Shown here piece by piece: positions 1-64,000 of a stretch of DNA of 64,000 nt (the stretch's first letter is position 1; each line of letters starts with the position of its first letter). The stretch lies in the NCBI RefSeq assembly GCF_000375425.1, contig NZ_AQXG01000006.1, forward strand, positions 115,076 through 179,075, given 5' to 3'. This DNA is from Gracilimonas tropica DSM 19535. Its GTDB lineage: Bacteria > Bacteroidota > Rhodothermia > Balneolales > Balneolaceae. The notes beneath the pieces are model-generated. The model was not told the origin of the DNA, did not search any database, and saw only the letters and a program-made list of their open reading frames with translations. Made by a program: the position numbers and the translations under genes.

Positions 1-395
1 AAACCTGATCCTCCAATGCCGGCATTCAGAATTTGTATTGAGTCTTTTCCGGTGTTATCTAATTTTTCCTGAAGTATATTCAGATAGGTATCAGGTTGAT
101 CCAACAGCAAACCAAATGTAAACGAGTCTCCAATTGCTAAAACCCTCTTCTTTTGATGATCCGGTTCAGCACCCCTTAGTCTATTTGAGTTTATCGAATA
201 TGTTGCTTTTCGTTCTCCAAATTCCTGAAACGCTTCCGTATTGGCCGAATTCATCATGAAACCTTCAGGATGCATCTCCAGCCATGTGACCATCCTGTCC
301 TGGGGATAGAAAACCCTGATGAAAACCTCTGCAACCATCAAGCCGATGGCTAAGCCAAACAGCACCAACAGGGTATTTAATAAGGATTTTTTCAA
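1..395 (-). CDS. SGNH/GDSL-family hydrolase, N-terminal part (cut by window edge)
   Basis: Reading the minus strand from a TTG at 393-395 gives about 131 residues before the window ends. A single N-terminal membrane segment (LLNTLLVLFGLAIGLMVAEV) is followed after about 65 residues by VLAIGDSFTFG, the block I motif of SGNH hydrolases. NAGIGGSG near the edge fits the block II glycine. Such proteins are membrane-anchored esterases or acetyl-transfer enzymes acting on sugars or peptidoglycan; the substrate cannot be told. The start is inferred: no ATG lies in frame upstream, and GGAAG precedes the TTG at a reasonable distance. It begins 16 nt after ribE stops, on the same strand, so it may be the last gene of that operon. 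Confidence 0.7.
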   Translation of the reverse strand, partial: MKKSLLNTLLVLFGLAIGLMVAEVFIRVFYPQDRMVTWLEMHPEGFMMNSANTEAFQEFGERKATYSINSNRLRGAEPDHQKKRVLAIGDSFTFGLLLDQPDTYLNILQEKLDNTGKDSIQILNAGIGGSG

Positions 396-411
396 AATAT
401 AAAACTTCCGG

Positions 412-1017
412 CTACAGGGAATCCCGACCTATTTTAGCTAAGTATTTTACCACGTATTTCCCAATCACATCAAATTCCAGGTTCACCTTATCGCCCTCAC
501 TCTTATGCTTTAAATTGGTGTGATCCCAGGTGTAGGGGATGATCGCAACCGTGAAAACATTTTTCTGTTCCCGGGCAACGGTGAGACTTATGCCTTCCAT
601 AGTAACACTCCCCCGGCCCACGATCATATCCGTGAATTCCTCAGGAAATTGTACCGAAATAAGCCATCCCGTTTCCTCTTTTTTGATATCGGTTATGGTT
701 CCCGTTGTATCTACATGCCCTTGCACGAGATGACCTTCTATTCCCTTCTGCAAGGTCAGGGAGCGTTCTAAATTCACAGGGCTTTTTTCTTTAAGCTCCC
801 CAATGGAAGTCTTTCGAAGAGTTTCCTCAACCGCCTGAACCGTAAAGGAATCATCATCAAATTCGGTCACGGTTAAACAGACGCCATTCACCGCAATACT
901 TTCATCAACATGACAAGTACCGGAGAAAGAGCATGCGATCCTAAGTTCCTTTCCTCCACCATTCAGGGAGTTTACTGACTTTACGGTTCCGATTTCCTGC
1001 ACAATTCCTGTAAACAT
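412..1017 (-). CDS. ribE: Riboflavin synthase alpha chain
   Basis: This 201-residue protein starts with MFTGIVQEIGTV, typical of the riboflavin synthase alpha chain. It has the expected two tandem lumazine-binding barrels: an N-terminal half with the IAVNGVCLTV motif and a C-terminal half with GSVTMEGISLTV. The enzyme dismutates two 6,7-dimethyl-8-ribityllumazine molecules to riboflavin. It starts 4 nt after ribD stops, so the two are co-transcribed. No FMN riboswitch is visible in the short gaps. Confidence 0.95.
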   Translation of the reverse strand: MFTGIVQEIGTVKSVNSLNGGGKELRIACSFSGTCHVDESIAVNGVCLTVTEFDDDSFTVQAVEETLRKTSIGELKEKSPVNLERSLTLQKGIEGHLVQGHVDTTGTITDIKKEETGWLISVQFPEEFTDMIVGRGSVTMEGISLTVAREQKNVFTVAIIPYTWDHTNLKHKSEGDKVNLEFDVIGKYVVKYLAKIGRDSL

Positions 1018-1021
1018 AGTT

Positions 1022-2149
1022 TTAAAAATATCCGGTTAGTAAAATATCCTCTCCCACCTGAGTCCAGCTCACCTCTTTAAGTTCGGCAATTTCTTTCATT
1101 CTATTAATGCCTATATTAATCAGTGAACGGGTGCCGGCTCCCAACAACTTTGGAGCAATAAATAGTTCAAGTTTATCAACAAGGCCTTGTCTTAATAATG
1201 CCGAAGACAACTGCTGTCCTCCTTCTACCAACACAGAGGCAATCCCTTTTTCACCCAGAATTTTGAATGACTGCCGAAGGTCTGCATGTCCTTCAATTTT
1301 AGAAACCTGAATAATTTCTCCCCTAAAATAGTTTTGCTTCATGAGTTTCAACATGGGATCGGCATCTGTAGCAGAAGCTTCTTTATTCCATGTTATCACT
1401 TTGGTTTTTTCTTCAAACTTATCAGAAAAGAGATTTAGCTCTTTTGGAAGTTCATATGGCCCGTCGATCACGATCCGGTAAGGCTGTCGGCCTGAAACAT
1501 GCCGAACCGTAAGAGATGGATTATCAACCATAGCGGTTGTCCTTCCCACCAGCACGGCATCGTATTCTGCCCGCCACTTGTGAACCATTTTCCGGGATTG
1601 CTTGCCGGTGATCCACTGTGATTCTCCATCTGCTGCAGCAATATAGCCATCGGCCGTCTGAGCCACTTTCAAGGTTATGAAGGGCCGGCCAAACGTTTGA
1701 TGGTGAATGAAGAATTCATTCAACTTTTCTGCTTCATTTTTGAGCACACCCGTTGTCACTTCAATCCCTTTATTTCGCAAATGCAAAATTCCCTGACCAT
1801 CTACGGCCGGATTAGGATCTTGCATCGCAACTACTACTCTTTTTATGGGAAGCTGAGCCAACATGTGTGCACAAGGAGGGGTTTTTCCGTGGTGAGAACA
1901 CGGCTCCAGAGTCACATAAACTTTAGCATTTTTAAGCTTTTCTTTTTCTTTTACAGATTCAACTGCATTCACTTCGGCATGAGCTTCCCCAAACTTTTTG
2001 TGATAACCACTGCCTATCAATTCTTCGTTCTCCGAAACGATCACACAGCCCACCATGGGATTGGGGGAAACCGCTCCCTTCCCTTTAGCAGCAAGCTTTA
2101 GTGCCTGTTGCATCCAGTATTCATCGGTATGAAGACGCTTGTCAGTCAT
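1022..2149 (-). CDS. ribD: Bifunctional riboflavin biosynthesis deaminase/reductase
   Basis: The 375-residue protein has an N-terminal cytidine-deaminase-type domain (about 1-150) with the zinc ligands HAE and PCSHHGKTPPC. The C-terminal reductase domain (about 155-375) contains TADGYIA and VLVEGGQQL. It carries out the deamination and ribosyl reduction steps between GTP cyclohydrolase II and lumazine synthase. Length and domain order are standard. It lies directly upstream of ribE, and a terminator at 2201-2230 separates it from the upstream foldase gene. Confidence 0.95.
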   Translation of the reverse strand: MTDKRLHTDEYWMQQALKLAAKGKGAVSPNPMVGCVIVSENEELIGSGYHKKFGEAHAEVNAVESVKEKEKLKNAKVYVTLEPCSHHGKTPPCAHMLAQLPIKRVVVAMQDPNPAVDGQGILHLRNKGIEVTTGVLKNEAEKLNEFFIHHQTFGRPFITLKVAQTADGYIAAADGESQWITGKQSRKMVHKWRAEYDAVLVGRTTAMVDNPSLTVRHVSGRQPYRIVIDGPYELPKELNLFSDKFEEKTKVITWNKEASATDADPMLKLMKQNYFRGEIIQVSKIEGHADLRQSFKILGEKGIASVLVEGGQQLSSALLRQGLVDKLELFIAPKLLGAGTRSLINIGINRMKEIAELKEVSWTQVGEDILLTGYF

Positions 2150-2200
2150 AGCAGAATCTAACGGTGTTTAGCAAAATTGAATTGAACCTGTTTGAAAACA

Positions 2201-2230
2201 AAAAAGGGGTGAGAATCGACTCACCCCTTT
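2201..2230 (-). terminator. Rho-independent terminator after the ppiD-like gene
   Basis: On the minus strand AAAGGGGTGAG and CTCACCCCTTT form a perfect hairpin with a 6-nt loop (TCGATT), followed by a T run. It lies 24 nt after the stop of the foldase gene and before ribD. Confidence 0.85.
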
Positions 2231-2253
2231 CAAATATCAAATAAATAAATGTA

Positions 2254-4026
2254 TCAGCGGAGTAATCGAGATCTGTTGTCTACAATATCAGCTCCTTCAC
2301 GAAGCTCTTCTAACCATACAGAAGTAAACTCCTGTACTTTTTGCTGCTCCAGTCTTTGTCGAATTTGTTGTCGCTGTTGTGCCGTTAAGTTAGCCAGATC
2401 GGCTTCAGTCCTGTCAGCGACTTCTACCACAAAAGAGGCGCTGTTGCCTGTGATAGCTCCGGATGTTGCGCCCTCATCAAGTGAAAAGATCGCGCCAATC
2501 ACTTTCGGTTCTCGTCCGGCTCCGGGAATTACCGTAGCACTTGCACTCAAACCACTTGCACTTTGAATCTCTTTTTCTGCGGCTTCCGCTATAGCATTCA
2601 AAGTTTGGTTTTGAGCAACCAGATCTTTTACGCGCTGTGAAGTAAGCTCTTTGCGGCGCTCTATCTTCACCATATTTTCGACCTGTGACCGAACTTCCTC
2701 AAACGGACGGAAACCTTCAGGGGTAACTTCTATGACCTCAACGACCACAAAATCAGAGCTCAGTTCAATGATATCAGAAATATCTCCTTCATCAGCTGTT
2801 TCCAGGAAATTCATGATCTGTTGGCTGCTTCCCAAACCGGAAATAAAACTGTTCCCTTTAGTAGCAAAAGCTTCTTTTACTTGCAGGCCACGGGTTTCTG
2901 CTTCTTCATCGAAGCTGCTTTCTTCGGAGGCAAAAAACTCGAAATCAGCGGCCCGATCATTAGCTTCATCTATGGTAGCAGGCAAGGCCTGAATGTTATA
3001 ACTCATGATCTGGAACTTAATCTCGTTTCCTTGTTCTGCTTCTTTCTTTAGGATAGCGGCTTGATTAGCGGTCAGGATCACTTCAGAGACTTCACCCACT
3101 TCCAGATCCGCAACCGGCTGGTATTCTTCCCGAATATCTTCTACCGGCACAAAAGCAGACCGATATGCCGTTGAAGACCCCTGACGAGACAGAAACAAGG
3201 AATCATTTTCGGCCTGGGCAAAAGCATCGCGAAGCTCACGAACATCTTCAATGATCTGAGCCGTATCCTGCGCAGTTGGCAGTTTGCTGAAGGTAACGTA
3301 CCGAATTCGGTAGCTTTCATCGCGACTGTAACGATCTTTATTGTTATTGTAATAGCTTCGCAGATCACTATCTGAGATCTCCAACTCATCCTCACTCACA
3401 TCACTATATGGAAAACGAATGAAATTAATGTTGGCTGAAGTATTATTTCGGATGTATTCGTCCTCAACTTCACTTTCAGTAACCTGTAACCCGGACGAGA
3501 TGTAGTTGTTCAGCTTTTGCTGACGTCGTTGCTCACGGAGCTGCATCTCAAGTGCGATGGCTTGTTGTGAAAACTCGTTAGATGAAAGCACTTGTTGAAT
3601 GGCCGCCCGATCGATGGTTCCATCTTCCCGGGTAAAGTTTTGACGAATCACCGGGGCAGGATTATCACCATAAACCATATCCAGCACTTCTTTGTCAGAA
3701 ACGGTGATGCCCAAATCTTCCATCTTTTGCTCCAGCAAACGGGAATTCACCAATTCATCCCATGCCTGAGTTTCATAATAGGCGCGCATTTCCGGGGTTA
3801 CCGAACTGCCGGTTTGCTGGCTGTATGCCGTTGTATAATATTGAACGCGTTGTTGATATTCTTCATTGGTTATTTTTTCACCATTTACAGATCCCAGAGC
3901 ATTCGGTCCGGCTTGGATAGCTCCAAAAAAATCAACATCTGATAAAACCCATAAAAGGCCAAAAGAAACGATCAGCAGCCATAAAATGGCACTGGTACTG
4001 TTTCTCATTTTTTCCATTACACCCAT
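2254..4026 (-). CDS. ppiD: Membrane-anchored periplasmic peptidyl-prolyl isomerase, PpiD/SurA-like
   Basis: 590 residues. One N-terminal membrane segment (ILWLLIVSFGLLWVLS, about residues 14-33) is followed by a SurA_N-type chaperone domain with NGEKITNEEYQQRV and GITVSDKEVLDMV. A long helical middle and a degenerate parvulin-like part come next. This layout matches PpiD, which folds outer-membrane and periplasmic proteins as they leave SecYEG. The parvulin signature is weak to my eye, so it may act mainly as a chaperone. It is transcribed after mlaEFD, with a 137-nt gap and its own terminator. MEKMRN or MRNSTS could be alternative starts. Confidence 0.8.
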   Translation of the reverse strand: MGVMEKMRNSTSAILWLLIVSFGLLWVLSDVDFFGAIQAGPNALGSVNGEKITNEEYQQRVQYYTTAYSQQTGSSVTPEMRAYYETQAWDELVNSRLLEQKMEDLGITVSDKEVLDMVYGDNPAPVIRQNFTREDGTIDRAAIQQVLSSNEFSQQAIALEMQLREQRRQQKLNNYISSGLQVTESEVEDEYIRNNTSANINFIRFPYSDVSEDELEISDSDLRSYYNNNKDRYSRDESYRIRYVTFSKLPTAQDTAQIIEDVRELRDAFAQAENDSLFLSRQGSSTAYRSAFVPVEDIREEYQPVADLEVGEVSEVILTANQAAILKKEAEQGNEIKFQIMSYNIQALPATIDEANDRAADFEFFASEESSFDEEAETRGLQVKEAFATKGNSFISGLGSSQQIMNFLETADEGDISDIIELSSDFVVVEVIEVTPEGFRPFEEVRSQVENMVKIERRKELTSQRVKDLVAQNQTLNAIAEAAEKEIQSASGLSASATVIPGAGREPKVIGAIFSLDEGATSGAITGNSASFVVEVADRTEADLANLTAQQRQQIRQRLEQQKVQEFTSVWLEELREGADIVDNRSRLLR

Positions 4027-4163
4027 AAAAGGTTACCTCTAAAAAAACATTATTTAATTGCGATTTGGATACCGATAAGGGCTTTTTAGCCTAAGTCGGT
4101 AAGCTTGGAAATATAAGTGAATACCCAAGGAATTGAAAGCAAATTACGATGTGTTTTCGGAAG

Positions 4164-5096
4164 CTAAAATATCTCAACCAAACGCATGTGCTTCAGGTAT
4201 TGTCCGGGATTCTCATTTATATTCTTGATCAGCTGATTTAAATTTACGGACAAGCTGTCAATATTATTATAGAGCGAAGGATCGTTCACCATTCTTCCTA
4301 ATGTGCCTTCTCCGTTATTGATCTTAATCAGCACTTCATTGAGCGTCAAATTTGTCTCATTCAATCCACTACTTAACGTATCCAGTTTGGCACTTGCAGC
4401 CTCAAGATTATTGATAAGTGCAGTCAGCGATTCTTTATTTTCCGAGCTTAGATCACTGATGTTCTCCATCGTTTTTTTAGCGTCCATGATCATTGAATCC
4501 AGATCGCTCTGCCGTGCCTGTATAAGCTGATCGAGAGAGCCGGTGGTATTTTTCAGATTCCCCAGAATGTCTGAAATATTTTCTTTGTTTTCAGAATCCA
4601 GGGTTTCGTTCAGGCTGGTCACCAGCTTTTCTACTCCGCGAATGGAAGCGGAAATATCAGAACTCAGTTTTTCACCTTCCTCAGCAAAAGTATCCATGAC
4701 CCCTTGCTCGAACACTCCTTTAATATGCCCCTGGTCTCCTACCAATTCTTCAGAATCAGATTTTTGGATCTCAATGAACTTTCCTCCTAAAACACCGCTC
4801 GATTTTAAAATGGCTATCGACCCTTTTGGGATGTTATAGCCTTCCTCTATATTCATAGTTACCAATGTAGAGTCCGTCTCAAGCAGCTCCATTTCCTTGA
4901 CCGTTCCAATTTTGAAGCCGCGGATGTTAACAACATTACCGGGAATCAACCCATACACCTGATCAAACTTTGTATAAATGGTCGTGGATGAACGAAATAA
5001 AGGAATGTCCTTCATAATATTGTATCCTATAAAAGCGACTATAGTAGCCACTAATACGGTGATACCAATTTTCAGTTCATTCGATACTTTTGCCAA
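4164..5096 (-). CDS. mlaD: MCE-family phospholipid transport protein, MlaD-like
   Basis: 310 residues with one N-terminal membrane helix (about 9-27) and an MCE domain (about 38-115) containing YGLIPGNVVNIRGFKIG and GVLGGKFIEI. A long coiled-coil tail rich in Ser, Asn and Leu follows. MlaD is the periplasmic lipid-binding subunit of the Mla ABC system, which moves phospholipids between inner and outer membranes. It follows mlaF by 21 nt in the order mlaE-mlaF-mlaD, as expected. Confidence 0.9.
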   Translation of the reverse strand: MAKVSNELKIGITVLVATIVAFIGYNIMKDIPLFRSSTTIYTKFDQVYGLIPGNVVNIRGFKIGTVKEMELLETDSTLVTMNIEEGYNIPKGSIAILKSSGVLGGKFIEIQKSDSEELVGDQGHIKGVFEQGVMDTFAEEGEKLSSDISASIRGVEKLVTSLNETLDSENKENISDILGNLKNTTGSLDQLIQARQSDLDSMIMDAKKTMENISDLSSENKESLTALINNLEAASAKLDTLSSGLNETNLTLNEVLIKINNGEGTLGRMVNDPSLYNNIDSLSVNLNQLIKNINENPGQYLKHMRLVEIF

Positions 5097-5117
5097 AACT
5101 ATTCTCCTTTCGGGTTT

Positions 5118-5855
5118 TTAATTTATTTGATACTCGCTGGCTTTAATAAAATCGAGCAGATTTTGATTCTCACTGTGTTTCATGTCCTTGGTATTACCGA
5201 ACCAACTCAATTTTTGGTCATCTAAAAAGGCCACCTTGTCCGATACTTCTAACACACTGTGCATATCGTGCGTGATCACCACAGATGTAATATCAAGATT
5301 ATCTCCCATAGTCACGATAAGCTCATTGATCTCATCTGATGTCTTGGGATCCAGGCCCGAGGTTGGTTCATCATATAAAAGGTAATCCGGCTGCAAAATA
5401 ATGGCTCTTGCCAAACCTACTCTTTTTCTCATTCCCCCGGATAATTCCGAAGTGGATTTCTCTGCTGCATTTTCCAGGTTCACCATACTCAGGGCTTCGT
5501 GCACATTGTGTTCAATTTCTTCTTCCGTTTGCTCCGTGAAATAACGGAGTGGAAAGGCAACGTTCTCGAAGGTACTGATTGAATCGAATAACGCCCCGCC
5601 CTGAAACAAAATTCCGAAGCGCTGACGCACTTTTCTGAGTGCCGTGTAACTAAGATCGAAAACATTCTCTCCGTCGATCAGCACTTCACCTGCATCAGGA
5701 TAAAGTAGAGCATTTAGATGCTTCAGCAATACAGACTTTCCGCATCCTGAGCGCCCGATCACAGCGGTGGTTTCACCATCTTCAATGGTAAAATTGACAT
5801 CTTCCCAAACCAGAAGATTTCCGAAACTCTTCGTCAGATTTTTGATCTCTATCAT
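5118..5855 (-). CDS. mlaF: Mla-system ABC transporter ATPase
   Basis: 245 residues. Walker A is GRSGCGKSVLLKH, the signature is LSGGMRKRVGLARAI, Walker B is LLYDEPTSGLDP, and the switch His is in VVITHDM. The Met-Arg-Lys-Arg signature is typical of MlaF/Ttg2A ATPases. It powers lipid transfer through the MlaE permease. Only 3 nt separate it from mlaE. Confidence 0.93.
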   Translation of the reverse strand: MIEIKNLTKSFGNLLVWEDVNFTIEDGETTAVIGRSGCGKSVLLKHLNALLYPDAGEVLIDGENVFDLSYTALRKVRQRFGILFQGGALFDSISTFENVAFPLRYFTEQTEEEIEHNVHEALSMVNLENAAEKSTSELSGGMRKRVGLARAIILQPDYLLYDEPTSGLDPKTSDEINELIVTMGDNLDITSVVITHDMHSVLEVSDKVAFLDDQKLSWFGNTKDMKHSENQNLLDFIKASEYQIN

Positions 5856-5858
5856 GAA

Positions 5859-6617
5859 TTACAACAATATTGCAGCTAATGTAAAATCAGCTAAAAGCAC
5901 AAAGATACAACTTAATACGGTGGCTTGTGTAGTGGCATTTCCCACCCCTTCAGCTCCTCCAAAAGCATAATAGCCTTTAAAACAGGAAATTGAGGTGATC
6001 ACAAACCCAAATACCACAGATTTGATCAGTCCAAATATTATGTCAGATTCAAAGAAAAAAGCCCGGGCACCCTCCATGAATTCGGCTGCAGGCAAGATAC
6101 CGTCTAATGCACCGGCTGTAACTCCTCCGATAATACCAAATATGGCCGCGGTGGTATATAGAACCGGAAACATGAGAATGCCGGCCAAAATACGGGGCAC
6201 CACTAAAAAGGAAACGGAATTAAAACCCATGGATTCCAGCGCATCAATCTGCTCACTTACACGCATGGTCCCAAGTTCGGTGGATATCCTTGCGCCAACT
6301 TTACCGGCCAAAACCAGCGCACTGATAACCGCTGCCAATTCAATGACAATGGATTGCGCTACGATAGAGCCAATAATGGTACTTGGATAAATGTCAGTAT
6401 CGAGCTGGTAGGCCGTTTGAAGTGTGAGTACAGCTCCCGTAAAGATCCCCACCAAAAATATAATAGGTATAGACTCATACCCGACCTTAACAAATTCCTG
6501 AAAAAGATTTTTGCGGTAGGTACTTAACTCTGTTGATGAACGTAAAGCCTGATATAACAATTGAGCATAGTGGCCGAATTGGCGTAAGCCGGCCGCTCCT
6601 GGAAAACTGGTATTCAT
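5859..6617 (-). CDS. mlaE: Mla-system permease
   Basis: 252 residues with five to six hydrophobic segments. Family motifs include FTGAVLTLQTAYQL, GKVGARISTELGTMRVSEQI and the C-terminal GAEGVGNATTQATV. It is the integral membrane permease of the phospholipid transporter and the first gene of mlaEFD. It is divergent from porQ, with the promoters presumably in 6618-6706. Confidence 0.92.
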   Translation of the reverse strand: MNTSFPGAAGLRQFGHYAQLLYQALRSSTELSTYRKNLFQEFVKVGYESIPIIFLVGIFTGAVLTLQTAYQLDTDIYPSTIIGSIVAQSIVIELAAVISALVLAGKVGARISTELGTMRVSEQIDALESMGFNSVSFLVVPRILAGILMFPVLYTTAAIFGIIGGVTAGALDGILPAAEFMEGARAFFFESDIIFGLIKSVVFGFVITSISCFKGYYAFGGAEGVGNATTQATVLSCIFVLLADFTLAAILL

Positions 6618-6706
6618 TTCTTAATCAATATTCTTGACGTATTGCCGAAGCATTTGATTATATTACAAAACATTTTCACCAATTGTGATTTCTAATTCGT
6701 TAAATA

Positions 6707-7687
6707 ATGGCACGAGCTGTTTTTTCTGTGTTTTTAGTTTTGATGTTCGCTGAGTGCTCTTATGCCCAATCTGCAAGCTCCAGTATTTTTCGGTTCCTGG
6801 AGGTTACACCAACAGCCCGAACGGCTGCTTTGGGCGGAAGCCACACCGGACTTTATGATGCCGACTTCAGCCTTATCAATATAAATCCGGCGTATTTGAA
6901 TTCAAATGCTTCCGGCTCCATATCGGCCTCTTTCATGAATTTTTTAGGCGGAGCAAATATGGGCTTTACCAGCGGAGCTTATCATTTTGAGAATATTGGC
7001 ACTTTTGCTGCGAGCATTCGTTTTATGGGATACGGAGAGTTTGACCGCCTCGATGAAGATGGAAATCAAACGGGCACTTTCCGGGCTAATGATCTCGCAC
7101 TTACCGGGGCATACAGCCTGCCTGTCACAAACAAAATTTATGCAGGAGCCGGGTTCGATATCATTCACTCTTCCTACGCGGAATATAAATCTACCGCGCT
7201 GGCTCTTACGGGTGGTGTATTTTACCAAGATACAACCAACCATTTTAGCGCCGGAATAGCCATTCGAAATTTTGGCGGCCAACTTTATGCTTTTGATGAT
7301 CGCAGAGAACCTCTGCCCCTGGATATTTCAGCCGGTATCACTAAAAAGCCGGAAGCTTTCCCCTTTCAACTCAGTTTGACGATTAGACGTCTTACAGATT
7401 GGGATCTGCGTGTATTTGGAGAATCAGGGAAGCCTTCTTTTTTCAACAACATTATGCGCCATGTGTTTTTTGGAGGAGAAACCTACTTAGGCGACTCGGT
7501 TGCCCTCAGGTTAGGATATGATCACTACCTCCATGAACAAGCCAAGACCGGGAGTGATTTTGACCTTGCCGGAATATCAATCGGTATAGGCTTTACGGTC
7601 AGGAATATTACTTTTGATTTCAGTAGAAACTCTTACAGCAAGTTAGGTGGATTAACCCGCTTAAGCATCAAAACAAATTTACTTTAA
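6707..7687 (+). CDS. porQ: Type IX secretion system outer-membrane protein, PorQ-like
   Basis: 326 residues with an N-terminal signal peptide ending near SYAQ. FRFLEVTPTARTAALGGSH is the typical opening of the PorQ/PorV beta-barrel family. Alternating hydrophobic strands run through the rest, as in a FadL-like barrel. In Bacteroidota PorQ takes part in type IX secretion or cell-surface attachment. The assignment rests on the opening motif and length; no other T9SS gene is adjacent. It is followed 32 nt later by aroC on the same strand. Confidence 0.75.
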   Translation: MARAVFSVFLVLMFAECSYAQSASSSIFRFLEVTPTARTAALGGSHTGLYDADFSLININPAYLNSNASGSISASFMNFLGGANMGFTSGAYHFENIGTFAASIRFMGYGEFDRLDEDGNQTGTFRANDLALTGAYSLPVTNKIYAGAGFDIIHSSYAEYKSTALALTGGVFYQDTTNHFSAGIAIRNFGGQLYAFDDRREPLPLDISAGITKKPEAFPFQLSLTIRRLTDWDLRVFGESGKPSFFNNIMRHVFFGGETYLGDSVALRLGYDHYLHEQAKTGSDFDLAGISIGIGFTVRNITFDFSRNSYSKLGGLTRLSIKTNLL

Positions 7688-7719
7688 TAGCTATCACATA
7701 CTTATAGCCTCTCAATTTT

Positions 7720-8895
7720 ATGATCAGATATATTACAGCCGGAGAATCTCACGGACCACAATTAACAGGCATCGTTGAAGGAGTGCCGGCAGGACTGCCA
7801 CTCAGTGAAGAAGAAATCGCCACGCATTTGATGCGCCGGCAGAAAGGATATGGCCGTGGCGGAAGAATGGCTTTCGAGAAAGATTTTGCCACCATCACAT
7901 CCGGCTTGCGCTTCGGAAAAACCATGGGCGGGCCAATCGCTATGAGTATGCCAAACCGTGCTTTCGAAAAAGATGACGCCGGCTGGCCAACCGTAATGAA
8001 CAAAAAAGAAGAGGCTGAAGGCATTGAGAAGATCACCCTGCCCCGGCCCGGTCATGCAGACCTTGTAGGTGCTTTAAAATATTCCTTCGATGATATTCGT
8101 CCGGTCATTGAAAGATCGAGTGCCAGGGAAACAGCCATGCGGGTGGCTTGCTGCAGTGTAGCGCGTCAGTTTTTAAAATATTTTGGTGTTGAGATAGGCG
8201 GACATGTACTCCGTATAGGTTCCGTTGGATTTGAACATTGGGAGCAAGTTAGGACAATCGCAGATCCATTAGCCGCAAATGGAGCCGAAACGGTCTATAA
8301 AACCGCCGATAAATCTGATGTTCGCTGCCTGGATGAGGACCTTTCAGCTCAAATGAGAGAAGAGATCAAAATTCGCCGAAAAGAAGGATCATCGCTTGGG
8401 GGAATCTACGAGATTATTGTAACCGGATTACCTTCAGGGCTTGGAAGTTATGTACACTGGGACCGAAAACTAGACGGACTGATCGCCCAGGCTATCATGG
8501 GTACACAAGCCATGAAAGGGGTTGAGATCGGGCTTGGTTTTGAAGCAGGCCATAAACCCGGACATGAAGTTCATGACGAGATCACGCACGATGGCAAAGA
8601 CTTCAAACGCAAAACAAACAGAATGGGAGGGATCGAAGGGGGTATGTCGACGGGTATGCCTTTGATCATCCGGGGAGTGATGAAACCTATTCCAACCATG
8701 TTGAATCCTTTGGGAACCGTTGATATGCATACAAAGAAGCCCTCAGAAACCCGGTACGAACGTTCCGATGTGTGTGCACTTCCCCGTGCAGTTGTAGTTG
8801 CTGAAAGCGTGATTGCACCTGTTCTGGCGAATGCTTTTTTAGAAAAATTCGGTGGAGATTCCATGCAGGAGATTCAAGCTCATTTTAAAAAGTAA
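7720..8895 (+). CDS. aroC: Chorismate synthase
   Basis: 391 residues. The start MIRYITAGESHGPQL holds the family GESHG motif. RPGHADLVG, ERSSARETAMRVA and GGIEGGMSTGMPL are the other FMN and substrate-binding signatures. It makes chorismate from EPSP using reduced FMN. It begins a same-strand run aroC, TPR gene, LysM gene, CPBP gene with tiny gaps. Confidence 0.96.
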   Translation: MIRYITAGESHGPQLTGIVEGVPAGLPLSEEEIATHLMRRQKGYGRGGRMAFEKDFATITSGLRFGKTMGGPIAMSMPNRAFEKDDAGWPTVMNKKEEAEGIEKITLPRPGHADLVGALKYSFDDIRPVIERSSARETAMRVACCSVARQFLKYFGVEIGGHVLRIGSVGFEHWEQVRTIADPLAANGAETVYKTADKSDVRCLDEDLSAQMREEIKIRRKEGSSLGGIYEIIVTGLPSGLGSYVHWDRKLDGLIAQAIMGTQAMKGVEIGLGFEAGHKPGHEVHDEITHDGKDFKRKTNRMGGIEGGMSTGMPLIIRGVMKPIPTMLNPLGTVDMHTKKPSETRYERSDVCALPRAVVVAESVIAPVLANAFLEKFGGDSMQEIQAHFKK

Positions 8896-8899
8896 AACA

Positions 8900-9226
8900 A
8901 TGAACTCCCGTATCGCAACGTTGGCTAAAGCAGTAAAAGAGCATCCCAATGACTCTTTTTACAAGTTCACACTCGCACTTGAAATGTTAAAGATAAACGA
9001 ACAACAGAAGGCACAGGTGCTTTTTGAGGCTATACGAGCGCAAGATCCCGCCTATGTTGGAGTTTATTACCATTTGGCCAAACTGTACACTGAACTGGGC
9101 GAGAACAAAAAGGCTCTTAGCACCTATAAAGAAGGAATTCGCATAGCCGAGGAGCAACAGGATATGCACACCAAATCTGAGCTTTCGGCAGCCTTAATGA
9201 ATCTTGAAATCGAAATGGATGAGTAA
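8900..9226 (+). CDS. Small TPR-repeat protein
   Basis: The start is set at ATG 8900 because upstream in-frame codons overlap aroC. The 108-residue product has helical repeats of TPR type, for example PAYVGVYYHLAKLYTELGEN and NKKALSTYKEGI. It has no signal peptide, so it is probably a cytoplasmic scaffold. Its stop TAA directly abuts the ATG of the next gene, showing one operon. Its function is unknown. Confidence 0.8.
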   Translation: MNSRIATLAKAVKEHPNDSFYKFTLALEMLKINEQQKAQVLFEAIRAQDPAYVGVYYHLAKLYTELGENKKALSTYKEGIRIAEEQQDMHTKSELSAALMNLEIEMDE

Positions 9227-10225
9227 ATGAGAAAACCGAAATTCAACCTTCACACGTTCTTTACTGCAGCCTTGTTTTTCATTGTGATCGGCAGCATGCC
9301 GTTAATGGCTCAGACAAAAGCTTCATATACCGTTAAAAATGGAGATACCCTTTACAACATCTCCAAACGGCTGAATGTCACCATTGCCGAGTTAAAGGAA
9401 TGGAATAACATCAGTGGCAATGCCATCGAATTGGGACAGGAACTGGTCTATTATCGCCAAGACACCGACCAAACCATTAGCACAAATCCTCCTCAAGAAC
9501 CTTCCGATCCCCTGATCAATCGTTCGGAAGGTTCTCAAACCGAGTACTATATTGTTAAAAGTGGGGACACGTTGTATGAAATAGCTCGTGAGCACGACAT
9601 GACCGTCAGCGAATTACAAAATTTAAATAACCTGACCGGCTCTAATATTGGCATTGGACAAAGATTAGCTGTGAAAAAACAGCCGGCAAATGCAGCACCC
9701 AGCATTGCAGAGTTCTCCGAAGAATCTGCTCCTCAGGGTGTTTTCACGGTTTACGAAGTCCGCTCCGGGGAGTCTAGGCAAGATTTACTAAACAAATTCA
9801 AAATGACTTCAGTTGAACTTGAGCACCTGAACCCTGAAGTACCCCTCGAACGGCTTGGCTCCGGACAAAAAGTAACGGTTTTGCTTCCTCCCTCACGGAA
9901 TTACGAAAATCCCTATCAGCAAAAAGCCAATCTGCAAAATTTAGGTCAGGTTAAAGTGGGTCAGTATGATGCTAATAGTACCGGAACCACTACAACCAAT
10001 GGAGAACTTTATGACCCGGAACTTCTTACGGCAGCGCACTCTAATATCGCGCTCGGAAGCATCATTTTTATTGAAAACCCCGTATCAGGAAATGGCGTTT
10101 ATGTGAAAATAAATGATCGTATCACTGAACCCGGAATTAAGCTTTCCCGTAAAGCATACCAGGTACTTAAGTTAGAAGAAACAGGAGAACCTGCCGTAAG
10201 CATTTATACCGAACTCAATGACTAA
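9227..10225 (+). CDS. Secreted LysM-repeat protein with RlpA-like barrel domain
   Basis: 332 residues with a signal peptide (about 1-28, ending SMPLMAQ). Two clear LysM repeats (YTVKNGDTLYNISKRLNV and YIVKSGDTLYEIAREHDM) and one divergent third repeat precede a C-terminal double-psi barrel of the RlpA type (about 235-332). That barrel contains AHSNIALGSIIFIENP and VYVKINDRI. LysM binds peptidoglycan, and RlpA domains act as lytic transglycosylases or septal wall proteins. Enzymatic activity is not certain. It overlaps the next gene by 8 nt. Confidence 0.85.
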   Translation: MRKPKFNLHTFFTAALFFIVIGSMPLMAQTKASYTVKNGDTLYNISKRLNVTIAELKEWNNISGNAIELGQELVYYRQDTDQTISTNPPQEPSDPLINRSEGSQTEYYIVKSGDTLYEIAREHDMTVSELQNLNNLTGSNIGIGQRLAVKKQPANAAPSIAEFSEESAPQGVFTVYEVRSGESRQDLLNKFKMTSVELEHLNPEVPLERLGSGQKVTVLLPPSRNYENPYQQKANLQNLGQVKVGQYDANSTGTTTTNGELYDPELLTAAHSNIALGSIIFIENPVSGNGVYVKINDRITEPGIKLSRKAYQVLKLEETGEPAVSIYTELND

Positions 10226-10943
10226 CCCGATCAAAACTTATTTCGAGAATACCAACAACTTGCTGTACAGCTTTCTGGTCAGCTTGCCTTTATTCTTGCT
10301 ATATGAATTATTGATACTGATCTCTCAACCTTCCGGAGATGCTATTGTTCGCATCAGTGTTGATGTATGGATCAAAAGTTTGTTTACCTATCTCGGGGTT
10401 AACGCGCTCTCATTTACTTTACTTATCGTAGCCGTTGCAGGAGTTTTTATTATTTATAAAGAACGAGAACGCTTAAAATCATTGAAGTTCTCCTATTTCC
10501 CGGTTATGATCGTGGAGTCTACTTTCTACGCCATTGTTGTTGCCATCATTAGCCAGACTATGGTCTCCTGGGTACTTAATATAGCTGCAGCAACTACCGT
10601 CGAAAGCCTTCCGCTTTTACAAAAAATCGCCCTCTCTTTGGGTGCTGGTCTATATGAAGAACTTTTCTTTCGCGTCATCCTTGTGACCCTGTTCATACTC
10701 ATCTTTACCAAATTAATGGGAAAAAAATGGGCAGGTGTTACGGCAGCTGTCGTACTTTCGGCTTTACTATTCTCAGCCGTACACTATATAGGCTCCATGG
10801 GAGACCCTTTTTCATTAAATAGTTTTCTTTATCGCTTTTTGTTTGGATTAATTCTAAATGGAATATATGTTTGGAGAGGATTTGGTGTAGCAGCCTGGAC
10901 ACACGCTTTATATGATATTATGGTGATCGCGTTGTTGTCCTAA
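10218..10943 (+). CDS. CPBP-family intramembrane metalloprotease
   Basis: 241 residues with about seven hydrophobic segments. The CPBP (Abi) motifs are LYEELFFRVI (EExxxR) and LLFSAVHY, with a final His in WTHALYD. Members cleave membrane substrates such as prenylated or signal peptides; the substrate here is unknown. It is the last gene of the aroC run. Confidence 0.85.
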   Translation: MTNPIKTYFENTNNLLYSFLVSLPLFLLYELLILISQPSGDAIVRISVDVWIKSLFTYLGVNALSFTLLIVAVAGVFIIYKERERLKSLKFSYFPVMIVESTFYAIVVAIISQTMVSWVLNIAAATTVESLPLLQKIALSLGAGLYEELFFRVILVTLFILIFTKLMGKKWAGVTAAVVLSALLFSAVHYIGSMGDPFSLNSFLYRFLFGLILNGIYVWRGFGVAAWTHALYDIMVIALLS

Positions 10944-11087
10944 GAAAAATATTAACGCTTTTATCAATACAATCTATTTAACATTAAAGTATTTTTTTAA
11001 TAGTATTTTTTGAAATTTGATTAAAGGCACCAAATTTCAGGTTATTATTTAGAAAGACATAGACTAATAAATATAGGGATGGCATAA

Positions 11088-11663
11088 ATGTCTCAACTAA
11101 CGAGAGATGAAATAAAAAAGCAGAAGGACTTCGATGAAGAGATTATTCCTCACATGGATGCCTTGTATAATTTTGCTCTCAGACTGACCTCTGATCCAAA
11201 CGATGCTGAAGATCTGGTACAAGATACTATTGTTAAAGCGTATCGATTTTTTAGCAGTTATGAAAAGGGCACCAATGCAAAAGCATGGATGTTTCGTATA
11301 CTTAAAAATTCTTTCATCAATAACTACCGAAAGAATTCTAAAAAACCTTCTCAGGTAGATTACGATGAAGTTTCTTCCTACTATGAATCAGTAAGAGCTG
11401 AGCGCACAGAAACCTCCGATCTGGAAAATCTCATGTTTCGGGAGATGATGGATGACGACCTTTCAGAAGCTTTAACGAGACTTCCCGAGGATTTCAGAAC
11501 CGTTGTACTTCTCTGTGATGTGGAAGGATACACTTACGAGGAGATCGCAAATATGCTGGATGTACCCATCGGAACCATTCGTTCTCGCTTGCACCGGGGT
11601 CGTAACCTCTTGAAGACTGAATTATTGGAATACGCCAAAAAGCGTGGTTATACCGGCGATTGA
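11088..11663 (+). CDS. ECF-type RNA polymerase sigma factor
   Basis: 191 residues. Region 2 contains DAEDLVQDTIVKAYRFF and the -10-reading WMFRILKN. Region 4 contains LPEDFRTVVLLCDVEGYTYE and a helix-turn-helix ending RSRLHRGRNLL. No anti-sigma gene follows; the next gene is a convergent histidine kinase whose end overlaps by 16 nt. It sits alone behind a 144-nt AT-rich upstream gap, so it is probably transcribed from its own promoter. Confidence 0.9.
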   Translation: MSQLTRDEIKKQKDFDEEIIPHMDALYNFALRLTSDPNDAEDLVQDTIVKAYRFFSSYEKGTNAKAWMFRILKNSFINNYRKNSKKPSQVDYDEVSSYYESVRAERTETSDLENLMFREMMDDDLSEALTRLPEDFRTVVLLCDVEGYTYEEIANMLDVPIGTIRSRLHRGRNLLKTELLEYAKKRGYTGD

Positions 11664-12991
11664 TCCGTCAGTGGGTAGACTTCTTCTTCCTTGTTATTAG
11701 TCTGAACTTTGAGAGTGACCCGCATTGTGGTTCCTTCATCAAGTTCAGAACGCAGGACAAAAACGTGCCCGTCGTGATACTCTTCTATAATACGTTTGGT
11801 AAGGCTGAGCCCTAATCCCCAACCCCGTTTTTTGGTACTAAATCCGGGTTTAAAAATATTCTTTACGTTCTTGATATCTATGCCGGAACCGGAGTCTTCA
11901 ATATCGATGATTACTTCCCCCTCCTGCACCTTGGAGCTTACGGATATATACCCCTCCGCTTCTTTGCCTCGTAATGAGTCCATTGCATTTTTAACCAGGT
12001 TCTCGATAGCCCACTGCAACAACTCGGGATTAGCTTTGACCAAAGCATTTGCTTTAAGATCTTTCCGTACCTCGATGGACTTGCCTAATCTCGGTAACCG
12101 GCGCTCCATATACACCATCACCTGATCTAATATGGGCCCGATGTCCATTTTTTTGAGTTCCGGTTCTGACCCGATCTTTCCAAATCTTTCAGCAACTCCT
12201 CTAAGCCTTTGAATATCTTTTTCGATCTCATTCGCAATGTTTGTTGCTGTTTCATCGTAACGATATTCATCCTTGAGAAGCTGCAGCCAACCATATAAGC
12301 TTGAAATGGGAGTCCCTAATTGATGAGCAGCCTCCTTTGCCATTCCCACCCACAAATTGGATTGCTCAGAGCGTGTGATGCTTCGATAAGTAGTGTAGCC
12401 GATACCAAGTAAAAGACCCAATAACAAAATCTGAATGTAGGGGAAATACCGCAGCATTTGCACTGTGGGACTTTCCCCATAATACACGAACTGAGGAATT
12501 TGATAGTTTTCATCCCCGATGTAAAACTCTATGGGGCTGTTAAGACTTTTAAACTCCCGGATGAGTTCTGCCCTTTTCTCAGGGGTTTCTATGCGCAACG
12601 AGTCAATATTTCGAATTGCATTAATTGCATCGTTAGAGTCCAATACAATGGTAGGAATTCGAAACCGATCTCTGAGAATGATCTCATTTGTCACAAAATC
12701 AATGGAACTGCGAGCCGACTCCGCTTCCTCGATGAGTGCAATTACACTATCCGGCACCTCTTCAATTTGGCGAAGCTGCCGGATGGCATCCAACAGCATC
12801 GTAGTTGGCTGTTCGTTTACCGGCTGACTGTTGAATTCTATACCCTTGGTCCATAGCTCAACACTGGCGCGCTCCTGCTCTAGTATCTTAGTCACCAGAT
12901 ATTGGTTATAAACTACCGACCCCACTCCCAATGTGATAAGAAGGAGCACTAAAATAAGTTTTATCCTATTCGAAGGAACAAATAGTTTCAT
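11648..12991 (-). CDS. Membrane-bound sensor histidine kinase
   Basis: 447 residues. Two membrane segments (about 9-29 and 188-205) bracket a periplasmic sensor region. The H box is AKEAAHQLGTPISSLYGWLQ (phospho-acceptor His). The ATP-binding domain has the N box ENLVKNAMDSL, G1 DIEDSGSGI and G2 GWGLGLSLTKRI. No response regulator is adjacent, so this is an orphan kinase. Its 3' end overlaps the sigma factor gene tail to tail. Confidence 0.9.
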   Translation of the reverse strand: MKLFVPSNRIKLILVLLLITLGVGSVVYNQYLVTKILEQERASVELWTKGIEFNSQPVNEQPTTMLLDAIRQLRQIEEVPDSVIALIEEAESARSSIDFVTNEIILRDRFRIPTIVLDSNDAINAIRNIDSLRIETPEKRAELIREFKSLNSPIEFYIGDENYQIPQFVYYGESPTVQMLRYFPYIQILLLGLLLGIGYTTYRSITRSEQSNLWVGMAKEAAHQLGTPISSLYGWLQLLKDEYRYDETATNIANEIEKDIQRLRGVAERFGKIGSEPELKKMDIGPILDQVMVYMERRLPRLGKSIEVRKDLKANALVKANPELLQWAIENLVKNAMDSLRGKEAEGYISVSSKVQEGEVIIDIEDSGSGIDIKNVKNIFKPGFSTKKRGWGLGLSLTKRIIEEYHDGHVFVLRSELDEGTTMRVTLKVQTNNKEEEVYPLTDQSPV

Positions 12992-13040
12992 GGGGATAAG
13001 GGTAATCCTTTTAAGGTAAAATTAAAAGGAAGGGCTACAA

Positions 13041-13072
13041 AAAAGCCTCCTGTATTTTTTGAACAGGAGGCT
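13041..13072 (-). terminator. Rho-independent terminator after clpX
   Basis: On the minus strand AGCCTCCTGT and ACAGGAGGCT pair perfectly around a short loop and are followed by TTTTTT. It lies 16 nt downstream of the clpX stop. Confidence 0.88.
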
Positions 13073-13087
13073 ATTCTCTTTGTCTTA

Positions 13088-14341
13088 TCAGGCTGATGCC
13101 TTTTGTTTCTCATACACCGGCGGAGCTTGTTTTTCTATGGTCTCCTTAGTGATCACACATTTAGAAATATTCTTCATAGAAGGGAGTGTGAACATGATAT
13201 CCAGCATCGCTGCCTCCATGATCGAGCGCAATCCCCGCGCTCCCGTTTTCCGGGTCTTCGCTTTTTGAACGATCGCCTTAAGTGCTTCTTCCTCGATCTC
13301 CAGCTCAACATCTTCCATCCCAAACAGCTTGGTATATTGTTTTACCAACGCATTTTTTGGGGTTTGAAGGATATCCAGCATGGCATCATCCGAGAGCTCG
13401 TGCAATCCGCAAATAACCGGCAAACGACCGATCAGTTCGGGAATCAAACCAAAGTGTTGGAGATCTTCCGGTTCTACATGTACAAAAATTTCAGGATCTT
13501 CTTTATCATATTTTACCTGGTCCTGATTGTGGAAGCCCATCACACTTGTTGAAAGCCGGCGTGATATAATCGCTTCCAACCCTGAAAACGCACCGCCACA
13601 AATAAACAGAATGTTTGCTGTGTCCAGCTGAATGAAGCTTTGTTCAGGATGTTTGCGGCCGCCCTTTGGGGGAATATTAGCCACGGTTCCTTCCAAAATT
13701 TTCAGTAATGCCTGCTGAACTCCCTCTCCGCTTACATCACGGGTGATAGAAGGATTATCACTTTTGCGAGCCACTTTATCTACTTCATCAATGTAAACGA
13801 TACCGCGCTTGGCCCGCTCTACATCATAATCGGCCGCTTGCAGAAGGTTGCTGAGAATACTCTCTACATCTTCCCCCACATAACCGGCTTCAGTAAGCAC
13901 GGTTGCATCGGCAATAGTGAATGGCACATCAATGATCTTGGCGAGCGTTCTGGCAAGTAATGTTTTTCCGCTCCCCGTTGGGCCCAGCAGCATGATGTTG
14001 GATTTTTCGATCTGCGTGTCATCAAGATCAGCATTCTCAGCAGAAATTCGCTTGTAGTGATTGTAAACCGCTACAGACAAGGTTTTCTTGGCTTGCTCCT
14101 GACCGATCACATATTCGTCGAGTTTATTCTTGATCTCGACCGGCTTCAGCATAGGCTTGAAGCTTTTTTCCCGCCTGCGGGCTAAAGAAGCTAAATCACT
14201 TTGAATGATGCTTGATGCATCTTCCACACACCGATCACAAATATAAACGCCGGGGCCGGCAACCATGCTGTTCACTTCCAGGCTGGAACGGCTGCAAAAT
14301 GAACAGTGTACAATATCGCTGTTTTTCTCTTTGTCGCTCAT
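13088..14341 (-). CDS. clpX: ClpXP protease unfoldase ClpX
   Basis: 417 residues. The N-terminal zinc-binding domain has CSFCSR...CDRC. AAA+ motifs are [13 protein letters not shown] (Walker A) and IVYIDEVDK (Walker B), with GYVGEDVE as pore loop. The ClpP-docking IGF-type loop appears here as VMGF. It unfolds tagged substrates and feeds them to ClpP. It lies 28 nt after clpP in the order tig-clpP-clpX. Confidence 0.96.
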
Positions 14342-14369
14342 AACAAGCTAAATTTAATGAAAATGCCGA

Positions 14370-15026
14370 TTATTTGGAATTCTTGCCGGGCTTGCTTAAA
14401 ACATTGTCCACCAAACCGTAGTCTTTAGCTTCGTCAGCCGTCATCCATTTGTTACGGTCCGAGTCTTCGATCACCTCATCAATTGATTTTCCACTATGAT
14501 CGGCAAGAATTTGACTCAATTCTTTCTTGACCCGAATAATTTCCCTTGCCTCGATCTCAATATCACTGGCTTGACCTTGTGTACCGCCTAAAGGCTGGTG
14601 AATCATCACGCGTGAATGTGGAAGGCAACTTCTCTTGCCGGCAGTTCCGGCAGTCAAAAGCACAGCACCCATACTCGCCGCCATCCCCATGCAGGTTGTG
14701 GCAACATCGCATTTAATGTGCTGCATGGTATCATAAATGGCTAAACCTGCAGAAACCACGCCACCGGGGCTGTTGATGTAAAACTGGATATCTTTCTCGG
14801 GATCTTCACTTTCCAGGAAAAGCAACTGAGCCATGATTGAACTTGCAACGGCATCATTGACCGGTGTTCCCAAGATCACGATACGGTCTTTCAGCAAACG
14901 CGAATAAATATCATAAGCGCGTTCTCCCCGGCTGGTTGTTTCCACAACCATAGGAACCAGGTTATTTTGAATTTTATTGATGGAATCTAAATTCGGATCT
15001 TCAAAAAGAGGTTGATTGGTAATCAT
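14370..15026 (-). CDS. clpP: ATP-dependent Clp protease proteolytic subunit
   Basis: 218 residues. The catalytic Ser is in [13 protein letters not shown], the His in [14 protein letters not shown], and the Asp in the [16 protein letters not shown] region. [16 protein letters not shown] is the family oxyanion segment. It forms the tetradecameric protease chamber that works with ClpX. It lies between tig and clpX. Confidence 0.96.
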
Positions 15027-15044
15027 GACTTCCTCGCTGGATAA

Positions 15045-16322
15045 TTATTTATTCTTCTTGGATTGTTCTTCCTGCTGCTCGCGATACTCTTCCTTACCAA
15101 GTTCTTTGATCTTCACTTTTTCTTGCAGGATGTTGAATACTTTGTTCTCGCGAATGCTGCTTCGGAGCTGTTCCAGCATCTGCGGCTGTTGCGCATAATA
15201 CTGCTTTAGCTGATCTGTCGGCATTCCATACTGGGCGGCCTGCATCGCTAAATGCTCGTCGATATCTTCGGGTTTTATTTCGATATCTTCAAATGTATCC
15301 TGAAGTTTTTGACTGATGAACGACCACTTGGCTTCACGAACAGCACGGTCTTTCATTCCGGCCTTGTATTGCTCGGCATCAAAATGATCCGGCAGGTCTC
15401 CGCCTTGCTGTTGCTTAAGCTGATCTACATAAGATCCCTGGATTTGAGCGACAAAAGTTTCCGGTACTTCAAAGTCATGAGCTTCAACAAGCGCATCGGC
15501 TACATCATTCTTGAAAAGATCTTCGGATGTTTGATCATAATATTCCTGCATGCGGCTCTTAATATAACTGCGGAACTGATCTTCATTCTCAGCTTCACCA
15601 TTACTTTGCTGGTCTATGAGTTCTTCAGTCAATTCTGCTTTATGCAACTTCTGAACTTTTTTAAGGGTGATCTCAACTTCATCTTCGTGATCGCCATGCG
15701 GAATACTCATCTCAACCACATCACCGGGTTTTTTACCCTTCAAAGCGCCTAAAAATTCTTCGGCTTCTTCCTTTCGAAGATCAATTTTTTGATCCTTATC
15801 CTCATCTCCGTGGGTTTTTGAAACTACATCTACCACAACCTGAGATTCTTCAGTGGCCGCTTCGTCTACATCTTCCCAGTTGCCCTGACGCTCCAGAGTG
15901 CGCTCAATTTCTTCTTCAACCTCTTCATCGGTTACATCGTGAACCATTTTGTTCACTTCTATCTTAGAAAGATCGCCGACTTCTACTTCAGGCTTGGAAC
16001 CGATCTTGAACTTCACTTCCAGCTCATCATTCTCCCAGGAGAAATCCACCATTTCGGTTTCGCCAACCGGTTCGTACTCAGGCACTACTTCTTTTTCAAA
16101 AATCTTTTGAACAATGTTGCTGATCTCCTCTTGCTCGATCTCTTTGCCAAATCTCTTCTTAATAAGTCCCATCGGAACTTTACCGGGACGAAAACCGGGC
16201 AGCTGAATTTGATTTTTGTATTTTTTATAGGCTTTATCGAAGTCCTCTTGAAGATCTTCTCTTTTAGCTTTCAGGGTAACTTCTTTATCAACAGATGTGA
16301 GTTCTTCTACAGAAATATCCAC
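15045..16322 (-). CDS. tig: Trigger factor, ribosome-associated chaperone
   Basis: 425 residues. The ribosome-binding signature GFRPGKVP lies at about 43-50 in the N-terminal domain. A central PPIase-like region and a long acidic, Gln-rich C-terminal domain follow. The family FKBP-type middle domain is divergent here, as is common in Bacteroidota. It is the first gene of the tig-clpP-clpX cluster. The C-terminus ends in a Lys/Gln-rich tail. Confidence 0.93.
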   Translation of the reverse strand: MDISVEELTSVDKEVTLKAKREDLQEDFDKAYKKYKNQIQLPGFRPGKVPMGLIKKRFGKEIEQEEISNIVQKIFEKEVVPEYEPVGETEMVDFSWENDELEVKFKIGSKPEVEVGDLSKIEVNKMVHDVTDEEVEEEIERTLERQGNWEDVDEAATEESQVVVDVVSKTHGDEDKDQKIDLRKEEAEEFLGALKGKKPGDVVEMSIPHGDHEDEVEITLKKVQKLHKAELTEELIDQQSNGEAENEDQFRSYIKSRMQEYYDQTSEDLFKNDVADALVEAHDFEVPETFVAQIQGSYVDQLKQQQGGDLPDHFDAEQYKAGMKDRAVREAKWSFISQKLQDTFEDIEIKPEDIDEHLAMQAAQYGMPTDQLKQYYAQQPQMLEQLRSSIRENKVFNILQEKVKIKELGKEEYREQQEEQSKKNK

Positions 16323-16390
16323 GTGTTCTCCGCTTTAATATTATGTGAATTCAATAAATGAACAGGATTTCAATTTATTTAGGAAAGGAG

Positions 16391-16474
16391 TACGAGAGGG
16401 GGGACTCGAACCCCCACATCGGTTAAGATACTAGATCCTAAATCTAGCGCGTCTACCAATTCCGCCACTCTCGC
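16391..16474 (-). tRNA. tRNA-Leu (anticodon UAG)
   Basis: The 84-nt minus-strand sequence folds as a class II tRNA. The acceptor arm is GCGAGAG with CTCTCGT, the anticodon stem CTAGA/TCTAG encloses the loop TTTAGGA (anticodon TAG), a variable arm follows, and the T arm contains GGTTCGAGTCC. CCA is not encoded. It sits upstream of tig on the same strand. Confidence 0.95.
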
Positions 16475-16629
16475 AAAATTTCAGAGCTTACAAAGATAAA
16501 GGTTTCAATTTCTGAATTCAACCAATTTGCGTAAGAAAGTTAGTGTCTCCTATTCGGGCTCAAAAAAGAAGAGAACATCAACAAAAAGCATTGGAATTTG
16601 GAAAGTGAAATGCTGAATTTTGAACCGCT

Positions 16630-16971
16630 ATGTATAGAAACCTTCGCTTGCTTTACGTCACCACCTCAAATCAGGAAGAAGCCCATAAAATTGGCCGCGC
16701 TCTTGTTGAAGAAAACCTTGCTGCATGTGCCAATATTCTTGGTGATATGAATTCTATCTATAAATGGAAGGGAGAAGTTCAGGAAGAAAACGAATGCGTA
16801 CTCATCATAAAAACGCATTATTCACGAGTCAGAAAAGTAACCCGCCGCATCAAAGAAATGCATTCCTATGAAGTACCGGCGGTAGTATCCCTCACTATCA
16901 CCGAAGACGAAGGCAACATTGAGTACCTCGATTGGCTGGAAGACAACTCGAAGCAGCCTTTTAAGCTTTGA
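16630..16971 (+). CDS. cutA: CutA divalent-ion tolerance family protein
   Basis: 113 residues with the family core: LLYVTTSNQEEAHKIGRALV, LAACANIL, YKWKGEVQEENE and the C-terminal YEVPAVVSLTI. CutA forms very stable trimers; a direct copper-tolerance role is uncertain. It is convergent with cysH, with only 5 nt between them. Confidence 0.93.
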   Translation: MYRNLRLLYVTTSNQEEAHKIGRALVEENLAACANILGDMNSIYKWKGEVQEENECVLIIKTHYSRVRKVTRRIKEMHSYEVPAVVSLTITEDEGNIEYLDWLEDNSKQPFKL

Positions 16972-16976
16972 CATTT

Positions 16977-17636
16977 CTACAAATGCAGCCCGCACTCCGT
17001 CTTCCCGGAGCCTGACCACCGGCCATCACGACCTTCCCCTTTTTGGGTACAATGTGTGCAGCCAATGGAATCAAACCCAAAACGCTCAAGCGGGTGGCGG
17101 GGAATTCCAAGGCTTTCGAAATAATCATCCACCATTTCCGGCGTCCAGTCGATGAGCGGGTAATAGCGATAGATATCATCTTTTTGCTGTAGGATCTCCA
17201 GTCCGCTCCGATAGCTGTTTTGATAACCAATCAATCCTGAGATCCACACTTTGTGATCGGCTTTTAGTTTTTCCAACGGCTCCACTTTATTGTAATGACA
17301 GCACAAATCGGGATTCGATTTCCAGAGTTCGTCCTGTTTCGTGATTCTATGCTTCTCTTCATCCGGAATGTGATCGATAATATTTACGCCATACCGTTCA
17401 ATCAGCTGATCTTTGTATTGCAGCGTTTCCGGAAAAAGATAGCCGGTATTAATAAAGTGAATGGGATGGTCGGGACGAATGCGGCTGATCATGTGAATAA
17501 GCAGCGCCGAAGTGGTACCGAAAGAGGTGGTAATCAATACCTCATCCAGATATTTATTCAGGATATGTGCGATCCGCACATCATTATGGGCCGCCGAAAG
17601 AGATTGGTTGATTTTCTTGATCTGTACCGATTCCAT
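16977..17636 (-). CDS. cysH: Phosphoadenylyl/adenylyl-sulfate reductase (assimilatory)
   Basis: 219 residues. The PP-loop-like nucleotide site is TSFGTTSALLIHM. The Cys pairs CCHYNKVEPL and CTHC, with GRWSG..KTECGLH at the C-terminus, indicate the 4Fe-4S form that usually reduces APS. The C-terminal KTECGLH Cys is the catalytic one. The other sulfate assimilation genes are not nearby, so it stands alone. Confidence 0.88.
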   Translation of the reverse strand: MESVQIKKINQSLSAAHNDVRIAHILNKYLDEVLITTSFGTTSALLIHMISRIRPDHPIHFINTGYLFPETLQYKDQLIERYGVNIIDHIPDEEKHRITKQDELWKSNPDLCCHYNKVEPLEKLKADHKVWISGLIGYQNSYRSGLEILQQKDDIYRYYPLIDWTPEMVDDYFESLGIPRHPLERFGFDSIGCTHCTQKGEGRDGRWSGSGKTECGLHL

Positions 17637-17808
17637 ACGCTAATTATCCCACATTCAGCACTAATTATCAATGTTTTAAGGCCTAAAAAATGTCCCCGCA
17701 AGCCTGTAAGCGCTTTTTTGAAGCCTCGGGGCTAAAAAGGAATGCAATTAATTTTCCGTTCTTTATCTCAGCAGTCTGAAAATTCCTATTTTAGGAAAAA
17801 AGAATTAT

Positions 17809-18567
17809 ATGGTACTTACCCAAAAACGAATTTCTGATCACATCCTATGGGCTAAGATCGATCGGCCCAAAGCCCGCAATGCCATCGACTTTGAAGTGAT
17901 GGAGAAATTGGAAGAATTGGTTTCTAGAGTTGAAAATGAGGAAGACATCCGCGTGCTCATTTTAAGTGGAAGCGGGAAAGAATCTTTTGTCTCAGGTGGT
18001 GATCTCAAGAAATTTCATTCCATAAAATCCAAAGAAGAAGCGGTAGCAAAAGCCAAACGTATGCAGAAATTGCTCTTGCGAATCGAAGGCCTGCCCTGTT
18101 GGACTATAGCGTGCATCAATGGTGATGCCTATGGAGGCGGAATTGAGCTGATGCTGGCTTTTGATTTTCGTCTTTCGGTTCCCGATGCAAAATTTGGTTT
18201 TACACAGGGACGTTTTTACTTAGTCCCAGGCTGGGGCGGCCTCACCCGTTTGGTTGAAAAAGTGGGTCGCACCAAAGCGCTGGAGTGGCTGGGAAAATCG
18301 GAAGTTCAAGATGCAAATAACGTACTCGCCCATGGCTTAATTGAAGACCTTCTCCCCGGACATTCACCTGAAGATGAAGTGTTGAATTGGGTAAAGAAAC
18401 TCACCAAAAACGATCGAAAATTTATCAAGATCATCAAAGAAGGTGCGATACGGTATTCGGCTCATCGAAAAGAAGTGCTGGAAGCGGAAGTCACCCCATT
18501 TTCTGAACTTTGGGTGGATGAGCAGCATATCAACAGAGTAGAAAAATTCATGAACCGGGATAAATAA
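17809..18567 (+). CDS. Enoyl-CoA hydratase/isomerase family protein
   Basis: 252 residues of the crotonase fold. The CoA-binding start is IDRPKARNAIDFEVMEKLEE, the oxyanion loop VSGGDLKKFHSI, and the second glycine loop INGDAYGGGIELMLAFDF. The position expected to carry the first catalytic Glu of hydratases falls in QGRFYLVPGWGG, where an acidic residue is not obvious, so the exact reaction is open. It is alone behind a 170-nt gap after cysH (divergent). Confidence 0.85.
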   Translation: MVLTQKRISDHILWAKIDRPKARNAIDFEVMEKLEELVSRVENEEDIRVLILSGSGKESFVSGGDLKKFHSIKSKEEAVAKAKRMQKLLLRIEGLPCWTIACINGDAYGGGIELMLAFDFRLSVPDAKFGFTQGRFYLVPGWGGLTRLVEKVGRTKALEWLGKSEVQDANNVLAHGLIEDLLPGHSPEDEVLNWVKKLTKNDRKFIKIIKEGAIRYSAHRKEVLEAEVTPFSELWVDEQHINRVEKFMNRDK

Positions 18568-18678
18568 TATTCTTTGGGAATTGATTCAGCTGAAAATCAT
18601 AGCTGGGTTATTTTGCGGCGAATGCGTGAAATCTTATTGTTTCATGAGTTCTGTAGTTTAATCTATGGCAATATTTGG

Positions 18679-18698
18679 ATTCCCGCTTGCGCGAGAAT
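18679..18698. repeat. REP-like short palindrome
   Basis: ATTCCCGCTTGCGCGAGAAT is an imperfect inverted repeat of the type found scattered in many bacterial genomes (read as SFSRKRESK when translated). It lies between the enoyl-CoA hydratase-like gene and rnpB. Confidence 0.5.
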
Positions 18699-18730
18699 GA
18701 CCTATTTGGCAGATGGAAATTTGATTTAAT

Positions 18731-18758
18731 TTTTTGAGTGAAATGAACGTTATCTTTG
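18731..18758 (+). promoter_or_regulatory. Probable rnpB promoter
   Basis: TATCTTTG at 18751-18758 matches the Bacteroidota -7 box TAnnTTTG. It lies just upstream of the predicted 5' end of the P1 helix at 18761. A TTTTTTG tract at 18731-18736 is the nearest -33-like element, but its spacing is shorter than ideal. Confidence 0.5.
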
Positions 18759-18760
18759 AA

Positions 18761-19462
18761 AGGCAGGAAAGCTGGATGATCGTCCAGCACTTAACTTTTA
18801 TTTCTTTGAGCAAATGAACCATCTGACGGATAACTCGTCTGATGGTGGCTATTGAGGCTTTACTATTTCACTGTATTCGAGATAGAATTCATCCTTTGTT
18901 GTCACCCTGAGCGCATTTATAATTGAACTAAGGCGATAAGGAATTACGCGAAGGGTCTCAATTGCCGGATTGTACTATAGTTTGAGACCTTACATTGATC
19001 TAATGGATCCGGAGCCATCAAACCGTTATCTAAAAATAAAAGTTAAGTGCTGGAAGGAAAGTCCGGACACCAACAGGCATCGTGCTCCCCGATTCGGTTC
19101 AGCCGGCGAAGGGGAGGCTTCCCGTTAGGAATGGCGGGATGACAGACAGTGCAACAGAAAACAAACCGCCACAGCGCGGAGCGCTGGAAATTCCAAGTCG
19201 CAAGTTCCAATTACCTAATATTCTGCACAAAAATGGAATTTGAATAATCGGCCCTTGGAGTTTCTAACGCTCCGCGTTGGGGTAAGGGTGAAAAGGTGAG
19301 GTAAGAGCTCACCGCCCCAAGGGTGACTGCGGGGGCACGGAAAACCTCGCGAGGTGCAAGTTCATGCAGATGGTATACACCGCTTGTTGTGACGCCATCG
19401 GGTGGAATGCGATAGATAAATGATCATCCTCGACAGAATCCGGCTTACAGGCTTTCCTGCCT
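18761..19462 (+). ncRNA. rnpB: RNase P RNA (class A) with giant P3 insertion
   Basis: The catalytic core is clear: GGAAAGTCCGGAC (19056-19068), ACAGAAAAC, GGTAAGGGTGAAAAGGT, AGAGCTCACC, GAGGTGCAAG and GACAGAATCCGGCTTA. P1 is GGCAGGAAAGC (18762-18772) with GCTTTCCTGCC near 19451-19461, and P2 is GATGATC with GATCATC. P3 is a perfect 20-bp helix, 18784-18803 with 19034-19053, enclosing about 230 nt that contain hairpins. P12 is also lengthened (CGCGGAGCG with CGCTCCGCG). At about 700 nt the RNA is far longer than the usual 350-450. A strong terminator follows. Confidence 0.93.
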
Positions 19463-19473
19463 GAATTTACATG

Positions 19474-19510
19474 AAAACCCCGCTCTTTTGTAGAGTGGGG
19501 TTTTGTTTTA
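19474..19510 (+). terminator. Rho-independent terminator of rnpB
   Basis: AAAACCCCGCTC and GAGTGGGGTTTT pair around TTTTGTA, with the T-rich tail TTTTGTTTT. It lies 12 nt after the rnpB P1 helix. Confidence 0.9.
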
Positions 19511-19516
19511 CTGACC

Positions 19517-19765
19517 TTACCTTTTTACTGCATGCTTTCTAAAAAGGTTGACAAGATCTTCTTTCGAGATGCCCTTCTCTAAAAAATTAAGAACTAAATC
19601 AGCTAGTTCCAGATCATTAGGTATTCACTATTGAAGCTTGCTTTGGGGCATCAGCGCACGCTTGTACGTTTTGCTTTTCCCGAATACCTGAGCCTCCCCG
19701 TGCCTTTTGGATCTCTTGCCCATGAATGAATAGAATGTCTTCCAAAGTTAGAAAGGAAGGATTTA
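19517..19765 (-). pseudogene. doc: Doc/Fic-family toxin remnant
   Basis: Two minus-strand pieces match the intact Doc cassette gene at 62439-62831. The 5' piece (about 19765-19620) reads PSFLTLEDILFIHGQEIQKA and ACADAPKQAS, then hits a stop. The 3' piece (about 19620-19517) in another frame reads LELADLVLNFLEKGISKEDL. Roughly 50 codons between them, including the Fic HPFxDGNKR active site, are deleted. The start codon is lost at the junction with the IS110 remnant. It begins right after the rnpB terminator, so it is likely the end cassette of the former array. Confidence 0.85.
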
Positions 19766-20091
19766 CCCGATTTTCTACGAGCCGGGAGTTTGCCTGCTTT
19801 GCCGGTAGCGCACCGTTTCCGCATCAGTCCGGAGATCACCGGAGTCCGGACCGGGTCAGCCGGTGGCGATGCGCCCGAATGAAGACACTGCTGCTCAATG
19901 GTGTACACTCAGCGATCCAGTACGATCCCGAAATCGGGGCCTATTTCCGGCGCAAATGCGCTGAAGGCAAACATCCCCGAAGTGTAAAGAATGCGGTGGT
20001 GTGTAAATTAATCTACCGGGCATTTGCCGTGATAAAACGAGGAACCCCGTATGTGAAAATCTATGAACATGAAATGACGGGAATCTCTTGA
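19755..20091 (+). pseudogene. IS110-family transposase, 3' remnant
   Basis: The in-frame C-terminal part of an IS110/IS116/IS902 transposase is readable: FSTSREFACFAGSAPFPHQS, MKTLLLNGVHSAIQYDPEIG, then CKLIYRAFAVIKRGTPYV and a stop at 20089-20091. The N-terminal DEDD catalytic half is missing; the sequence abuts the Doc remnant instead. About 23 nt of probable IS tail follow before the prophage target site. The segment between HQS and MKTLL looks degraded. Confidence 0.8.
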
Positions 20092-20114
20092 TATAGTCTT
20101 AGAATACGCGGAGA

Positions 20115-20119
20115 TTATG
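20115..20119. repeat. Left copy of the 5-bp target duplication TTATG
   Basis: TTATG directly precedes the prophage terminus TATAACTCGCG. The same 5 bp follow the right terminus at 59667-59671. A 5-bp duplication is characteristic of Mu-type transposition. Confidence 0.85.
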
Positions 20120-20167
20120 TATAACTCGCGAAATGGTTTGAGAATTTGAGTTATTTGGTTTGAGAAT
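20120..20167. repeat. Prophage late-end terminus with two MuA-type end sites
   Basis: TGGTTTGAGAAT occurs at 20134-20145 and 20156-20167, 22 bp apart, in direct orientation. The outer copy lies 14 nt from the terminal TATAA. They are inverted relative to the copies at 59505-59516 and 59641-59652, as expected for transposase binding sites. Confidence 0.85.
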
Positions 20168-20170
20168 AAT

Positions 20171-20189
20171 TTACTAAACGATTTAGTAA
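20171..20189. promoter_or_regulatory. Palindrome TTACTAAACGATTTAGTAA
   Basis: Perfect 8-bp arms TTACTAAA/TTTAGTAA flank CGA. A near-identical 15-mer lies at 38629-38643 between the two divergent structural operons, so this may be an operator for a phage regulator. Here it sits just inside the late end. Confidence 0.45.
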
Positions 20190-20190
20190 G

Positions 20191-20220
20191 AAAAAGAGGG
20201 TAACCCGAAGGTTACTCTCT
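20191..20220 (-). terminator. Terminator of the late tail operon
   Basis: On the minus strand AGAGTAACC and GGTTACCCTCT-type arms (AGAGTAACCttcgGGTTACCCTCT) form a hairpin with a TTCG tetraloop followed by TTTTTC. It ends transcription of the long minus-strand structural operon before the prophage end. Confidence 0.85.
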
Positions 20221-20805
20221 CTCCTTAGAAGCTACGAAATCCATCTCTTCAAAGTCGGCGTCTTTCGGAGCATTGAGCATAAAGCTGAGATTGGCACGTT
20301 GCTTTGCTGTTACCTCGGCTGGAATGGTCTTATAGTCTACCATGTACCAGTCGATCGATTCATCGATAACACGCTGAAGTATTTCCTTGTTGAGCCGATC
20401 GATCTTCTCCTGAGCGGCAATAGCCTTCTTGTACTTTTCATTGAGCTTTCGAAGCTCCCGGCCAAAACGAACTTTATCCTCAATATTTACGATCTCTGAA
20501 GTGCCGTTTTGCAACCTCCGTTCCTGGGCTCCACATTCCTGGGCAAGCTGATAGCGCTTATTCTGATACTCTAAATATTCCTCATCAGGATCATGCTGAG
20601 CCTTCTCAATTGCTCGCTTAATAGCAGATAGCTTACTTAAGTTTCGATCTACGCCATGCACAAATTTAGCCGTCTTAGCATTAGTTGGCTTCAAGTGGCC
20701 AACTGCGTTTAAGTGCTGGTTGTATTTCAAGATATCATTTGCAGTAAGTGATTTATCATCATTATTTACTACTATCTTTTGGGTTTCTTCTTTTTTCTTT
20801 GTCAT
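20212..20805 (-). CDS. Prophage protein of unknown function, coiled-coil
   Basis: 197 residues, highly charged, with a long predicted helical middle (about 55-160, LSKLSAIKRAIEKA and LRKLNEKYKKAIAAQEKIDR). It is the last gene of the tail operon, beyond the fibre and the nucleotidyltransferase-fold gene. That place often holds fibre chaperones or cargo genes. No domain is recognised. Its leader AACCCACCTAATC directly before ATG is shared with the genes starting at 50713 and 55997. Confidence 0.75.
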   Translation of the reverse strand: MTKKKEETQKIVVNNDDKSLTANDILKYNQHLNAVGHLKPTNAKTAKFVHGVDRNLSKLSAIKRAIEKAQHDPDEEYLEYQNKRYQLAQECGAQERRLQNGTSEIVNIEDKVRFGRELRKLNEKYKKAIAAQEKIDRLNKEILQRVIDESIDWYMVDYKTIPAEVTAKQRANLSFMLNAPKDADFEEMDFVASKERE

Positions 20806-20807
20806 GA

Positions 20808-21302
20808 TTAGGTGGGTTTAATATAAATTAAAAGGGGTTTTAAGTGATCTTTAATACGGACACATTTTGCCCGATCATAAGTGATCAACATCGGTTGCCC
20901 CTGGGTTGTTAGATTAAAATTAAAAGGTATAGTATCGCCAGGCTCTTTATTGTGAAGCCGGCGGTTAATAAGGTCATAATATGGTACAAGGAATCCGAGA
21001 TCGGAGCGCTGCCAGGATGGAACCCAGTCAGCAATGAATTTTATATCAAATGACAAACCAAATTCAGCGCAAAGTAAGCGACTCATCTGAGCCAGATCTG
21101 ATTGGGAAAATTCTTCAGTGGCCGGAACTACTAAATCGACATCATGGATAGATTCTAAACCAAAACAAATAGAGCCAACCAAGTAAATCTCGGCCGGATC
21201 TACCGAAAAATTCAACAGTACTGACCTAATCTTATCTTCGAGCCGATTCAATTCAGTGACTGTAAAATCTTCTATTCTTGATGGTAACTTTACTTCACGC
21301 AT
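20808..21302 (-). CDS. Nucleotidyltransferase-fold protein (MNT-like), prophage cargo
   Basis: 164 residues. VGSICFGLESIHDVDLVV has the Pol-beta-type pattern GS-X10-DxD, and FDIKFI supplies a candidate third Asp. The rest is small and lacks a recognisable partner domain. Minimal nucleotidyltransferases are known as AMPylating antitoxins (MntA) or tRNA and antibiotic modifiers; which applies here is unknown, and no HEPN partner is adjacent. It starts within the last 13 nt of the fibre gene, so it is translated with the tail operon. Confidence 0.7.
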   Translation of the reverse strand: MREVKLPSRIEDFTVTELNRLEDKIRSVLLNFSVDPAEIYLVGSICFGLESIHDVDLVVPATEEFSQSDLAQMSRLLCAEFGLSFDIKFIADWVPSWQRSDLGFLVPYYDLINRRLHNKEPGDTIPFNFNLTTQGQPMLITYDRAKCVRIKDHLKPLLIYIKPT

Positions 21303-24300
21303 AACACCTTCTCCGTTCCGGATCCCCCGAGTTCGGTTGCTGTTTGAGTGTAAAGCTCTCCATTCTGAACATAAGTTGGACTGGAAGGAAGGCTATCAAA
21401 ATTGATATTAGATTCTCCAATTAATCTTAGGACTGTGTCACGAAGCTGAATTGTGGAATTGTCAAATTCACTCAACATAGATTGAACCTTCAGTCCATCT
21501 TGCCCAACTCGGAAATAACTAAATTGTGAACGCATGATTTGAAAGCCACCATGAATCAACTCCGTCATTGGCAGGCTTTCAATTAAGGTTACTTTCGTCT
21601 CGCCCTGATAATATTCGTTTGAGTCCAAGAACTGCCGGCCACCCCTAAAGGTTACTATCCTAATACCTACCGTTGATGAGCTTACAGGCACGTTTATTGA
21701 ATAACCTTGCTGCCATCCACCCTCAAGTGCAATCTCACGGCGGGGAAGTATGACATCTGCACCATTATCAGCAACGGTGGAAGCCGGAGTATAGGCATAT
21801 CCTTCCCATCCCGAACCGTTGTCTATCTCTATTCTTATATAGGGTATCCAGGTAGCATTTGGATCCGGAGATGGATCGGATCCGTTAGCTACATCAAATT
21901 TGATAATCAATTGATGCTGACGATTATCATTGGCCGGAAATGAATCCGGGAATAATGAATTATCAGTAAATTCGCAGCTTGTTGAGTTTTCAGATGATGT
22001 CTCAAGCTCTAAAGAGCTAAATACATCATCATTAAATAATTCTGAGCTTGTTGTGGCAAAGGCATCTTTATTCTCAACATTTACGGTAGTATATAAACTG
22101 GAGCTTATCTTCTTACGGAGCCGGAAGCTCATATTGCCACTACTATTATTCTCGATAGCTCCTGAGCCTGTTTCCTTCCGAATAGCTCCACCCGTGAAGG
22201 CCCACCCCGCAGCAGTCACAGCACTATTATTCCAGGTGAAGATTCCGGAGCCGAGCGAGCCGGCGTTATCTGCCGTCCTCCAAAAATCACTGCCGGCCTG
22301 GAAGTTGAAGACGCTGCTTTGGATCTCCGCATTCGTCCCATCCCAAAGGAATCCTGCCGAGAGGTTGCCGCCTGCATCCATCGTGCCTGCTCGGAAATGA
22401 CCGCTTGTGTTTGTGTAGAATCCTGTAGACTCTGCCGCTGTTAGCGATTGAGAAGCTGCCGAAACGCCTAATGCAAGGTAAGAATCGTTGAGGTAGAAGG
22501 TATCGGCCATGTTGGTGAAGTTTGCTCCATTGAGCGTAAGCGATCCATCCGTAACCGTTGCGTTTGTTGCGAACAGATCTCCAAAGAAGCCTTCCGTAGC
22601 CACAACGGTATTGGCTGAGATTACCCCTCCTGCATTAACTGACGGTGTTGTAAGTACACTTTTAACTTCATTATCATCAAGCCTGCGGCTCCAAATATGA
22701 AATTCATCAATGTCACCTCTGAAGTAGTTGTCTGTACCGCCTCTTTTAGCTCCCATGTATAAGAAAGATGTGGAACCCGTAGAAGTGAACCCACTTCCTT
22801 TGCTGTAAGAGGCGCTATTTCCATCGGAAAGGTCAAGTGTAATCGTCCCGTTTACTTTGCTATAACGAACTACGACCGTGTACCACGTGTCCATACTAAT
22901 GCTTTCGGTTGTAGACCGAACCACGCTGTTGTCATTGTATTCAGCCCTGAGTGTATAAGGGGCACTCCCGGCATCAATTAAAAGTGCAAATTGCCCAAAG
23001 GATGTGTCATATATATAACGCTCACCTGATGTTCCACCGCCAAGCCCCACAAACCGGAAGCTCACTGCAAAGGTAACTTCATCTTCACCGCTAAGATCAG
23101 TAAACGACCCACTGTAATAGTCGCCGTCCCAATAGCCACAATTTCCTGCAATTCCATCATTAAGGGTTAGGTTTGATCCTGTTAATGGGTAATTGTTAAG
23201 CGAGTCAAATCCATCAGCATTTTCAAAATGATAGCGAGCCACAAGATTTTGATCACTCACCCTCGGAAGGGAATTAACACTTAAGTTCGCCCCGTCAATG
23301 TCTACGCCTGACTGAATCTTGATGTTTCCTGAGCCTGTGTAGGTGATGCCTGTAGCGCTTCCGAATTGAAAGGCTCCGTTGTCGTACCAATGATCTCCGT
23401 TGCCTGAGTAGTATATGCCGTGCAGCCCCGTCCCGCCTACATCTTTCCCTATGGTCATAGGTGAAGAAGCGTTCACTGCCAGATAACCCGAAAAGGCTCC
23501 TTGATTACCTGCAATAGTGGGGCTTTGTATAGTTGTTTGGGTAATTTGTGAGCTTTCTATGTAGGTCGGAACATCCCCAAGTGCCGCAAGGTTTGTAGGG
23601 ATGTTCGATAGATTTGTGCCCCATGTTGCCCCTACAGTAGCGTTCGATTCAATGCCTGCAAGTTTAGCTCCTTCCGTTGAATTTATATCTGAAAGTGAAT
23701 CAGGAGTGTCATTAACCTGTTGATAGCCGATTGTTACAGAAGGCGCAAAAGTTACATTTCCTGCAGCATCCCATGCTATATTCCCACTTGCCAAAGCTCC
23801 TGAACCGTCATTCTGAATATAAGAAGTCCATGTGCTTCCTGAGTAGTACCCAAAGTGCGTAGCCGATGCAAACAAGCCTGAACCGCTCGGGGTATCCGCA
23901 AATCGAACAGGAATGTTGTCAACATTGCTTTCCCAATCTACACTATCCGAGGTTGCCAGCGCCCCTGCATCACTGAAATTCCCGATGCCGCTTCCGCTTA
24001 TAATGCTTAGGCTGCCTGATGTAAACTGAGCCTTTACCGTGCCTGTGCTGTCCAAAAATCGGATGCCGTTTGTAGCATCAATAGTAAGGTGGTCGCTATT
24101 CTCATCTCCAAATCCCGCACCGTAGGTGTCGGTTGTGTAGTTGTACCACCCCTTCATGTTGCCCGTTACCGCACGAACATCAATATCATTATAACCTGTT
24201 CCTGTTCGCTCCATATAGGCGGTAGTCGGCCCTGATGTAGATACGCCCGTCTTAAGGGAATTAATGGCATACATGTCAATGAATCCATTGCCCGTAGTGC

Positions 24301-27300
24301 CTGTATTGAAGATCCCGTCGCCCTCTGCCCATGCATTAGCGCCCGAGCCATCAAGGTTACGAATCACATCATAGGTATAAGTGCCGTCTCCGTTATCAGT
24401 AGCAACCGAATTCACCCGCATAAACTCAACCTGAAGCTCTTTCTCAAGGTGAATCACATCTCCGTTGTTCAGGTTATTGTAACGAACCGTAATAGTGGTG
24501 TCGGATGTGCTAATCGCCTGATCAAGAATATTCCCAAGCCCGACATTGAAGCGACCGCCTTGCGTTACCCTGCGTTCGGACACGGTCATAAGCTCAACAT
24601 ACAGTTCGGCGATGTGACCTGTCAAAAACTTCTTATTAACCGATCCAAGGTTAGATGTATAATTCACTTCAGGGTATATATCATCCGACACGGTAAGCAA
24701 CGAATCAAACGTCTTAGCCCCGTAAATGCTCTGCGCTGATGTCGTTATAACTCCCCTTTGACCGTTGCCGTGGTCAGCAATCGAAAGCGCAAAAGCTCGG
24801 TCAGAGGTTAGGTTTACAGGCGTTTCCGTGTCAAAAGATAAGGCATCATCAGTAGTGAATTGTAGGGTTCGGTCTGCTCGTACAGGGTGTGAGGTGGTTG
24901 TGGCTTGATTGGCAAGTATTACGTTGTTATTGAAGGTAGCCACATCATCTACTACTAACGTGCCTGAAAAGTCTGCATTAACGCCAAAGAAGTTACGAGA
25001 GGAGTCTATTACGGTGGTGCCTGAGATTTTGTAATTTTGTGAAATATTAATAGAACCATTGACTTCCAACTTTTCGCCTGCAATACCGTTAACGCCTATG
25101 CCTACATTCCCACTATCTCTAACAATAAAAATGTGAGGATAAACAGTTCCTGTTGAGCCGTCTATATTTGGATAATCAGTTTCTGTTCCACCCCACAGCC
25201 CAAGACCCTCCTCACCACCAATTCCAGTTGGATTAGCTACTGTTAGCCCGTAAAAGAAATCAGGATCAGAACTATTTCTGTGATTAAATGATAATGCTTT
25301 AGTTTGCCTGATTCCATTTAAAAAACTAATCTCATAATAATAATCGCTTCTATTTACCCCCACCCTATTAAAATCTGCATCTCCACTCCCATCCACCGTA
25401 GCATTACCTGAATTAACAAGGGTGCCGTTTGCATCTGCATATACAATACCACCATTTGTTAGACCTGCATCGGTGAAAGATGAGCCTGTAATTGCACCAG
25501 CACTTAAACTATTACTTCCAATGTCAATATCACCAAAGCCACTTGTGATAGAGCCTGATTGGATAGCTCCTGTGAGGTTTATGTTCGCAGCACTTACATT
25601 CCTGCTTCCATCCACAAAAGAAGCCCCGCCCACATTAAACCCGCTTGCAAAGTTATGAACAGCGTTCACCGTTCGCGCCACATTCACATGCATGTAAATC
25701 TGGTGGTCGTCATCACCCAGACCGCTAAGCTGGCCGTGGTCGGTTATAATGTTGCTGTCTACGTAGTTTTTATTCGCGGCATCGTAAGCATTCACCGGGT
25801 CAGCTACATCCTGAATGGCAATGTTATTACCCACACTCCCCGAACTCAACGTCAACCCGTTAAAAGCAAAGCTCTCAATAGCCACCCCACCCGAAGCGTT
25901 GCTAATGCCCGAGCCGGTTATGGAGAGGTTGCCTGCTGTAAGGCCATTACTAAAATTATGCTGAGCTGTAATGTTCCGAGCAAGACTTGTATGGACATAT
26001 TGGCTGTGGTCATCATCACTTAAACCTGCTAACTGCCCGTGATCAGTGATTCTGTTATCATCAACCCATTTTCTTGTAGCCGCGTCTTGATCATTAACAG
26101 GATCGGCAAGATTGGTTATTCGGTTGCCACCTAAATTGGCATTGCCATTTAGCGTTATTCCTGCAAAGGTCGGCGAGTTAGTGGTAGCAATCGGCTGTGG
26201 AAGATCCAGCTCGCCGGCGCCATTCAGCAGAAGCTTATTGGTGAACTTCATTCCAATGATGAAGTCATCGTTCAAGGCGGGAGATTGCACGGTAATAGGT
26301 GCGGTCGGTACGGCTTCTATACCAGCCAGGTATGCACCAATATTTGCGGCCGAAGATCCGCCGGAAGAACTACTGCCTGCAGAGCTTACACTGTCTCCGG
26401 TTTCAGAATTTTCATCACCATAAACCTCTTCTATTAAAATACCGGTGTCATCATATATTGCCTGGCCGGCATAAACATCAACCTGTCCGGTACCGAGCGT
26501 CCATTTATACTCCAGAGGAATTAGATTGATCGTACTACCATCTTTATAGTCAAATTCAATGGTGTTAAGTTCAGAGGGCAGGTAATGCTTCCTGGTTTGT
26601 AATGATGAATACTCAATCTCTTCAGCATTCATCATAGCTAACCGGTCTACTACAGATTGGGGATTGAGGCCTGAGTATGCAAATGGTTCATGATAGATCT
26701 CAGAAGCCTTTACCCAGTTATCCGCCTGATCAAGATACTCATATACATGATTTTGACCGTAAGGATCTATACTACCTACCCCAAAGGTTAAACTTCTTTT
26801 CTCGGCCGAAGCATTTGAGGTAGTACCAATCGTGGTCTTGGACTTACGTGGTGAGTCGAGGTTAAAGCTCACGTCACATGAATTGATGTATGTACTGCCC
26901 CAGGCTGTTTCCCCTGATGTTAAATTCTTAAAGAGAAATTCAACTTCAAGATACCCCGTCTTATTCTCAGGAGGATTAAAATGCAACTCTTTATTGACCA
27001 ATAAAGGGGAGCCATTTTCCACGGAGTCATAAAACCGAAGTGCTGCACTGAGATCTGTCCAGGTTAAATCGTCCTTCAGGTAATGGGTAGTTCCGTCAAA
27101 GGCATGAAATACAACATTAAGATATTGGATGGACCGGGTCTCCTGGAACGTATCAAGCTCAAGATTAACCTCAAAGAACAGGTTGATAGTATCAACAGCT
27201 GTACCTGGGGTATTAGTTAATGCCTGGCCTGTAGTCTGACGAAGGTAGGGAGTTGGAGAATTTGAAGCCTGCTTCGCCAGATTAATAAGAATGCCATATT

Positions 27301-28252
27301 CATCCTCTGTAACAAACACCTGGTTGAGTTTTTTTTCCCAGCCCGGAATTTCATTTGTAGCTTTTTTTGAATCCTGAAGATCCGGATTTAGAAAAATCTC
27401 ATCGCCAATCAAAAAGGTCGATTTAAACTCTTTTAAACCGGCTTTAAAATCAGCTTTAGGCTTTTCATAAACCTGATCGGAATTCAGCGCTGTTTTCCAG
27501 TTCCTGGATAATACAGCCCCATCTGAGAGTTTTACTCCGGGGATGTTTGCCGTAGGATTAATTCGAATCCTTCGCTCAATAAAAGTCCAGGTAGTACCAT
27601 CCTGATATAGCTGCAGGTTAAATTTGTCGCAGAAGTTTCGAAGTACTTCAAGGTAAGAAGGAAGTTCATCACCTTCTTTAAATCGGGCAAAGTCCTTTTC
27701 ATTAAGCCGGTAGCCAAGAGGAAATGTTTCTTTATTATCAAGAGATCGCCATTCGGAATAGAAATGAATATCAAATTCCAAGCCCAGGGCTTGAAAGATA
27801 TCCGCTAAAAAATCTTTTAATTCTACATCAATATCCTGTGGACTATAAATCTCATCTTCCAGAAAGCCTATTCCGGTAGTTGCAATTAAATCAACCGTAG
27901 CAGACTGTTCATAATATTCATACGACCGGGAGGGCAGGTATAAAAATAGCTCGTAGAGTGTAGATGCACCGTCTTTAACTACGAGTTTAAAATCTCGCTT
28001 CCGGCGGTTTTTTAACTTCTCCCTTAACCCGAATTCGTCTCTTATTGAGAACTGAATTTGAATTGGGTTAAATGGATACAGTATATCGTTCTGCCGGCTG
28101 CCGGATATCATTACCGGAGAACCTTCAATTCCGATCGGATCGGTAGCCGCAACCCCGCCCAGCTCATGGATCTCGAAATCCCACAACTCTTTACTTCCCG
28201 CGGCTGTGCGGTCAAGTATCTGAACTTTCTCTGTTGCGATACGGGTGTACAT
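21290..28252 (-). CDS. Giant tail hub/fibre protein (2320 residues)
   Basis: The N-terminal part (about 1-270) resembles a baseplate hub or tail-associated protein: KDFKLVVKDGASTLYELFLY and EVLRNFCDKFNLQLYQDGTTW. A long fibre region follows with two DHGQL-type repeats (ITDHGQLAGLSDDDH near residue 735 and ITDHGQLSGLGDDDH near 837) and many Gly/Asn-rich beta repeats. A concanavalin/LamG-like domain (about 1675-1870, with YHFENADGFDS, GDIDEFHIWSRRL) is inserted. The C-terminal part forms further beta structure. It probably joins the tail tip to host surface binding. It is unusually long for one tail protein. Confidence 0.85.
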   Translation of the reverse strand: MYTRIATEKVQILDRTAAGSKELWDFEIHELGGVAATDPIGIEGSPVMISGSRQNDILYPFNPIQIQFSIRDEFGLREKLKNRRKRDFKLVVKDGASTLYELFLYLPSRSYEYYEQSATVDLIATTGIGFLEDEIYSPQDIDVELKDFLADIFQALGLEFDIHFYSEWRSLDNKETFPLGYRLNEKDFARFKEGDELPSYLEVLRNFCDKFNLQLYQDGTTWTFIERRIRINPTANIPGVKLSDGAVLSRNWKTALNSDQVYEKPKADFKAGLKEFKSTFLIGDEIFLNPDLQDSKKATNEIPGWEKKLNQVFVTEDEYGILINLAKQASNSPTPYLRQTTGQALTNTPGTAVDTINLFFEVNLELDTFQETRSIQYLNVVFHAFDGTTHYLKDDLTWTDLSAALRFYDSVENGSPLLVNKELHFNPPENKTGYLEVEFLFKNLTSGETAWGSTYINSCDVSFNLDSPRKSKTTIGTTSNASAEKRSLTFGVGSIDPYGQNHVYEYLDQADNWVKASEIYHEPFAYSGLNPQSVVDRLAMMNAEEIEYSSLQTRKHYLPSELNTIEFDYKDGSTINLIPLEYKWTLGTGQVDVYAGQAIYDDTGILIEEVYGDENSETGDSVSSAGSSSSGGSSAANIGAYLAGIEAVPTAPITVQSPALNDDFIIGMKFTNKLLLNGAGELDLPQPIATTNSPTFAGITLNGNANLGGNRITNLADPVNDQDAATRKWVDDNRITDHGQLAGLSDDDHSQYVHTSLARNITAQHNFSNGLTAGNLSITGSGISNASGGVAIESFAFNGLTLSSGSVGNNIAIQDVADPVNAYDAANKNYVDSNIITDHGQLSGLGDDDHQIYMHVNVARTVNAVHNFASGFNVGGASFVDGSRNVSAANINLTGAIQSGSITSGFGDIDIGSNSLSAGAITGSSFTDAGLTNGGIVYADANGTLVNSGNATVDGSGDADFNRVGVNRSDYYYEISFLNGIRQTKALSFNHRNSSDPDFFYGLTVANPTGIGGEEGLGLWGGTETDYPNIDGSTGTVYPHIFIVRDSGNVGIGVNGIAGEKLEVNGSINISQNYKISGTTVIDSSRNFFGVNADFSGTLVVDDVATFNNNVILANQATTTSHPVRADRTLQFTTDDALSFDTETPVNLTSDRAFALSIADHGNGQRGVITTSAQSIYGAKTFDSLLTVSDDIYPEVNYTSNLGSVNKKFLTGHIAELYVELMTVSERRVTQGGRFNVGLGNILDQAISTSDTTITVRYNNLNNGDVIHLEKELQVEFMRVNSVATDNGDGTYTYDVIRNLDGSGANAWAEGDGIFNTGTTGNGFIDMYAINSLKTGVSTSGPTTAYMERTGTGYNDIDVRAVTGNMKGWYNYTTDTYGAGFGDENSDHLTIDATNGIRFLDSTGTVKAQFTSGSLSIISGSGIGNFSDAGALATSDSVDWESNVDNIPVRFADTPSGSGLFASATHFGYYSGSTWTSYIQNDGSGALASGNIAWDAAGNVTFAPSVTIGYQQVNDTPDSLSDINSTEGAKLAGIESNATVGATWGTNLSNIPTNLAALGDVPTYIESSQITQTTIQSPTIAGNQGAFSGYLAVNASSPMTIGKDVGGTGLHGIYYSGNGDHWYDNGAFQFGSATGITYTGSGNIKIQSGVDIDGANLSVNSLPRVSDQNLVARYHFENADGFDSLNNYPLTGSNLTLNDGIAGNCGYWDGDYYSGSFTDLSGEDEVTFAVSFRFVGLGGGTSGERYIYDTSFGQFALLIDAGSAPYTLRAEYNDNSVVRSTTESISMDTWYTVVVRYSKVNGTITLDLSDGNSASYSKGSGFTSTGSTSFLYMGAKRGGTDNYFRGDIDEFHIWSRRLDDNEVKSVLTTPSVNAGGVISANTVVATEGFFGDLFATNATVTDGSLTLNGANFTNMADTFYLNDSYLALGVSAASQSLTAAESTGFYTNTSGHFRAGTMDAGGNLSAGFLWDGTNAEIQSSVFNFQAGSDFWRTADNAGSLGSGIFTWNNSAVTAAGWAFTGGAIRKETGSGAIENNSSGNMSFRLRKKISSSLYTTVNVENKDAFATTSSELFNDDVFSSLELETSSENSTSCEFTDNSLFPDSFPANDNRQHQLIIKFDVANGSDPSPDPNATWIPYIRIEIDNGSGWEGYAYTPASTVADNGADVILPRREIALEGGWQQGYSINVPVSSSTVGIRIVTFRGGRQFLDSNEYYQGETKVTLIESLPMTELIHGGFQIMRSQFSYFRVGQDGLKVQSMLSEFDNSTIQLRDTVLRLIGESNINFDSLPSSPTYVQNGELYTQTATELGGSGTEKVLCVK

Positions 28253-28257
28253 CGTAT

Positions 28258-30984
28258 TTATGCCTCGTTACCTACTGCTCTTTGGTTACTCGCTCGTTGG
28301 CGTTGAGCTTCATTTATATCCGTTACCGGTATGATCGGACGAATTAACAGGCCGGACATTCCTTCTATAACCGCGTCCCTGATTGTCGAACCCAATCCAT
28401 CTGTATTAATATTCTGCTCGGCTACCCGGGATCCGGAAAAAGAAGCCGCTGATATCCTTGGCTGCATAACCTGTCGGTTGATACGCTCAGCATAGGCCGG
28501 GTCCTGATTCATTCGATTCAAAATAGGAAGCGAGCGGGCAGTTGAAGCGGCGTTCATAATAAACTCCGGCTTATCATTTTCATTGATAGAGATCAGCTTT
28601 TTACCCGGTGAACTTAATCCTGATCTCAGGCGCTCTTCCACAAGGCCACCTTCCAGGTAAGGGTTAGGTTGTTTTGCGATCGTAGCGACCTGAACAGCTC
28701 CCAAAGCTCCAATGAATGCCATTTTTCCAAGATTTGGAGCGGCTTCCATAACGGCCAGCGCTGTCTCCTGGATTGTGGCAAATATCCGGGCGCGGCGCTC
28801 CATCTCATATTGTTTTTTGTTTAAGGCATCAATTTTATTTTGATATTCTTCCTCTTTCTCCGCTCGCTCATCAATTAGTTTTTGACGTGATCGTTCTGAT
28901 AAGCGGTCGTTTTCAAGCTTCGCATCGATAGCTGAAAGAGCAGCGTCTTTTTCAGCTTCTATCTTAGCAATCCGAGCTTCTATGGAGGCCTGCTGGAAGC
29001 CATTGATCACTTGATAAGCCTGGCCGATCATTTCTATATATTCTGCAGCTTGCTGCATAGCTTCTTTATGAGCCTCTCGGCGGAGATATTGCTCGCGAGT
29101 GATACCGGCTTCTTTGGCCGCGATCTCTTCCTCAATGGTTTGTTTACGCTTTGCCCATTTCTCGCGCTCAAACTCTGTTACTGCTCCCAGGTAATTTTTC
29201 TCAGCTTCCCGAAGCTGGCCATGAAGTTCATTTAAGCTCCCGGTAGTTACTTTTGGGACGGCTTCAAGTTTTATTTCAACCTGATCATCAATCTTGGCGA
29301 TTTCAGATTTTATTACAGCAATTCGTTTAGCCCAGTGCTCTCTTTCTTCATCCGCACTGGCAGTATTATACTCTTCAGTAGCTTTTTTTAATTCCGAATT
29401 AAGTCCTTTCAGCGAAGTCTCCGCGATCTTAATTGACTCAGGAGATACACGCGCAATTATCGGTACTTCTACAGGTTGATCTACAGCTTGATCGTCACCG
29501 CCTCCTGTTTTACTAATCGCCTCTTGATTAGTTTGATTCAATCGATCCTGCGCTCGGGTTCTAACATCCAGGGCTGAGGCTACATCTTCCTCAATCTCTG
29601 CATAGCGAGCTCCCAGTGAGGCAAGCTCCGCCTGCTGACCACGTAAATTTGAAAGGCCCATTGCAACATCGTTAATGGGCATGTTAGAGAATTGAGAGCC
29701 GGAATCCTGAGTGTATTTAGCTTGATCAGCTAAAGCTTCCTGAGTTATCTGAAGGATCTCTTCAGTGGATTTACCAACAAGATCGATCTCCTTACCATGC
29801 TCACGTAAAAGATCAGTAGCTTCTTCATAGATCTTTTGTTCGGCCTGTGCCTGTCGAAATAGTAATTCAGCGGCTTCTCGCTGTTTACGTTTTACCTCCT
29901 CATCAGCAATCTGCAGGGCGATCTTTTCCCGGTAAGCCTCATTGGCTTCGCGTAGTCGTTCCGTGAGCTCTTCATTCGAGATCTTTTCATCATCAAGGTT
30001 TTTCAAAAACCCGGGATATTTATCGTTGATCTCCTCAATTAGGTCTCTTCGGCGCTCAGTGCCATCCCCGGCATTACTTAGCTGGATAACCAAACCATTG
30101 AGTTCCGTTCGCTCTTTCATGAGCTCATCGGAATAGTTAAGCCCGAGAATGTCAGTAATAGCATCCGCTACATCAAGGCCGGTCCGGGCAAAATCACCCC
30201 AAAGTGGTAACGTTCTTGATGCCAGCTGATCTGCGATCTCCCGGTAAGCGGCTTCCATTCTTCGCGTTTGATTGGCTCCGGATTGCTGAGTCCGCTCCAG
30301 GTCACCAACAACTCGACCGGCTTGCTCCATGATCATATTATACCGGGCCTGAACTCGCTCATGCTCCTCCAGATCTTCCGCTCGTTCTTTACCGGTTTCA
30401 GCTAAAGCCCTCTCTGCAACCTCGGCCTCGCGGATAACAACACCAAACTGTTTCAGCGGTTCGGTTTCACCTACAAGTCCGGATCGGATCGCATTAAAAG
30501 CCTGGTCATAATCCGTATTAAAAAAGCTCTGAAAATCCCCGGCCATCTTTGCCCATTCCATCCCGAATTCGGCTGCAGCATCTCTTTGCATGCCCAGGCC
30601 TTCAGCAATCTGCGTAGATGTGGCCAGGTAGTCCTGACCTTCTCTGGTGGTAACCCCAAGCAACCCTGCATTCTCTTCAAGAAATTGATTAGCCTGCTCG
30701 AGATTAGGCCCGAGTACGGTCTTGTACTTCGAACCGGTCTCCTCAACAGCAAAAGCAAGATCCCGGGTTTGCCTGGTGATCTGCATAGCTCGCTGAGCCA
30801 CTTCCGCATAAGCCATTGCCATGAGGTTACCGGCGGTAACCGTGCCGGTTCCCAGCTCCTTGGTAGAGCGCTCAGTTTTATCGGCAGCTTCTTTGATATC
30901 CAGCAAGTACTCTTTAGACTCCTTAGAGCCTTTCTTGGCATCACTCGAATCAATTATGACTTTTATGCGGACTTGTTCAGCCAT
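28258..30984 (-). CDS. Tail tape measure protein
   Basis: 908 residues, mostly helical. It opens with MAEQVRIKVIIDSSDAKKGS, a typical tape measure start, and has long coiled-coil stretches (EERAEKEEEYQNKID-type heptads near 700-750). A hydrophobic stretch lies near residues 755-790. It sets tail length and helps DNA ejection. It starts in the 8-nt overlap with the frameshift extension of the tail chaperone, the classical order in tailed phages. Confidence 0.9.
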   Translation of the reverse strand: MAEQVRIKVIIDSSDAKKGSKESKEYLLDIKEAADKTERSTKELGTGTVTAGNLMAMAYAEVAQRAMQITRQTRDLAFAVEETGSKYKTVLGPNLEQANQFLEENAGLLGVTTREGQDYLATSTQIAEGLGMQRDAAAEFGMEWAKMAGDFQSFFNTDYDQAFNAIRSGLVGETEPLKQFGVVIREAEVAERALAETGKERAEDLEEHERVQARYNMIMEQAGRVVGDLERTQQSGANQTRRMEAAYREIADQLASRTLPLWGDFARTGLDVADAITDILGLNYSDELMKERTELNGLVIQLSNAGDGTERRRDLIEEINDKYPGFLKNLDDEKISNEELTERLREANEAYREKIALQIADEEVKRKQREAAELLFRQAQAEQKIYEEATDLLREHGKEIDLVGKSTEEILQITQEALADQAKYTQDSGSQFSNMPINDVAMGLSNLRGQQAELASLGARYAEIEEDVASALDVRTRAQDRLNQTNQEAISKTGGGDDQAVDQPVEVPIIARVSPESIKIAETSLKGLNSELKKATEEYNTASADEEREHWAKRIAVIKSEIAKIDDQVEIKLEAVPKVTTGSLNELHGQLREAEKNYLGAVTEFEREKWAKRKQTIEEEIAAKEAGITREQYLRREAHKEAMQQAAEYIEMIGQAYQVINGFQQASIEARIAKIEAEKDAALSAIDAKLENDRLSERSRQKLIDERAEKEEEYQNKIDALNKKQYEMERRARIFATIQETALAVMEAAPNLGKMAFIGALGAVQVATIAKQPNPYLEGGLVEERLRSGLSSPGKKLISINENDKPEFIMNAASTARSLPILNRMNQDPAYAERINRQVMQPRISAASFSGSRVAEQNINTDGLGSTIRDAVIEGMSGLLIRPIIPVTDINEAQRQRASNQRAVGNEA

Positions 30985-31303
30985 CGGTTATCATTTGGAC
31001 TTTATAAAAATTTGCTACTTCAACGCGGGTACATTCTTGCTGAAGCTGGCGGTAGATCTCGGGGTTACCTTTGCTTACCAGGAGAATTACTTCTTCCCAT
31101 TTTCCGTCTCCGGAGAATAGTCCTCGGAGCCAGAGCTTGGTGTCTCGCTGGTAGTCATATTTTCGAAACCCTGATTCTTTACCTCGCTCATCATTTGAAC
31201 GGTAGTCATCAGGGTCGGGTTTGTCGCCAGCGTGTTCAAGAATGCGGTCACCTCGAACAGATTCTCTCCGAACTTTCCCAGCCAGTCTTCGAAGGCCCTC
31301 CAA
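30977..31303 (-). CDS. Frame -1 extension of tail assembly chaperone (GT part)
   Basis: This reading frame overlaps the end of the chaperone gene by 217 nt in the -1 frame and continues about 40 residues past its stop (EEVILLVSKGNPEIYRQLQQ and onward). It ends inside the first codons of the tape measure gene. Position and geometry match the lambda G/GT arrangement, in which a programmed -1 frameshift makes a longer product. The overlap has no canonical XXXYYYZ heptamer; GGAAAATGGGAAGAAG near the chaperone stop is the only candidate. An independent start in this frame is unlikely. Confidence 0.6.
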   Translation of the reverse strand: MEGLRRLAGKVRRESVRGDRILEHAGDKPDPDDYRSNDERGKESGFRKYDYQRDTKLWLRGLFSGDGKWEEVILLVSKGNPEIYRQLQQECTRVEVANFYKVQMITDG

Positions 31304-31653
31304 ACCTCACTACGGATCATCTTATCCAGCTGATCCTGGTCCTGAATTACAGGATTATCTCCATCAAGTTTGATCAGTGTGGGGAATTCATAAAACAACT
31401 GCTGTGCAATCATTGCTGCAGCTACTGCTTTGCTTTCATAGATGTTTTTAAAAGTATAAACGCGGTCTCCGGATTCATCTTCCTCGGCAGGCAGGTCTCC
31501 AATCTGCGCATAATAAACCCGCTCTCGATGACTCTTAAAACTGCACTCGGTTAGGATTTTACAAACCTTCTTTATGTTTGCGTTGGATGTTACAACCGGA
31601 GTGAACTCCCGGTCGTCAGAATCAAAAATGGTATAGGTTGTTTCAGTACTCAT
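31087..31653 (-). CDS. Tail assembly chaperone (G-type)
   Basis: 188 residues, mostly helical, with a disordered Ser/Thr/Glu-rich tail (TSETPSSGSEDYSPETENGK). It sits directly upstream of the tape measure gene, where tailed phages encode the chaperone that coats the tape measure. Sequence alone does not give a domain; position and the overlapping -1 frame support the call. Confidence 0.7.
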   Translation of the reverse strand: MSTETTYTIFDSDDREFTPVVTSNANIKKVCKILTECSFKSHRERVYYAQIGDLPAEEDESGDRVYTFKNIYESKAVAAAMIAQQLFYEFPTLIKLDGDNPVIQDQDQLDKMIRSEVWRAFEDWLGKFGENLFEVTAFLNTLATNPTLMTTVQMMSEVKNQGFENMTTSETPSSGSEDYSPETENGKK

Positions 31654-31655
31654 CG

Positions 31656-32120
31656 TTATCCTCGGTGTTTAGTAGTTCGGAGCCAGCTCGGTAAAGAGCT
31701 AAGCTGCTCTTCAGTTACAAATTTCAGGTTGGCTTTTGGGGATCCCATTGAACGCACGGTCTTAAATAGCTCGACATTCCTGGTTGAAATAGGAGTGATC
31801 ACATATTTGATCGAATTATCCAGGCTGTAAATAGGATAGAATTCAACCTCGGTAGCCGGATCGTTGATCGCATTCTTAACATCGATCCAGTCATTACCGG
31901 CATCTGGCTGCGGACTTACTCTCTGCAGATAAGGACTGATCACATCGAACTGCAGCCACAAACCGGAAAAACTATGCTTTCTTTTTTTGGATCCGGTGGT
32001 CCAGGTTTCAATATCCTCGTCGCTGAATACTGCTAATTCGTTGTTCCGGAATACGCGGGTCGTACCATCCCAGCGGAATGCGATTTGTTTAACTTCAAGG
32101 GATTCAAGGAGAGTAGCCAC
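31656..32120 (-). CDS. Tail-region protein of unknown function
   Basis: 154 residues between the tail tube genes and the chaperone. Mixed alpha/beta composition with a Trp-rich centre (TWTTGSKKRKHSFSGLWLQF). It could be a minor tail component. No family is recognised. It is spaced 2 nt from the chaperone and 4 nt from the tube-like gene, so it is part of the tail operon. Confidence 0.6.
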   Translation of the reverse strand: MATLLESLEVKQIAFRWDGTTRVFRNNELAVFSDEDIETWTTGSKKRKHSFSGLWLQFDVISPYLQRVSPQPDAGNDWIDVKNAINDPATEVEFYPIYSLDNSIKYVITPISTRNVELFKTVRSMGSPKANLKFVTEEQLSSLPSWLRTTKHRG

Positions 32121-32124
32121 ATCA

Positions 32125-32832
32125 TTAATAATCTACATATTCGGTTTTATCGTCCGCTCGCATCGATACGTTGCTTGCAACTGCGGATCCACCATCTACC
32201 AGGTCGATCTCAATCTTCCAGGTGTTTGCCGGTGTAGTTAACTGCACAGATTGACGACCGGCACTCAGTGCCTGGGTAGCCGTACCAACTACGGAGCCGG
32301 AATAATCATAAGCCGCAACCACCAGGTTACCGGTGCCAGCGGTATAATCTGCAGCTACCGTCCACTTCACTCCTTCAACCGGTATGACCAACTCGCCTAC
32401 GTTCGCGTTGAACGTAATGCCTTCAGCCAGATTTTGTTTCCAGATCACATCCGGATTCTCGCCCCGGGTTTCCCACTCAAAGCGGTGGACATCCACACCG
32501 GTTCGGGAATCTACACCCATGCCTGGAACAACATGAATCTCTTCTTTGTCGCGGGTAACAAACTGCCGACCGGCCAGCGAGTAGATAGCCATGCAAACAG
32601 GTGTGTTTCCTTCCATCCAGGTTTCCAGCTGAGCCAGTGGATCTGAATCCAGGAACCCAACCACCGGCGGATATTCCCGCCCGGCGAAAGCCTGTCCGGT
32701 GGGCGTTTCATTTTTAATGTTTGCGTAAGGCAGGTCGGAGTACTCGGTAGATAAAGTATTGATCTGTACTTTGTCCCCGGTCTCCGGATTCCATACTGCT
32801 GATTTTTTCCAACCGGCAAATAGCTTGCCCAT
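32125..32832 (-). CDS. Tail tube-like protein 2 with extra C-terminal beta domain
   Basis: 235 residues. Residues 1-130 are clearly related to the next upstream gene: MGK.F.G start, NIKNETPTGQAFAG, FLDSDPLAQLETWME, VPGMGVDSRTG. A further about 100 residues (EGVKWTVAADYTAGTGNLV and onward) form an Ig/carbohydrate-binding-like beta domain. Tube proteins with a decorating C-terminal domain are known in siphophages. It lies 34 nt after its paralogue. Confidence 0.7.
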   Translation of the reverse strand: MGKLFAGWKKSAVWNPETGDKVQINTLSTEYSDLPYANIKNETPTGQAFAGREYPPVVGFLDSDPLAQLETWMEGNTPVCMAIYSLAGRQFVTRDKEEIHVVPGMGVDSRTGVDVHRFEWETRGENPDVIWKQNLAEGITFNANVGELVIPVEGVKWTVAADYTAGTGNLVVAAYDYSGSVVGTATQALSAGRQSVQLTTPANTWKIEIDLVDGGSAVASNVSMRADDKTEYVDY

Positions 32833-32866
32833 GAGTGCTCCGCTTAGAGATTATAGTTTATTTACT

Positions 32867-33271
32867 TTATGGAACCAGGGTAACTGCTACCTGGTGGCCA
32901 TACTTCTCAAAGTCCATGATCCACTTCACGGCTCCGTCTCGGGCATTTACTCCCATTCCTGGACGGGTGAATGGATTGATCTTTTCGGTAGTTCGAAGTA
33001 CCCGGCCATCTTTGTACTCGAAAAACCAGTACTTCTCGGTATCATTCTCCATGAACCCTTCAACGGTAGCGAAGTCGGTATTATCTAAAAAGTAGATCTC
33101 GCCCTGGATAGAACCTCCGCCAAACGACTGACCGTCAGTAGTTTCGGTTTTAATGTTATCCGGTGTGAAGCTGGAGTCGGTGGAGATCTTACCGGTAATA
33201 GCAGTGGCATTACCGAATACGTTATCATCTCCGTGGTGTACGGCTTTTAAGCCTGAAAAATCTTTTCCCAT
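32867..33271 (-). CDS. Tail tube-like protein 1
   Basis: 134 residues, largely beta. It shares NIKTETTDGQSFGGG, FLDNTDFATVEGFMEN and RPGMGVNARDG with the larger protein encoded just downstream. Position between the connector genes and the chaperone suggests a tail tube protein. Which of the two paralogues forms the main tube is not clear. Confidence 0.65.
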   Translation of the reverse strand: MGKDFSGLKAVHHGDDNVFGNATAITGKISTDSSFTPDNIKTETTDGQSFGGGSIQGEIYFLDNTDFATVEGFMENDTEKYWFFEYKDGRVLRTTEKINPFTRPGMGVNARDGAVKWIMDFEKYGHQVAVTLVP

Positions 33272-33301
33272 TGAATCAGTGAGTTAAAGTGTTATTAATT
33301 A

Positions 33302-33469
33302 TTAGTCCAGCTTAGCGATCTGCGTATTAAACGCCTGCGTAGCTGTTAGCTCAGCATCTTCTTTGCTGGTCTCGTACTTCTCGGCATAACCGCCGTCTTC
33401 ACCAATTGGGCCGGAAACGATGTAGCCGTTACTTATTTTTTTGATCGTGAAATTCAGATTAACTTGCAT
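33302..33469 (-). CDS. Small tail-operon protein (55 residues)
   Basis: A short reading frame starts with ATG at 33467-33469, directly after the stop of the upstream gene (TAAATG), and ends 30 nt before the tube gene. The product MQVNLNFTIKKISNGYIVSG... is a compact beta-hairpin-like acidic protein. Similar tiny genes beside tail genes are common in phages; its function is unknown. Confidence 0.65.
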   Translation of the reverse strand: MQVNLNFTIKKISNGYIVSGPIGEDGGYAEKYETSKEDAELTATQAFNTQIAKLD

Positions 33470-33787
33470 TTAATCCTCTTTTTTTTGGTTGTTATCCCGG
33501 GTTTCAACGGCTTTAAAAAGGCCATTAAATCGGGGGTGGTTTACAAATTCTTTAGCGATGTAAGGAACCGGTGTATGCTTATTATCAACCACTTTCACTT
33601 CGTCCTTTCCGGAAACCTGGTACACCCGGCCATATTGAATCGCGCCTTCATGGCCGTTGAAATAAGCCGCATAAAAGCTTTCATCCTTGACACCACCAAT
33701 ACGTACAGGGGTGTTCTTCTTTTTGGGAGCCGGGATCTTCACTTTGTCCCCGGCCATAAATTCAGTCAGTTCTTTTTCTTCAGCCAT
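33470..33787 (-). CDS. Connector-region protein of unknown function
   Basis: 105 residues. The middle (GDKVKIPAPKKKNTPVRIGG, YGRVYQVSGKDEVKV) suggests a small beta barrel. It is encoded between the Gp37-like tail terminator and the 55-residue protein, within the tail operon. No family is recognised. Confidence 0.6.
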   Translation of the reverse strand: MAEEKELTEFMAGDKVKIPAPKKKNTPVRIGGVKDESFYAAYFNGHEGAIQYGRVYQVSGKDEVKVVDNKHTPVPYIAKEFVNHPRFNGLFKAVETRDNNQKKED

Positions 33788-33798
33788 AATCTTAGAGG

Positions 33799-34218
33799 TT
33801 ATTCAAAATAATCTTCATGCTTCCAGCGCTGGCCGTACATCCAAACCCCGCCGGGACCAATATTTAAAAATCCTTCCCATAAAATATTCAGGTTACCTAT
33901 TCCCAGCTCCAGTCCATTTAGTGCTGCACGTCCCTGATCCAGCAAGTCATAAGCGCCAGGGTTATTCTTTTTACTCAATAAAGATCGGCTTACATAGGTT
34001 ACCTGGAACACCGGGAAGTTCATTTGACCTGTACCATCGGTTGCCTGGCCCTCATCAAAATTCCGCTCCTGAAGCGTAATCAGGATAGCCCCTTGGGGAT
34101 GAGCTAACTGATATGTCTTCGGATTATCCGGATAATGATCAACTTCGTGATCAGGGAAAGCATCCTTGAGTTTATTCAGGATTGCTTCTGCCATGCTATT
34201 TAGTGAGGCGTTCGGCAT
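33799..34218 (-). CDS. Gp37-type phage protein (probable tail terminator)
   Basis: 139 residues with the start MPNASLNSMAEAILNKLKDA and the pattern HPQGAILITLQERNF...FPVFQVTYVSRSL. This resembles the Gp37/DUF1834 family of Mu-like phages, located between the Gp36 head completion protein and the tube. The role in closing the tail is inferred from position. It overlaps the holin-like gene by 1 nt. Confidence 0.65.
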   Translation of the reverse strand: MPNASLNSMAEAILNKLKDAFPDHEVDHYPDNPKTYQLAHPQGAILITLQERNFDEGQATDGTGQMNFPVFQVTYVSRSLLSKKNNPGAYDLLDQGRAALNGLELGIGNLNILWEGFLNIGPGGVWMYGQRWKHEDYFE

Positions 34219-34592
34219 TACTTCCGGTTAGAGTTATCCTTCAGGTCTTCATCAAACAGCTCTTTGAACTCAGCTGCTTTTTTCATGCCGCCGAAAATGG
34301 CGATCACCGCCGTTACTCCAACCACTAAAGCAAACTCTGGATCAAGTCCGGCCAGGATACTACCGCCGGCTCCAAGTACTCCACCGAGTACACTTCCAAT
34401 TCCTCGTACAATTTTGTTGGCTAAAATTTTCTTCAGCATGGATTTCTTCTTTTTAGGTTTTGTGATTTCAACATCCGGAACCTCTACTTTCTCTAAAGCC
34501 GTGCGAGGCTGATCGGATTGATCTTCATCGGTTACATGAACCGTGGGTGGTTTCACCCGGGGAATGGGATTTTCTTTATGCTGCTTGCTCAT
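34218..34592 (-). CDS. Holin-like small membrane protein
   Basis: 124 residues from ATG at 34590-34592 (a longer frame to 34607 lies inside the lysozyme gene). A charged, Lys-rich N-terminus is followed by two hydrophobic segments (about 71-86 GSVLGGVLGAGGSILAGL and 89-105 ALVVGVTAVIAIFGGM). It immediately follows the lysozyme gene, overlapping it, as holins or lysis cofactors do. The function is inferred from topology and position. Confidence 0.6.
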   Translation of the reverse strand: MSKQHKENPIPRVKPPTVHVTDEDQSDQPRTALEKVEVPDVEITKPKKKKSMLKKILANKIVRGIGSVLGGVLGAGGSILAGLDPEFALVVGVTAVIAIFGGMKKAAEFKELFDEDLKDNSNRK

Positions 34593-35112
34593 CTTCCCAA
34601 AATTCAAGTGAACGTTTCAGCCATCCGAACCAGAATTTCTCCTGGCTTTTCTTGGCATGTACAATGCCTGCAAAAAACAGGATGCGATATGCCACTACAC
34701 GATTCAGATCCGTAGCCTTAGTAGCCTCAATCGTCTTGGGGCCTATAAGTCCGTCAACGGTTAAATCATGGCCACAGGCATTGGCTGCCTTCTGCAGAAT
34801 GCGAACCGCATGCCTCTGGCCGTGATTTACTACCATGTCAAAATAGATGGGTTGAAGTACTGGATTAACTTCAGATACCCGTGCCGGTTGATAATATTTA
34901 TCCCGGTATAGTTTCTTGGCCACGCCAAAATGCACCGCCCTCACATCATCGATATCGATGTCGCCATCTCCGTCCAGATCTAATCCGTGCTCCTTCAGCG
35001 TTCCGATCGTAATACCGAGATTCGTAGCTCCGCCACGGTCGGCAGGATCATTCACAAAGCCGCCTTCGCGCCTTAGCAGATCAATCAGTATGTCTTCGAA
35101 TAGGATGTTCAT
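34576..35112 (-). CDS. Phage muramidase (GH108-type lysozyme) with EF-hand-like insert
   Basis: 178 residues. The catalytic region is LIDLLRREGGFVNDPADRGGATNLGIT with the Glu of REGGF, typical of the GH108 family. A segment LDLDGDGDIDIDDV resembles a calcium-binding dockerin/EF-hand loop. The C-terminal part has the peptidoglycan-binding-like VDGLIGPKTIEA. It degrades peptidoglycan at lysis. No signal peptide is visible, so it depends on a holin. A terminator lies just upstream at 35131-35169. Confidence 0.88.
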   Translation of the reverse strand: MNILFEDILIDLLRREGGFVNDPADRGGATNLGITIGTLKEHGLDLDGDGDIDIDDVRAVHFGVAKKLYRDKYYQPARVSEVNPVLQPIYFDMVVNHGQRHAVRILQKAANACGHDLTVDGLIGPKTIEATKATDLNRVVAYRILFFAGIVHAKKSQEKFWFGWLKRSLEFWEDEQAA

Positions 35113-35130
35113 GGGTTGTTTTGGTGGGTT

Positions 35131-35169
35131 TAAAAATCTCCCCGGGCGCTACTTTACCAGGGGAGATTT
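35131..35169 (-). terminator. Terminator between gp36-like and lysozyme genes
   Basis: On the minus strand AAATCTCCCC and GGGGAGATTT form a 10-bp perfect stem with the tail TTTAAACC. It separates the gp36-like gene from the lysis genes. Confidence 0.75.
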
Positions 35170-35196
35170 GGAACTATGCGACTTAAGCGACGGCAG

Positions 35197-35694
35197 CTAA
35201 AACTGCTTCAAAGTGTCGTCAGGGAATAGCCGGTCTGTTGAACTCTTGTTGGTGACCAGCGATCCGGACGCGACATCCGGCTGGTCCTCCAGCAGAATTT
35301 TACCCTGGTTGATTTTCATAAGTAGATCCAAGGCGTCCTTCTTTGATTCTTTTACCGAGTCCGGAATCTCATAATTGGCCCGCCTGGCATACAATGAATG
35401 GACAAGAAGATCTGCCTCAATATTTGTTAGGATCTTAGGAGCCGGATCCAGAGGAACCTCATACTTCCCGCGCAAATAGGTATTGATAACCTCACTTGCA
35501 TCGGCCCGTTTATTATCCAGGACTGTCTGATCCACAGATCCGGAATTATCATCGTCAGTAAGCTGGATTACCATCTCCTGATCGATGCGATCGTAAAGGT
35601 CTGCGTCGGTTGAATAGGCCATAGTAGTCGGTGTTGAGACTGCGCAGATCATCAGTGCGATGAACCCGAACAGAAATGATTTGATAGATTTCAT
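35197..35694 (-). CDS. Gp36-like head-tail connector protein with signal-peptide-like N-terminus
   Basis: From ATG at 35692-35694 the product has 165 residues. Residues from MAYSTDADLYDRIDQEMVIQ onward match the start of Mu-type Gp36 (DUF1320) proteins, which complete the head. In front of it lie about 24 residues (MKSIKSFLFGFIALMICAVS) that look like a signal peptide. The shorter start at 35622 lacks a ribosome binding site. A secreted connector is not expected, so either the short start is used or the N-terminus is a recent addition. No good SD is seen at either start. Confidence 0.7.
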   Translation of the reverse strand: MKSIKSFLFGFIALMICAVSTPTTMAYSTDADLYDRIDQEMVIQLTDDDNSGSVDQTVLDNKRADASEVINTYLRGKYEVPLDPAPKILTNIEADLLVHSLYARRANYEIPDSVKESKKDALDLLMKINQGKILLEDQPDVASGSLVTNKSSTDRLFPDDTLKQF

Positions 35695-35783
35695 GTGGCT
35701 TGTTTTGTTTTGATTAAAAGAATGAGCAACCGGCTCCCGATGATACAACCCCCGGGAAGCCGGCTACCCAAACCGATGAGAGA

Positions 35784-36140
35784 TTATTTCTTCGAGTCTT
35801 TTTCTTCGATCGGCTCTTGCTTGGCGGCCCAGGCTTTCTTCACAGTCACCCGGTCTTCGTTACCTCCTTCATCGTCGGTAACTACAAATCCTTTCAGGTC
35901 ATCCAGGTCGGTTTGCTCGATCACCTTAACAGCGGCCGTAGCACTAAGGCCCATTGAAGGGGATGATTTAACTGCAGCAGCTTCTGATTCAGCTTCCTCT
36001 TTGGGAGCATCAAAAGGAACCACGTGCAAGCCCTGGGCTTCTTCTTCGGTGAGTAAAATAGACTCATCGACTTCATACTTTTTACCGCCTCGTTTGATCG
36101 GTGAGGTGACCCGGTATTTTTTTTCTTCTTTCTTAGACAT
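35784..36140 (-). CDS. Small acidic phage protein after the capsid gene
   Basis: 118 residues, rich in Lys and Glu. The start KKYRVTSPIKRGGKKYEVDESILLTEEEAQ is like small head-associated proteins that sit beside capsid genes. A low-complexity Ala/Glu stretch follows. Position between capsid and connector suggests a head completion or decoration role; the family is not recognised. Confidence 0.6.
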   Translation of the reverse strand: MSKKEEKKYRVTSPIKRGGKKYEVDESILLTEEEAQGLHVVPFDAPKEEAESEAAAVKSSPSMGLSATAAVKVIEQTDLDDLKGFVVTDDEGGNEDRVTVKKAWAAKQEPIEEKDSKK

Positions 36141-36164
36141 GATTTGAAATGGTTTGATTGGGTT

Positions 36165-36217
36165 TTAAAAAAGCCTGGGCTATTTGGCGAAGACGTCCGA
36201 CGCCATCACCCAGGCTT
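36165..36217 (-). terminator. Terminator after the major capsid gene
   Basis: On the minus strand AAGCCTGGG and CCCAGGCTT pair, with an inner GGCG/CGCC stem, followed by TTTTTAAAA. It lies about 65 nt after the capsid stop and probably limits read-through from a highly expressed gene. Confidence 0.75.
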
Positions 36218-36282
36218 GCTCTTTTCCTCTTGCCGGGCATCTTTAAGAGCTGAGCTCACCCGGCTTTTCTTTGGGTATTTAG

Positions 36283-37218
36283 TTAGGCTACGCAGTCCTC
36301 GATGAGGTAACCGAGGTCATTCGCAGTAATCAATTCCTTCACGGATTCACCGTTACGAACGCGAGTTCCGCCTTTAAGGCCAACCTTACTGTCAGGCTCC
36401 TGGCCAGCTACCGGATCACCAAACTGAGCGGTGTAACCGTAAGTCATCCCGCGTTGAGTGTTAGCGTTGCGATTCTGATAAAACAGAACCATGTGCTTAC
36501 CCCAAACCCGAACGAGATTCACATCCTGTCCTGGCTTAGCGTTATTCACCCAGCCTTCACCTACAATGATCTCTTCCAGCTCAAACAACTCAGCCACTTG
36601 CTCGCGGGTAGCAAGGCCTTTGTCTCCGGAATTACCATGAACGGCTTTCACGATATCGGGATGCTGACGGAGTTTAGTCCAGGCAGCCTGCCCGATAACA
36701 GCCTTATTAGGCCGCATAATGCAGGCATCAATAGCGCCTTGAATGTCATCGATCGGAGAAGAGTTAGCCCCGTCATTCCACTGATCAGTACCACTAAGCT
36801 GTACCTTATTGGATGAGGCATAGTTGTTAGGATCCTGAACGGCGGTAGCGGTTCGAACTTCATGATCAAGAAGTATCAGCTCTCGCAGGCCTTCAGTAGC
36901 ATGTTGCACCGGGTCGTAGTTTGCAGGCGCGTTATCGATGTCATCCTGCGGAACAACATCATCCAGACCGTAGTCTTCAGTAGATGAGGTTTTCTCCTGG
37001 GCATCGAAGTTCACCTGGTTAGGAGTGCCGCGACGTCCGACCTTCGTATTTGGAAGGGTAAACATCTGGCCTTTAGGATACTCCAGGTACTTAAATTCTT
37101 TCTTGCCAACCGGAATACGTGGAAGTACTTCGTCAGCGACAAGCCGGGGGTTTTTATACGCGATCGAAATCGCTACTAATTCCGGATCTGTTGGAAATGG
37201 AAATTTTGTTACTGGCAT
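36283..37218 (-). CDS. Major capsid protein
   Basis: 311 residues. It opens MPVTKFPFPTDPELVAISIA with LVADEVLPRIPVGKKEF, matching the E-type major capsid family of phages related to Mu. The order protease/scaffold, decoration, capsid is standard. It assembles the icosahedral head. A terminator follows it. Confidence 0.85.
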   Translation of the reverse strand: MPVTKFPFPTDPELVAISIAYKNPRLVADEVLPRIPVGKKEFKYLEYPKGQMFTLPNTKVGRRGTPNQVNFDAQEKTSSTEDYGLDDVVPQDDIDNAPANYDPVQHATEGLRELILLDHEVRTATAVQDPNNYASSNKVQLSGTDQWNDGANSSPIDDIQGAIDACIMRPNKAVIGQAAWTKLRQHPDIVKAVHGNSGDKGLATREQVAELFELEEIIVGEGWVNNAKPGQDVNLVRVWGKHMVLFYQNRNANTQRGMTYGYTAQFGDPVAGQEPDSKVGLKGGTRVRNGESVKELITANDLGYLIEDCVA

Positions 37219-37248
37219 TGGTTAGTTCGGTTTAGTTAATGAAAATTA

Positions 37249-37626
37249 TTATTCGCCCTGGATCTCGCCGGGTGCAAGAATTACACTGCCGATATCGCCA
37301 TCAGCACCACTTACTGCAGCCCAGCCAATGATTCGGTTATTCACTCCGGTAGCAGGTGCAGCAGCAACTGCCTTACCGTTTGCGTCAGAAGTCAAAGCAG
37401 CCCCGCGGGTTACATTACCTCCGAATTCTACTTGAGCGATACCGCTCATAATTACATCCACGCGGTCTCCGGAAGCAGAATCTACTTCAGTACTTACCCC
37501 GATCAGGGCATCCGTTGCAGCAGCAGCCTGAACTGCAAGCTCATCACCGCTGCCAAATTTCACGATCCGATGCTTGGTTACAGCGGCACCGGCTTCAAAG
37601 TTTTTAATTAATCCTGGTGTGTTCAT
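37249..37626 (-). CDS. Capsid decoration protein (DUF2190-like)
   Basis: 125 residues rich in Ala, Gly and Val. It starts MNTPGLIKNFEAGAAVTKHR and has VDVIMSGIAQVEFGGNVTRG, typical of DUF2190 head-fibre/cement proteins. It stabilises the capsid surface. It overlaps the protease/scaffold gene by 4 nt. Confidence 0.8.
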   Translation of the reverse strand: MNTPGLIKNFEAGAAVTKHRIVKFGSGDELAVQAAAATDALIGVSTEVDSASGDRVDVIMSGIAQVEFGGNVTRGAALTSDANGKAVAAAPATGVNNRIIGWAAVSGADGDIGSVILAPGEIQGE

Positions 37627-38531
37627 TTGGTATCCTTGTTTTCGTTTTTAACATGATTTAGGGCCTCGCTGTAAGAGACAATTTTCCCTTCCTTCTTCAT
37701 CTTCTCCTGGTAAGCCGTGATCTTCTCAGCAAGCTGATGCGGTGTCAAGCCTTCCTCACTGTCTCCATCGGTAAACTCTTCCCCGAATTTCAACTGATCC
37801 TTAAGGCCGGTTAGCATCTCCTTAAAAGTCTCCAGGGCATTCGCCTTCTCATCTTCCTGATCTACTTTATCCAGGTGTTTGAAAAGGGCCACGGCTTTCT
37901 CGCGGAACTTAGGCTCCAGCTTACCGGCTTCAACTTTCGTATCCAGGAAGGATTCAAAGCTGCTCTTGCGAGTCTCAAATTCCATCTGCTTGGTTTTATC
38001 CGCATAAGTCTGAGTCTTCGTTTTCTCCTGGGTAAGCTCGGTTTCAAGACGGGATTTTTCCTGCTCAGCAGCATCGGCCTTAGCTTTGAAATGCGCTACA
38101 GCGAAATCATTCGCGAAAGAAGGATCCTCCTCAAAGCTATATTCAACAGCCGACTCCTCCTTAAAACTGATAGGCTCCATCCCTTTTACAGCCGGGGTAT
38201 CCTTGCCGAGCATGGCAAGCCCCTTCAGGTATAAACCTTTGCCTTCCAGGTCTTCGTACAGCTCAATAGAATGCCGCTTCAGCATCTTCTTGGCTACATA
38301 TTCTTTAAGCTCGTCGGTTACATCTTTAAAGGAAGCCATCAACCGATCGCCCTCTGCTTTAAGCTCTTTGATCCAGCCGTAAGCGTATCCATCCCCGTAA
38401 TGGAAAATAGAAATGGGTGCCTCACACAGATCAGGATCGTAGTTATTGGCAATTGCCTGGATGTCTTCTTCCGATACATTCCGCTGCGGATAGCTTCCCG
38501 CCCGGAAAATCTCATAAAATTTCTCGTCCAT
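37623..38531 (-). CDS. Mu gpI-like head protease/scaffold
   Basis: 302 residues. The N-terminal part (about 1-130) has YPQRNVSEEDIQAIANNYDP and KRHSIELYEDL, like phage I-type maturation proteases. The rest is a charged coiled-coil scaffold (AEQEKSRLETELTQEKTKTQ). It processes and shapes the procapsid. It is the first gene of the leftward capsid/tail operon, across a 176-nt gap from the divergent packaging operon. Confidence 0.82.
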   Translation of the reverse strand: MDEKFYEIFRAGSYPQRNVSEEDIQAIANNYDPDLCEAPISIFHYGDGYAYGWIKELKAEGDRLMASFKDVTDELKEYVAKKMLKRHSIELYEDLEGKGLYLKGLAMLGKDTPAVKGMEPISFKEESAVEYSFEEDPSFANDFAVAHFKAKADAAEQEKSRLETELTQEKTKTQTYADKTKQMEFETRKSSFESFLDTKVEAGKLEPKFREKAVALFKHLDKVDQEDEKANALETFKEMLTGLKDQLKFGEEFTDGDSEEGLTPHQLAEKITAYQEKMKKEGKIVSYSEALNHVKNENKDTK

Positions 38532-38707
38532 GTTTTCAGATTGGTTTGCTCGCCCCAGGCATTAGGCCAAAGGGTGGTTTTTTCGATTCAACATGGGAGA
38601 ATCTACTGCGGGGGCAGGTGGGATTTATACTAAACGGTTTAGTAATAAAGGGCCCTCTCGCAGAACTATATTCGTGCCATAATACGAAATCAAAATCTAC
38701 TTAGTCA
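38532..38707. promoter_or_regulatory. Divergent late promoter region with palindrome
   Basis: This gap separates the leftward capsid/tail operon from the rightward packaging operon. ACTAAACGGTTTAGT (38629-38643, with outer TA/TA) is a perfect 7-bp-arm palindrome almost identical to the one at 20173-20187. ATTCGT...ACGAA near 38670-38688 is a second, weaker inverted repeat. A shared regulator such as a Mor/C-type activator could bind here; this is inference. Confidence 0.5.
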
Positions 38708-39070
38708 ATGCAAGAAGCACAGCAAATCCCGGAGATGGCACAATGGATCGTTGAAAGTGGCCTTAGTGCTGCACTTTTAGGGGTACTTATTTGGGTCGTA
38801 AAAAAAATGTTATCGCAATTCGACCAATCCAGTACACAGGCATTCCAGGCCCTCAAGGAAATTAGCGAAGCCAAAGATAAACAACTGAAAGAGGCCTTCG
38901 ATCAACACGTCCGGTTGAGCGAGAAGATCCTCTCTATAACCAAAGATTTTCACGAAGAGGAAGCGGCTCAGCGTGACCTTCTCACAAGAATATTAACCCG
39001 GATGGAGGAGAAACTGGATCAGCCGGTTCGGTGCCCCGCCCAAATCCACGAAAGAACAAAGGACAATTAA
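38708..39070 (+). CDS. Single-pass membrane protein with coiled coil
   Basis: 120 residues. One hydrophobic segment (about 19-33, ALLGVLIWVVKKM) precedes a helical coiled coil. First gene of the rightward packaging operon. It could be a second lysis or holin-like protein, or a spanin-like protein; the sequence does not decide. Confidence 0.6.
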   Translation: MQEAQQIPEMAQWIVESGLSAALLGVLIWVVKKMLSQFDQSSTQAFQALKEISEAKDKQLKEAFDQHVRLSEKILSITKDFHEEEAAQRDLLTRILTRMEEKLDQPVRCPAQIHERTKDN

Positions 39071-39319
39071 ATGAGTAGTGAATTTAGAAAACTCCGCGGG
39101 GAGCGAATGCAACTTAAGCAGGACTTAAAAACCCTCGAGATCCGCGCCGACAATCACATTATCAATATCCGGAACAAGATCGATCCCTTATTGGACTTCG
39201 ACGAGATTGAGATCGACCACGCCGAACAGTCGGTGATCAGTCTTAAAGTAATTATTACTGAAGCCAAGAAGATCCGGGAGCGCCTGGATAAAATCTCCAA
39301 ACTGATCGGCGATGAGTAA
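39071..39319 (+). CDS. Small helical phage protein
   Basis: 82 residues, almost all charged helix (LRGERMQLKQDLKTLEIRAD). It lies 0 nt from the previous stop and overlaps the terminase small subunit by 8 nt. No family is recognised; it may assist packaging or lysis. Confidence 0.65.
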   Translation: MSSEFRKLRGERMQLKQDLKTLEIRADNHIINIRNKIDPLLDFDEIEIDHAEQSVISLKVIITEAKKIRERLDKISKLIGDE

Positions 39320-39716
39320 GAAAGCCCTATATAACGATGAAGCCTCCAGGCTATATATCTACGAAGGGTATCAGCTCTCTCAGCTCGAGGAATACTTCAA
39401 AGGCCGGGTGTCTGGCCGAACGCTTTGGGCGTGGAAAGAAGAAGGAGAATGGGATCGCAAGCGAGATAAGCACGAAAAAAACCAAACGGATATTAGAGGT
39501 ATGGTTGTGGAGCTTGCCAGGCTAACACTAAAAGAAGCGATTGCTGATCCTGCAGATTCACAAAAAGTATATGCAGCGATGGCAGCCATAGGGAGAATTG
39601 GTCAAAAGAACTTTTTGGAGATCGTTTCCGGACTGGATGGTAATAATGAAGAAAAAGAAGAGAAGAAAGACTTCAAGGAATTATTTGAACTACTTCAGAA
39701 GCAACTGAAAGGATAA
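39312..39716 (+). CDS. Terminase small subunit-like protein (Mu gp27 / DUF1804 type)
   Basis: 134 residues. The N-terminus has a helix-turn-helix-like YIYEGYQLSQLEEYFKGRVS plus TLWAWKEEGEWDRKRDKHEK, as in DUF1804 proteins that precede the gp28 terminase. The C-terminus is acidic and Lys-rich. It is likely to bind phage DNA. Its last base is the first base of the large subunit gene. Confidence 0.7.
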   Translation: MSKKALYNDEASRLYIYEGYQLSQLEEYFKGRVSGRTLWAWKEEGEWDRKRDKHEKNQTDIRGMVVELARLTLKEAIADPADSQKVYAAMAAIGRIGQKNFLEIVSGLDGNNEEKEEKKDFKELFELLQKQLKG

Positions 39717-41083
39717 TGGAACAACCTCATTTTTTACCATATCAAAAAGCCTGGCTGGATGACAAATCAGATATAAAGATCTGGGAGAAGTCGAGACGGA
39801 TCGGGGCTACTTACGTTCAGTCTTATGAAGACTTCGAGTTTGGTATGGAGACCGGTAGAAAGGTTTGGTTCTCTTCAGCTGATGAATCCGCCGCACGGGA
39901 ATACATCGATTACATAGCTATTTGGTGTAGCCTTTTTAATACCGTGGCCAATTTTTCGAATGGAGAGGTAATCATCGATGAGAAAAAAGATATCAAAGCG
40001 CTGCAGGTTGAACTTCCTACAGGAGCCACCATAAACGCACTAACCTCTAACCCTAAACGCTTTCGATCGAAAGGTGGTAAAGCTGTTTGGGATGAAGCTG
40101 CCTGGCATGATGATCCCGATGCAATGTGGCGTGCTTTGGAACCGGCAACGATGTGGGGAGATCCTATACGTATTCTATCAACCCACAATGGGAAAAGAAC
40201 ATTTTACCGACTGATTGAAAAGGTAAAGTCGGGAGAAATGAAAGGCTCCGTTCATACAGTAACGATCGTTGATGCTGTAAATGATGGCTTAGTAGATAAA
40301 ATTTATGGCCGGCAAACCACTCAGGAAGAAAGACAAGAGTGGCTGGATATAAGAAAGAGTCGTTGTATCGATGAGATCCAGTGGCTTCAGGAATACATGT
40401 GCTTAGCAGTTGATGAAGCGGATGCCTTTTTATCCTACGAGATGATCGCAGCAATCGAAGATTCCCACGTCCTTTGGAATAATGGAATCCCGGATACAAT
40501 AAATGGAGACCTGTACCTCGGTGTTGATATCGCAAGGAAAAAACACTTCACCGTCTTTTGGCTGGAAGAAAAGATAGGACCGATGAAATTTACCCGGGTT
40601 GTGAAGAAACTGCAGAATGCAACCTTCAGAGCACAGAAGCAAATCCTATACAAATATTTGGCACTGCCAAAACTTAGAAGATGCTGTATCGATGCGACCG
40701 GTTTAGGTATGCAGTTAGCTGAGGAAGCCCAGCAAGACTATGGAAGGTTTAAGGTCGAGCCGGTCAACTTCACAAATTCCGTCAAAGAAGATCTGGCTTA
40801 TAATCTCCGGCGGAGTGTTGAGGAGAAATCATCAATTATTCCTGAAAGTCAGGAGATCCGGGAAGACCTTCATGCGGTTCGAAAGGTAGTTACCAAATCA
40901 AACAATGTGCGGTTTGACGTAGATAGTTCAATCGCTGGTCACGCAGATCACTTTTGGGCATTTGCTTTATGCGAGGAAGCTGCCAAAACCTACAAAGGTC
41001 AACCCAGCGTGGCATCCACCGGAACCCTAAAAGGCGACAACATGACTCGGAACTACTTCGATGGTATTCCTTCAGGTTTCTAA
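39716..41083 (+). CDS. Terminase large subunit (Mu gp28-like)
   Basis: 455 residues. WEKSRRIGATY (about 23-33) is the Walker A-like site, GGKAVWDEAAWHDDP the Walker B, and YLGVDIARKKHFTVFW the RNase H-type nuclease start. It packages DNA into heads using ATP; Mu-type phages package by headful including flanking host DNA. The length and order match Mu. A 98-nt gap with a small GCCGAT/ATCGGC hairpin follows before the portal gene. Confidence 0.92.
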   Translation: MEQPHFLPYQKAWLDDKSDIKIWEKSRRIGATYVQSYEDFEFGMETGRKVWFSSADESAAREYIDYIAIWCSLFNTVANFSNGEVIIDEKKDIKALQVELPTGATINALTSNPKRFRSKGGKAVWDEAAWHDDPDAMWRALEPATMWGDPIRILSTHNGKRTFYRLIEKVKSGEMKGSVHTVTIVDAVNDGLVDKIYGRQTTQEERQEWLDIRKSRCIDEIQWLQEYMCLAVDEADAFLSYEMIAAIEDSHVLWNNGIPDTINGDLYLGVDIARKKHFTVFWLEEKIGPMKFTRVVKKLQNATFRAQKQILYKYLALPKLRRCCIDATGLGMQLAEEAQQDYGRFKVEPVNFTNSVKEDLAYNLRRSVEEKSSIIPESQEIREDLHAVRKVVTKSNNVRFDVDSSIAGHADHFWAFALCEEAAKTYKGQPSVASTGTLKGDNMTRNYFDGIPSGF

Positions 41084-41181
41084 AAGTGTTTAATCCCTGT
41101 TTAATGCTTTCGAGAATCGTTTAAGAAAATTTAAAAGTATCAGTAGCCGATTTCACAGACATCGGCGCTTAGAATCGAAAT

Positions 41182-42903
41182 TTGATTACTATGAAATACC
41201 CGGCACATAAATACAATTCTGGTATCTCCCGCGAGCTCAAAACTGAGATGGCTACACGGGATGCTACTTTTTTTATTTCCGTACTGAATGCCCTCCCTAA
41301 TCCGGATCCGATTCTACGGAAAACCGGTAACCGGATTCAGGTTTACAGAGATCTGACAGCGGATTGGGAGGTGTTTTCAGCAATAGAATTAATTGATTCA
41401 GGTCTAAGTGATTTAGACTGGGAAATTGTAGCAAATGAAAACTCCTCTGAATTAGCAAACTTTGCGGAGGAGTTAGTAAAGAGCTGGGATCCGTACAAAA
41501 TAATGACCGATTGCATAGAGGCCAGGGGCTTTGGGTATCAGCCTTTCGAAAATATTTGGCATTCTTATGATGGCCGGTGGATAATTAAGGAGATAATTGC
41601 CAAGCCCCAGGAATGGTTTAACTATGACACGAAGAATCGTTTGCAATTCATTAGCAAAGATAACCCGCAAGGTAGTCTGATTGAAGATAACCGAAAAATT
41701 ATTGTTGCACGTAATCGGCCAACGTACCTAAATCCTTACGGAGAATCTGCCTATTCAAGAATTTTCTGGCCCATAGCCTTCAAAAAAGGCGGCATGAGTT
41801 TCTGGGTGAAGTTCCTGGAGAAATACGGAATGCCATGGGTGGTTGGAAAACAACCGAGAGGAACCGGGCAAAAAGAAACCAACGAATTCCTGACCCAACT
41901 TCATAACATGGTGCAGGATGCCGTTTCCGTAATTCCGGATGATAGCTCTGTTGATCTTAAGGACTCTCCATTTAGAGCATCCTCATCTGGTAGTTACCAA
42001 AATCATATTGATTACTGTGATAAAGTCATTAATAAAGTGATCTTATCTAACGAGATGAGTATGGGAACTTCAAAAAAAGGTTCAGAAATACGAGGTGATG
42101 CCGCCAAAAACTACGAAGTCTCCGAAAAAGTAATAAAGAAAGTAGCCGGGTTCGCCCAGAAAGCAATTAACGAGGCTCTTGAAATGATCTGGGCTGTCAA
42201 CTTTGAAGGGATACCGCCAACAATTTCCATCTATCCACCTAAAGAGGTACAGAAAGACCGGGCAGATCGAGACAAAACCCTCACTGAAACCGGCGTGAAA
42301 TTCACCGAAAAGTACTATAAGGATAATTATGACCTCGCTGATGACGATTTCGAACTCGTAGATCCTAAGAAGAATCAACCTCCGACTCCACCGCGATCAG
42401 CTCCAACGCCTCCGGAAGATCCTGAGCCTGAAGAAACGCCCGACCCGGAAGAGGAGGACTTCAGTCACAAAACCGGATGCCAGTGCGGGGCCTGCCGTAA
42501 AGCCAAAGTGAAGAACTTCAGTGAAAAGCTCTCATTGGAAAAAGCGCTCGGACTGAATCTTGATAAACTCCGGGACGTCCTGAAGCAAAAGAAGAAACTC
42601 GATTTCAATGATGCCCTCGAAGAAAATTCTATGGCCGGACTCGAAGAACTCGAAAAACTTATCGAAGCATCTGCCGGCGACGAATCTGCCCAGGAATTAC
42701 AGGATATCATCAGCGAGCAATTGCAGCCTATGTTTGAACTCATAGAGCAGGCGGAGGATTACGACGAAGTGATTCAAACCCTGGCAACCGCTTATCCGGA
42801 AATGGAGGTCGAGGAGTTGCAGGATCGGATTGCGAAAGCCTACTTCATTGCAGATATCCTGGGCCGGATTACCGAGGAAGAAAATCAGGAGATCGAAGAA
42901 TGA
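41182..42903 (+). CDS. Portal protein (Mu gp29, DUF935)
   Basis: 573 residues. The first about 400 residues match the DUF935 portal family, for example FSAIELIDSGLSDLDWEI and MSFWVKFLEKYGMPWVVG. The C-terminal about 160 residues are unusual: a Pro-rich linker (PPTPPRSAPTPPEDPEPEE), a Cys motif GCQCGACRKAK and an acidic helical tail. Portals form the dodecameric DNA gate. The function of the Cys motif is unknown. Confidence 0.88.
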   Translation: MITMKYPAHKYNSGISRELKTEMATRDATFFISVLNALPNPDPILRKTGNRIQVYRDLTADWEVFSAIELIDSGLSDLDWEIVANENSSELANFAEELVKSWDPYKIMTDCIEARGFGYQPFENIWHSYDGRWIIKEIIAKPQEWFNYDTKNRLQFISKDNPQGSLIEDNRKIIVARNRPTYLNPYGESAYSRIFWPIAFKKGGMSFWVKFLEKYGMPWVVGKQPRGTGQKETNEFLTQLHNMVQDAVSVIPDDSSVDLKDSPFRASSSGSYQNHIDYCDKVINKVILSNEMSMGTSKKGSEIRGDAAKNYEVSEKVIKKVAGFAQKAINEALEMIWAVNFEGIPPTISIYPPKEVQKDRADRDKTLTETGVKFTEKYYKDNYDLADDDFELVDPKKNQPPTPPRSAPTPPEDPEPEETPDPEEEDFSHKTGCQCGACRKAKVKNFSEKLSLEKALGLNLDKLRDVLKQKKKLDFNDALEENSMAGLEELEKLIEASAGDESAQELQDIISEQLQPMFELIEQAEDYDEVIQTLATAYPEMEVEELQDRIAKAYFIADILGRITEEENQEIEE

Positions 42904-43169
42904 TACAGCCGAATATAGTTGAAGGACTTTTGCGATACGTAAACAAGGCTATGCGATTAGCTGAATATTACGATGAGTTAATGGAGGCCTTCGATATCAA
43001 GAAAAGCGACCCAGTAGAATACCTGAATTACTACCACCGCATCGATCGAATTTGGAAGGAACTGGACGAACGCCGCGAACTCGGCGAAGGCAATGATGAA
43101 ATCCTCGAAGCCTGGGAGCGCGTCCACATCAAAGCCTGTGAAATCTACCAACAACTAAACCCTATTTAA
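42900..43169 (+). CDS. Small phage protein of unknown function
   Basis: 89 residues, helical, overlapping the portal gene by 4 nt (ATGA). It carries LLRYVNKAMRLAEYYDELME and RELGEGNDEILEAWERV. No family is recognised; translation is coupled to the portal gene. Confidence 0.65.
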   Translation: MIQPNIVEGLLRYVNKAMRLAEYYDELMEAFDIKKSDPVEYLNYYHRIDRIWKELDERRELGEGNDEILEAWERVHIKACEIYQQLNPI

Positions 43170-43176
43170 GTTATAA

Positions 43177-43512
43177 ATGAAAGTAGCTGAGAAATATACG
43201 AGCGGGGATGTAGTACAGATTTTATTCTACTGTCCAGGTTGTGAAATGCATCATGGTCCGTGGGTAGAAGGAAATAATGTTCCTATATGGAAATGGAATG
43301 GATCTCTTGAAAAACCAACTTTCAGCCCGTCGTTATTAGTTAAAGGCGGTACATATAAAAGCGGGGAGTATATCGAGACCCAATGTCATTCGTATGTTAA
43401 AAACGGGAAAATTCAATTCCTTAATGACTGTTCTCATGAATTCGCTGGCCGGACAATCGAATTAGAACCCTTTGATGATTGCAAATCGTCAATCAAAATT
43501 CATAAATCATAA
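43177..43512 (+). CDS. Phage DUF6527-type protein
   Basis: 111 residues with a CxxC and His pattern: FYCPGCEMHHGPWVEG, PTFSPSLLVKGG, ETQCHSYVKNGKIQFLNDCS. Cys and His residues suggest a small metal-binding fold. Proteins of this kind are common cargo in tailed phages and have no known activity. It is located between the portal and the methyltransferase genes. Confidence 0.75.
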   Translation: MKVAEKYTSGDVVQILFYCPGCEMHHGPWVEGNNVPIWKWNGSLEKPTFSPSLLVKGGTYKSGEYIETQCHSYVKNGKIQFLNDCSHEFAGRTIELEPFDDCKSSIKIHKS

Positions 43513-43522
43513 ATCATAAATC

Positions 43523-44350
43523 ATGAAACCACCAGTCAGCTATTACGGCGGAAAACAACGCATGGCCAGCCAGATCATTTCTATGATTCCGGAGCATACC
43601 ATTTATACCGAATCATTTCTCGGAGGCGGAGCGGTTTTCTGGAATAAAGAACCTTCAGCTCATGAAGTGATCAATGACCTGGACGATAACATTGTCAACT
43701 TCTACCGGGTGCTGCAGGTGAATTTTGATGAGTTATTCCAGGAGATCTCAACTACGCTTCACAGCCGAACCCAACACCTGGATGCAAAGTACATCCTGAA
43801 AAGCGAACCCGAGAAGCTTTCAAAGTCTTACACTTACCGGTTGACTGATAACAGCATGAAGCCGGATCTCAGCGTTAGAAAGGCCTGGGCCTTTTGGGTG
43901 CAAGCGAATATGAGTTACAGCTCAAAACTATTCGGTGGTTTTGCTTACGATCGATCGGATGATGCCAAAACAACCCGTGCCATAATGAATAAACGGGAAG
44001 CGTTTCAACTGCACTATAAAGAGCGTTTAAAGAATGTTTGCATTGAGTGTAATGATGCGATCAAAGTGATCGAATCACGGGATACTAAAAACACCTTTCA
44101 TTATTGCGACCCTCCGTACTTCAATTCAAATTGTGGCCACTATGGTGGATATTCCAAGGAGGACTTTCAAGAGTTGCTCGAAAGCCTGGCCAACGTAAAA
44201 GGAAAGTTTCTGCTCTCCAGTTATCCCTCCGATATCCTGGAATACTATGTGAAAGAGTATGGCTGGAAACAATGGACCAAAACCACTTCAGTTTCAGTCA
44301 CCAACAAAACCAGCAAAAAGAAAACCGAAGTCCTAACCTATAATTACTAA
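43523..44350 (+). CDS. D12-class N6-adenine DNA methyltransferase (Dam-like)
   Basis: 275 residues. SYYGGKQRMA (about 6-15) binds SAM, FLGGGAVFW follows, and the catalytic DPPYFNS lies near residue 195. It methylates adenine in a specific site, probably protecting phage DNA from host restriction. Four AAATCAT-type direct repeats (43499-43523) precede the ATG, with no SD. No cognate endonuclease is nearby. Confidence 0.92.
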   Translation: MKPPVSYYGGKQRMASQIISMIPEHTIYTESFLGGGAVFWNKEPSAHEVINDLDDNIVNFYRVLQVNFDELFQEISTTLHSRTQHLDAKYILKSEPEKLSKSYTYRLTDNSMKPDLSVRKAWAFWVQANMSYSSKLFGGFAYDRSDDAKTTRAIMNKREAFQLHYKERLKNVCIECNDAIKVIESRDTKNTFHYCDPPYFNSNCGHYGGYSKEDFQELLESLANVKGKFLLSSYPSDILEYYVKEYGWKQWTKTTSVSVTNKTSKKKTEVLTYNY

Positions 44351-44353
44351 TCG

Positions 44354-44518
44354 ATGAGCAATCGCAAACCTTTAGAATTTTCTGAGTTCAAAGAAGCCCT
44401 TTTCAAAGAACACCCCGAAGCAAAAGAAGACTCCAGGGCAGAACTTCGAAGGGCCTATAAACGCTACTTAAAAGAGCGTCAAAAACCCATTTATAAGTCA
44501 GCCCGTTCTAAAAGCTAA
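44354..44518 (+). CDS. Small basic phage protein (54 residues)
   Basis: Starts at ATG 44354, 3 nt after the methyltransferase stop, and ends 13 nt before the head protein gene. The product is rich in Lys, Arg and Glu (RRAYKRYLKERQKP). No family is recognised. The close spacing supports translation. Confidence 0.65.
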   Translation: MSNRKPLEFSEFKEALFKEHPEAKEDSRAELRRAYKRYLKERQKPIYKSARSKS

Positions 44519-44531
44519 CACCTAAAACCTC

Positions 44532-45722
44532 ATGCCTGAGTTACCAGATCTATCCGGAATATTCAACCGAACGCCTGAAGCGATCGTCGAGCAGTTTCGA
44601 TCGAAAGGGTATGCTGTATCCTGGAACTGGAGAGATACCTGGCAGGAAGCAAATACCCGGGCCTTTACCGTAGCCAAAGCGGTGAATCAAAATGTGCTGG
44701 AAGCGATCCGGGGTGAAGTCGATAATGCGCTGGCCAACGGCACCACCTTTCGGGATTTTCAGCGAAACCTTCAGCCTAAATTGGAAGAAATGGGCTGGTG
44801 GGGCAGAAAAGAAATTGTGGATCCGGAAACGGGCGAAGTCACAGAGGTACAGCTTGGATCTCCGCACCGACTTAAAACGATCTACCGAACCAATCTTTCC
44901 ACCTCGTATTCTGCCGGTCGATATCGCTCCCAAATTGCTGCAGCTAATCGCCGGCCTTGGTGGATCTACCGAACCGCCGGTGATCAGCGAGTCCGTGAAG
45001 AACATGACAAGCTGGCCGGGACTGTTGTACGCTACGACGATCCCTTCTGGATTACCCATTATCCACCCAACGATTGGGGCTGCCGGTGTGGGGTAGACTC
45101 CATGACCGATGCTCAGCTGGAAGCACGTGGACTTACTCCAACTTCCGGAGAGAACATCGATGACTTCGCAGGCGAAGGATGGAATTATAATCCGGGAGCC
45201 GCGCCCTGGGATCCGCTTACTCCCCGGCAAACTTCCCTGCAGGATATTCTCCCGGTCAACCGGGAACCCTTCGATATCCCGGGAAGCATCGATGATCTGC
45301 CAATTCGAACAGGATCCGTAATGCCAGAGGGTCAACCGGTCCAGGATTATGTAGGTGAATTCCTTCAAGCATTTGGAGCCAGTCGGTCAGCCAATGTATT
45401 CAGAGATAAAGCCGGTGACCCGGTGGTGGTTTCCGAAGCTTTGTTCAAAGATCCGGACGGGAACCTTCAATTCCCCGGGGGGGAATATGCCCAGCTTGCT
45501 GCCGATACCCTTCAGGAACCGGCCGAGATCTGGCTGAACTGGCTCAAGATCGATGATCAATACAAACTAAACCGTCGCTATGTAAGCCGCTTCGATCTGG
45601 ATGGAGACGAGCAATTCCTAAGCTTCGATATCATGGATGGCCACTGGCTATTTCGCTTACTCTCCCAAACCGAAGCCGACCAACTCCGAACCGGCTTCCT
45701 CCGCTACAAAACCCAACAGTAA
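44532..45722 (+). CDS. Minor head protein (Mu gp30/F-type) fused to PBECR2-type nuclease domain
   Basis: 396 residues. The N-terminal domain (about 1-205) is the Mu gp30/SPP1 gp7 minor head type, with TIYRTNLSTSYSAGRYRSQI and YPPNDWGCRCGVDSM. The C-terminal domain (about 275-396) reads GDPVVVSEALF, ADTLQEPAEIWLNW and RYVSRFDLDGDE, matching a phage-Barnase-EndoU-ColicinE5/D-RelE-like predicted nuclease (PBECR2). Such a domain may be ejected with DNA and act on host RNA. The enzymatic activity is a prediction. Confidence 0.8.
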   Translation: MPELPDLSGIFNRTPEAIVEQFRSKGYAVSWNWRDTWQEANTRAFTVAKAVNQNVLEAIRGEVDNALANGTTFRDFQRNLQPKLEEMGWWGRKEIVDPETGEVTEVQLGSPHRLKTIYRTNLSTSYSAGRYRSQIAAANRRPWWIYRTAGDQRVREEHDKLAGTVVRYDDPFWITHYPPNDWGCRCGVDSMTDAQLEARGLTPTSGENIDDFAGEGWNYNPGAAPWDPLTPRQTSLQDILPVNREPFDIPGSIDDLPIRTGSVMPEGQPVQDYVGEFLQAFGASRSANVFRDKAGDPVVVSEALFKDPDGNLQFPGGEYAQLAADTLQEPAEIWLNWLKIDDQYKLNRRYVSRFDLDGDEQFLSFDIMDGHWLFRLLSQTEADQLRTGFLRYKTQQ

Positions 45723-45748
45723 CACCGTAACACTATAACACCGACCAC

Positions 45749-46222
45749 ATGCCCAACGAAATTATAGTCGACCTCGGCAACTCCCTGAAACGCGTAAACG
45801 AAATGGGCCTTCGGCTGAAAAATACCAAAGAGCTTACCGCAACCATTTCCGAAACCATGCTTAGCGATATCTCCCAGCACTTCGAGGATGAGAAAGGACC
45901 AGATGGACCGTGGCCGGATCTGGCAGAGTCCACCAAAGAAGAACGCCGCAAAAAAGGATATTGGCCCGGGAAGATTCTCCAGCGCCAAAGCCGGGGTTCA
46001 GGATTATTAGGAAGTCTGCAACCTGAATACGATGATAACTCAGCGGGAGTTACTACGAATAAAGTATATGCTGCAGCTCATAACTTTGGTTTAGGCGAGC
46101 GATCGGTAGTTGCCTCCGGCAAATCGATGCCGGCTATTCCACAGCGGGAGTTCATGTGGTTAAGTACTGAGGCCAGGGAAGAGATTGGTGATACTGTAAG
46201 CGATTATATAGTTGGGGAGTAA
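45749..46222 (+). CDS. Virion morphogenesis/tail completion protein (Mu gpG-like)
   Basis: 157 residues. The N-terminus is helical, followed by KGPDGPWPDLAESTKEERRKKG, ILQRQSRGSGLLGSL, and YAAAHNFGLGER, the family core of the phage virion morphogenesis proteins. It closes the packaging/head operon. A terminator at 46225-46251 reads toward the other strand. Confidence 0.85.
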   Translation: MPNEIIVDLGNSLKRVNEMGLRLKNTKELTATISETMLSDISQHFEDEKGPDGPWPDLAESTKEERRKKGYWPGKILQRQSRGSGLLGSLQPEYDDNSAGVTTNKVYAAAHNFGLGERSVVASGKSMPAIPQREFMWLSTEAREEIGDTVSDYIVGE

Positions 46223-46224
46223 AT

Positions 46225-46251
46225 AAAAAAGGCCCGCCAACCGGCGAGCCT
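46225..46251 (-). terminator. Terminator of the prophage lipoprotein gene
   Basis: On the minus strand GGCTCGCC and GGCGGGCC-type arms around GGTT form a hairpin followed by TTTTTTATTT. It lies 21 nt after the stop of the lipoprotein gene. Confidence 0.8.
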
Positions 46252-46271
46252 GAAAGCGGAATCAATAAAAT

Positions 46272-47000
46272 CTATTCCAGAAAAGCTCTGTAGCTTTCAA
46301 TTACACTATTCTGAAGGGCATCATGAGAAGCACTATTACCCAAGGCAAATGCCCCAAAAATTACCGTGTTATTTTCAATACGAAAAAACTTATCAGCGGG
46401 AACAAATCTCGAATCAGGAATCCATTTCAGGTACCCGAACTGAATGCCGTCTTTGAAATTAGAAAGTGCATCATTTTGATATTCATTATCAATGTTAAAA
46501 TTATAAATGAAGGCGCTATCAGCTTCCACCGATTTCAAACCGGCGTTAGCATAAATTGTATCCATTTCGGCGGCGGTAAGGCTGGCGTAGGTAGTGTCTC
46601 CGTTTGCTATAAATGTGAAAGAAGTATCGCCGGCAACGGTAGAGGAATCAACATTCATGGTATAAGGTAGAATGAATTGCTCTTCGGAAAGAACAAGGTT
46701 CGGATCCTCTTGGAATAAAGCTTCAAGCGAGTCTCTAACTTCCTCACTGGCATCAGCGTAAGTATGAAAGATTACTTCTCCAGATTGCCAGGTATAACGC
46801 AAGGTGTCGTTAACCGTGTGAACTGTACCGGAGTCGTCACGGACTTCAAATTGAAAAGGAGTGAAAACCTCAGCCTGCATAGCAGACTCAAGCGCTTCAG
46901 GAGAAATGCGTTCAAAATTATTGTTAGAGGTATCATTATCCAGGATATTACACCCTGAAAAAAGTACCACTGCTGTGATTAGGTATAGTGTGTATCTCAT
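46272..47000 (-). CDS. Secreted lipoprotein, prophage cargo gene
   Basis: 242 residues. A signal peptide with lipobox LFSGC (Cys at about 17) is followed by an Asn/Asp/Thr-rich secreted domain. It has no recognised family. It stands between the packaging operon and the early operon with its own terminator, the usual place of a lysogen-expressed cargo (moron) gene. It could alter the host surface, for example to exclude other phages; that is inference. The start has the AACCGATGAG context. Confidence 0.75.
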   Translation of the reverse strand: MRYTLYLITAVVLFSGCNILDNDTSNNNFERISPEALESAMQAEVFTPFQFEVRDDSGTVHTVNDTLRYTWQSGEVIFHTYADASEEVRDSLEALFQEDPNLVLSEEQFILPYTMNVDSSTVAGDTSFTFIANGDTTYASLTAAEMDTIYANAGLKSVEADSAFIYNFNIDNEYQNDALSNFKDGIQFGYLKWIPDSRFVPADKFFRIENNTVIFGAFALGNSASHDALQNSVIESYRAFLE

Positions 47001-47069
47001 CGGTTTATTGTTTTGTTTAGAGGTCGAATTTAAAAATAATATTTACGAATTAATTTAAAAACAGTTACA

Positions 47070-47360
47070 TCAAACTGATTGCTCATTTAATATATGTTGA
47101 ATTATTTTATCCATTAAATCCGTAACGGCCTCGAGTTTAAGTTCATAGATGTTTGCTTTCTCTCGATTCCAGGCTTTATCTAATGGTTGAATATTTTGTT
47201 TATACTCAATTCTACCCCATGCATTTGTCTGAAGTTTGGTTTGATCTTTCTCAGCGAAAGCTACAATATTATAAGTTTCTTTATCTTTGTCTGGTTGTTC
47301 TTCGATCCAAATTTTGAATCCTCTAAAGTCTTCTTTTATAATTTGCCTTTTAATCATCAT
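47070..47360 (-). CDS. Prophage protein of unknown function
   Basis: 96 residues with mixed charge (EDFRGFKIWIEEQPDKDKET, IYELKLEAVTDLMDKIIQHI). It is separated from the Pol X-like gene by 8 nt on the same strand. No family is recognised. Confidence 0.6.
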   Translation of the reverse strand: MMIKRQIIKEDFRGFKIWIEEQPDKDKETYNIVAFAEKDQTKLQTNAWGRIEYKQNIQPLDKAWNREKANIYELKLEAVTDLMDKIIQHILNEQSV

Positions 47361-47368
47361 TAATTAAT

Positions 47369-48076
47369 TTAGTTACGGTTTGATGGCTTAATATAACCCA
47401 TCCCAGCCTTTTCAAAAATCATATCCTCGCTGTGGCAAAACTCTCGTCGGTCGGTTCCCAGGTAGTTTTCTTTTTCTGGCTGACTTCCCGGAAGATGTAC
47501 CAGGTAGCCGTCCTCAAAGTTATACCCGTTGCTTTTCAGCTTAGCAATCATCTTCACGTTAAAATCCTTAGGGCCGGTTCGTATGAAATGGATCACCCCG
47601 AAATTATCGCTGCCAGCCAGAAAGATATCGATCTTCACCGGGAGATCTTTATACCAGGTCAGGCCTTTCCAGTGTTTACGATCGAGGCCGTAGTTATTCT
47701 CTCTCGAGATTTCCCGATCTAAGCCCAGGCCCAGCTCCGGCACTTCGGTTAATACCTCTTTACCATACTTTTCAATAAGCATTGAAGTGTCCTTAAATCC
47801 CGGTTTAATCCATTCTACATTTGGAAGGACAGCCAGGCATTTATCTACCAGCTCGGAGTGCTGCACTTGGGTTTTACTCGGAGCGAAGATATCCTTCTGG
47901 GGCAAATCTTCCTTCACCCAATACTTCTTCGGGTGCGCCACGATCTCAATATCGCTCACCTCCGCTTTCTGCCGGCGGACCGATCCGGCCACTTCCACCC
48001 GGTAACAATGCGGGGCCATCAGCTGCGTAAGTCGGCGGGCTATTTTGGTTGCTATGTCGAGGGGGATCTTTTTCAA
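47369..48076 (-). CDS. DNA polymerase X-like nucleotidyltransferase
   Basis: 235 residues. The nucleotidyltransferase core reads VEVAGSVRRQKAEVSDIEIV (GS and DxE), and VKIDIFLA supplies the third Asp. RTGPKDFNVKM corresponds to the family-X thumb motif. It lacks the 8-kDa lyase domain, so it is a minimal polymerase or a modified nucleotidyltransferase. It could repair gaps after transposition. It is followed by an AT-rich inter-operon gap, and a plus-strand gene starts at 48137. Confidence 0.8.
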   Translation of the reverse strand: MKKIPLDIATKIARRLTQLMAPHCYRVEVAGSVRRQKAEVSDIEIVAHPKKYWVKEDLPQKDIFAPSKTQVQHSELVDKCLAVLPNVEWIKPGFKDTSMLIEKYGKEVLTEVPELGLGLDREISRENNYGLDRKHWKGLTWYKDLPVKIDIFLAGSDNFGVIHFIRTGPKDFNVKMIAKLKSNGYNFEDGYLVHLPGSQPEKENYLGTDRREFCHSEDMIFEKAGMGYIKPSNRN

Positions 48077-48136
48077 ATTTGCCTGTCTCTTAATATTAAA
48101 CTACGTTCGGATTACAACCTTAAATAATTTAGACCG

Positions 48137-48571
48137 ATGAGTGATTTCCCTACTGATCCTGAAGTACTGCACATAAAAGAAGCTGACGGAAAAGCAGTTA
48201 GAGCCCGCTTAGTAGATATCGAAAATGTAAACCAACCTGGCACTCGTTTCAAAAATGCAGTCCATATTGAGCTCTTTGATAGAATCGAAATCGGAAATCT
48301 GAAAAGATTTGAGCATGATACTTTTGATAATGGTGACTCAGAAAAAGAATATGATATAGACTCAGGCATTATTCTTTGTAATAAAAGAGCTAAGGATACT
48401 TCTGTCTTCCATTCCAATGAAAAGAAGGCAAGTTGTAAGAAGTGCATTTCCATTGCTAATCGTTTAATTAATAAAGGACTTTCAATATATCTTTGTGATA
48501 AAGAAACATGGGATCTACTTCAGGATATTATGATTAAGAACATTGTTCATAAACTTGCCTCAAATAGATAG
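48137..48571 (+). CDS. Cys-containing prophage cargo protein, unknown function
   Basis: 144 residues, opposite in strand to the early operon. It is AT-rich, with a possible metal site (CNKRAKD...CKKC). The start has the ACCGATGAG context. No family is recognised. Its odd orientation and composition fit a lysogen-expressed cargo gene inserted between operons. Confidence 0.6.
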   Translation: MSDFPTDPEVLHIKEADGKAVRARLVDIENVNQPGTRFKNAVHIELFDRIEIGNLKRFEHDTFDNGDSEKEYDIDSGIILCNKRAKDTSVFHSNEKKASCKKCISIANRLINKGLSIYLCDKETWDLLQDIMIKNIVHKLASNR

Positions 48572-48573
48572 GA

Positions 48574-49251
48574 TTAACTGTTAAGGTAAAGCCCCGTCCC
48601 AACCTGCCGGTTAAACGCTCCGCCCTGCATGCCGGTCATGGCCGCTCGGTTTTCGATTTCCTGCTGACTCATTTCTTCCGGATCCAGTTCGGTTAAATGT
48701 TCCGGGTTTACCAGCTGGCTCCGGATGATGTACTGCTCAAAGAAGAGCGGCTCCAGCGTTTCCTTTTTTGCCTTTCGGGTTCGGGCTTTTCGGCAGCGGT
48801 TTAGCTTCGGAATGATCAGTCGTTTCCATTCGGAATTCATGTGCCGGCGGAAATATTCATAAGCACATTCAATGGTGATGTATTCCATCTGATCAAGCTT
48901 AATGGCCAGCTCCCGGGCTTCGTATAATTCGCCGTTTTCCTCGCGCCAGTTCCGCTTCTCAACAATAAAATCTTCCCGGTTCAGAAAATACTTACAAAGC
49001 ACGATGAACAGTTTGATCTCAATGTTGGAAGTCCAGGTAAAGCAGTACTCCGATCGAAGCAGCTCGTCCAGGTTTAGGGAGTCAAAGTCGTACTTCATTT
49101 GAAGTCGCTCCATCGCTTTACGGGCGGCCGCTTTCTCACCTTCGGTAGCGCCACGCTCAGCCAGGCGAATCAGCGAAGCAAACCGCTTCTGAATCTGATC
49201 CGTGGCTTTCGTTTTGAAGAGATCTAATTGGGGTCGTTCTTTCTTAGGCAT
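48574..49251 (-). CDS. DUF2786-like phage protein
   Basis: 225 residues from ATG at 49249-49251, which overlaps the upstream stop (TGATG). The N-terminal half has IQKRFASLIRLAERGATEGEKAAARKA-type sequence, the DUF2786 pattern. The C-terminal half is basic and helical. Found in many phages with unknown role; possibly a DNA-binding or transposition aid. An upstream in-frame start inside the previous gene is rejected. Confidence 0.75.
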   Translation of the reverse strand: MPKKERPQLDLFKTKATDQIQKRFASLIRLAERGATEGEKAAARKAMERLQMKYDFDSLNLDELLRSEYCFTWTSNIEIKLFIVLCKYFLNREDFIVEKRNWREENGELYEARELAIKLDQMEYITIECAYEYFRRHMNSEWKRLIIPKLNRCRKARTRKAKKETLEPLFFEQYIIRSQLVNPEHLTELDPEEMSQQEIENRAAMTGMQGGAFNRQVGTGLYLNS

Positions 49252-49562
49252 CAAATCCTCCCGGTGATCAGGAACTTTATCAACACCCAAACCAAACTTT
49301 TCACCTGCTTCTTATTCAGATGCATTCTGGTGATCATAGAAACTTCTTTAGGAATAGGATACTCTACCCAACCATTTCTCTTGGTGGTCTTAATGCCAAA
49401 TTTCGAAGCTTGGGATGCCAGAATCTTTGGGTCAGGATCATCTACTCCCAACCAGACCTTATCCTCAAAAGCTGCTGAGGATTTTTGCATGCTACATTTA
49501 GCTCCATAGCTATCTTCAAATTTGTATAAATCGAATCCGCGATCAGTCTTTTGTTTCTTCAT
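49251..49562 (-). CDS. Phage protein of unknown function
   Basis: 103 residues. KVWLGVDDPDPKIL and the C-terminal MHLNKKQVKSLVWVLIKFL are the visible features. It is in the early/middle operon and overlaps the next gene by 3 nt (TGATG). No family is assigned. Confidence 0.65.
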   Translation of the reverse strand: MKKQKTDRGFDLYKFEDSYGAKCSMQKSSAAFEDKVWLGVDDPDPKILASQASKFGIKTTKRNGWVEYPIPKEVSMITRMHLNKKQVKSLVWVLIKFLITGRI

Positions 49563-49565
49563 AAC

Positions 49566-49832
49566 TCAATCCATTGCATTATAACGGGAGCGGAAAGGGT
49601 CTTCACGATACTCCCGCTTCCATTCAGGTTCAGGGGTTTCACCGAAAGCATTCCAATCCTGGATGCTTTCCTCTTCGGTCCAGCCGGCACCGATCATGCT
49701 GCAGCCATCGTCTTTATCGGGGTCGAAGTTTTCGCAGGCCGTGAGATATACACCGCCTAATCGCTTGTCGTGTTGACTAATTGTTGCTTGACCTCCGCAT
49801 TCGGGGCAGGGTTGTAAGGTTGGCTTACTCAT
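49566..49832 (-). CDS. Lar-type zinc-ribbon protein
   Basis: 88 residues. PCPECGG near the start and a second Cys group around ACENFDPDKDDGCS fit the small Lar/zinc-ribbon family, known in some phages to reduce host restriction. A W and an acidic tail follow. The anti-restriction role is a family-level guess. It overlaps the gene at 49829 by 4 nt. Confidence 0.65.
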   Translation of the reverse strand: MSKPTLQPCPECGGQATISQHDKRLGGVYLTACENFDPDKDDGCSMIGAGWTEEESIQDWNAFGETPEPEWKREYREDPFRSRYNAMD

Positions 49833-50161
49833 CTCAAACCTCCTGAAGCAAGTTCAAGCTGCTTTACAGGTTCTGGCCTGAGTGCGATTTGTTCACGGAA
49901 GGTTTGGGACTTCGCTACGTATTCTTTGATGTAGCGCTCAAAGAGTTTCTCAATGGCCTTAACCGTGCCACGGAATTCCATTTTCTTTAGCTTCTCCGCC
50001 CGGGGCGCATCGCCGGCGGCATTTAATCCATAGCCTTTGATCAGCTGAAGGCAATAATCCGGATTGGTAACAGAAAGGGTGATCTTGATATATCGCTGGT
50101 GGTCCAGCTGATACCACCGGCTGCTTTTAAAGCCCTGGTATTGGTGTTGAATATAATGCAT
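49829..50161 (-). CDS. Phage protein of unknown function
   Basis: 110 residues, basic, with SLTNPDYCLQLIKG-like beta and helix segments (KITLSVTNPDYCLQLIKGYG). It is in the middle operon, overlapping the Lar-like gene by 4 nt. The AACCGATGAG motif lies just upstream of its ATG. No family is recognised. Confidence 0.6.
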   Translation of the reverse strand: MHYIQHQYQGFKSSRWYQLDHQRYIKITLSVTNPDYCLQLIKGYGLNAAGDAPRAEKLKKMEFRGTVKAIEKLFERYIKEYVAKSQTFREQIALRPEPVKQLELASGGLR

Positions 50162-50206
50162 AGCTCATCGGTTGTAGATCCCCGGCCCGAAGGCCAGGGA
50201 AAGGGG

Positions 50207-50713
50207 TTAAAGTTTCACTTCGGATTCCTGACGGGGGTCGAGGTCGTACAGGGAAGCAGCGGTGGCCTGAATGGTTTTATACCACTCATTACCGTATTTA
50301 TCGTTTGTGGCATAGAAATCGGAAAAATCAGGGCTTCGCAGTTTCATTTTCCATTCCTGGGTCTTTGATCTGAACTGGGGATCGATGCGAAGTAATTCGT
50401 GGAGCAGAACCATCTTCTTTTCAAAGTTCCCAAGCATATCCCAGATCTCTCCGGACACTTCGATCAGGTAGTCATTCCCGGAGTAATGCTTTACCTCACG
50501 ATTCGCTTTCATACATTTGGCCACTCGCTTTTTGCTGAGGTTCGGATAGATCAGGAAGTAGCCGATCTCGGCCGGACCGAATTCCATCTTATGCTCTTCG
50601 ATCACTTGCTTTGCCAGCGCCTGAACTTCCGGAGATTCCATAAGTTGCTTGGTGGAGTGAATCGTTGCCTCCGCCTTCAGGAATTCATCTTTTTTGTTTT
50701 CGTTGTTACTCAT
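50207..50713 (-). CDS. Phage metallopeptidase-like protein, altered active site
   Basis: 168 residues. The pattern AEIGYFLIYPNLSKKRVAKC, YLIEVSGEIWDML and KKMVLLHELLRID resembles the phage metallopeptidase family, in which HExxH lies in the last motif. Here the motif reads HELLR, so the second His is replaced by Arg and zinc chemistry is doubtful. The leader AACCCACCTAATC directly before the ATG is shared with two other genes of the prophage. Confidence 0.6.
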   Translation of the reverse strand: MSNNENKKDEFLKAEATIHSTKQLMESPEVQALAKQVIEEHKMEFGPAEIGYFLIYPNLSKKRVAKCMKANREVKHYSGNDYLIEVSGEIWDMLGNFEKKMVLLHELLRIDPQFRSKTQEWKMKLRSPDFSDFYATNDKYGNEWYKTIQATAASLYDLDPRQESEVKL

Positions 50714-50754
50714 GATTAGGTGGGTTTATGGTGATTATTTAGGGGTCGAATTTC

Positions 50755-51129
50755 TTAATACTTCCATGAAGCCGGGACAGAGAATTTTTCTTTTGTAAGT
50801 TCCGCGATGGGATATTTGATCGTTCGGCTGATTTTAGTGGTTACTCCTGCGGCAACAAATTCAATATTTCCACCACGGATCAGTGAATTGCGAATTACTT
50901 CAACTCCCAGGTAGAAAGAACACTCTTGTGGTTGCACGCCAATCACCTTGCCAGTGCCAGTTTCAACAGTCCAGGATTTAAGAAGCTGTCCCTGGTCTTC
51001 AAACTTCACTACATACACTTCTTTTTCATCCATTGGTATAGGAACCTTTTCTGTTTTGCAGGTAAAACCAATCCCCATGCTTTGGTTAGCGAGTTGATTA
51101 ATGCGATTTATAGTGTGTTGTTTGCTCAT
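50755..51129 (-). CDS. Phage protein of unknown function
   Basis: 124 residues, beta-rich (VYVVKFEDQGQLLKSWTVET, CSFYLGVEVIRNSLIRGG). It is in the middle operon, overlapping the next gene by 4 nt. The start has the ACCGATGAG context. No family is recognised. Confidence 0.6.
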   Translation of the reverse strand: MSKQHTINRINQLANQSMGIGFTCKTEKVPIPMDEKEVYVVKFEDQGQLLKSWTVETGTGKVIGVQPQECSFYLGVEVIRNSLIRGGNIEFVAAGVTTKISRTIKYPIAELTKEKFSVPASWKY

Positions 51130-51395
51130 CGGTTACTCCTTGTTGGTTTAGGGATATAAAAAGGTCTGGGCGGAGATGGTTGTGGAATTTCATTTTTAGG
51201 GCGTTTGATATTTTCACTTGGAATCACCGGCATATTCAGTTCTTCCATCATTTTTATCGCTTGCTTCATAGCAAAGGTTTTGCCGTTTTGACGGCCAACC
51301 TGTATAACTATTAATGGCTTTTCTCTACACTCCACAATCTCCTCGAGAAGTCTCTTTGCTTGAATGGGGCCGAATTCAATTCCTTCCATAATCAA
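51126..51395 (-). CDS. Small protein with P-loop-like GRQNGKT motif
   Basis: 89 residues. LIVIQVGRQNGKTFAMKQAI resembles a Walker A loop, but the protein is too short for an ATPase and has no Walker B. The C-terminus is Pro-rich (QPSPPRPFYIPKP). It overlaps the Mor-like gene by 4 nt. It could be a regulator fragment or a nucleic-acid-binding protein. Confidence 0.55.
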   Translation of the reverse strand: MIMEGIEFGPIQAKRLLEEIVECREKPLIVIQVGRQNGKTFAMKQAIKMMEELNMPVIPSENIKRPKNEIPQPSPPRPFYIPKPTRSNR

Positions 51396-51709
51396 TCCTC
51401 AAATAATTGTGCCTGATCGGTGTTTTTAGTTTTACTCTGCAGGTGTTTCTTAATCACTTGATAGACCCGCATCTCACTGCAGCCCAGCTTCAGGGCTAAG
51501 TCCTTTGCATTCCCCATCTCATGATTCTCAATGATGTACGCTTCCTGGGCTCGGTTCAATGAAGCCTTGCTTACATACAAATGAATAGAGGGAACGCCGG
51601 AGAGCAGCGAGATCACCGTATCGATCCCACAATTCTCATACACCAGCTTCAAATCTTTATCCAGGTACTTTTCTACGTTATCTATTTCTCGCATCCAGCT
51701 TAAATCCAT
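51392..51709 (-). CDS. Mor-family transcription activator
   Basis: 105 residues. The Mu Mor/C pattern is present: LVYENCGIDTVISLLSGVPS, IHLYVSKAS, and a helix-turn-helix ALKLGCSEMRVYQVIKKHL. Mor activates the middle and late promoters of Mu. Its place after Gp16 matches Mu. Targets could be the palindromes at 20171 and 38629, but that is inference. Confidence 0.82.
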   Translation of the reverse strand: MDLSWMREIDNVEKYLDKDLKLVYENCGIDTVISLLSGVPSIHLYVSKASLNRAQEAYIIENHEMGNAKDLALKLGCSEMRVYQVIKKHLQSKTKNTDQAQLFED

Positions 51710-51710
51710 G

Positions 51711-52166
51711 TCACTTCATCTCCTTTAATGCGGTTAAAATTGCCCGGGCATGTTCCTTCGTCAGCCATACTAATTTCTTCACTCCGGATCCTGGCTGATT
51801 GATGGGGCGAGTTTGTCGTTCAACAAACTGCTCCAGGCTTTCATCGCTCTTATTTCGAGCGATATCCCGCCACATCGCTTCAATCTTTCGAAGCTGCTTA
51901 GGGTCTGCCATGTTGGCCGGACGTGGCCGGAGGTATTCATATTTATGCCGGCCCCAGCCATGCCGGGTCGTTCCTTTGTTCATCTTTCTTTTGGGTTCCC
52001 ATCCTTGAGCCTGCATATCCAATAGCAGCTCCTCAGCCTCAGAATAACTGAGATCCCGGGAAGTACTTACTCCATATTTTGCGAGCATACCTTCATAGGC
52101 TATATCAGTTAATTTCAATTCCTTTTTAGCGATATGAATCTTCGCTTTCTGTGCTTGATTAGCCAT
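51711..52166 (-). CDS. Mu Gp16-like regulatory protein (DUF1018)
   Basis: 151 residues with HIAKKELKLTDIAYEGMLAK, GWEPKRK and KLVWLTKEHARAILTALKE, the DUF1018/Gp16 pattern. The function is unknown in Mu. It is located directly before Mor and overlaps the DnaA-like gene by 8 nt. Confidence 0.85.
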   Translation of the reverse strand: MANQAQKAKIHIAKKELKLTDIAYEGMLAKYGVSTSRDLSYSEAEELLLDMQAQGWEPKRKMNKGTTRHGWGRHKYEYLRPRPANMADPKQLRKIEAMWRDIARNKSDESLEQFVERQTRPINQPGSGVKKLVWLTKEHARAILTALKEMK

Positions 52167-52644
52167 GCTGAACCTCCTTTTCTTTATTGATCAATTTCTG
52201 CAGACCTTTCATGAAATTCCGACTGGGTGAACCGCTGGGCAGGTGAAGGTGAATTTGAACGACGCCTTCCACGCGATCTATTCGAAACACCCCAGGATCC
52301 ATCTCATCCAGCTTGCGCTGCGCCTCCAGGATCCGCTCGTAATATTCCCGGATTTGATTGACCGTGACGTAATATTTCTTTTCAACGGTCTTCTCGAAAA
52401 CATCGAGGGAATGAATGATGGTCGCATGGTTTGCTGGTCGCTTGGAAAGCACAATGCCCTCGGCCTTAGCCAGTAGGTCATAGGTTGGTTTGCGCTCAGC
52501 GAATATGATAGCCCGGAGAATATGCCGGTAATCAGCATGAAGCTGCTCTCGGCCTTGCTGGAATTTCTTCCAGTTATCCGAGCCGTAAAGGAACCCAAGC
52601 AGGTTCCGGTAATCCATAATTAAGTCATGAAGATCTATACTCAT
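52159..52644 (-). CDS. DnaA-domain-IV-like DNA-binding protein
   Basis: 161 residues. RHILRAIIFAERKPTYDLLA and LSKRPANHATIIHSLDVFE resemble the C-terminal helix-turn-helix of DnaA, where R-D-H-(S/T)-T-V reads the DnaA box. The AAA+ domain is absent. It may bind phage or host DnaA boxes; the role is inferred. The AACCGATGAG context marks its start. Confidence 0.65.
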   Translation of the reverse strand: MSIDLHDLIMDYRNLLGFLYGSDNWKKFQQGREQLHADYRHILRAIIFAERKPTYDLLAKAEGIVLSKRPANHATIIHSLDVFEKTVEKKYYVTVNQIREYYERILEAQRKLDEMDPGVFRIDRVEGVVQIHLHLPSGSPSRNFMKGLQKLINKEKEVQHG

Positions 52645-52725
52645 CGGTTTTTGGTTTGGTTGAATAGACCCGGAGGGTATCAGCCCCCGGATCAGCTATA
52701 TGAGTGGATTGTTATGGGGTACAAA

Positions 52726-53256
52726 TTATTTCTGGCCTGAAGCGCCTTTCTGCGTGACTTCCTCTTCTTTAACTTCGTACCAAAATTTGTCGTCAGAAAC
52801 CCGCTTGGCTTTTACTTTCTTGAGGGTTTCATCCGGGTAATCAGCCAGCACGTCTTTGTTTGGAGACTCCTTAACTTTGATAGCATCGGTGAGGCCATGC
52901 TTCTTGAGCAAGTCCAGCGTATGCTTGCGGCTGATACTGATCCGGGTAGATTTTCGGTAGCCTATTATTCCGAAATTCAGCTCTTTGGATTTCTTATCAG
53001 CAAAAAGTTCCTCACGGCTCATCTCGGCATAAGCTGCCAGACCTTTTTCAAAGTGATCGATCTCTTTTTGAATGGGAGCGGCTTTCTCGTTGGCCTCCTC
53101 TTTTATGGCGTTAATGGCATCTTCTGCGTCAGCATCGATGCGCTTTAGCTCAATGCGCCGGCGAGCAATTTCTAACAGTGCGTCGTTGGCTTCATCCAGG
53201 TTTCGGACTGCGGCCATTTTGGTTGTAGGTTTGAATCGTTTTTTTGTCTTAGGCAT
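52726..53256 (-). CDS. gam: Host-nuclease inhibitor Gam-like protein
   Basis: 176 residues, mostly coiled coil (RIDADAEDAINAIKEEANEK), with FGIIGYRKSTRISI as in Mu Gam/Ku-like end-binding proteins. It protects linear phage DNA from exonuclease. Gene order MuB ... Gam ... Gp16 ... Mor follows Mu. Confidence 0.82.
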   Translation of the reverse strand: MPKTKKRFKPTTKMAAVRNLDEANDALLEIARRRIELKRIDADAEDAINAIKEEANEKAAPIQKEIDHFEKGLAAYAEMSREELFADKKSKELNFGIIGYRKSTRISISRKHTLDLLKKHGLTDAIKVKESPNKDVLADYPDETLKKVKAKRVSDDKFWYEVKEEEVTQKGASGQK

Positions 53257-53273
53257 TGGTTTTGATTTTTAGG

Positions 53274-54209
53274 TTAGAATAATCTGATTCGTGTTCGGGA
53301 GTGGTAGTTGATGACATCCTCAAGCATGCGCAGGTAGCTTTCACTGTCGCTGCACTTGGTAAATTTGTCAGGTGCCATCGATACTTTTTTGATGATGAAT
53401 TCTGGTGAAAGCTCGGCGAATTCCATTCCTTCTACCAGGGCAATGATGAAACTTCGGTCTGTAGTAAAGTCTCCATATTCAGATAGGTCTTGAACGAGTT
53501 TGCCGGTTTTCTCTGCAAATTCTTGATGCTCCAGGTGGAGTTTTCCGGACTTAAATTCATCCGTAAAGTTTCCACCACCGGTCACTGTTTTGCCCTTCAT
53601 AAGCAACCCGGCAGACATGGTATAAGGCATCTTATATTTATCCAGGAACTCACGGAAGTAGATATATTGCTCTTTGCCTTTCGCGATCCAGTGATCCAGG
53701 TAGTCCTTATATCCCCAGTTCTTCGTGTTGATGTTCAAAGCGATGGCATCATCAATCGTTAAGCCCTTCTTAATGATGTAATAAATAGGCCGGCTTAATT
53801 TCATTGCTGCTCGTAAACGATGCTGGCCATCGATCACTTCATACTTATCATTAACTAAAATGGGCTGAGCAAAAAGAAGATCATTCTTTTTAATACTCCT
53901 GATCAAAGCGGTAACATGGGCATCATTAACACTTCGGTTCTTTTGATTGTAAATAAACTTGTCATACTGCTTCGTGACATAGTATTTATCGCACGGTTTA
54001 TCTTCTGTTTTAATGGGAGAGCCACTAATATTTCCCTTCACAGGGCTTTTCTCTTTAAGGATTCTTTTCATTTCGGATTTATCAATTTTAAGGGTTCCTT
54101 TATTGGTCTCGCAGATAAACCTGGCATCAACTACATAGCAGTCCTGAATGAAATAGGCACTGTCTTTATATTTGATGGTGGTTCCTTTTAATTTTTCTGC
54201 AACACTCAT
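53274..54209 (-). CDS. ParB/Srx-fold nuclease-like protein
   Basis: 311 residues. The middle (about 85-150) carries the ParB-type motif FAQPILVNDKYEVIDGQHRL. The C-terminal half is unique. Similar proteins in phages act in partition or as CTP-dependent DNA-binding nucleases. There is no parA, and a role in early DNA processing is likely. It overlaps the next small gene by 4 nt. Confidence 0.75.
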   Translation of the reverse strand: MSVAEKLKGTTIKYKDSAYFIQDCYVVDARFICETNKGTLKIDKSEMKRILKEKSPVKGNISGSPIKTEDKPCDKYYVTKQYDKFIYNQKNRSVNDAHVTALIRSIKKNDLLFAQPILVNDKYEVIDGQHRLRAAMKLSRPIYYIIKKGLTIDDAIALNINTKNWGYKDYLDHWIAKGKEQYIYFREFLDKYKMPYTMSAGLLMKGKTVTGGGNFTDEFKSGKLHLEHQEFAEKTGKLVQDLSEYGDFTTDRSFIIALVEGMEFAELSPEFIIKKVSMAPDKFTKCSDSESYLRMLEDVINYHSRTRIRLF

Positions 54210-54436
54210 TGTCCTATGTGTTTAAGTTTGCGTTCAACGGTTGCCTTCAGCTCTCGATTAAGCAACTCGATATTGTCCTCGATCCAGTCTTTCACATCAG
54301 GCCAGTCTCTGATCCAGTCGGTATCGCGGATCGTTAGCAGGTAACCCGCCGGCACGTTGGCCATCAGGGTTCCTTCGTACCTGCCCGGGACCGGGCAGGG
54401 CGAAGTATCGGTTAGTGGTTCGGTTCTAATGGGCAT
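54206..54436 (-). CDS. Small DUF3820-like phage protein
   Basis: 76 residues from ATG at 54434-54436, chosen because GGAGGAG lies 3-9 nt upstream; a longer start at 54448 would include that SD. The body MANVPAGYLLTIRDTDWIRD resembles DUF3820-type phage proteins. Function unknown. Confidence 0.65.
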   Translation of the reverse strand: MPIRTEPLTDTSPCPVPGRYEGTLMANVPAGYLLTIRDTDWIRDWPDVKDWIEDNIELLNRELKATVERKLKHIGQ

Positions 54437-54782
54437 ATTCTCCTCCAACCGTGGTTTTAGAAGTCAGTCCCTTGCTGTTAACCAGCCAGGTAGATTTAGT
54501 CATCTTCCGTTCGTAGTACTTAAGCTGCCGTTCAGCAGCTTCGATCTGAACCCTGGGGGCGTGGGTATTACGCAGCTCATAAAGGACTTTTCGCCAGCTA
54601 TAAAGAATTGTATTGGGATTTCCGTCCCACATTTCCTGGTACAAGAACCAGTTCATGATTTCGGCATTCTTCTCATCAGCCACACGTTTTATTTGGCTGT
54701 AAAACACCACGCGGACCAGCATTAAAATGGCCGCTATTATTATTCCAACTACCAGGGTAATAATGATGTATTGATCTAACAT
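54426..54782 (-). CDS. Membrane-anchored early phage protein
   Basis: 118 residues from ATG at 54780-54782, preceded by CAGGAG. A single N-terminal membrane helix (about 4-24, IITLVVGIIIAAILMLVRVV) is followed by a helical cytoplasmic domain with ILYSWRKVLYELRN. It is unusual to find a membrane protein inside an early operon; it could act in superinfection exclusion, but nothing proves this. Confidence 0.65.
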   Translation of the reverse strand: MLDQYIIITLVVGIIIAAILMLVRVVFYSQIKRVADEKNAEIMNWFLYQEMWDGNPNTILYSWRKVLYELRNTHAPRVQIEAAERQLKYYERKMTKSTWLVNSKGLTSKTTVGGEYAH

Positions 54783-55048
54783 GATGTCTCCTGTTTGCAA
54801 TTATATTCAAAGATGTGCCAGACATAACCTTGCTGAAACACAGTCTCCAGGTATGTCCCATTTTTAGCTTTTGAACTAAGCTTATTTCCGGTACCAACTA
54901 TGCAGAAATTTCTTTCCTCCTCATCGGCTTCCGAGTCAACCATAGCCCACAAATACAGCTCACCATTTTGGTAAGCGATCTTAAGGATCTCCGCGCCCTC
55001 TCTTATCATTACTGAAGGCTGCACTTTGTATTTATAGATCACTTTCAT
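54776..55048 (-). CDS. DUF7352-like small protein
   Basis: 90 residues. MKVIYKYKVQPSVMIREGAE and YLWAMVDSEADEEERNFCIV match a family of small phage proteins with the pattern of a beta barrel. Function unknown. It lies after MuB and overlaps the next gene by 7 nt. Confidence 0.6.
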   Translation of the reverse strand: MKVIYKYKVQPSVMIREGAEILKIAYQNGELYLWAMVDSEADEEERNFCIVGTGNKLSSKAKNGTYLETVFQQGYVWHIFEYNCKQETSC

Positions 55049-55058
55049 TTCAGCCTCC

Positions 55059-55997
55059 TTAAATAATTACATATTGCTGAGCCTTCTCGACCACTTCAGC
55101 GCCGATCCGGTTATTCGGGATATCGTTCTTCTGAGCCAGCTGAAGCGTCCGCTTCATGAGCTTACTCAGCGACCGGCCATTCTGCGTTCGCTTAAAGAAA
55201 TGCTTATACAATCCGTTACTCGAGGGAATAGCAGCTTGTACCAGGAGCTTTACATCTTCCTCTTTCAGATTTGATAGCTCTGCCTTAATTCCTATTCGGG
55301 AATACAGCTGTCGAAAATCTGACTTCAAGCCTCTGAGGTTCTGAAGCAGCTTCGGCATTCCTGAAAGCAGGATCCCGATGCCGGTCATATCGTGAAGCCG
55401 GCGGGTTAGCTCCAGGGCTGAGGTCGGGAGATGCTCCGCTTCGTCTATAATTAAGAGCCGATCGGTCCCTTGCAGTTTCTCCCGGGCATCCTCAAACATA
55501 GCCGTTTGCGTTCCGCTCCCTGCAAATCCGATCTCCTTGTGGATCTTTGTCATGAGCGTTTTAGCGGTTGTTCCAGGAATGACTTCTATAAGAATCACCC
55601 CGTCAGGATTGTCCTCATTGTATTGATGGAGGGCACGGGTCTTGCCTAATCCGGCATCCCCTGTAACCACGCCCATTTCACCTTCCACATGGCATATTCG
55701 GGCTACATTATACACCCGCTTAAAGTTGTTAGTAGGCAGGGTATCAATCAGGATCTCTGAATAATCCTCCCGCTCTACCTGGCGCTGCAAAAAGGATTCG
55801 ATCTTCTTGGCCACGGTCTCATTGTCACCGGGATATTTGTCATTCATAAACTGCGACAGCAACGCTCCGGAAACGCCCAGGCTTCGGCTCACCGCATTAA
55901 TACTGCTGCGGGTATCATCACCACTGTTTTGAGCATCTATATACTGTTTAAGATTCTCACGTTGTTCGTTGATGTAGGTTGTTTTATCTTTTTTCAT
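55059..55997 (-). CDS. MuB-like AAA+ transposition protein
   Basis: 312 residues. An N-terminal helix-turn-helix (about 20-55, INAVSRSLGVSGALLSQF) precedes an AAA+ domain with GDAGLGKTRAL (Walker A) and RLLIIDEAEHL (Walker B). MuB binds target DNA and stimulates the transposase. It is located in the MuA-MuB order with two small genes between. The leader AACCCACCTAATC stands directly before the ATG. Confidence 0.92.
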   Translation of the reverse strand: MKKDKTTYINEQRENLKQYIDAQNSGDDTRSSINAVSRSLGVSGALLSQFMNDKYPGDNETVAKKIESFLQRQVEREDYSEILIDTLPTNNFKRVYNVARICHVEGEMGVVTGDAGLGKTRALHQYNEDNPDGVILIEVIPGTTAKTLMTKIHKEIGFAGSGTQTAMFEDAREKLQGTDRLLIIDEAEHLPTSALELTRRLHDMTGIGILLSGMPKLLQNLRGLKSDFRQLYSRIGIKAELSNLKEEDVKLLVQAAIPSSNGLYKHFFKRTQNGRSLSKLMKRTLQLAQKNDIPNNRIGAEVVEKAQQYVII

Positions 55998-56008
55998 GAT
56001 TAGGTGGG

Positions 56009-56326
56009 TTACTTTGTTAACTCATCGGTTGCAGAGGCCGGTTGCCCAGGGGTCGAATCTGAAGCGCCGGTCTCTGTATTTTTTGGGGTTATCATTTCTT
56101 CGATCATGCAAAGGCCAGCTATAAAAGCATCCTGCTGCTCTTCGCTCCAGTCCACAGCCAGGCTCGCCATATAAGTAGTCAGCGTATCCTTCTCGAACTT
56201 GGAAAGCTGCTTCTCAAAATTGATCAAATCCTGAGCGGTATTTTCTTTTTGCGATCTTTCTTCCTGAATTTCATCAGGAGTTGCTTTACTTGAGTATGGG
56301 CTTCTATATTTTTCTGCTTTACTCAT
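56009..56326 (-). CDS. Early phage protein of unknown function
   Basis: 105 residues, helical and acidic, between MuA and MuB. Visible segments are QEERSQKENTAQDLINFEKQ and SLAVDWSEEQQDAFIAGLC. It overlaps the small gene upstream by 4 nt. No family is recognised. Confidence 0.6.
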   Translation of the reverse strand: MSKAEKYRSPYSSKATPDEIQEERSQKENTAQDLINFEKQLSKFEKDTLTTYMASLAVDWSEEQQDAFIAGLCMIEEMITPKNTETGASDSTPGQPASATDELTK

Positions 56327-56520
56327 GCCGCCTCCTGCATTAGAATGTCATTCGCCTGATCCACCAGGGCATCGTACTCCTCAAAAGTGGAATAGGAAAC
56401 CTTGTCCAGGTCAATCGTTTTCGCTTCATCGTAAAGCCTTGAGATCTCGGCTTTATCTTCGTTCTCGATCGCTTCTTTCAGCGCCTTAATAATTAGCTGT
56501 AAATGATAGGTGTTAGTCAT
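56323..56520 (-). CDS. Small acidic early phage protein
   Basis: 65 residues from ATG at 56518-56520; a longer frame to 56559 begins inside the end of MuA. Leu- and Glu-rich helix (LIIKALKEAIENEDKAEISR). The ACCGATGAG motif lies just before the chosen start. No family is recognised. Confidence 0.55.
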   Translation of the reverse strand: MTNTYHLQLIIKALKEAIENEDKAEISRLYDEAKTIDLDKVSYSTFEEYDALVDQANDILMQEAA

Positions 56521-56548
56521 CGTCTCATCGGTTTTGTTAAGGGTTAAA

Positions 56549-58522
56549 TCAGTCTTCATCCCAAATAGACTTCAGGGATTTTTTAGATCCGGAATCATCC
56601 GGTACAAAATCACTCAGGTCGTCGGTGCCGGTACGTTGCATTTTCTCGTCCTTCTTGATCACCTCATCCATCTTTGTGGTATCCATCTGAATTACCGGCA
56701 CTTTTTCGCTGTATTCGTTAAAGTCTCCTTTCTCCAGGCGAAGCTTTTCTTCGGCCTTAATATTGTAGGTCAGCGCATCCAGGATCTCTTCTGGAGAAGG
56801 CTGGGCATTCATGGCCAGGCGCTTCTTATGCATCTTCACTTCTTTACGCTTCCGCTTCTGGATCTCTCGAAGTTTGGCTTTCTCGATATCGCTGCTTACA
56901 AATCCGGAGATGGTATCGGCCAGCTGAGCTTTGCCCAGGAACTCATTGGTTTCATAAGCAAACACCCAGGCTTCCTGGTAGGCCTTGATATCTCTGCGGA
57001 GATAAACTTTCGTGCCTTTAAAGCCCATCATCCATTCGGCGTAGTAATACTTTCCAAGATCTCCATCCTTTACTCCGTTACGCATAATGGTAGCCTCTCG
57101 GGAAGTACGCATGCAGAACATTCGGAGGGTTTCCGGTCGGATAGCAATCTTCTTTTTATACTCAGAATAGAAGGCTTCATCCGGTGACCGGCCCTGAAGC
57201 TCTTTGCCTTGGCTGGCTTTCTTATTCAGTACCTCAAAAACAAACTGGTTAAACAACCGGTCGAACTTTTTAAAAGTCATCAGCTCGCCTTTTTTAACCA
57301 GCTCCTTCGTGGATTCCGGTCGGTCTTTAGGGTGAGAACCAGTGTACCCGGGGAGATGCTTTTCCAGGTATTCAATGAAACCCCTGAAGGCACGTTCAAT
57401 ATTCTTTGATTGGGCATTATAAGGAAGGCTAAACTGCGCTTTAATACCCATTAAACTTACCAGCGTTCGGGCCTCGGCTTCATCATCAATCGCCTGGTGT
57501 TTTCTGCCACCGGCAAAGTCCTTCGATCGGTAATCCTTACCATTATCTATATAGATGCCTTCGCCGGGTCGGCCAAATTTTTCAATACCCCATTTAAAAC
57601 TCTGAAAGATGTGATCAGAATTAGGATCAGCTTCATGGTTAAATATGCTGATGAACTTATTCGTCTTGAAGTCCATCCAGGCCGTACACCAGGGACGGAA
57701 GATCTTGCCGGTTTCCTCGTTAATAACAAAGAGATCGATCACTCGGTGGTCACCAACCCACCAGGCATTGGCAGGAATATCCGACTTATCGCGATCCACA
57801 TAATCGGCATACTTTTTATTCCAGGCTTCCTCGCCATATCGCGCAAAATAGATCGTACTATCCGAGTGCTCATTTTCCAGCCGGCGTAAAAAGGTTCGGG
57901 CTGTCGGGAAGTCCGAAACATCCCGGCCTTCCTTAAATGCCTGGCCCCGTACAATATTCCAGCAGCTTTCAGCCGAGGGCCGGCTCTCCTTTAAATAGAG
58001 CGCTTCAAACAATTCATAATCTTCATCGGTAGTCTTGGAATCCCCGCGCCGGTTTCCATAATTAGGGATCAGCGCAGTCAGGCCTTCCTCTTCATACGCC
58101 TTCCTGTACCGGTAAAAGCTTTTCAGTGAAACCTTCTCCTCCGGATGCGATTGCTTCCAGGCACGGATCGCGCCTTTCAGCTCCTTACCTTTCAGCTCTC
58201 CAAACTGCTGTATCAGGTTCAGCCAGAGATTAGCATGCTCCTTCGCATAATCCGGAGCCTTGGCATAAGCCTCCGCATCCATCTGCTGTTGCAACAGATC
58301 ATCGTTAGCCTCAAAATGGTCACGGATATAATTAGATCGGTGGGGTTCCGGGAGTCCTAAAGGATTCACTTCAAGCTGTCGGCCACCGCGGCCTAAACCA
58401 TCCACATATCTATAATATTGATCCGCAATTTTCTCCCGCTTTATGTACTTATATATAGCGTCAGAAGAGAGGGGTATTCTGTCCGTTAGTTCTGAAACCG
58501 GTATAAAATTCATTTTTCCCAT
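56549..58522 (-). CDS. MuA-like DDE transposase
   Basis: 657 residues from ATG at 58520-58522, 8 nt after the Ner stop, chosen over an earlier start inside the Ner gene. The core domain has D in WWVGDHRVIDLF (about 255), D in IYIDNGKDYR (about 326) and E in KNIERAFRGF (about 374). An N-terminal helix-turn-helix region (PVSELTDRIPLSSDAIYKYI) binds the ends and a C-terminal region contacts MuB. It catalyses replicative and integrative transposition of the phage. Confidence 0.95.
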   Translation of the reverse strand: MGKMNFIPVSELTDRIPLSSDAIYKYIKREKIADQYYRYVDGLGRGGRQLEVNPLGLPEPHRSNYIRDHFEANDDLLQQQMDAEAYAKAPDYAKEHANLWLNLIQQFGELKGKELKGAIRAWKQSHPEEKVSLKSFYRYRKAYEEEGLTALIPNYGNRRGDSKTTDEDYELFEALYLKESRPSAESCWNIVRGQAFKEGRDVSDFPTARTFLRRLENEHSDSTIYFARYGEEAWNKKYADYVDRDKSDIPANAWWVGDHRVIDLFVINEETGKIFRPWCTAWMDFKTNKFISIFNHEADPNSDHIFQSFKWGIEKFGRPGEGIYIDNGKDYRSKDFAGGRKHQAIDDEAEARTLVSLMGIKAQFSLPYNAQSKNIERAFRGFIEYLEKHLPGYTGSHPKDRPESTKELVKKGELMTFKKFDRLFNQFVFEVLNKKASQGKELQGRSPDEAFYSEYKKKIAIRPETLRMFCMRTSREATIMRNGVKDGDLGKYYYAEWMMGFKGTKVYLRRDIKAYQEAWVFAYETNEFLGKAQLADTISGFVSSDIEKAKLREIQKRKRKEVKMHKKRLAMNAQPSPEEILDALTYNIKAEEKLRLEKGDFNEYSEKVPVIQMDTTKMDEVIKKDEKMQRTGTDDLSDFVPDDSGSKKSLKSIWDED

Positions 58523-58529
58523 AATCCGC

Positions 58530-58799
58530 CTAAGCTGCTTCAGATTCGCGTTTTTCAGAATTCTCAACTTGTCCGTTAGTCTGTCCGTTACTTGGGTACG
58601 AGAAAGGGACAACTTCCTGGGCCTGTTTAATGGTTTGAGATATGAGCTTTCTCAACCGGGGAGATCTATTGGCACCCTTAGCTGCATACATTACTGCCGT
58701 TGGTGAAACATCCCACTCCTTGGCTTTCTGAGACGCATTTGTCTGCAGGATCTCACAAGCAATTTTGAATTCGTGGTACCTATCTTTTAAGTCCTTCAT
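58530..58799 (-). CDS. Ner-like early transcription regulator
   Basis: 89 residues with the helix-turn-helix KAKEWDVSPTAVMYAAKGAN and RSPRLRKLISQTIK. In Mu, Ner represses the early and repressor promoters in the lytic cycle. It is the first gene of the early operon, divergent from the repressor across the palindromic operator. Confidence 0.72.
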   Translation of the reverse strand: MKDLKDRYHEFKIACEILQTNASQKAKEWDVSPTAVMYAAKGANRSPRLRKLISQTIKQAQEVVPFSYPSNGQTNGQVENSEKRESEAA

Positions 58800-58836
58800 T
58801 AGTTACATTCAGTTGTAATCTTTAATTAAACTTTTT

Positions 58837-58862
58837 AAGTATAAACTTTTTGTTTTATACTT
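58837..58862. promoter_or_regulatory. Palindromic operator between repressor and early genes
   Basis: AAGTATAAA and TTTATACTT are perfect 9-bp inverted arms separated by 8 bp. They lie midway between the divergent repressor and Ner-like genes, the location of the Mu early operator. A smaller repeat TTACA...TGTAA at 58803-58818 lies nearer the Ner-like gene. Confidence 0.7.
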
Positions 58863-58900
58863 GCAAGACTTAAAATTTATAACTCTACTAAAAATTTATA

Positions 58901-59422
58901 TTGGGAAAAGAGATCTCAAATAGGCTCCAGCAAGTCGCTGAACTGTTATTCGAGGGGAATCAGGCAGAAATGGCACGTGCTATGGATATGACTCCGCAGG
59001 GACTCAATCCATATTTAGTAGGCGATAGAAACCCTGGATTCAAGCTGATTAAACGTTTAGTAGAATTGGGAATAAACGCGACATGGATAGTCACCGGCGT
59101 AAAACCAATGCTAATAAAAGATATTACGCACGCGCAGGTTACAAGGATAGATATGGTTCAGGAAGATATAGAGGGCGAAGGCGAATATGCTAACAAAGAG
59201 AAGAAGGGCATGGATCACTCAGATCCGGGCAATGGTTTTTTCGCACATATCAATCAGGACGATCTATCAGAGACTGAACATGATCTGCTTGTAGAAGTAA
59301 GGCGTTTCTCAGATTTTCTAAAAACGACAGGCGTACCTCTCCAGGTGAAGCGTCTAATGCTCGAGTTAATGATAGAGCACATTGATCAAGAGATTGCACG
59401 GCTTCGAGATAATCAAACGTAG
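58901..59422 (+). CDS. Phage repressor (CI/c-type)
   Basis: 173 residues starting at TTG (58901); no ATG or SD is available in frame. The N-terminal helix-turn-helix is AEMARAMDMTPQGLNPYLVG with LIKRLVELGINATWIVTG, as in lambda-type repressors. The C-terminal part is helical (RRFSDFLKTTGVPLQVKRLM) without a recognisable protease domain. It maintains lysogeny and is opposite in direction to the early operon. Confidence 0.85.
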   Translation: MGKEISNRLQQVAELLFEGNQAEMARAMDMTPQGLNPYLVGDRNPGFKLIKRLVELGINATWIVTGVKPMLIKDITHAQVTRIDMVQEDIEGEGEYANKEKKGMDHSDPGNGFFAHINQDDLSETEHDLLVEVRRFSDFLKTTGVPLQVKRLMLELMIEHIDQEIARLRDNQT

Positions 59423-59666
59423 TAAACTTCATTTCAACGTATTTTAAATTATGATTTAAGCGAGCCTGAAGGTAGTTTAATGCCGTGTTTATTGGATAGT
59501 AAAAATTCTCAAACCATCTCGCAAAAACATGAAGTAATCTCGAAGTTTATGAAGTTTTTCTCAAATTGCCTTTTTTCCCGATATCGCCCTCTACGCCTAC
59601 ATGATCCCCGTTTTTGTGGGCTTTTCCCGCTTCACCCTTGATTCTCAAACCATACACCCCCTTATA
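59423..59666. repeat. Prophage early-end terminus with MuA-type end sites
   Basis: No gene is seen in this stretch. It holds two full copies of ATTCTCAAACCA (59505-59516 and 59641-59652; reverse complement TGGTTTGAGAAT) and one partial TTTCTCAAATTG (about 59557-59568). The last full copy is 14 nt from the terminal TTATA. Wide spacing at this end and tight spacing at the other mirrors the asymmetric ends of Mu. Confidence 0.85.
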
Positions 59667-59671
59667 TTATG
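59667..59671. repeat. Right copy of the 5-bp target duplication TTATG
   Basis: TTATG directly follows the right terminus CCCCCTTATA and equals the left copy at 20115-20119. The reconstructed empty site reads GGAGATTATGAGTTAATAAA. Confidence 0.85.
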
Positions 59672-59714
59672 AGTTAATAAACGGTGATAATTTTAAAACA
59701 AGCAATTCTGTAAA

Positions 59715-59757
59715 CCGAAGCTACGTCCGCGTCCCAGTTAATGCGCTTGTTAGCTGT
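59715..59757 (-). repeat. Truncated attC-like site A
   Basis: Only the half next to the cassette is present: GTCCGCGTCCCAGTTAATGC followed by GCTTGTTAGCTGT, matching the right halves of the sites at 62305-62432 and 63128-63260. The distal GCTAACG half is missing. It begins 6 nt after the lipoprotein stop. Confidence 0.65.
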
Positions 59758-59761
59758 GCGG

Positions 59762-60109
59762 CTACAGCTTGAATTTTAGTGAATTTCCTGAACTTCGTTT
59801 TTCTATTCCCCACATAATAAATGCTTCATCTGATGATTCTTGATAGCCCATTATCTCACTATATGGAATAGAGACTTTTGAATTTCCTTCAATAGTAGGC
59901 CATTCAGCATTAGGATCTAAATCAACCAGTGTGGATGTTTCATATTCAAGTAGGATGTAATGGATAACCTCATCCGAATTGTTCGTAAGAATTACGGCCG
60001 ATTCTTTTGTTGTAATGCTGAGGTTTTCATCACCAAGTGAATCCACACTACTATTACAGGAAAGAAAAATGAACGAGGCAAAAACGGAGATATAAAGTAT
60101 TTTTTTCAT
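59762..60109 (-). CDS. Cassette-borne lipoprotein
   Basis: 115 residues. The signal peptide MKKILYISVFASFIFLSC carries a lipobox (FLSC). The mature part is a small beta domain (NNSDEVIHYILLEYETSTLV). No family is recognised. It occupies one cassette between attC-like sites A and B. Confidence 0.8.
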   Translation of the reverse strand: MKKILYISVFASFIFLSCNSSVDSLGDENLSITTKESAVILTNNSDEVIHYILLEYETSTLVDLDPNAEWPTIEGNSKVSIPYSEIMGYQESSDEAFIMWGIEKRSSGNSLKFKL

Positions 60110-60144
60110 ATCAACACCTTCTGTATTTGTTTAGTAATTAGTAC

Positions 60145-60279
60145 AGCTAACGACCCAGCGTTTAAACGGCACAGGGATTAAGATTTAGTTGAAGTAGCGA
60201 AATTAATTCATGGCAATCAAGTTCCATCGAACCCTGTCCCGAGCAATCGGGGCGTCCGCTTTAAAACGCTTTATTATAC
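60145..60279 (-). repeat. attC-like site B
   Basis: AGCTAACGACCCAGCGTTTA at one end and the GTCCGCTTTAAAACGC half at the other form an imperfect hairpin of about 135 nt. The outer heptamer at the high end is ATTATAC instead of G/TTATAC. It follows the ParE stop by 8 nt. The middle AGTAGCGAAATTAATTC is shared with sites D and G. Confidence 0.75.
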
Positions 60280-60287
60280 CAATTTTA

Positions 60288-60590
60288 CTACCGCGATTTA
60301 AGTATATCAAGATGCAGAAATTGTTCTTCACGGATTACATGGACGATATATACAATCTCATTTTCCTGCCGATAAAATATCCGGCAAGGAGATAAAACTA
60401 CTTCTCTATATATAGAGTTCTCAACCTCTTCAATAAGCTTACCACTTTTAGGATGAGGCGCCAAGCGCTCTATTTCTTCGAATGCAGATCGAACTAACTT
60501 CTTTGCAGCTGTTGGATTATCTAAAGAAATGTAGTCAGCTATTTCGTCTAACTCATTGAGAGCCGGTACAGTCCAAATTATTCGAGCCAT
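60288..60590 (-). CDS. parE: RelE/ParE-family toxin
   Basis: 100 residues with the family pattern: WTVPALNELDEIADYISLDN, PHPKSGKLIEEV, REVVLSPCRIFYRQENEIVY, and a basic end. RelE/ParE toxins cleave mRNA on ribosomes or poison gyrase; this one looks more ParE-like because the ribosome-dependent catalytic residues are not evident. It overlaps the antitoxin gene by 13 nt. Confidence 0.9.
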   Translation of the reverse strand: MARIIWTVPALNELDEIADYISLDNPTAAKKLVRSAFEEIERLAPHPKSGKLIEEVENSIYREVVLSPCRIFYRQENEIVYIVHVIREEQFLHLDILKSR

Positions 60591-60835
60591 CTTGCCATGC
60601 GTTTCTTAGCCTCGGCATGGGGTACAATACGGCCCTCAAGAATTGCTTTTTCACCGCGAGCCAATCCTTCAAGTAGAGATAATTTTTTTTGAATGTGCTC
60701 AAAATGATCTACATCAACAAGATATGCTGAAGGTTTTCCATGCTCAGTAATTAGCACAGGTTCCTTTTCCTCGTGTAATTCTTTGAGAAGTTTAGTTGCT
60801 TGACGTTTAAGTGTTGTGACCAATTCTGTTTTCAT
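60578..60835 (-). CDS. Phd/YefM-family antitoxin
   Basis: 85 residues. The N-terminal DNA-binding Phd fold reads LKRQATKLLKELHEEKEPVL and ITEHGKPSAYLVDVD. The C-terminal helix neutralises the toxin encoded just downstream. The palindrome TGATACTAAAGTATCA (60838-60853) lies 3 nt upstream of the ATG and is the likely autoregulatory operator. Confidence 0.9.
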   Translation of the reverse strand: MKTELVTTLKRQATKLLKELHEEKEPVLITEHGKPSAYLVDVDHFEHIQKKLSLLEGLARGEKAILEGRIVPHAEAKKRMARWLE

Positions 60836-60837
60836 AG

Positions 60838-60853
60838 TGATACTAAAGTATCA
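60838..60853. promoter_or_regulatory. Operator palindrome of the Phd-ParE operon
   Basis: TGATACTAAAGTATCA has perfect 7-bp arms separated by 2 bp and touches the antitoxin start. Autorepression through such sites is standard for Phd systems. Confidence 0.7.
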
Positions 60854-60890
60854 TTTTCAAGAGAGATTGGCAAGAACTACTGTAAAATTG

Positions 60891-60981
60891 GTATAACGAC
60901 CCAGCGTTTAAACGGCGCGGATAAGTCTTTGAATATAAGCGACTAAACGCAAACGCGTCCACTTAATTTGCTTTGTTATAC
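60891..60981 (-). repeat. attC-like site C
   Basis: Outer heptamers GTATAAC and GTTATAC are perfectly inverted. Inner AGCGTTTAAACGGCGCGG and ACGCAAACGCGTCCACTTAA are partially paired. The whole is 91 nt. The stop of the next cassette gene lies 5 nt from the high end. Confidence 0.8.
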
Positions 60982-60986
60982 TGCTG

Positions 60987-61283
60987 CTAATTTGACTGTG
61001 ACTTATGATGTTTTTGAACCTTCATGTAAACAAATTCAGAACGAGCTTTCGAATCCAAAGGTATTTTTTTCTTCTGAGCCCATTGAACCAACTCATCTAA
61101 ATCTATTTCAATCTTATACACTTTAAATCCGAGATCATTGAAGTTTTTGAGTGCTCTTTCTGCAGCATTTTTCCAATCCTGATAGGTTTCATCAAAAGCA
61201 TGACTGTCAGAACTAATCTGTTTAGCCTTTTCCCATTGTTTAGGCTTCCACCAAAGAATTCCAGTAACGTTTGTTTCTGCCAT
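60987..61283 (-). CDS. Cassette-borne protein of unknown function
   Basis: 98 residues, soluble. WWKPKQWEKAKQISSDSHAF and LGFKVYKIEIDLDELVQWAQ are the visible features. It fills a cassette by itself, with 5 nt from its stop to attC-like site C. No family is recognised. Confidence 0.75.
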   Translation of the reverse strand: MAETNVTGILWWKPKQWEKAKQISSDSHAFDETYQDWKNAAERALKNFNDLGFKVYKIEIDLDELVQWAQKKKIPLDSKARSEFVYMKVQKHHKSQSN

Positions 61284-61307
61284 TACAGTTTGAAATATTG
61301 ATTAGCA

Positions 61308-61453
61308 GTATAACGGCCCAGCGTTTAAACGGCGCGGGGATTATGATTTTCTTTTGAAGTAGCGAAATTAATTCCTAGCAATCAAGTTTCCTTCGAACTC
61401 CGTCCTGCCTGTCCCGAGCATTCGGGGCGTTCGATTTAAAACGCATGTTAGCC
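61308..61453 (-). repeat. attC-like site D
   Basis: GTATAACGGCCCAGCGTTTA at the low end and TTTAAAACGCATGTTAGCC at the high end, 146 nt in all. The inner CGGCGCGGGG pairs with CCCGAGCATTCGGGGCG. The inner variable part is closely similar to site G. Confidence 0.78.
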
Positions 61454-61462
61454 ATATTTTTG

Positions 61463-62296
61463 TCAGTAGTTCTCTATTTCGTGTATCCAAGATTCTAATG
61501 TATCAACAAGTTGAGCTTTCAAGGACGCATCAAACGTAGAATTAATGTTTATACTGTCTGTAGACCTTGTTTCTAACGCTCTTATAGCTGATTTATATCC
61601 AGGAATTCTATTTTTAAGAAAAGATTTAAATTCATGGTTAGCTACTTTGAAAGTTTCTCCGGACCACGAGTAAATCGTGGCAAAGGAAGGGTTTTTATCA
61701 AGCCCTACATTTGGTAGTAAATCATCATCTATACTTACGTGGTTTAAAATAACTTCACACTGTCCATTCGAATCAATGTCTTCGACGAATATCAAATTAG
61801 TAGTATTGCTATGAAAGGAAGCCAATGTATCATTAGAAGCCTGCGAGTAAATAATAAGTTGCTCTTCGAATTCAGAACGAAGCTTGATAAGAATTTCCTG
61901 ATCCTCTTGCGAGGTAATATTTCCAACAGCTACTTTATCTGGAAAAGAATCAAGAAACGGGCCAGTTGTATCTCTGATAGCTATTTTACTCTTAGTATCT
62001 GCCAGAAGTAAATAATTATAGCCTTCTGATTTTGGATATTTTGATATATGAATTATGTATTCATCAGGACCAACTCTATAAAATGGATAGATATTAAACT
62101 CTCCATCTTTCTGATTTTTTTCATCCCAATACCAAGTAACTTTTTTTGCTTGTTCTTTTTCAAGATGATCAAAAAGATTATCGGGCAGTGTTTGATGTAA
62201 TCCCTGAAACTTTGCAAAGCTTACATCCCCACATTGAGCAAAGGTTAAACTAAAATTCAAAACAGAGAGTAGAATTATAAGAAGCGCTGTTTTCAT
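61463..62296 (-). CDS. Cassette-borne secreted protein
   Basis: 277 residues from ATG at 62294-62296; an earlier in-frame Met would fall in the attC site. The signal peptide MKTALLIILLSVLNFSLTFA ends before QCGD. The mature part is unrecognised, acidic and beta/alpha mixed. It occupies the cassette between sites D and E. Confidence 0.78.
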   Translation of the reverse strand: MKTALLIILLSVLNFSLTFAQCGDVSFAKFQGLHQTLPDNLFDHLEKEQAKKVTWYWDEKNQKDGEFNIYPFYRVGPDEYIIHISKYPKSEGYNYLLLADTKSKIAIRDTTGPFLDSFPDKVAVGNITSQEDQEILIKLRSEFEEQLIIYSQASNDTLASFHSNTTNLIFVEDIDSNGQCEVILNHVSIDDDLLPNVGLDKNPSFATIYSWSGETFKVANHEFKSFLKNRIPGYKSAIRALETRSTDSININSTFDASLKAQLVDTLESWIHEIENY

Positions 62297-62304
62297 TTTA
62301 ATGT

Positions 62305-62432
62305 GGCTAACGACATTGCGCATAAGGTGCAAGCACCAACTTGTTGAAATTGTTTACAAATGAAAGGTTAACCATAAAAAGGAAAGCGGGCAAGATCAGG
62401 CGAGGCCTGTCCGCTTAATGCGCTGGTTAGCC
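62305..62432 (-). repeat. attC-like site E
   Basis: Outer heptamers GGCTAAC and GTTAGCC are perfectly inverted. Inner CGACATTGCGCATAAGG and TTAATGCGCTG pair partly. Total 128 nt. The Doc stop lies 6 nt from the high end. Confidence 0.8.
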
Positions 62433-62438
62433 GTATTT

Positions 62439-62831
62439 CTATTTTTCTATAGCTTTCTCTTTCAGATGTTTAGCAAGATCTTCTTTGGAAAGATCTTTTG
62501 ACAAAAAGTCCAAGACCAAGTCCGCAAGTTCTAAATCATATGATTCTTCAACTTCATATCCATTGAGATACAAAAAGGTCAGAGCGGAGGCCAACGCCGT
62601 ACGCTTATTTCCATCGACGAATGGATGCCGGATTGTTAAACAGATGATGTAGCTGGCAGCCATTTCAAATAAATCATTCAAGTACTCACCATCGAAACTC
62701 GCCTTTGGAGCCTCAGCACAAGCTTGGACGTCTTGTTCTTCTCGAATGCCTGGAGCGCCGCCTGCTTTTTGAATCTCTTGCTCATGGATGAATAAAATGT
62801 CTTCCGTAGTTACAAAGGAAGGCTCTTTCAT
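62439..62831 (-). CDS. doc: Doc/Fic-family toxin
   Basis: 130 residues. The Fic motif reads IRHPFVDGNKRTA, as in Doc kinase-type toxins that phosphorylate EF-Tu. EDILFIHEQEIQKAGG and the C-terminal LSKEDLAKHL complete the fold. It shares a cassette with the AbrB-type antitoxin upstream. A decayed copy lies at 19517-19765. Confidence 0.93.
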   Translation of the reverse strand: MKEPSFVTTEDILFIHEQEIQKAGGAPGIREEQDVQACAEAPKASFDGEYLNDLFEMAASYIICLTIRHPFVDGNKRTALASALTFLYLNGYEVEESYDLELADLVLDFLSKDLSKEDLAKHLKEKAIEK

Positions 62832-63037
62832 TATTCACCCAGTTTATCTAACGATTTTCGATGCTTTTTGCTGACTTCCTGATAAGCAGATTTTGCATCA
62901 ACTTTTTTAATCAAAAGTCCTTCATCTTGTGGGATAATTTCTACTTGGTCGTCATCTTCAACTTTCAAAAGTCTGAGTAAGGCTTTTTCCAGCAAAACAC
63001 CACGACTGTTGCCAATTTTTTGAAGTTTCTTAATCAT
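62831..63037 (-). CDS. AbrB/MazE-type antitoxin
   Basis: 68 residues with the SpoVT-AbrB beta-hairpin MIKKLQKIGNSRGVLLEKAL and EDDDQVEIIPQDEGLLIKK. It is the partner of Doc; the end of its coding region overlaps the toxin start by 1 nt. An imperfect nested palindrome (63040-63085) upstream is the likely operator. Confidence 0.88.
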   Translation of the reverse strand: MIKKLQKIGNSRGVLLEKALLRLLKVEDDDQVEIIPQDEGLLIKKVDAKSAYQEVSKKHRKSLDKLGE

Positions 63038-63039
63038 AA

Positions 63040-63085
63040 TCGTATCGTTTTATGTTCTTACAAAGTTATTAACATAAGAATACGA
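63040..63085. promoter_or_regulatory. Probable operator of the AbrB-Doc operon
   Basis: TCGTAT...TTATGTT and AACATAA...ATACGA are nested inverted arms around a 14-nt centre, just upstream of the antitoxin ATG at 63037. Confidence 0.5.
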
Positions 63086-63127
63086 AATTAAAAGCAAAAA
63101 AGTATAGCAGAAGGGAAGATTTAATAC

Positions 63128-63260
63128 GCCTAACGGCCCCGCGCGTAACCGGCGTGCAGGCCAACGTTATTTATTTATTTATAAATGTACTACAGTAATT
63201 GATGATTTAAAACCTGGCAGCTGACGGCGAGGCACGTCCGCGTTGACGCGCTTGTTAGCT
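63128..63260 (-). repeat. attC-like site F
   Basis: GCCTAACGGCCCCGCGCGTA at the low end and TCCGCGTTGACGCGCTTGTT, AGCT at the high end, 133 nt in all. The next cassette gene stops 7 nt from the high end. Confidence 0.78.
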
Positions 63261-63267
63261 GTAAACT

Positions 63268-63741
63268 TCAAGTTTTGTGCTGGGAAACTTTTACAACTTT
63301 GCCATTTTCAAAAAATATTAAAAGAACGCTTGGATCTATATTTGCAATGCCAGGAACAAATCCAAGCATGTAAGCCCAATTATCTTTTTCCATGTCATTA
63401 CTTGGACCTAACATCTTTTCAACTTCTTTTTTTGTTTTCCCAATAAGTAGTTCACTTTCAATAATATCTTCACTCATCTCATATCTTTCGGAAGGTTCAT
63501 CCATCCACTCTTGTTGGTCAAATTCTTTGCTTGGATAATAACTGATAAGGAATATGAAGGATAAGACTAAACCAACATAAATAAGAGGAGTTATAATAAC
63601 TGTACCGATTGAAGATAAGAGTTGTCGGCTTTTGATTGAAAACTTTGTCTTTTTTAACAACCATCTAAAGAAGAAAAATACAGGAATAGCAATCAAAATA
63701 TTGATCACAAACACTTCAATTCCTATTCCAAATATCGACAT
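63268..63741 (-). CDS. Cassette-borne membrane protein with SmpA/BamE-like C-terminus
   Basis: 157 residues. Two membrane segments (about 9-27 and 45-68) are followed by a soluble domain with LLIGKTKKEVEKMLGPSNDM and VLLIFFENGKVVKV, resembling the SmpA/OmlA fold. It is alone in its cassette between attC-like sites F and G. Function unknown. Confidence 0.78.
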   Translation of the reverse strand: MSIFGIGIEVFVINILIAIPVFFFFRWLLKKTKFSIKSRQLLSSIGTVIITPLIYVGLVLSFIFLISYYPSKEFDQQEWMDEPSERYEMSEDIIESELLIGKTKKEVEKMLGPSNDMEKDNWAYMLGFVPGIANIDPSVLLIFFENGKVVKVSQHKT

Positions 63742-63764
63742 TGTTAATTTTACTTGAGTTTAAC

Positions 63765-63898
63765 AGCTAACGACCCAGCGTTTAAACGGCGCGGGGATTA
63801 TGATTTAGTTGAAGTAGCGAAATTAATTCCTGGCAATCAAGTTTCATCGCACCCCGTCCAGCCTGCCCCGAGCATTCGGGGCGTCCGATTTAAAACGC
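63765..63898 (-). repeat. attC-like site G, interrupted by an IS110-family element
   Basis: AGCTAACGACCCAGCGTTTA begins the site; it follows sites B and D closely through GGGGCGTCCGATTTAAAACGC, then stops at 63898 where the conserved GTTAGCY heptamer should come. The IS110-family element follows. Confidence 0.8.
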
Positions 63899-63916
63899 CT
63901 TGATCTTTCCAAAAAG

Positions 63917-63971
63917 GACGTCCTCCCGTAGATTAGTTATTCCCCAATAATCTAAACACAAGGAGGACGTC
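63917..63971 (+). promoter_or_regulatory. Hairpin that sequesters the transposase ribosome binding site
   Basis: GACGTCCTCC (63917-63926) is perfectly complementary to GGAGGACGTC (63962-63971), which contains the GGAGG SD just before the ATG at 63972. A second stem AGATTA/TAATCT lies inside. Read-through transcripts from outside would fold and block translation. Confidence 0.7.
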
Positions 63972-64000
63972 ATGACCTATTTAGGAATAGATCTTCATAC
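63972..64000 (+). CDS. IS110-family transposase, N-terminal start (cut by window edge)
   Basis: ATG at 63972 gives MTYLGIDLH, the N-terminal strand with the first acidic residue of the DEDD (RuvC-like) domain of IS110 transposases. Only nine complete codons are inside the window, so the call rests on these and on the inverted-repeat context. Confidence 0.65.

Follow-up and report, generated by a model that had tools for sequence, protein, structure and literature searches.

Where a cassette array with no integrase gene beside it belongs, and whether such an array is a remnant or part of a working system, is the question raised by the 64,000-nucleotide stretch of Gracilimonas tropica DSM 19535 analysed here (the window; Balneolaceae, in the GTDB genus that includes Gracilimonas).

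A cassette array bounded by two mobile elements

An earlier note on this DNA had proposed an integron-like cassette array in a Balneola-type genome, a proposal borne out by an attC covariance model and by the complementarity of cassette ends. The array spans 59667-63902, minus strand throughout, with six cassettes and seven attC sites (Table 1). All seven of the palindromes described in that note are present, five of them intact (attC B to F, 91–146 nt); its further claims of a short gap between gene stop and attC (5–9 nt for every cassette gene or pair), a single strand (8 of 8 cassette genes on minus) and one gene or one toxin–antitoxin pair per cassette (pairs in two of the six) hold as well. 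The 68-residue partner of Doc looks AbrB/MazE-like by eye, and an ATG near 62296 is the likelier start of the gene at 61463..62332.

Table 1. Features of the array and its surroundings, from the right end of the window leftwards.
Feature	Position	Strand	Evidence
IS1111-like (IS110 superfamily) element, left end, inside attC G	63903..64000	+	boundary ±2–3 nt
attC G, R'' end removed by IS	63765..63902	-	R1 and R2 covariance matches
Cassette gene, 157 aa, membrane-protein look by eye	63268..63741	-	no Pfam match
attC F	63128..63260	-	covariance model match
Cassette gene, 68 aa, probable antitoxin partner of Doc	62831..63037	-	no Pfam match
Cassette gene, Fic/Doc toxin	62439..62831	-	PF02661, E 7.5e-13
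attC E	62305..62432	-	covariance model match
Cassette gene, at most 289 aa, exported by eye	61463..62332	-	no Pfam match
attC D, intact	61308..61453	-	covariance model match
Cassette gene, 98 aa	60987..61283	-	no Pfam match
attC C, intact	60891..60981	-	covariance model match
Cassette gene, Phd/YefM antitoxin, paired with ParE	60578..60835	-	PF02604, E 1.4e-15
Cassette gene, ParE toxin	60288..60590	-	PF05016, E 2.3e-16
attC B, R'' box TATAAT where TATAAC expected	60145..60279	-	covariance model match
Cassette gene, 115 aa, lipoprotein-like by eye	59762..60109	-	no Pfam match
attC A, R''-side portion as far as prophage	59667..59755	-	alignment with attC C2:4469-4590
Mu-like prophage inside attC A, 39.5 kb	20120..59666		Mu-type transposase, TTATG duplication
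Mu-type transposase	56549-58612	-	PF09039, PF09299
attC A, 13-nt remainder beyond prophage	20107..20119	-	joined-flank alignment
IS110-family transposase, C-terminal fragment	19726..20091	+	PF02371, E 5.4e-11
Decayed doc gene	19613..19760	-	79% identity over 150 columns to cassette doc
rnpB	19001-19463		

Covariance model R2, trained on 16 attCs that all lie outside the window, gave six matches under an E threshold of 1, each of them minus-strand and inside the interval claimed (E 3.4e-22 to 2.7e-6 for the 64-kb window; calibration is rough), and nothing elsewhere in the 64 kb; within the window, attC A is matched by neither R1 nor R2. A pattern for the attC 3' end (up to three mismatches) occurs four times in the window against 0.00 expected and 21 times genome-wide, with no match for the reversed pattern. 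Scoring four R-box positions, one of them nearly invariant, we found RYYYAA and TTRRRY of the same cassette to be complementary at 71 of 72 positions over two arrays (23/24 in the window, 48/48 in an array on contig C2), against 40 of 72 within attCs (13/20 and 27/52, respectively); such complementary cassette ends are the mark of site-specific cassette recombination. The attC alignment fold has 17 predicted pairs, nine of them with two-sided changes retained in some sequence. Folding of single-stranded DNA was set aside as proof of attC identity: the five intact sites score z +0.2 to -2.2 against shuffles on both strands, at best weakly better and with no clear strand preference, so thermodynamics alone leaves the fold unproven.

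The palindromes previously called truncated and interrupted are indeed both incomplete, and the correction concerns what broke them: the left one is split by the Mu-like prophage and the right one by the IS1111-like element. The prophage has a 5-nt target duplication, TTATG (20115-20119 / 59667-59671), and its joined flanks give a 95-nt alignment with an intact attC. The array, placed next to rnpB in that note, is 40 kb from it by coordinate, but with the prophage excluded only the decayed doc, probably a distal remnant of the array, and the IS110 fragment are recognised between them. We rejected rnpB as a conserved integron site, as rnpB and intI lie on separate contigs in genus members holding both, save G002 (about 52 kb apart) and G004 (414 kb).

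At the right end, the transposase starts at 63972, and base 64000 is the end of contig C6, within a multi-copy IS. Another copy matches PF01548 (DEDD transposase) over its N-terminal 90 residues, and the assembled flanks, three left-end and three right-end, are all attC halves with an identical cut point. The element in attC G combines a DEDD transposase with a fixed attC insertion point, as the IS1111-attC group does; its putative inverted repeat, read from the ends (AAAAAGGAC / GTCCTTTTT), has 9 nt, against the usual 11–13 bp. The group is reportedly the subject of earlier papers by Tetu and Holmes in 2008 and by Post and Hall in 2009. Members such as ISKpn4 and ISPst6, in the excerpted text of PMC11187229, share the DEDD transposase and insertion at one attC end and have a subterminal inverted repeat of usually 11–13 nt; the present element has a host of another phylum and a shorter candidate repeat (~9 nt). 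Targeting in that group is guided by a seekRNA from the 3' non-coding region.

Because the contig ends inside this IS, the window does not decide whether its array counts as a CALIN (two or more attC sites and no intI close by), and it neither supports nor contradicts the earlier note's expectation of an integrase to the right of 64000. If both flanks of each IS copy are assembled, the array probably resumes beyond the IS at one of three contig ends; from two of these it would run to an attI that lacks intI, and from the third to a head missing from the assembly. The feature in the window is best explained as a chromosomal integron cassette array seen at its distal end, and our best reading would make it the distal part of one of this genome's attI-headed arrays, although the absence of its own head from the assembly counts against this.

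One integrase gene and several attI-headed arrays

The genome has one full-length intI, on contig C7, together with an attI and a first cassette; its product matches TIGR02249 at 446 bits, the sole one of 13 genome matches over the cut-off. The intI promoter region contains a conserved TGTAAGGA-N13-CGSTCT motif, which resembles an ECF-sigma promoter. The attI-like element is ~150 nt long, contains a dyad (ATATTATCCGAAC close to either end, as seen in the sequence) and also heads arrays without intI in this genome and in relatives. Copies stand at the array head on C7 (with intI) and at C2:8278 (96%), C1:749258 (93%) and C2:652924 (91%). The arrays at C1:747250-748653 and C2-left qualify as CALINs; C2-right has one complete attC, then the contig end. 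Over 302 nt, as far as the contig end, the first cassette of the C7 attI and an interior cassette of the C2 array have the same sequence; 591 identical nt are common to C27 and the C2 array.

We consider it likely that the product of this one intI acts in trans on several arrays headed by an attI. IntI would be produced from the single intact locus on C7 and would excise and insert cassettes at all arrays, each with its local attI as docking point; cassettes near attI would presumably be best expressed. The docks without intI would be former integron platforms that lost the gene, kept attI and still exchange cassettes; in some relatives the orthologous site does carry intI.

Orphan attI elements across the genus

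Matches to the attI-like element occur in 11 of 11 genus genomes, this one included. The set of 30 orphan elements comprises matches that include the cassette-side end (four from this genome); matches to the promoter part alone (query 152–190) were mostly left out, and some weak members (such as L150, L151 and L164) were picked partly for a nearby attC. An attC lies on the cassette side of 20 of the 30, in the right orientation in all 20 and the wrong one in none; for the other ten no attC was detected in the fetched stretch. The R box of the first cassette at the orphan attI equals that of its attC in 18 of the 20, against a mean of 3.2 and a maximum of 11 in 100,000 shuffles; the positive control, at intI loci, gave 8/9. 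In a second set, drawn from diverged copies and from other types of attI, the R box matched in 6/8; L167–L176, fetched for their attCs, count in this set only, and only where attI matched (L167–L170), while L171–L176 had no attI match and several were cut by contig ends. At intI loci the element separates the gene from the first cassette, and this placement, together with the R-box match, points to a putative attI.

Many of these elements occupy corresponding places in different species. Far flanks fall into eight site clusters for 31 of 47, the 16 unclustered including that of this genome's own intI, and at clusters A, C and G at least one species has intI where others have an orphan attI. 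In cluster E two groups are linked through a match displaced by 3 kb, and cluster C involves displacements of ~1 kb; the members of either may be neighbouring rather than identical sites. In seven species pairs at five sites (not independent, as three are from site D) a single-piece alignment of 956–1238 columns runs from attI through the intI-less flank; towards the cassettes, the next 1.5 kb is without homology in six pairs and partly common (613 nt, 95%) in the remaining one. A second attI adjoins the first in one collinear pair (G006, site B). Four pairs with non-collinear flanks have common stretches of 47–121 nt, about attC size.

This turnover bears on the strongest rival, that the intI-less arrays are dead remains (CALINs as degraded integrons) in which attI is kept by inertia and recombination has ended. 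That certain species have intI at sites A, C and G where others lack it would fit, as would the ten orphans without a detected attC, the decayed doc, IS and prophage at the distal end of the window's array, and the intI leader motif retained on 15 of 30 far sides, which is consistent with plain degradation. A tblastn search of the 30 far sides with 11 IntI queries yielded a single trivial match (E 0.33) and hence no recognisable decayed intI. Against dead remains stand the differing cassettes behind a common intI-less junction in six of the seven pairs, the near-perfect R-box matches at orphan attIs and the identical cassettes at the intI locus and in an intI-less array; we regard this reading as unlikely. 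Other possible sources of cassette change at orphan attIs are homologous recombination between arrays and excision alone. In a tree of 31 attI elements, genome labels need 20 changes against 23.5 when shuffled (41 of 5000 shuffles as low) and site labels 12 against 14.1 (318 of 5000), which suggests, though not decisively, inheritance by site mixed with within-genome homogenisation.

A second rival, in our view quite improbable, is one ordinary chromosomal integron split by the draft assembly, with C6 running on to intI on C7. Orientation is compatible, C6 ends in a multi-copy IS and C7 begins in a repeated cassette 521 nt from intI; but the array and attI at C1:747250-749401 both lie inside one 784-kb contig, the attIs of C2-left and C2-right adjoin unrelated chromosomal flanks, and the relatives G001, G007 and G008, in 6–7 contigs each, also have orphan attIs. 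Since attI-headed arrays stand in long contigs and in these little-fragmented relatives, we reject a split integron as the full account.

Off-target (attG-type) insertion of cassettes at chance genomic sites is a known route to CALINs in the excerpted text of PMC8618304, and the lone attCs at C1:416845 and C7:155839 (weak) have no attI-like match within 1.5 kb on each side or in C7:150000-162000 (a search that left out C7:73344). For the arrays this origin is disfavoured and most improbable, as the conserved element heads the assembled arrays on C1 (at 749 kb), C2-left and C2-right and many attI-like elements sit at orthologous sites across species; the lone single attCs may have arisen in this way. 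That the element is a repeat of dispersed type, such as a MITE, lying near arrays by chance, as its dyad and several copies per genome might suggest, has next to no probability given its place at intI loci (after intI and ahead of the first cassette), its one side and one orientation at 20 of 20 orphan copies with a nearby attC, and a junction bearing the first cassette's R box at 18 of 20.

Array heads beyond the genus

One attI type, searched in 58 genomes of the order, was found in six, from three genera. Array heads elsewhere were sampled as 20 stretches from five genomes of four other genera, three of them cut by contig ends and three being intI loci. Six of the remaining 14 have a sequence match on the expected side (best E 8e-16 to 0.002), and the R box matches at four of these six heads and not at two. 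L244 and L262 also fit and are not counted, because they were found through the R box itself; L256, likewise from the R-box search, is a weaker candidate.

Discussion

Returning to an integrase acting in trans, we put at about even chances its broader form, a distributed integron of the Gracilimonas group and probably of more Balneolaceae: a single integrase and several attI docks, many at species-conserved sites, with intI changing dock between species while the docks persist and exchange cassettes in trans.

The sedentary chromosomal integron of the Vibrio/Xanthomonas type has the same intI, attI, one-orientation attC cassettes and toxin–antitoxin cassettes at one intI platform, whereas here several sites, of which many are shared by different species, bear extra arrays with their own attI and without intI, as well as the conserved motif in the intI promoter region. 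The CALINs of Xanthomonas, which occupy seven distinct loci with partial conservation across species, are likewise attC arrays without adjacent intI at conserved positions; the excerpted text of PMC12444791 does not mention attI for them, whereas here attI stands at the head and cassettes at attI turn over. The direct precedent is one cryptic prophage with an attI-headed array lacking an integrase, beside an integron of the same attI type; the present arrays differ in being genus-wide, multi-site and chromosomal, with evidence of orthology and turnover. Delta-attI-type cassettes of class 1 and 2 mobile integrons, as far as PMC12901181 is excerpted, also have an attI displaced from its usual place and functional, but there it replaces attC at the cassette's downstream end and here it is at the array head.

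Integrase-less arrays are common: excerpts of a large survey give 2961 CALINs against 2760 complete integrons and limit attI detection in standard integron software to class 1 (PMC9024848), and the excerpted text of PMC8618304 names three proposed origins of such arrays. With attI-like heads, many of them orthologous, and differing cassettes behind the same intI-less junction, it becomes testable whether such arrays are annexes, and many of those classed as 'degraded' may be functional annexes to an integrase located elsewhere.

A cassette array of ordinary kind in the window

Sequence reading and a repeat search place five intact and two interrupted palindromes in the array, each of which, in minus-strand reading, has the attC layout: RYYYAAC is followed by an L'' box, a centre that varies and then ...GTCGTTRRRY. 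The ORF listing gives six cassettes with eight genes, minus strand throughout, and the stop codon of the last gene in each lies 5–9 nt ahead of the attC, close to the single strand and 5–10 nt spacing of the earlier note. Pfam matches are to ParE, Phd/YefM and Fic/Doc; the remaining five genes gave none in the same search. A covariance model from 21 attCs of this genome, including five window sites (R1), run over 56000–64000 with filters off, returned six sites, every one on the minus strand, and a sole, weak plus-strand match (E 0.52). An independent model from 16 attCs, all outside the window (R2), recovered the same six over the whole 64 kb and no others at E ≤ 1; both models missed the seventh attC, which is split by a prophage.

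Because the 5' TTRRRY and 3' RYYYAA of a cassette derive from one circle they must be complementary, a demand that does not hold for the two ends of one attC within an array. Scored at four positions of the R box, one being almost constant, agreement in the window array was 23/24 within cassettes versus 13/20 within attCs, and in the C2 array (C numbers denote contigs of this genome) 48/48 versus 27/52. No other evidence identifies the repeats as integron attCs as strongly as this complementarity; with the layout and the model matches it bears out the proposed integron-like array, a real one, ordinary in kind.

Interruptions and edges

A 39.5-kb transposable prophage of Mu-like type (20120–59666) interrupts the left attC. 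TTATG is present on both of its flanks, and joining these gives a 95-nt alignment to the attC at C2:4469-4590. The earlier count of seven palindromes stands, but the one called truncated is this split site. Between the array and rnpB lie the prophage and two further features (see table). The RNase P RNA scores 152.9 bits, versus 172–254 bits in 16 relatives searched.

An IS1111-like element interrupts the right attC; after ~98 nt of this element the contig stops. All six assembled flanks of this IS (three left, three right) are attC halves with an identical cut point; the window array therefore joins through an IS copy to C27 or to one of the two C2 arrays (C2-left, C2-right), assuming that the assembly contains both flanks of each copy. 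This Balneolaceae IS targets attCs and at the same time causes breaks in the assembly, and the non-coding region at its right end may encode a target-guiding RNA.

Positions of array-associated features in the G. tropica genome
Feature	Position	Setting
Orphan ~150-nt element	C2:8278-8429	attC array head; unrelated sequence beyond, no intI
Orphan ~150-nt element	C1:749258-749401	attC array head; unrelated sequence beyond, no intI
Orphan ~150-nt element	C2:652924-653074	attC array head; unrelated sequence beyond, no intI
TGTAAGGA-N13-CG[CG]TCT	C7, about 456-482 (stretch L030)	upstream of intI
IS110-family fragment		beyond prophage, seen from array
Decayed doc		beyond prophage; 79% over 150 columns to cassette doc
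rnpB	window 19001-19463	beyond prophage
IS1111-like element	window (C6) 63903-64000	left end with assembled flank
IS1111-like element	C17:1-909	left end with assembled flank
IS1111-like element	C21:20351-20986	left end with assembled flank
IS1111-like element	C2:1-95 and C2:654022-654361	right ends with assembled flank (C2-left, C2-right)
IS1111-like element	C27:4825-5107	right end with assembled flank

An integrase on another contig, and attI-headed arrays without one

The window spans C6:115076-179075, and an integrase had been expected to its right; the genome (3.83 Mb, 48 contigs) has intI and attI on another contig, C7, where the single intI above the TIGR02249 cut-off encodes 320 aa. The order there is a cassette ending ACATAAC, a ~150-nt element, then intI; the cassette takes up the initial 302 nt of C7 and is identical to C2:2545-2846. 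R1 finds 35 attCs genome-wide at E ≤ 0.01 (on C2, C6, C27, C1, C17, C21, C5 and C7), and has matches in 11/11 genus genomes, Gracilimonas amylolytica LA399 and G. mengyeensis DSM 21985 among them, and in 5/5 searched genomes from four other genera of the family. The TIGR02249 cut-off is exceeded in 31 of 58 genomes searched, this one counted. One relative, G004 (G001–G009 being genus relatives), has three intI genes above the cut-off (C3:449750, C2:63861 and C16:31885).

At 10 of 11 intI loci the motif TGTAAGGA-N13-CG[CG]TCT lies 50–66 nt ahead of the start of intI; the query section that contains it has further matches elsewhere in the 11 genus genomes. We take it to resemble an ECF-sigma promoter, so intI may be outside LexA/SOS control.

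Similar ~150-nt elements head arrays that lack an adjacent intI (orphan attIs). Among 30 taken from the genus, this genome included, an attC lay on the cassette side in 20 and on the wrong side or strand in none; in the other ten, no attC was detected within the stretches examined. Comparing the three variable junction bases with the R'' box of the cassette-side attC gave a match at 18/20 orphans (matches in 100,000 shuffles: mean 3.2, maximum 11), with the attC 0.26 to 4.5 kb distant, at 6/8 further attI copies and types and at 8/9 intI loci. Other attI types head the arrays on C5 (R box not matching) and at C1:698 kb (matching).

Three array stretches showed further features. L139 (G006:C2:1-6500) carries a tandem pair of different attI types at one array head (2943–3253), one with 98.8% identity to the intI-linked attI of G006. 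The intI-locus array of L090 (G007:C4:753500-773000) holds a second attI-like element (10509–10640, 69% over 133 columns), which would fit a fusion of two attI-headed arrays. In L132 (G000:C27, this genome), a cassette gene at 1440–2705 with a Shedu SduA C-terminal domain (PF14082) is a candidate anti-phage defence cassette.

Orthologous sites and cassette turnover

Clustering 47 far flanks (on the side away from the cassettes) by between-genome matches of at least 200 nt at E ≤ 1e-20 put 31 into eight site clusters, many orphan heads occupying orthologous positions; 16 stayed unclustered, including the intI locus of this genome. At site A, five genomes have an orphan attI (this one, G001, G004, G006, G008) and G007 has a full intI; G002 and G003 show related flank sequence with no attI detected. 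At site C, intI occurs in G005, orphans in G007 and G009; at site G the intI carriers are G001, G006 and G008, and G005 has an orphan. Only orphans occur at sites B, D, E and F, and site H has intI in G002 and G004. Support for an origin of orphan attIs by intI loss comes from sites A, C and G and from a leader motif that 15/30 orphan far sides carry (control windows: 0 and 1).

Cassettes differ behind these common junctions. For seven species pairs, distributed over five sites, a single unbroken alignment runs from the start of attI through the intI-less flank, and in six of them the neighbouring 1.5 kb towards the cassettes lacks homology (E ≤ 1e-5); the exception, G001/G008 in cluster E, has 613 nt in common at a shifted position. 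Four pairs with non-collinear flanks have 47–121 nt common to the cassette side. An intI-less junction is most simply inherited by descent, which would make the cassette change later and points to an integrase working from elsewhere. Homologous exchange between arrays could also be a source of such change. We consider the best explanation, and a probable one, to be that IntI from a single intact locus serves several attI-headed arrays in trans; our confidence is slightly lowered by the unclustered flanks and by the seven collinear pairs coming from five sites. The integrase would still act on orphan-headed arrays today, and cassettes would presumably be expressed from the putative docks.

Among open-licence PMC papers, the searches found none that couples Gracilimonas with an integron and no description of genus-wide attI-headed arrays lacking intI. 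In this literature the closest precedent for attI at an array without integrase is Shewanella prophage M16-3, in which an integron and a CALIN each have an attI; Xanthomonas CALINs occupy conserved loci, and the available part of their description does not mention attI (PMC12444791). The interest of the finding rests on the wider, multi-site pattern of orphan attIs, beyond a single ordinary array.
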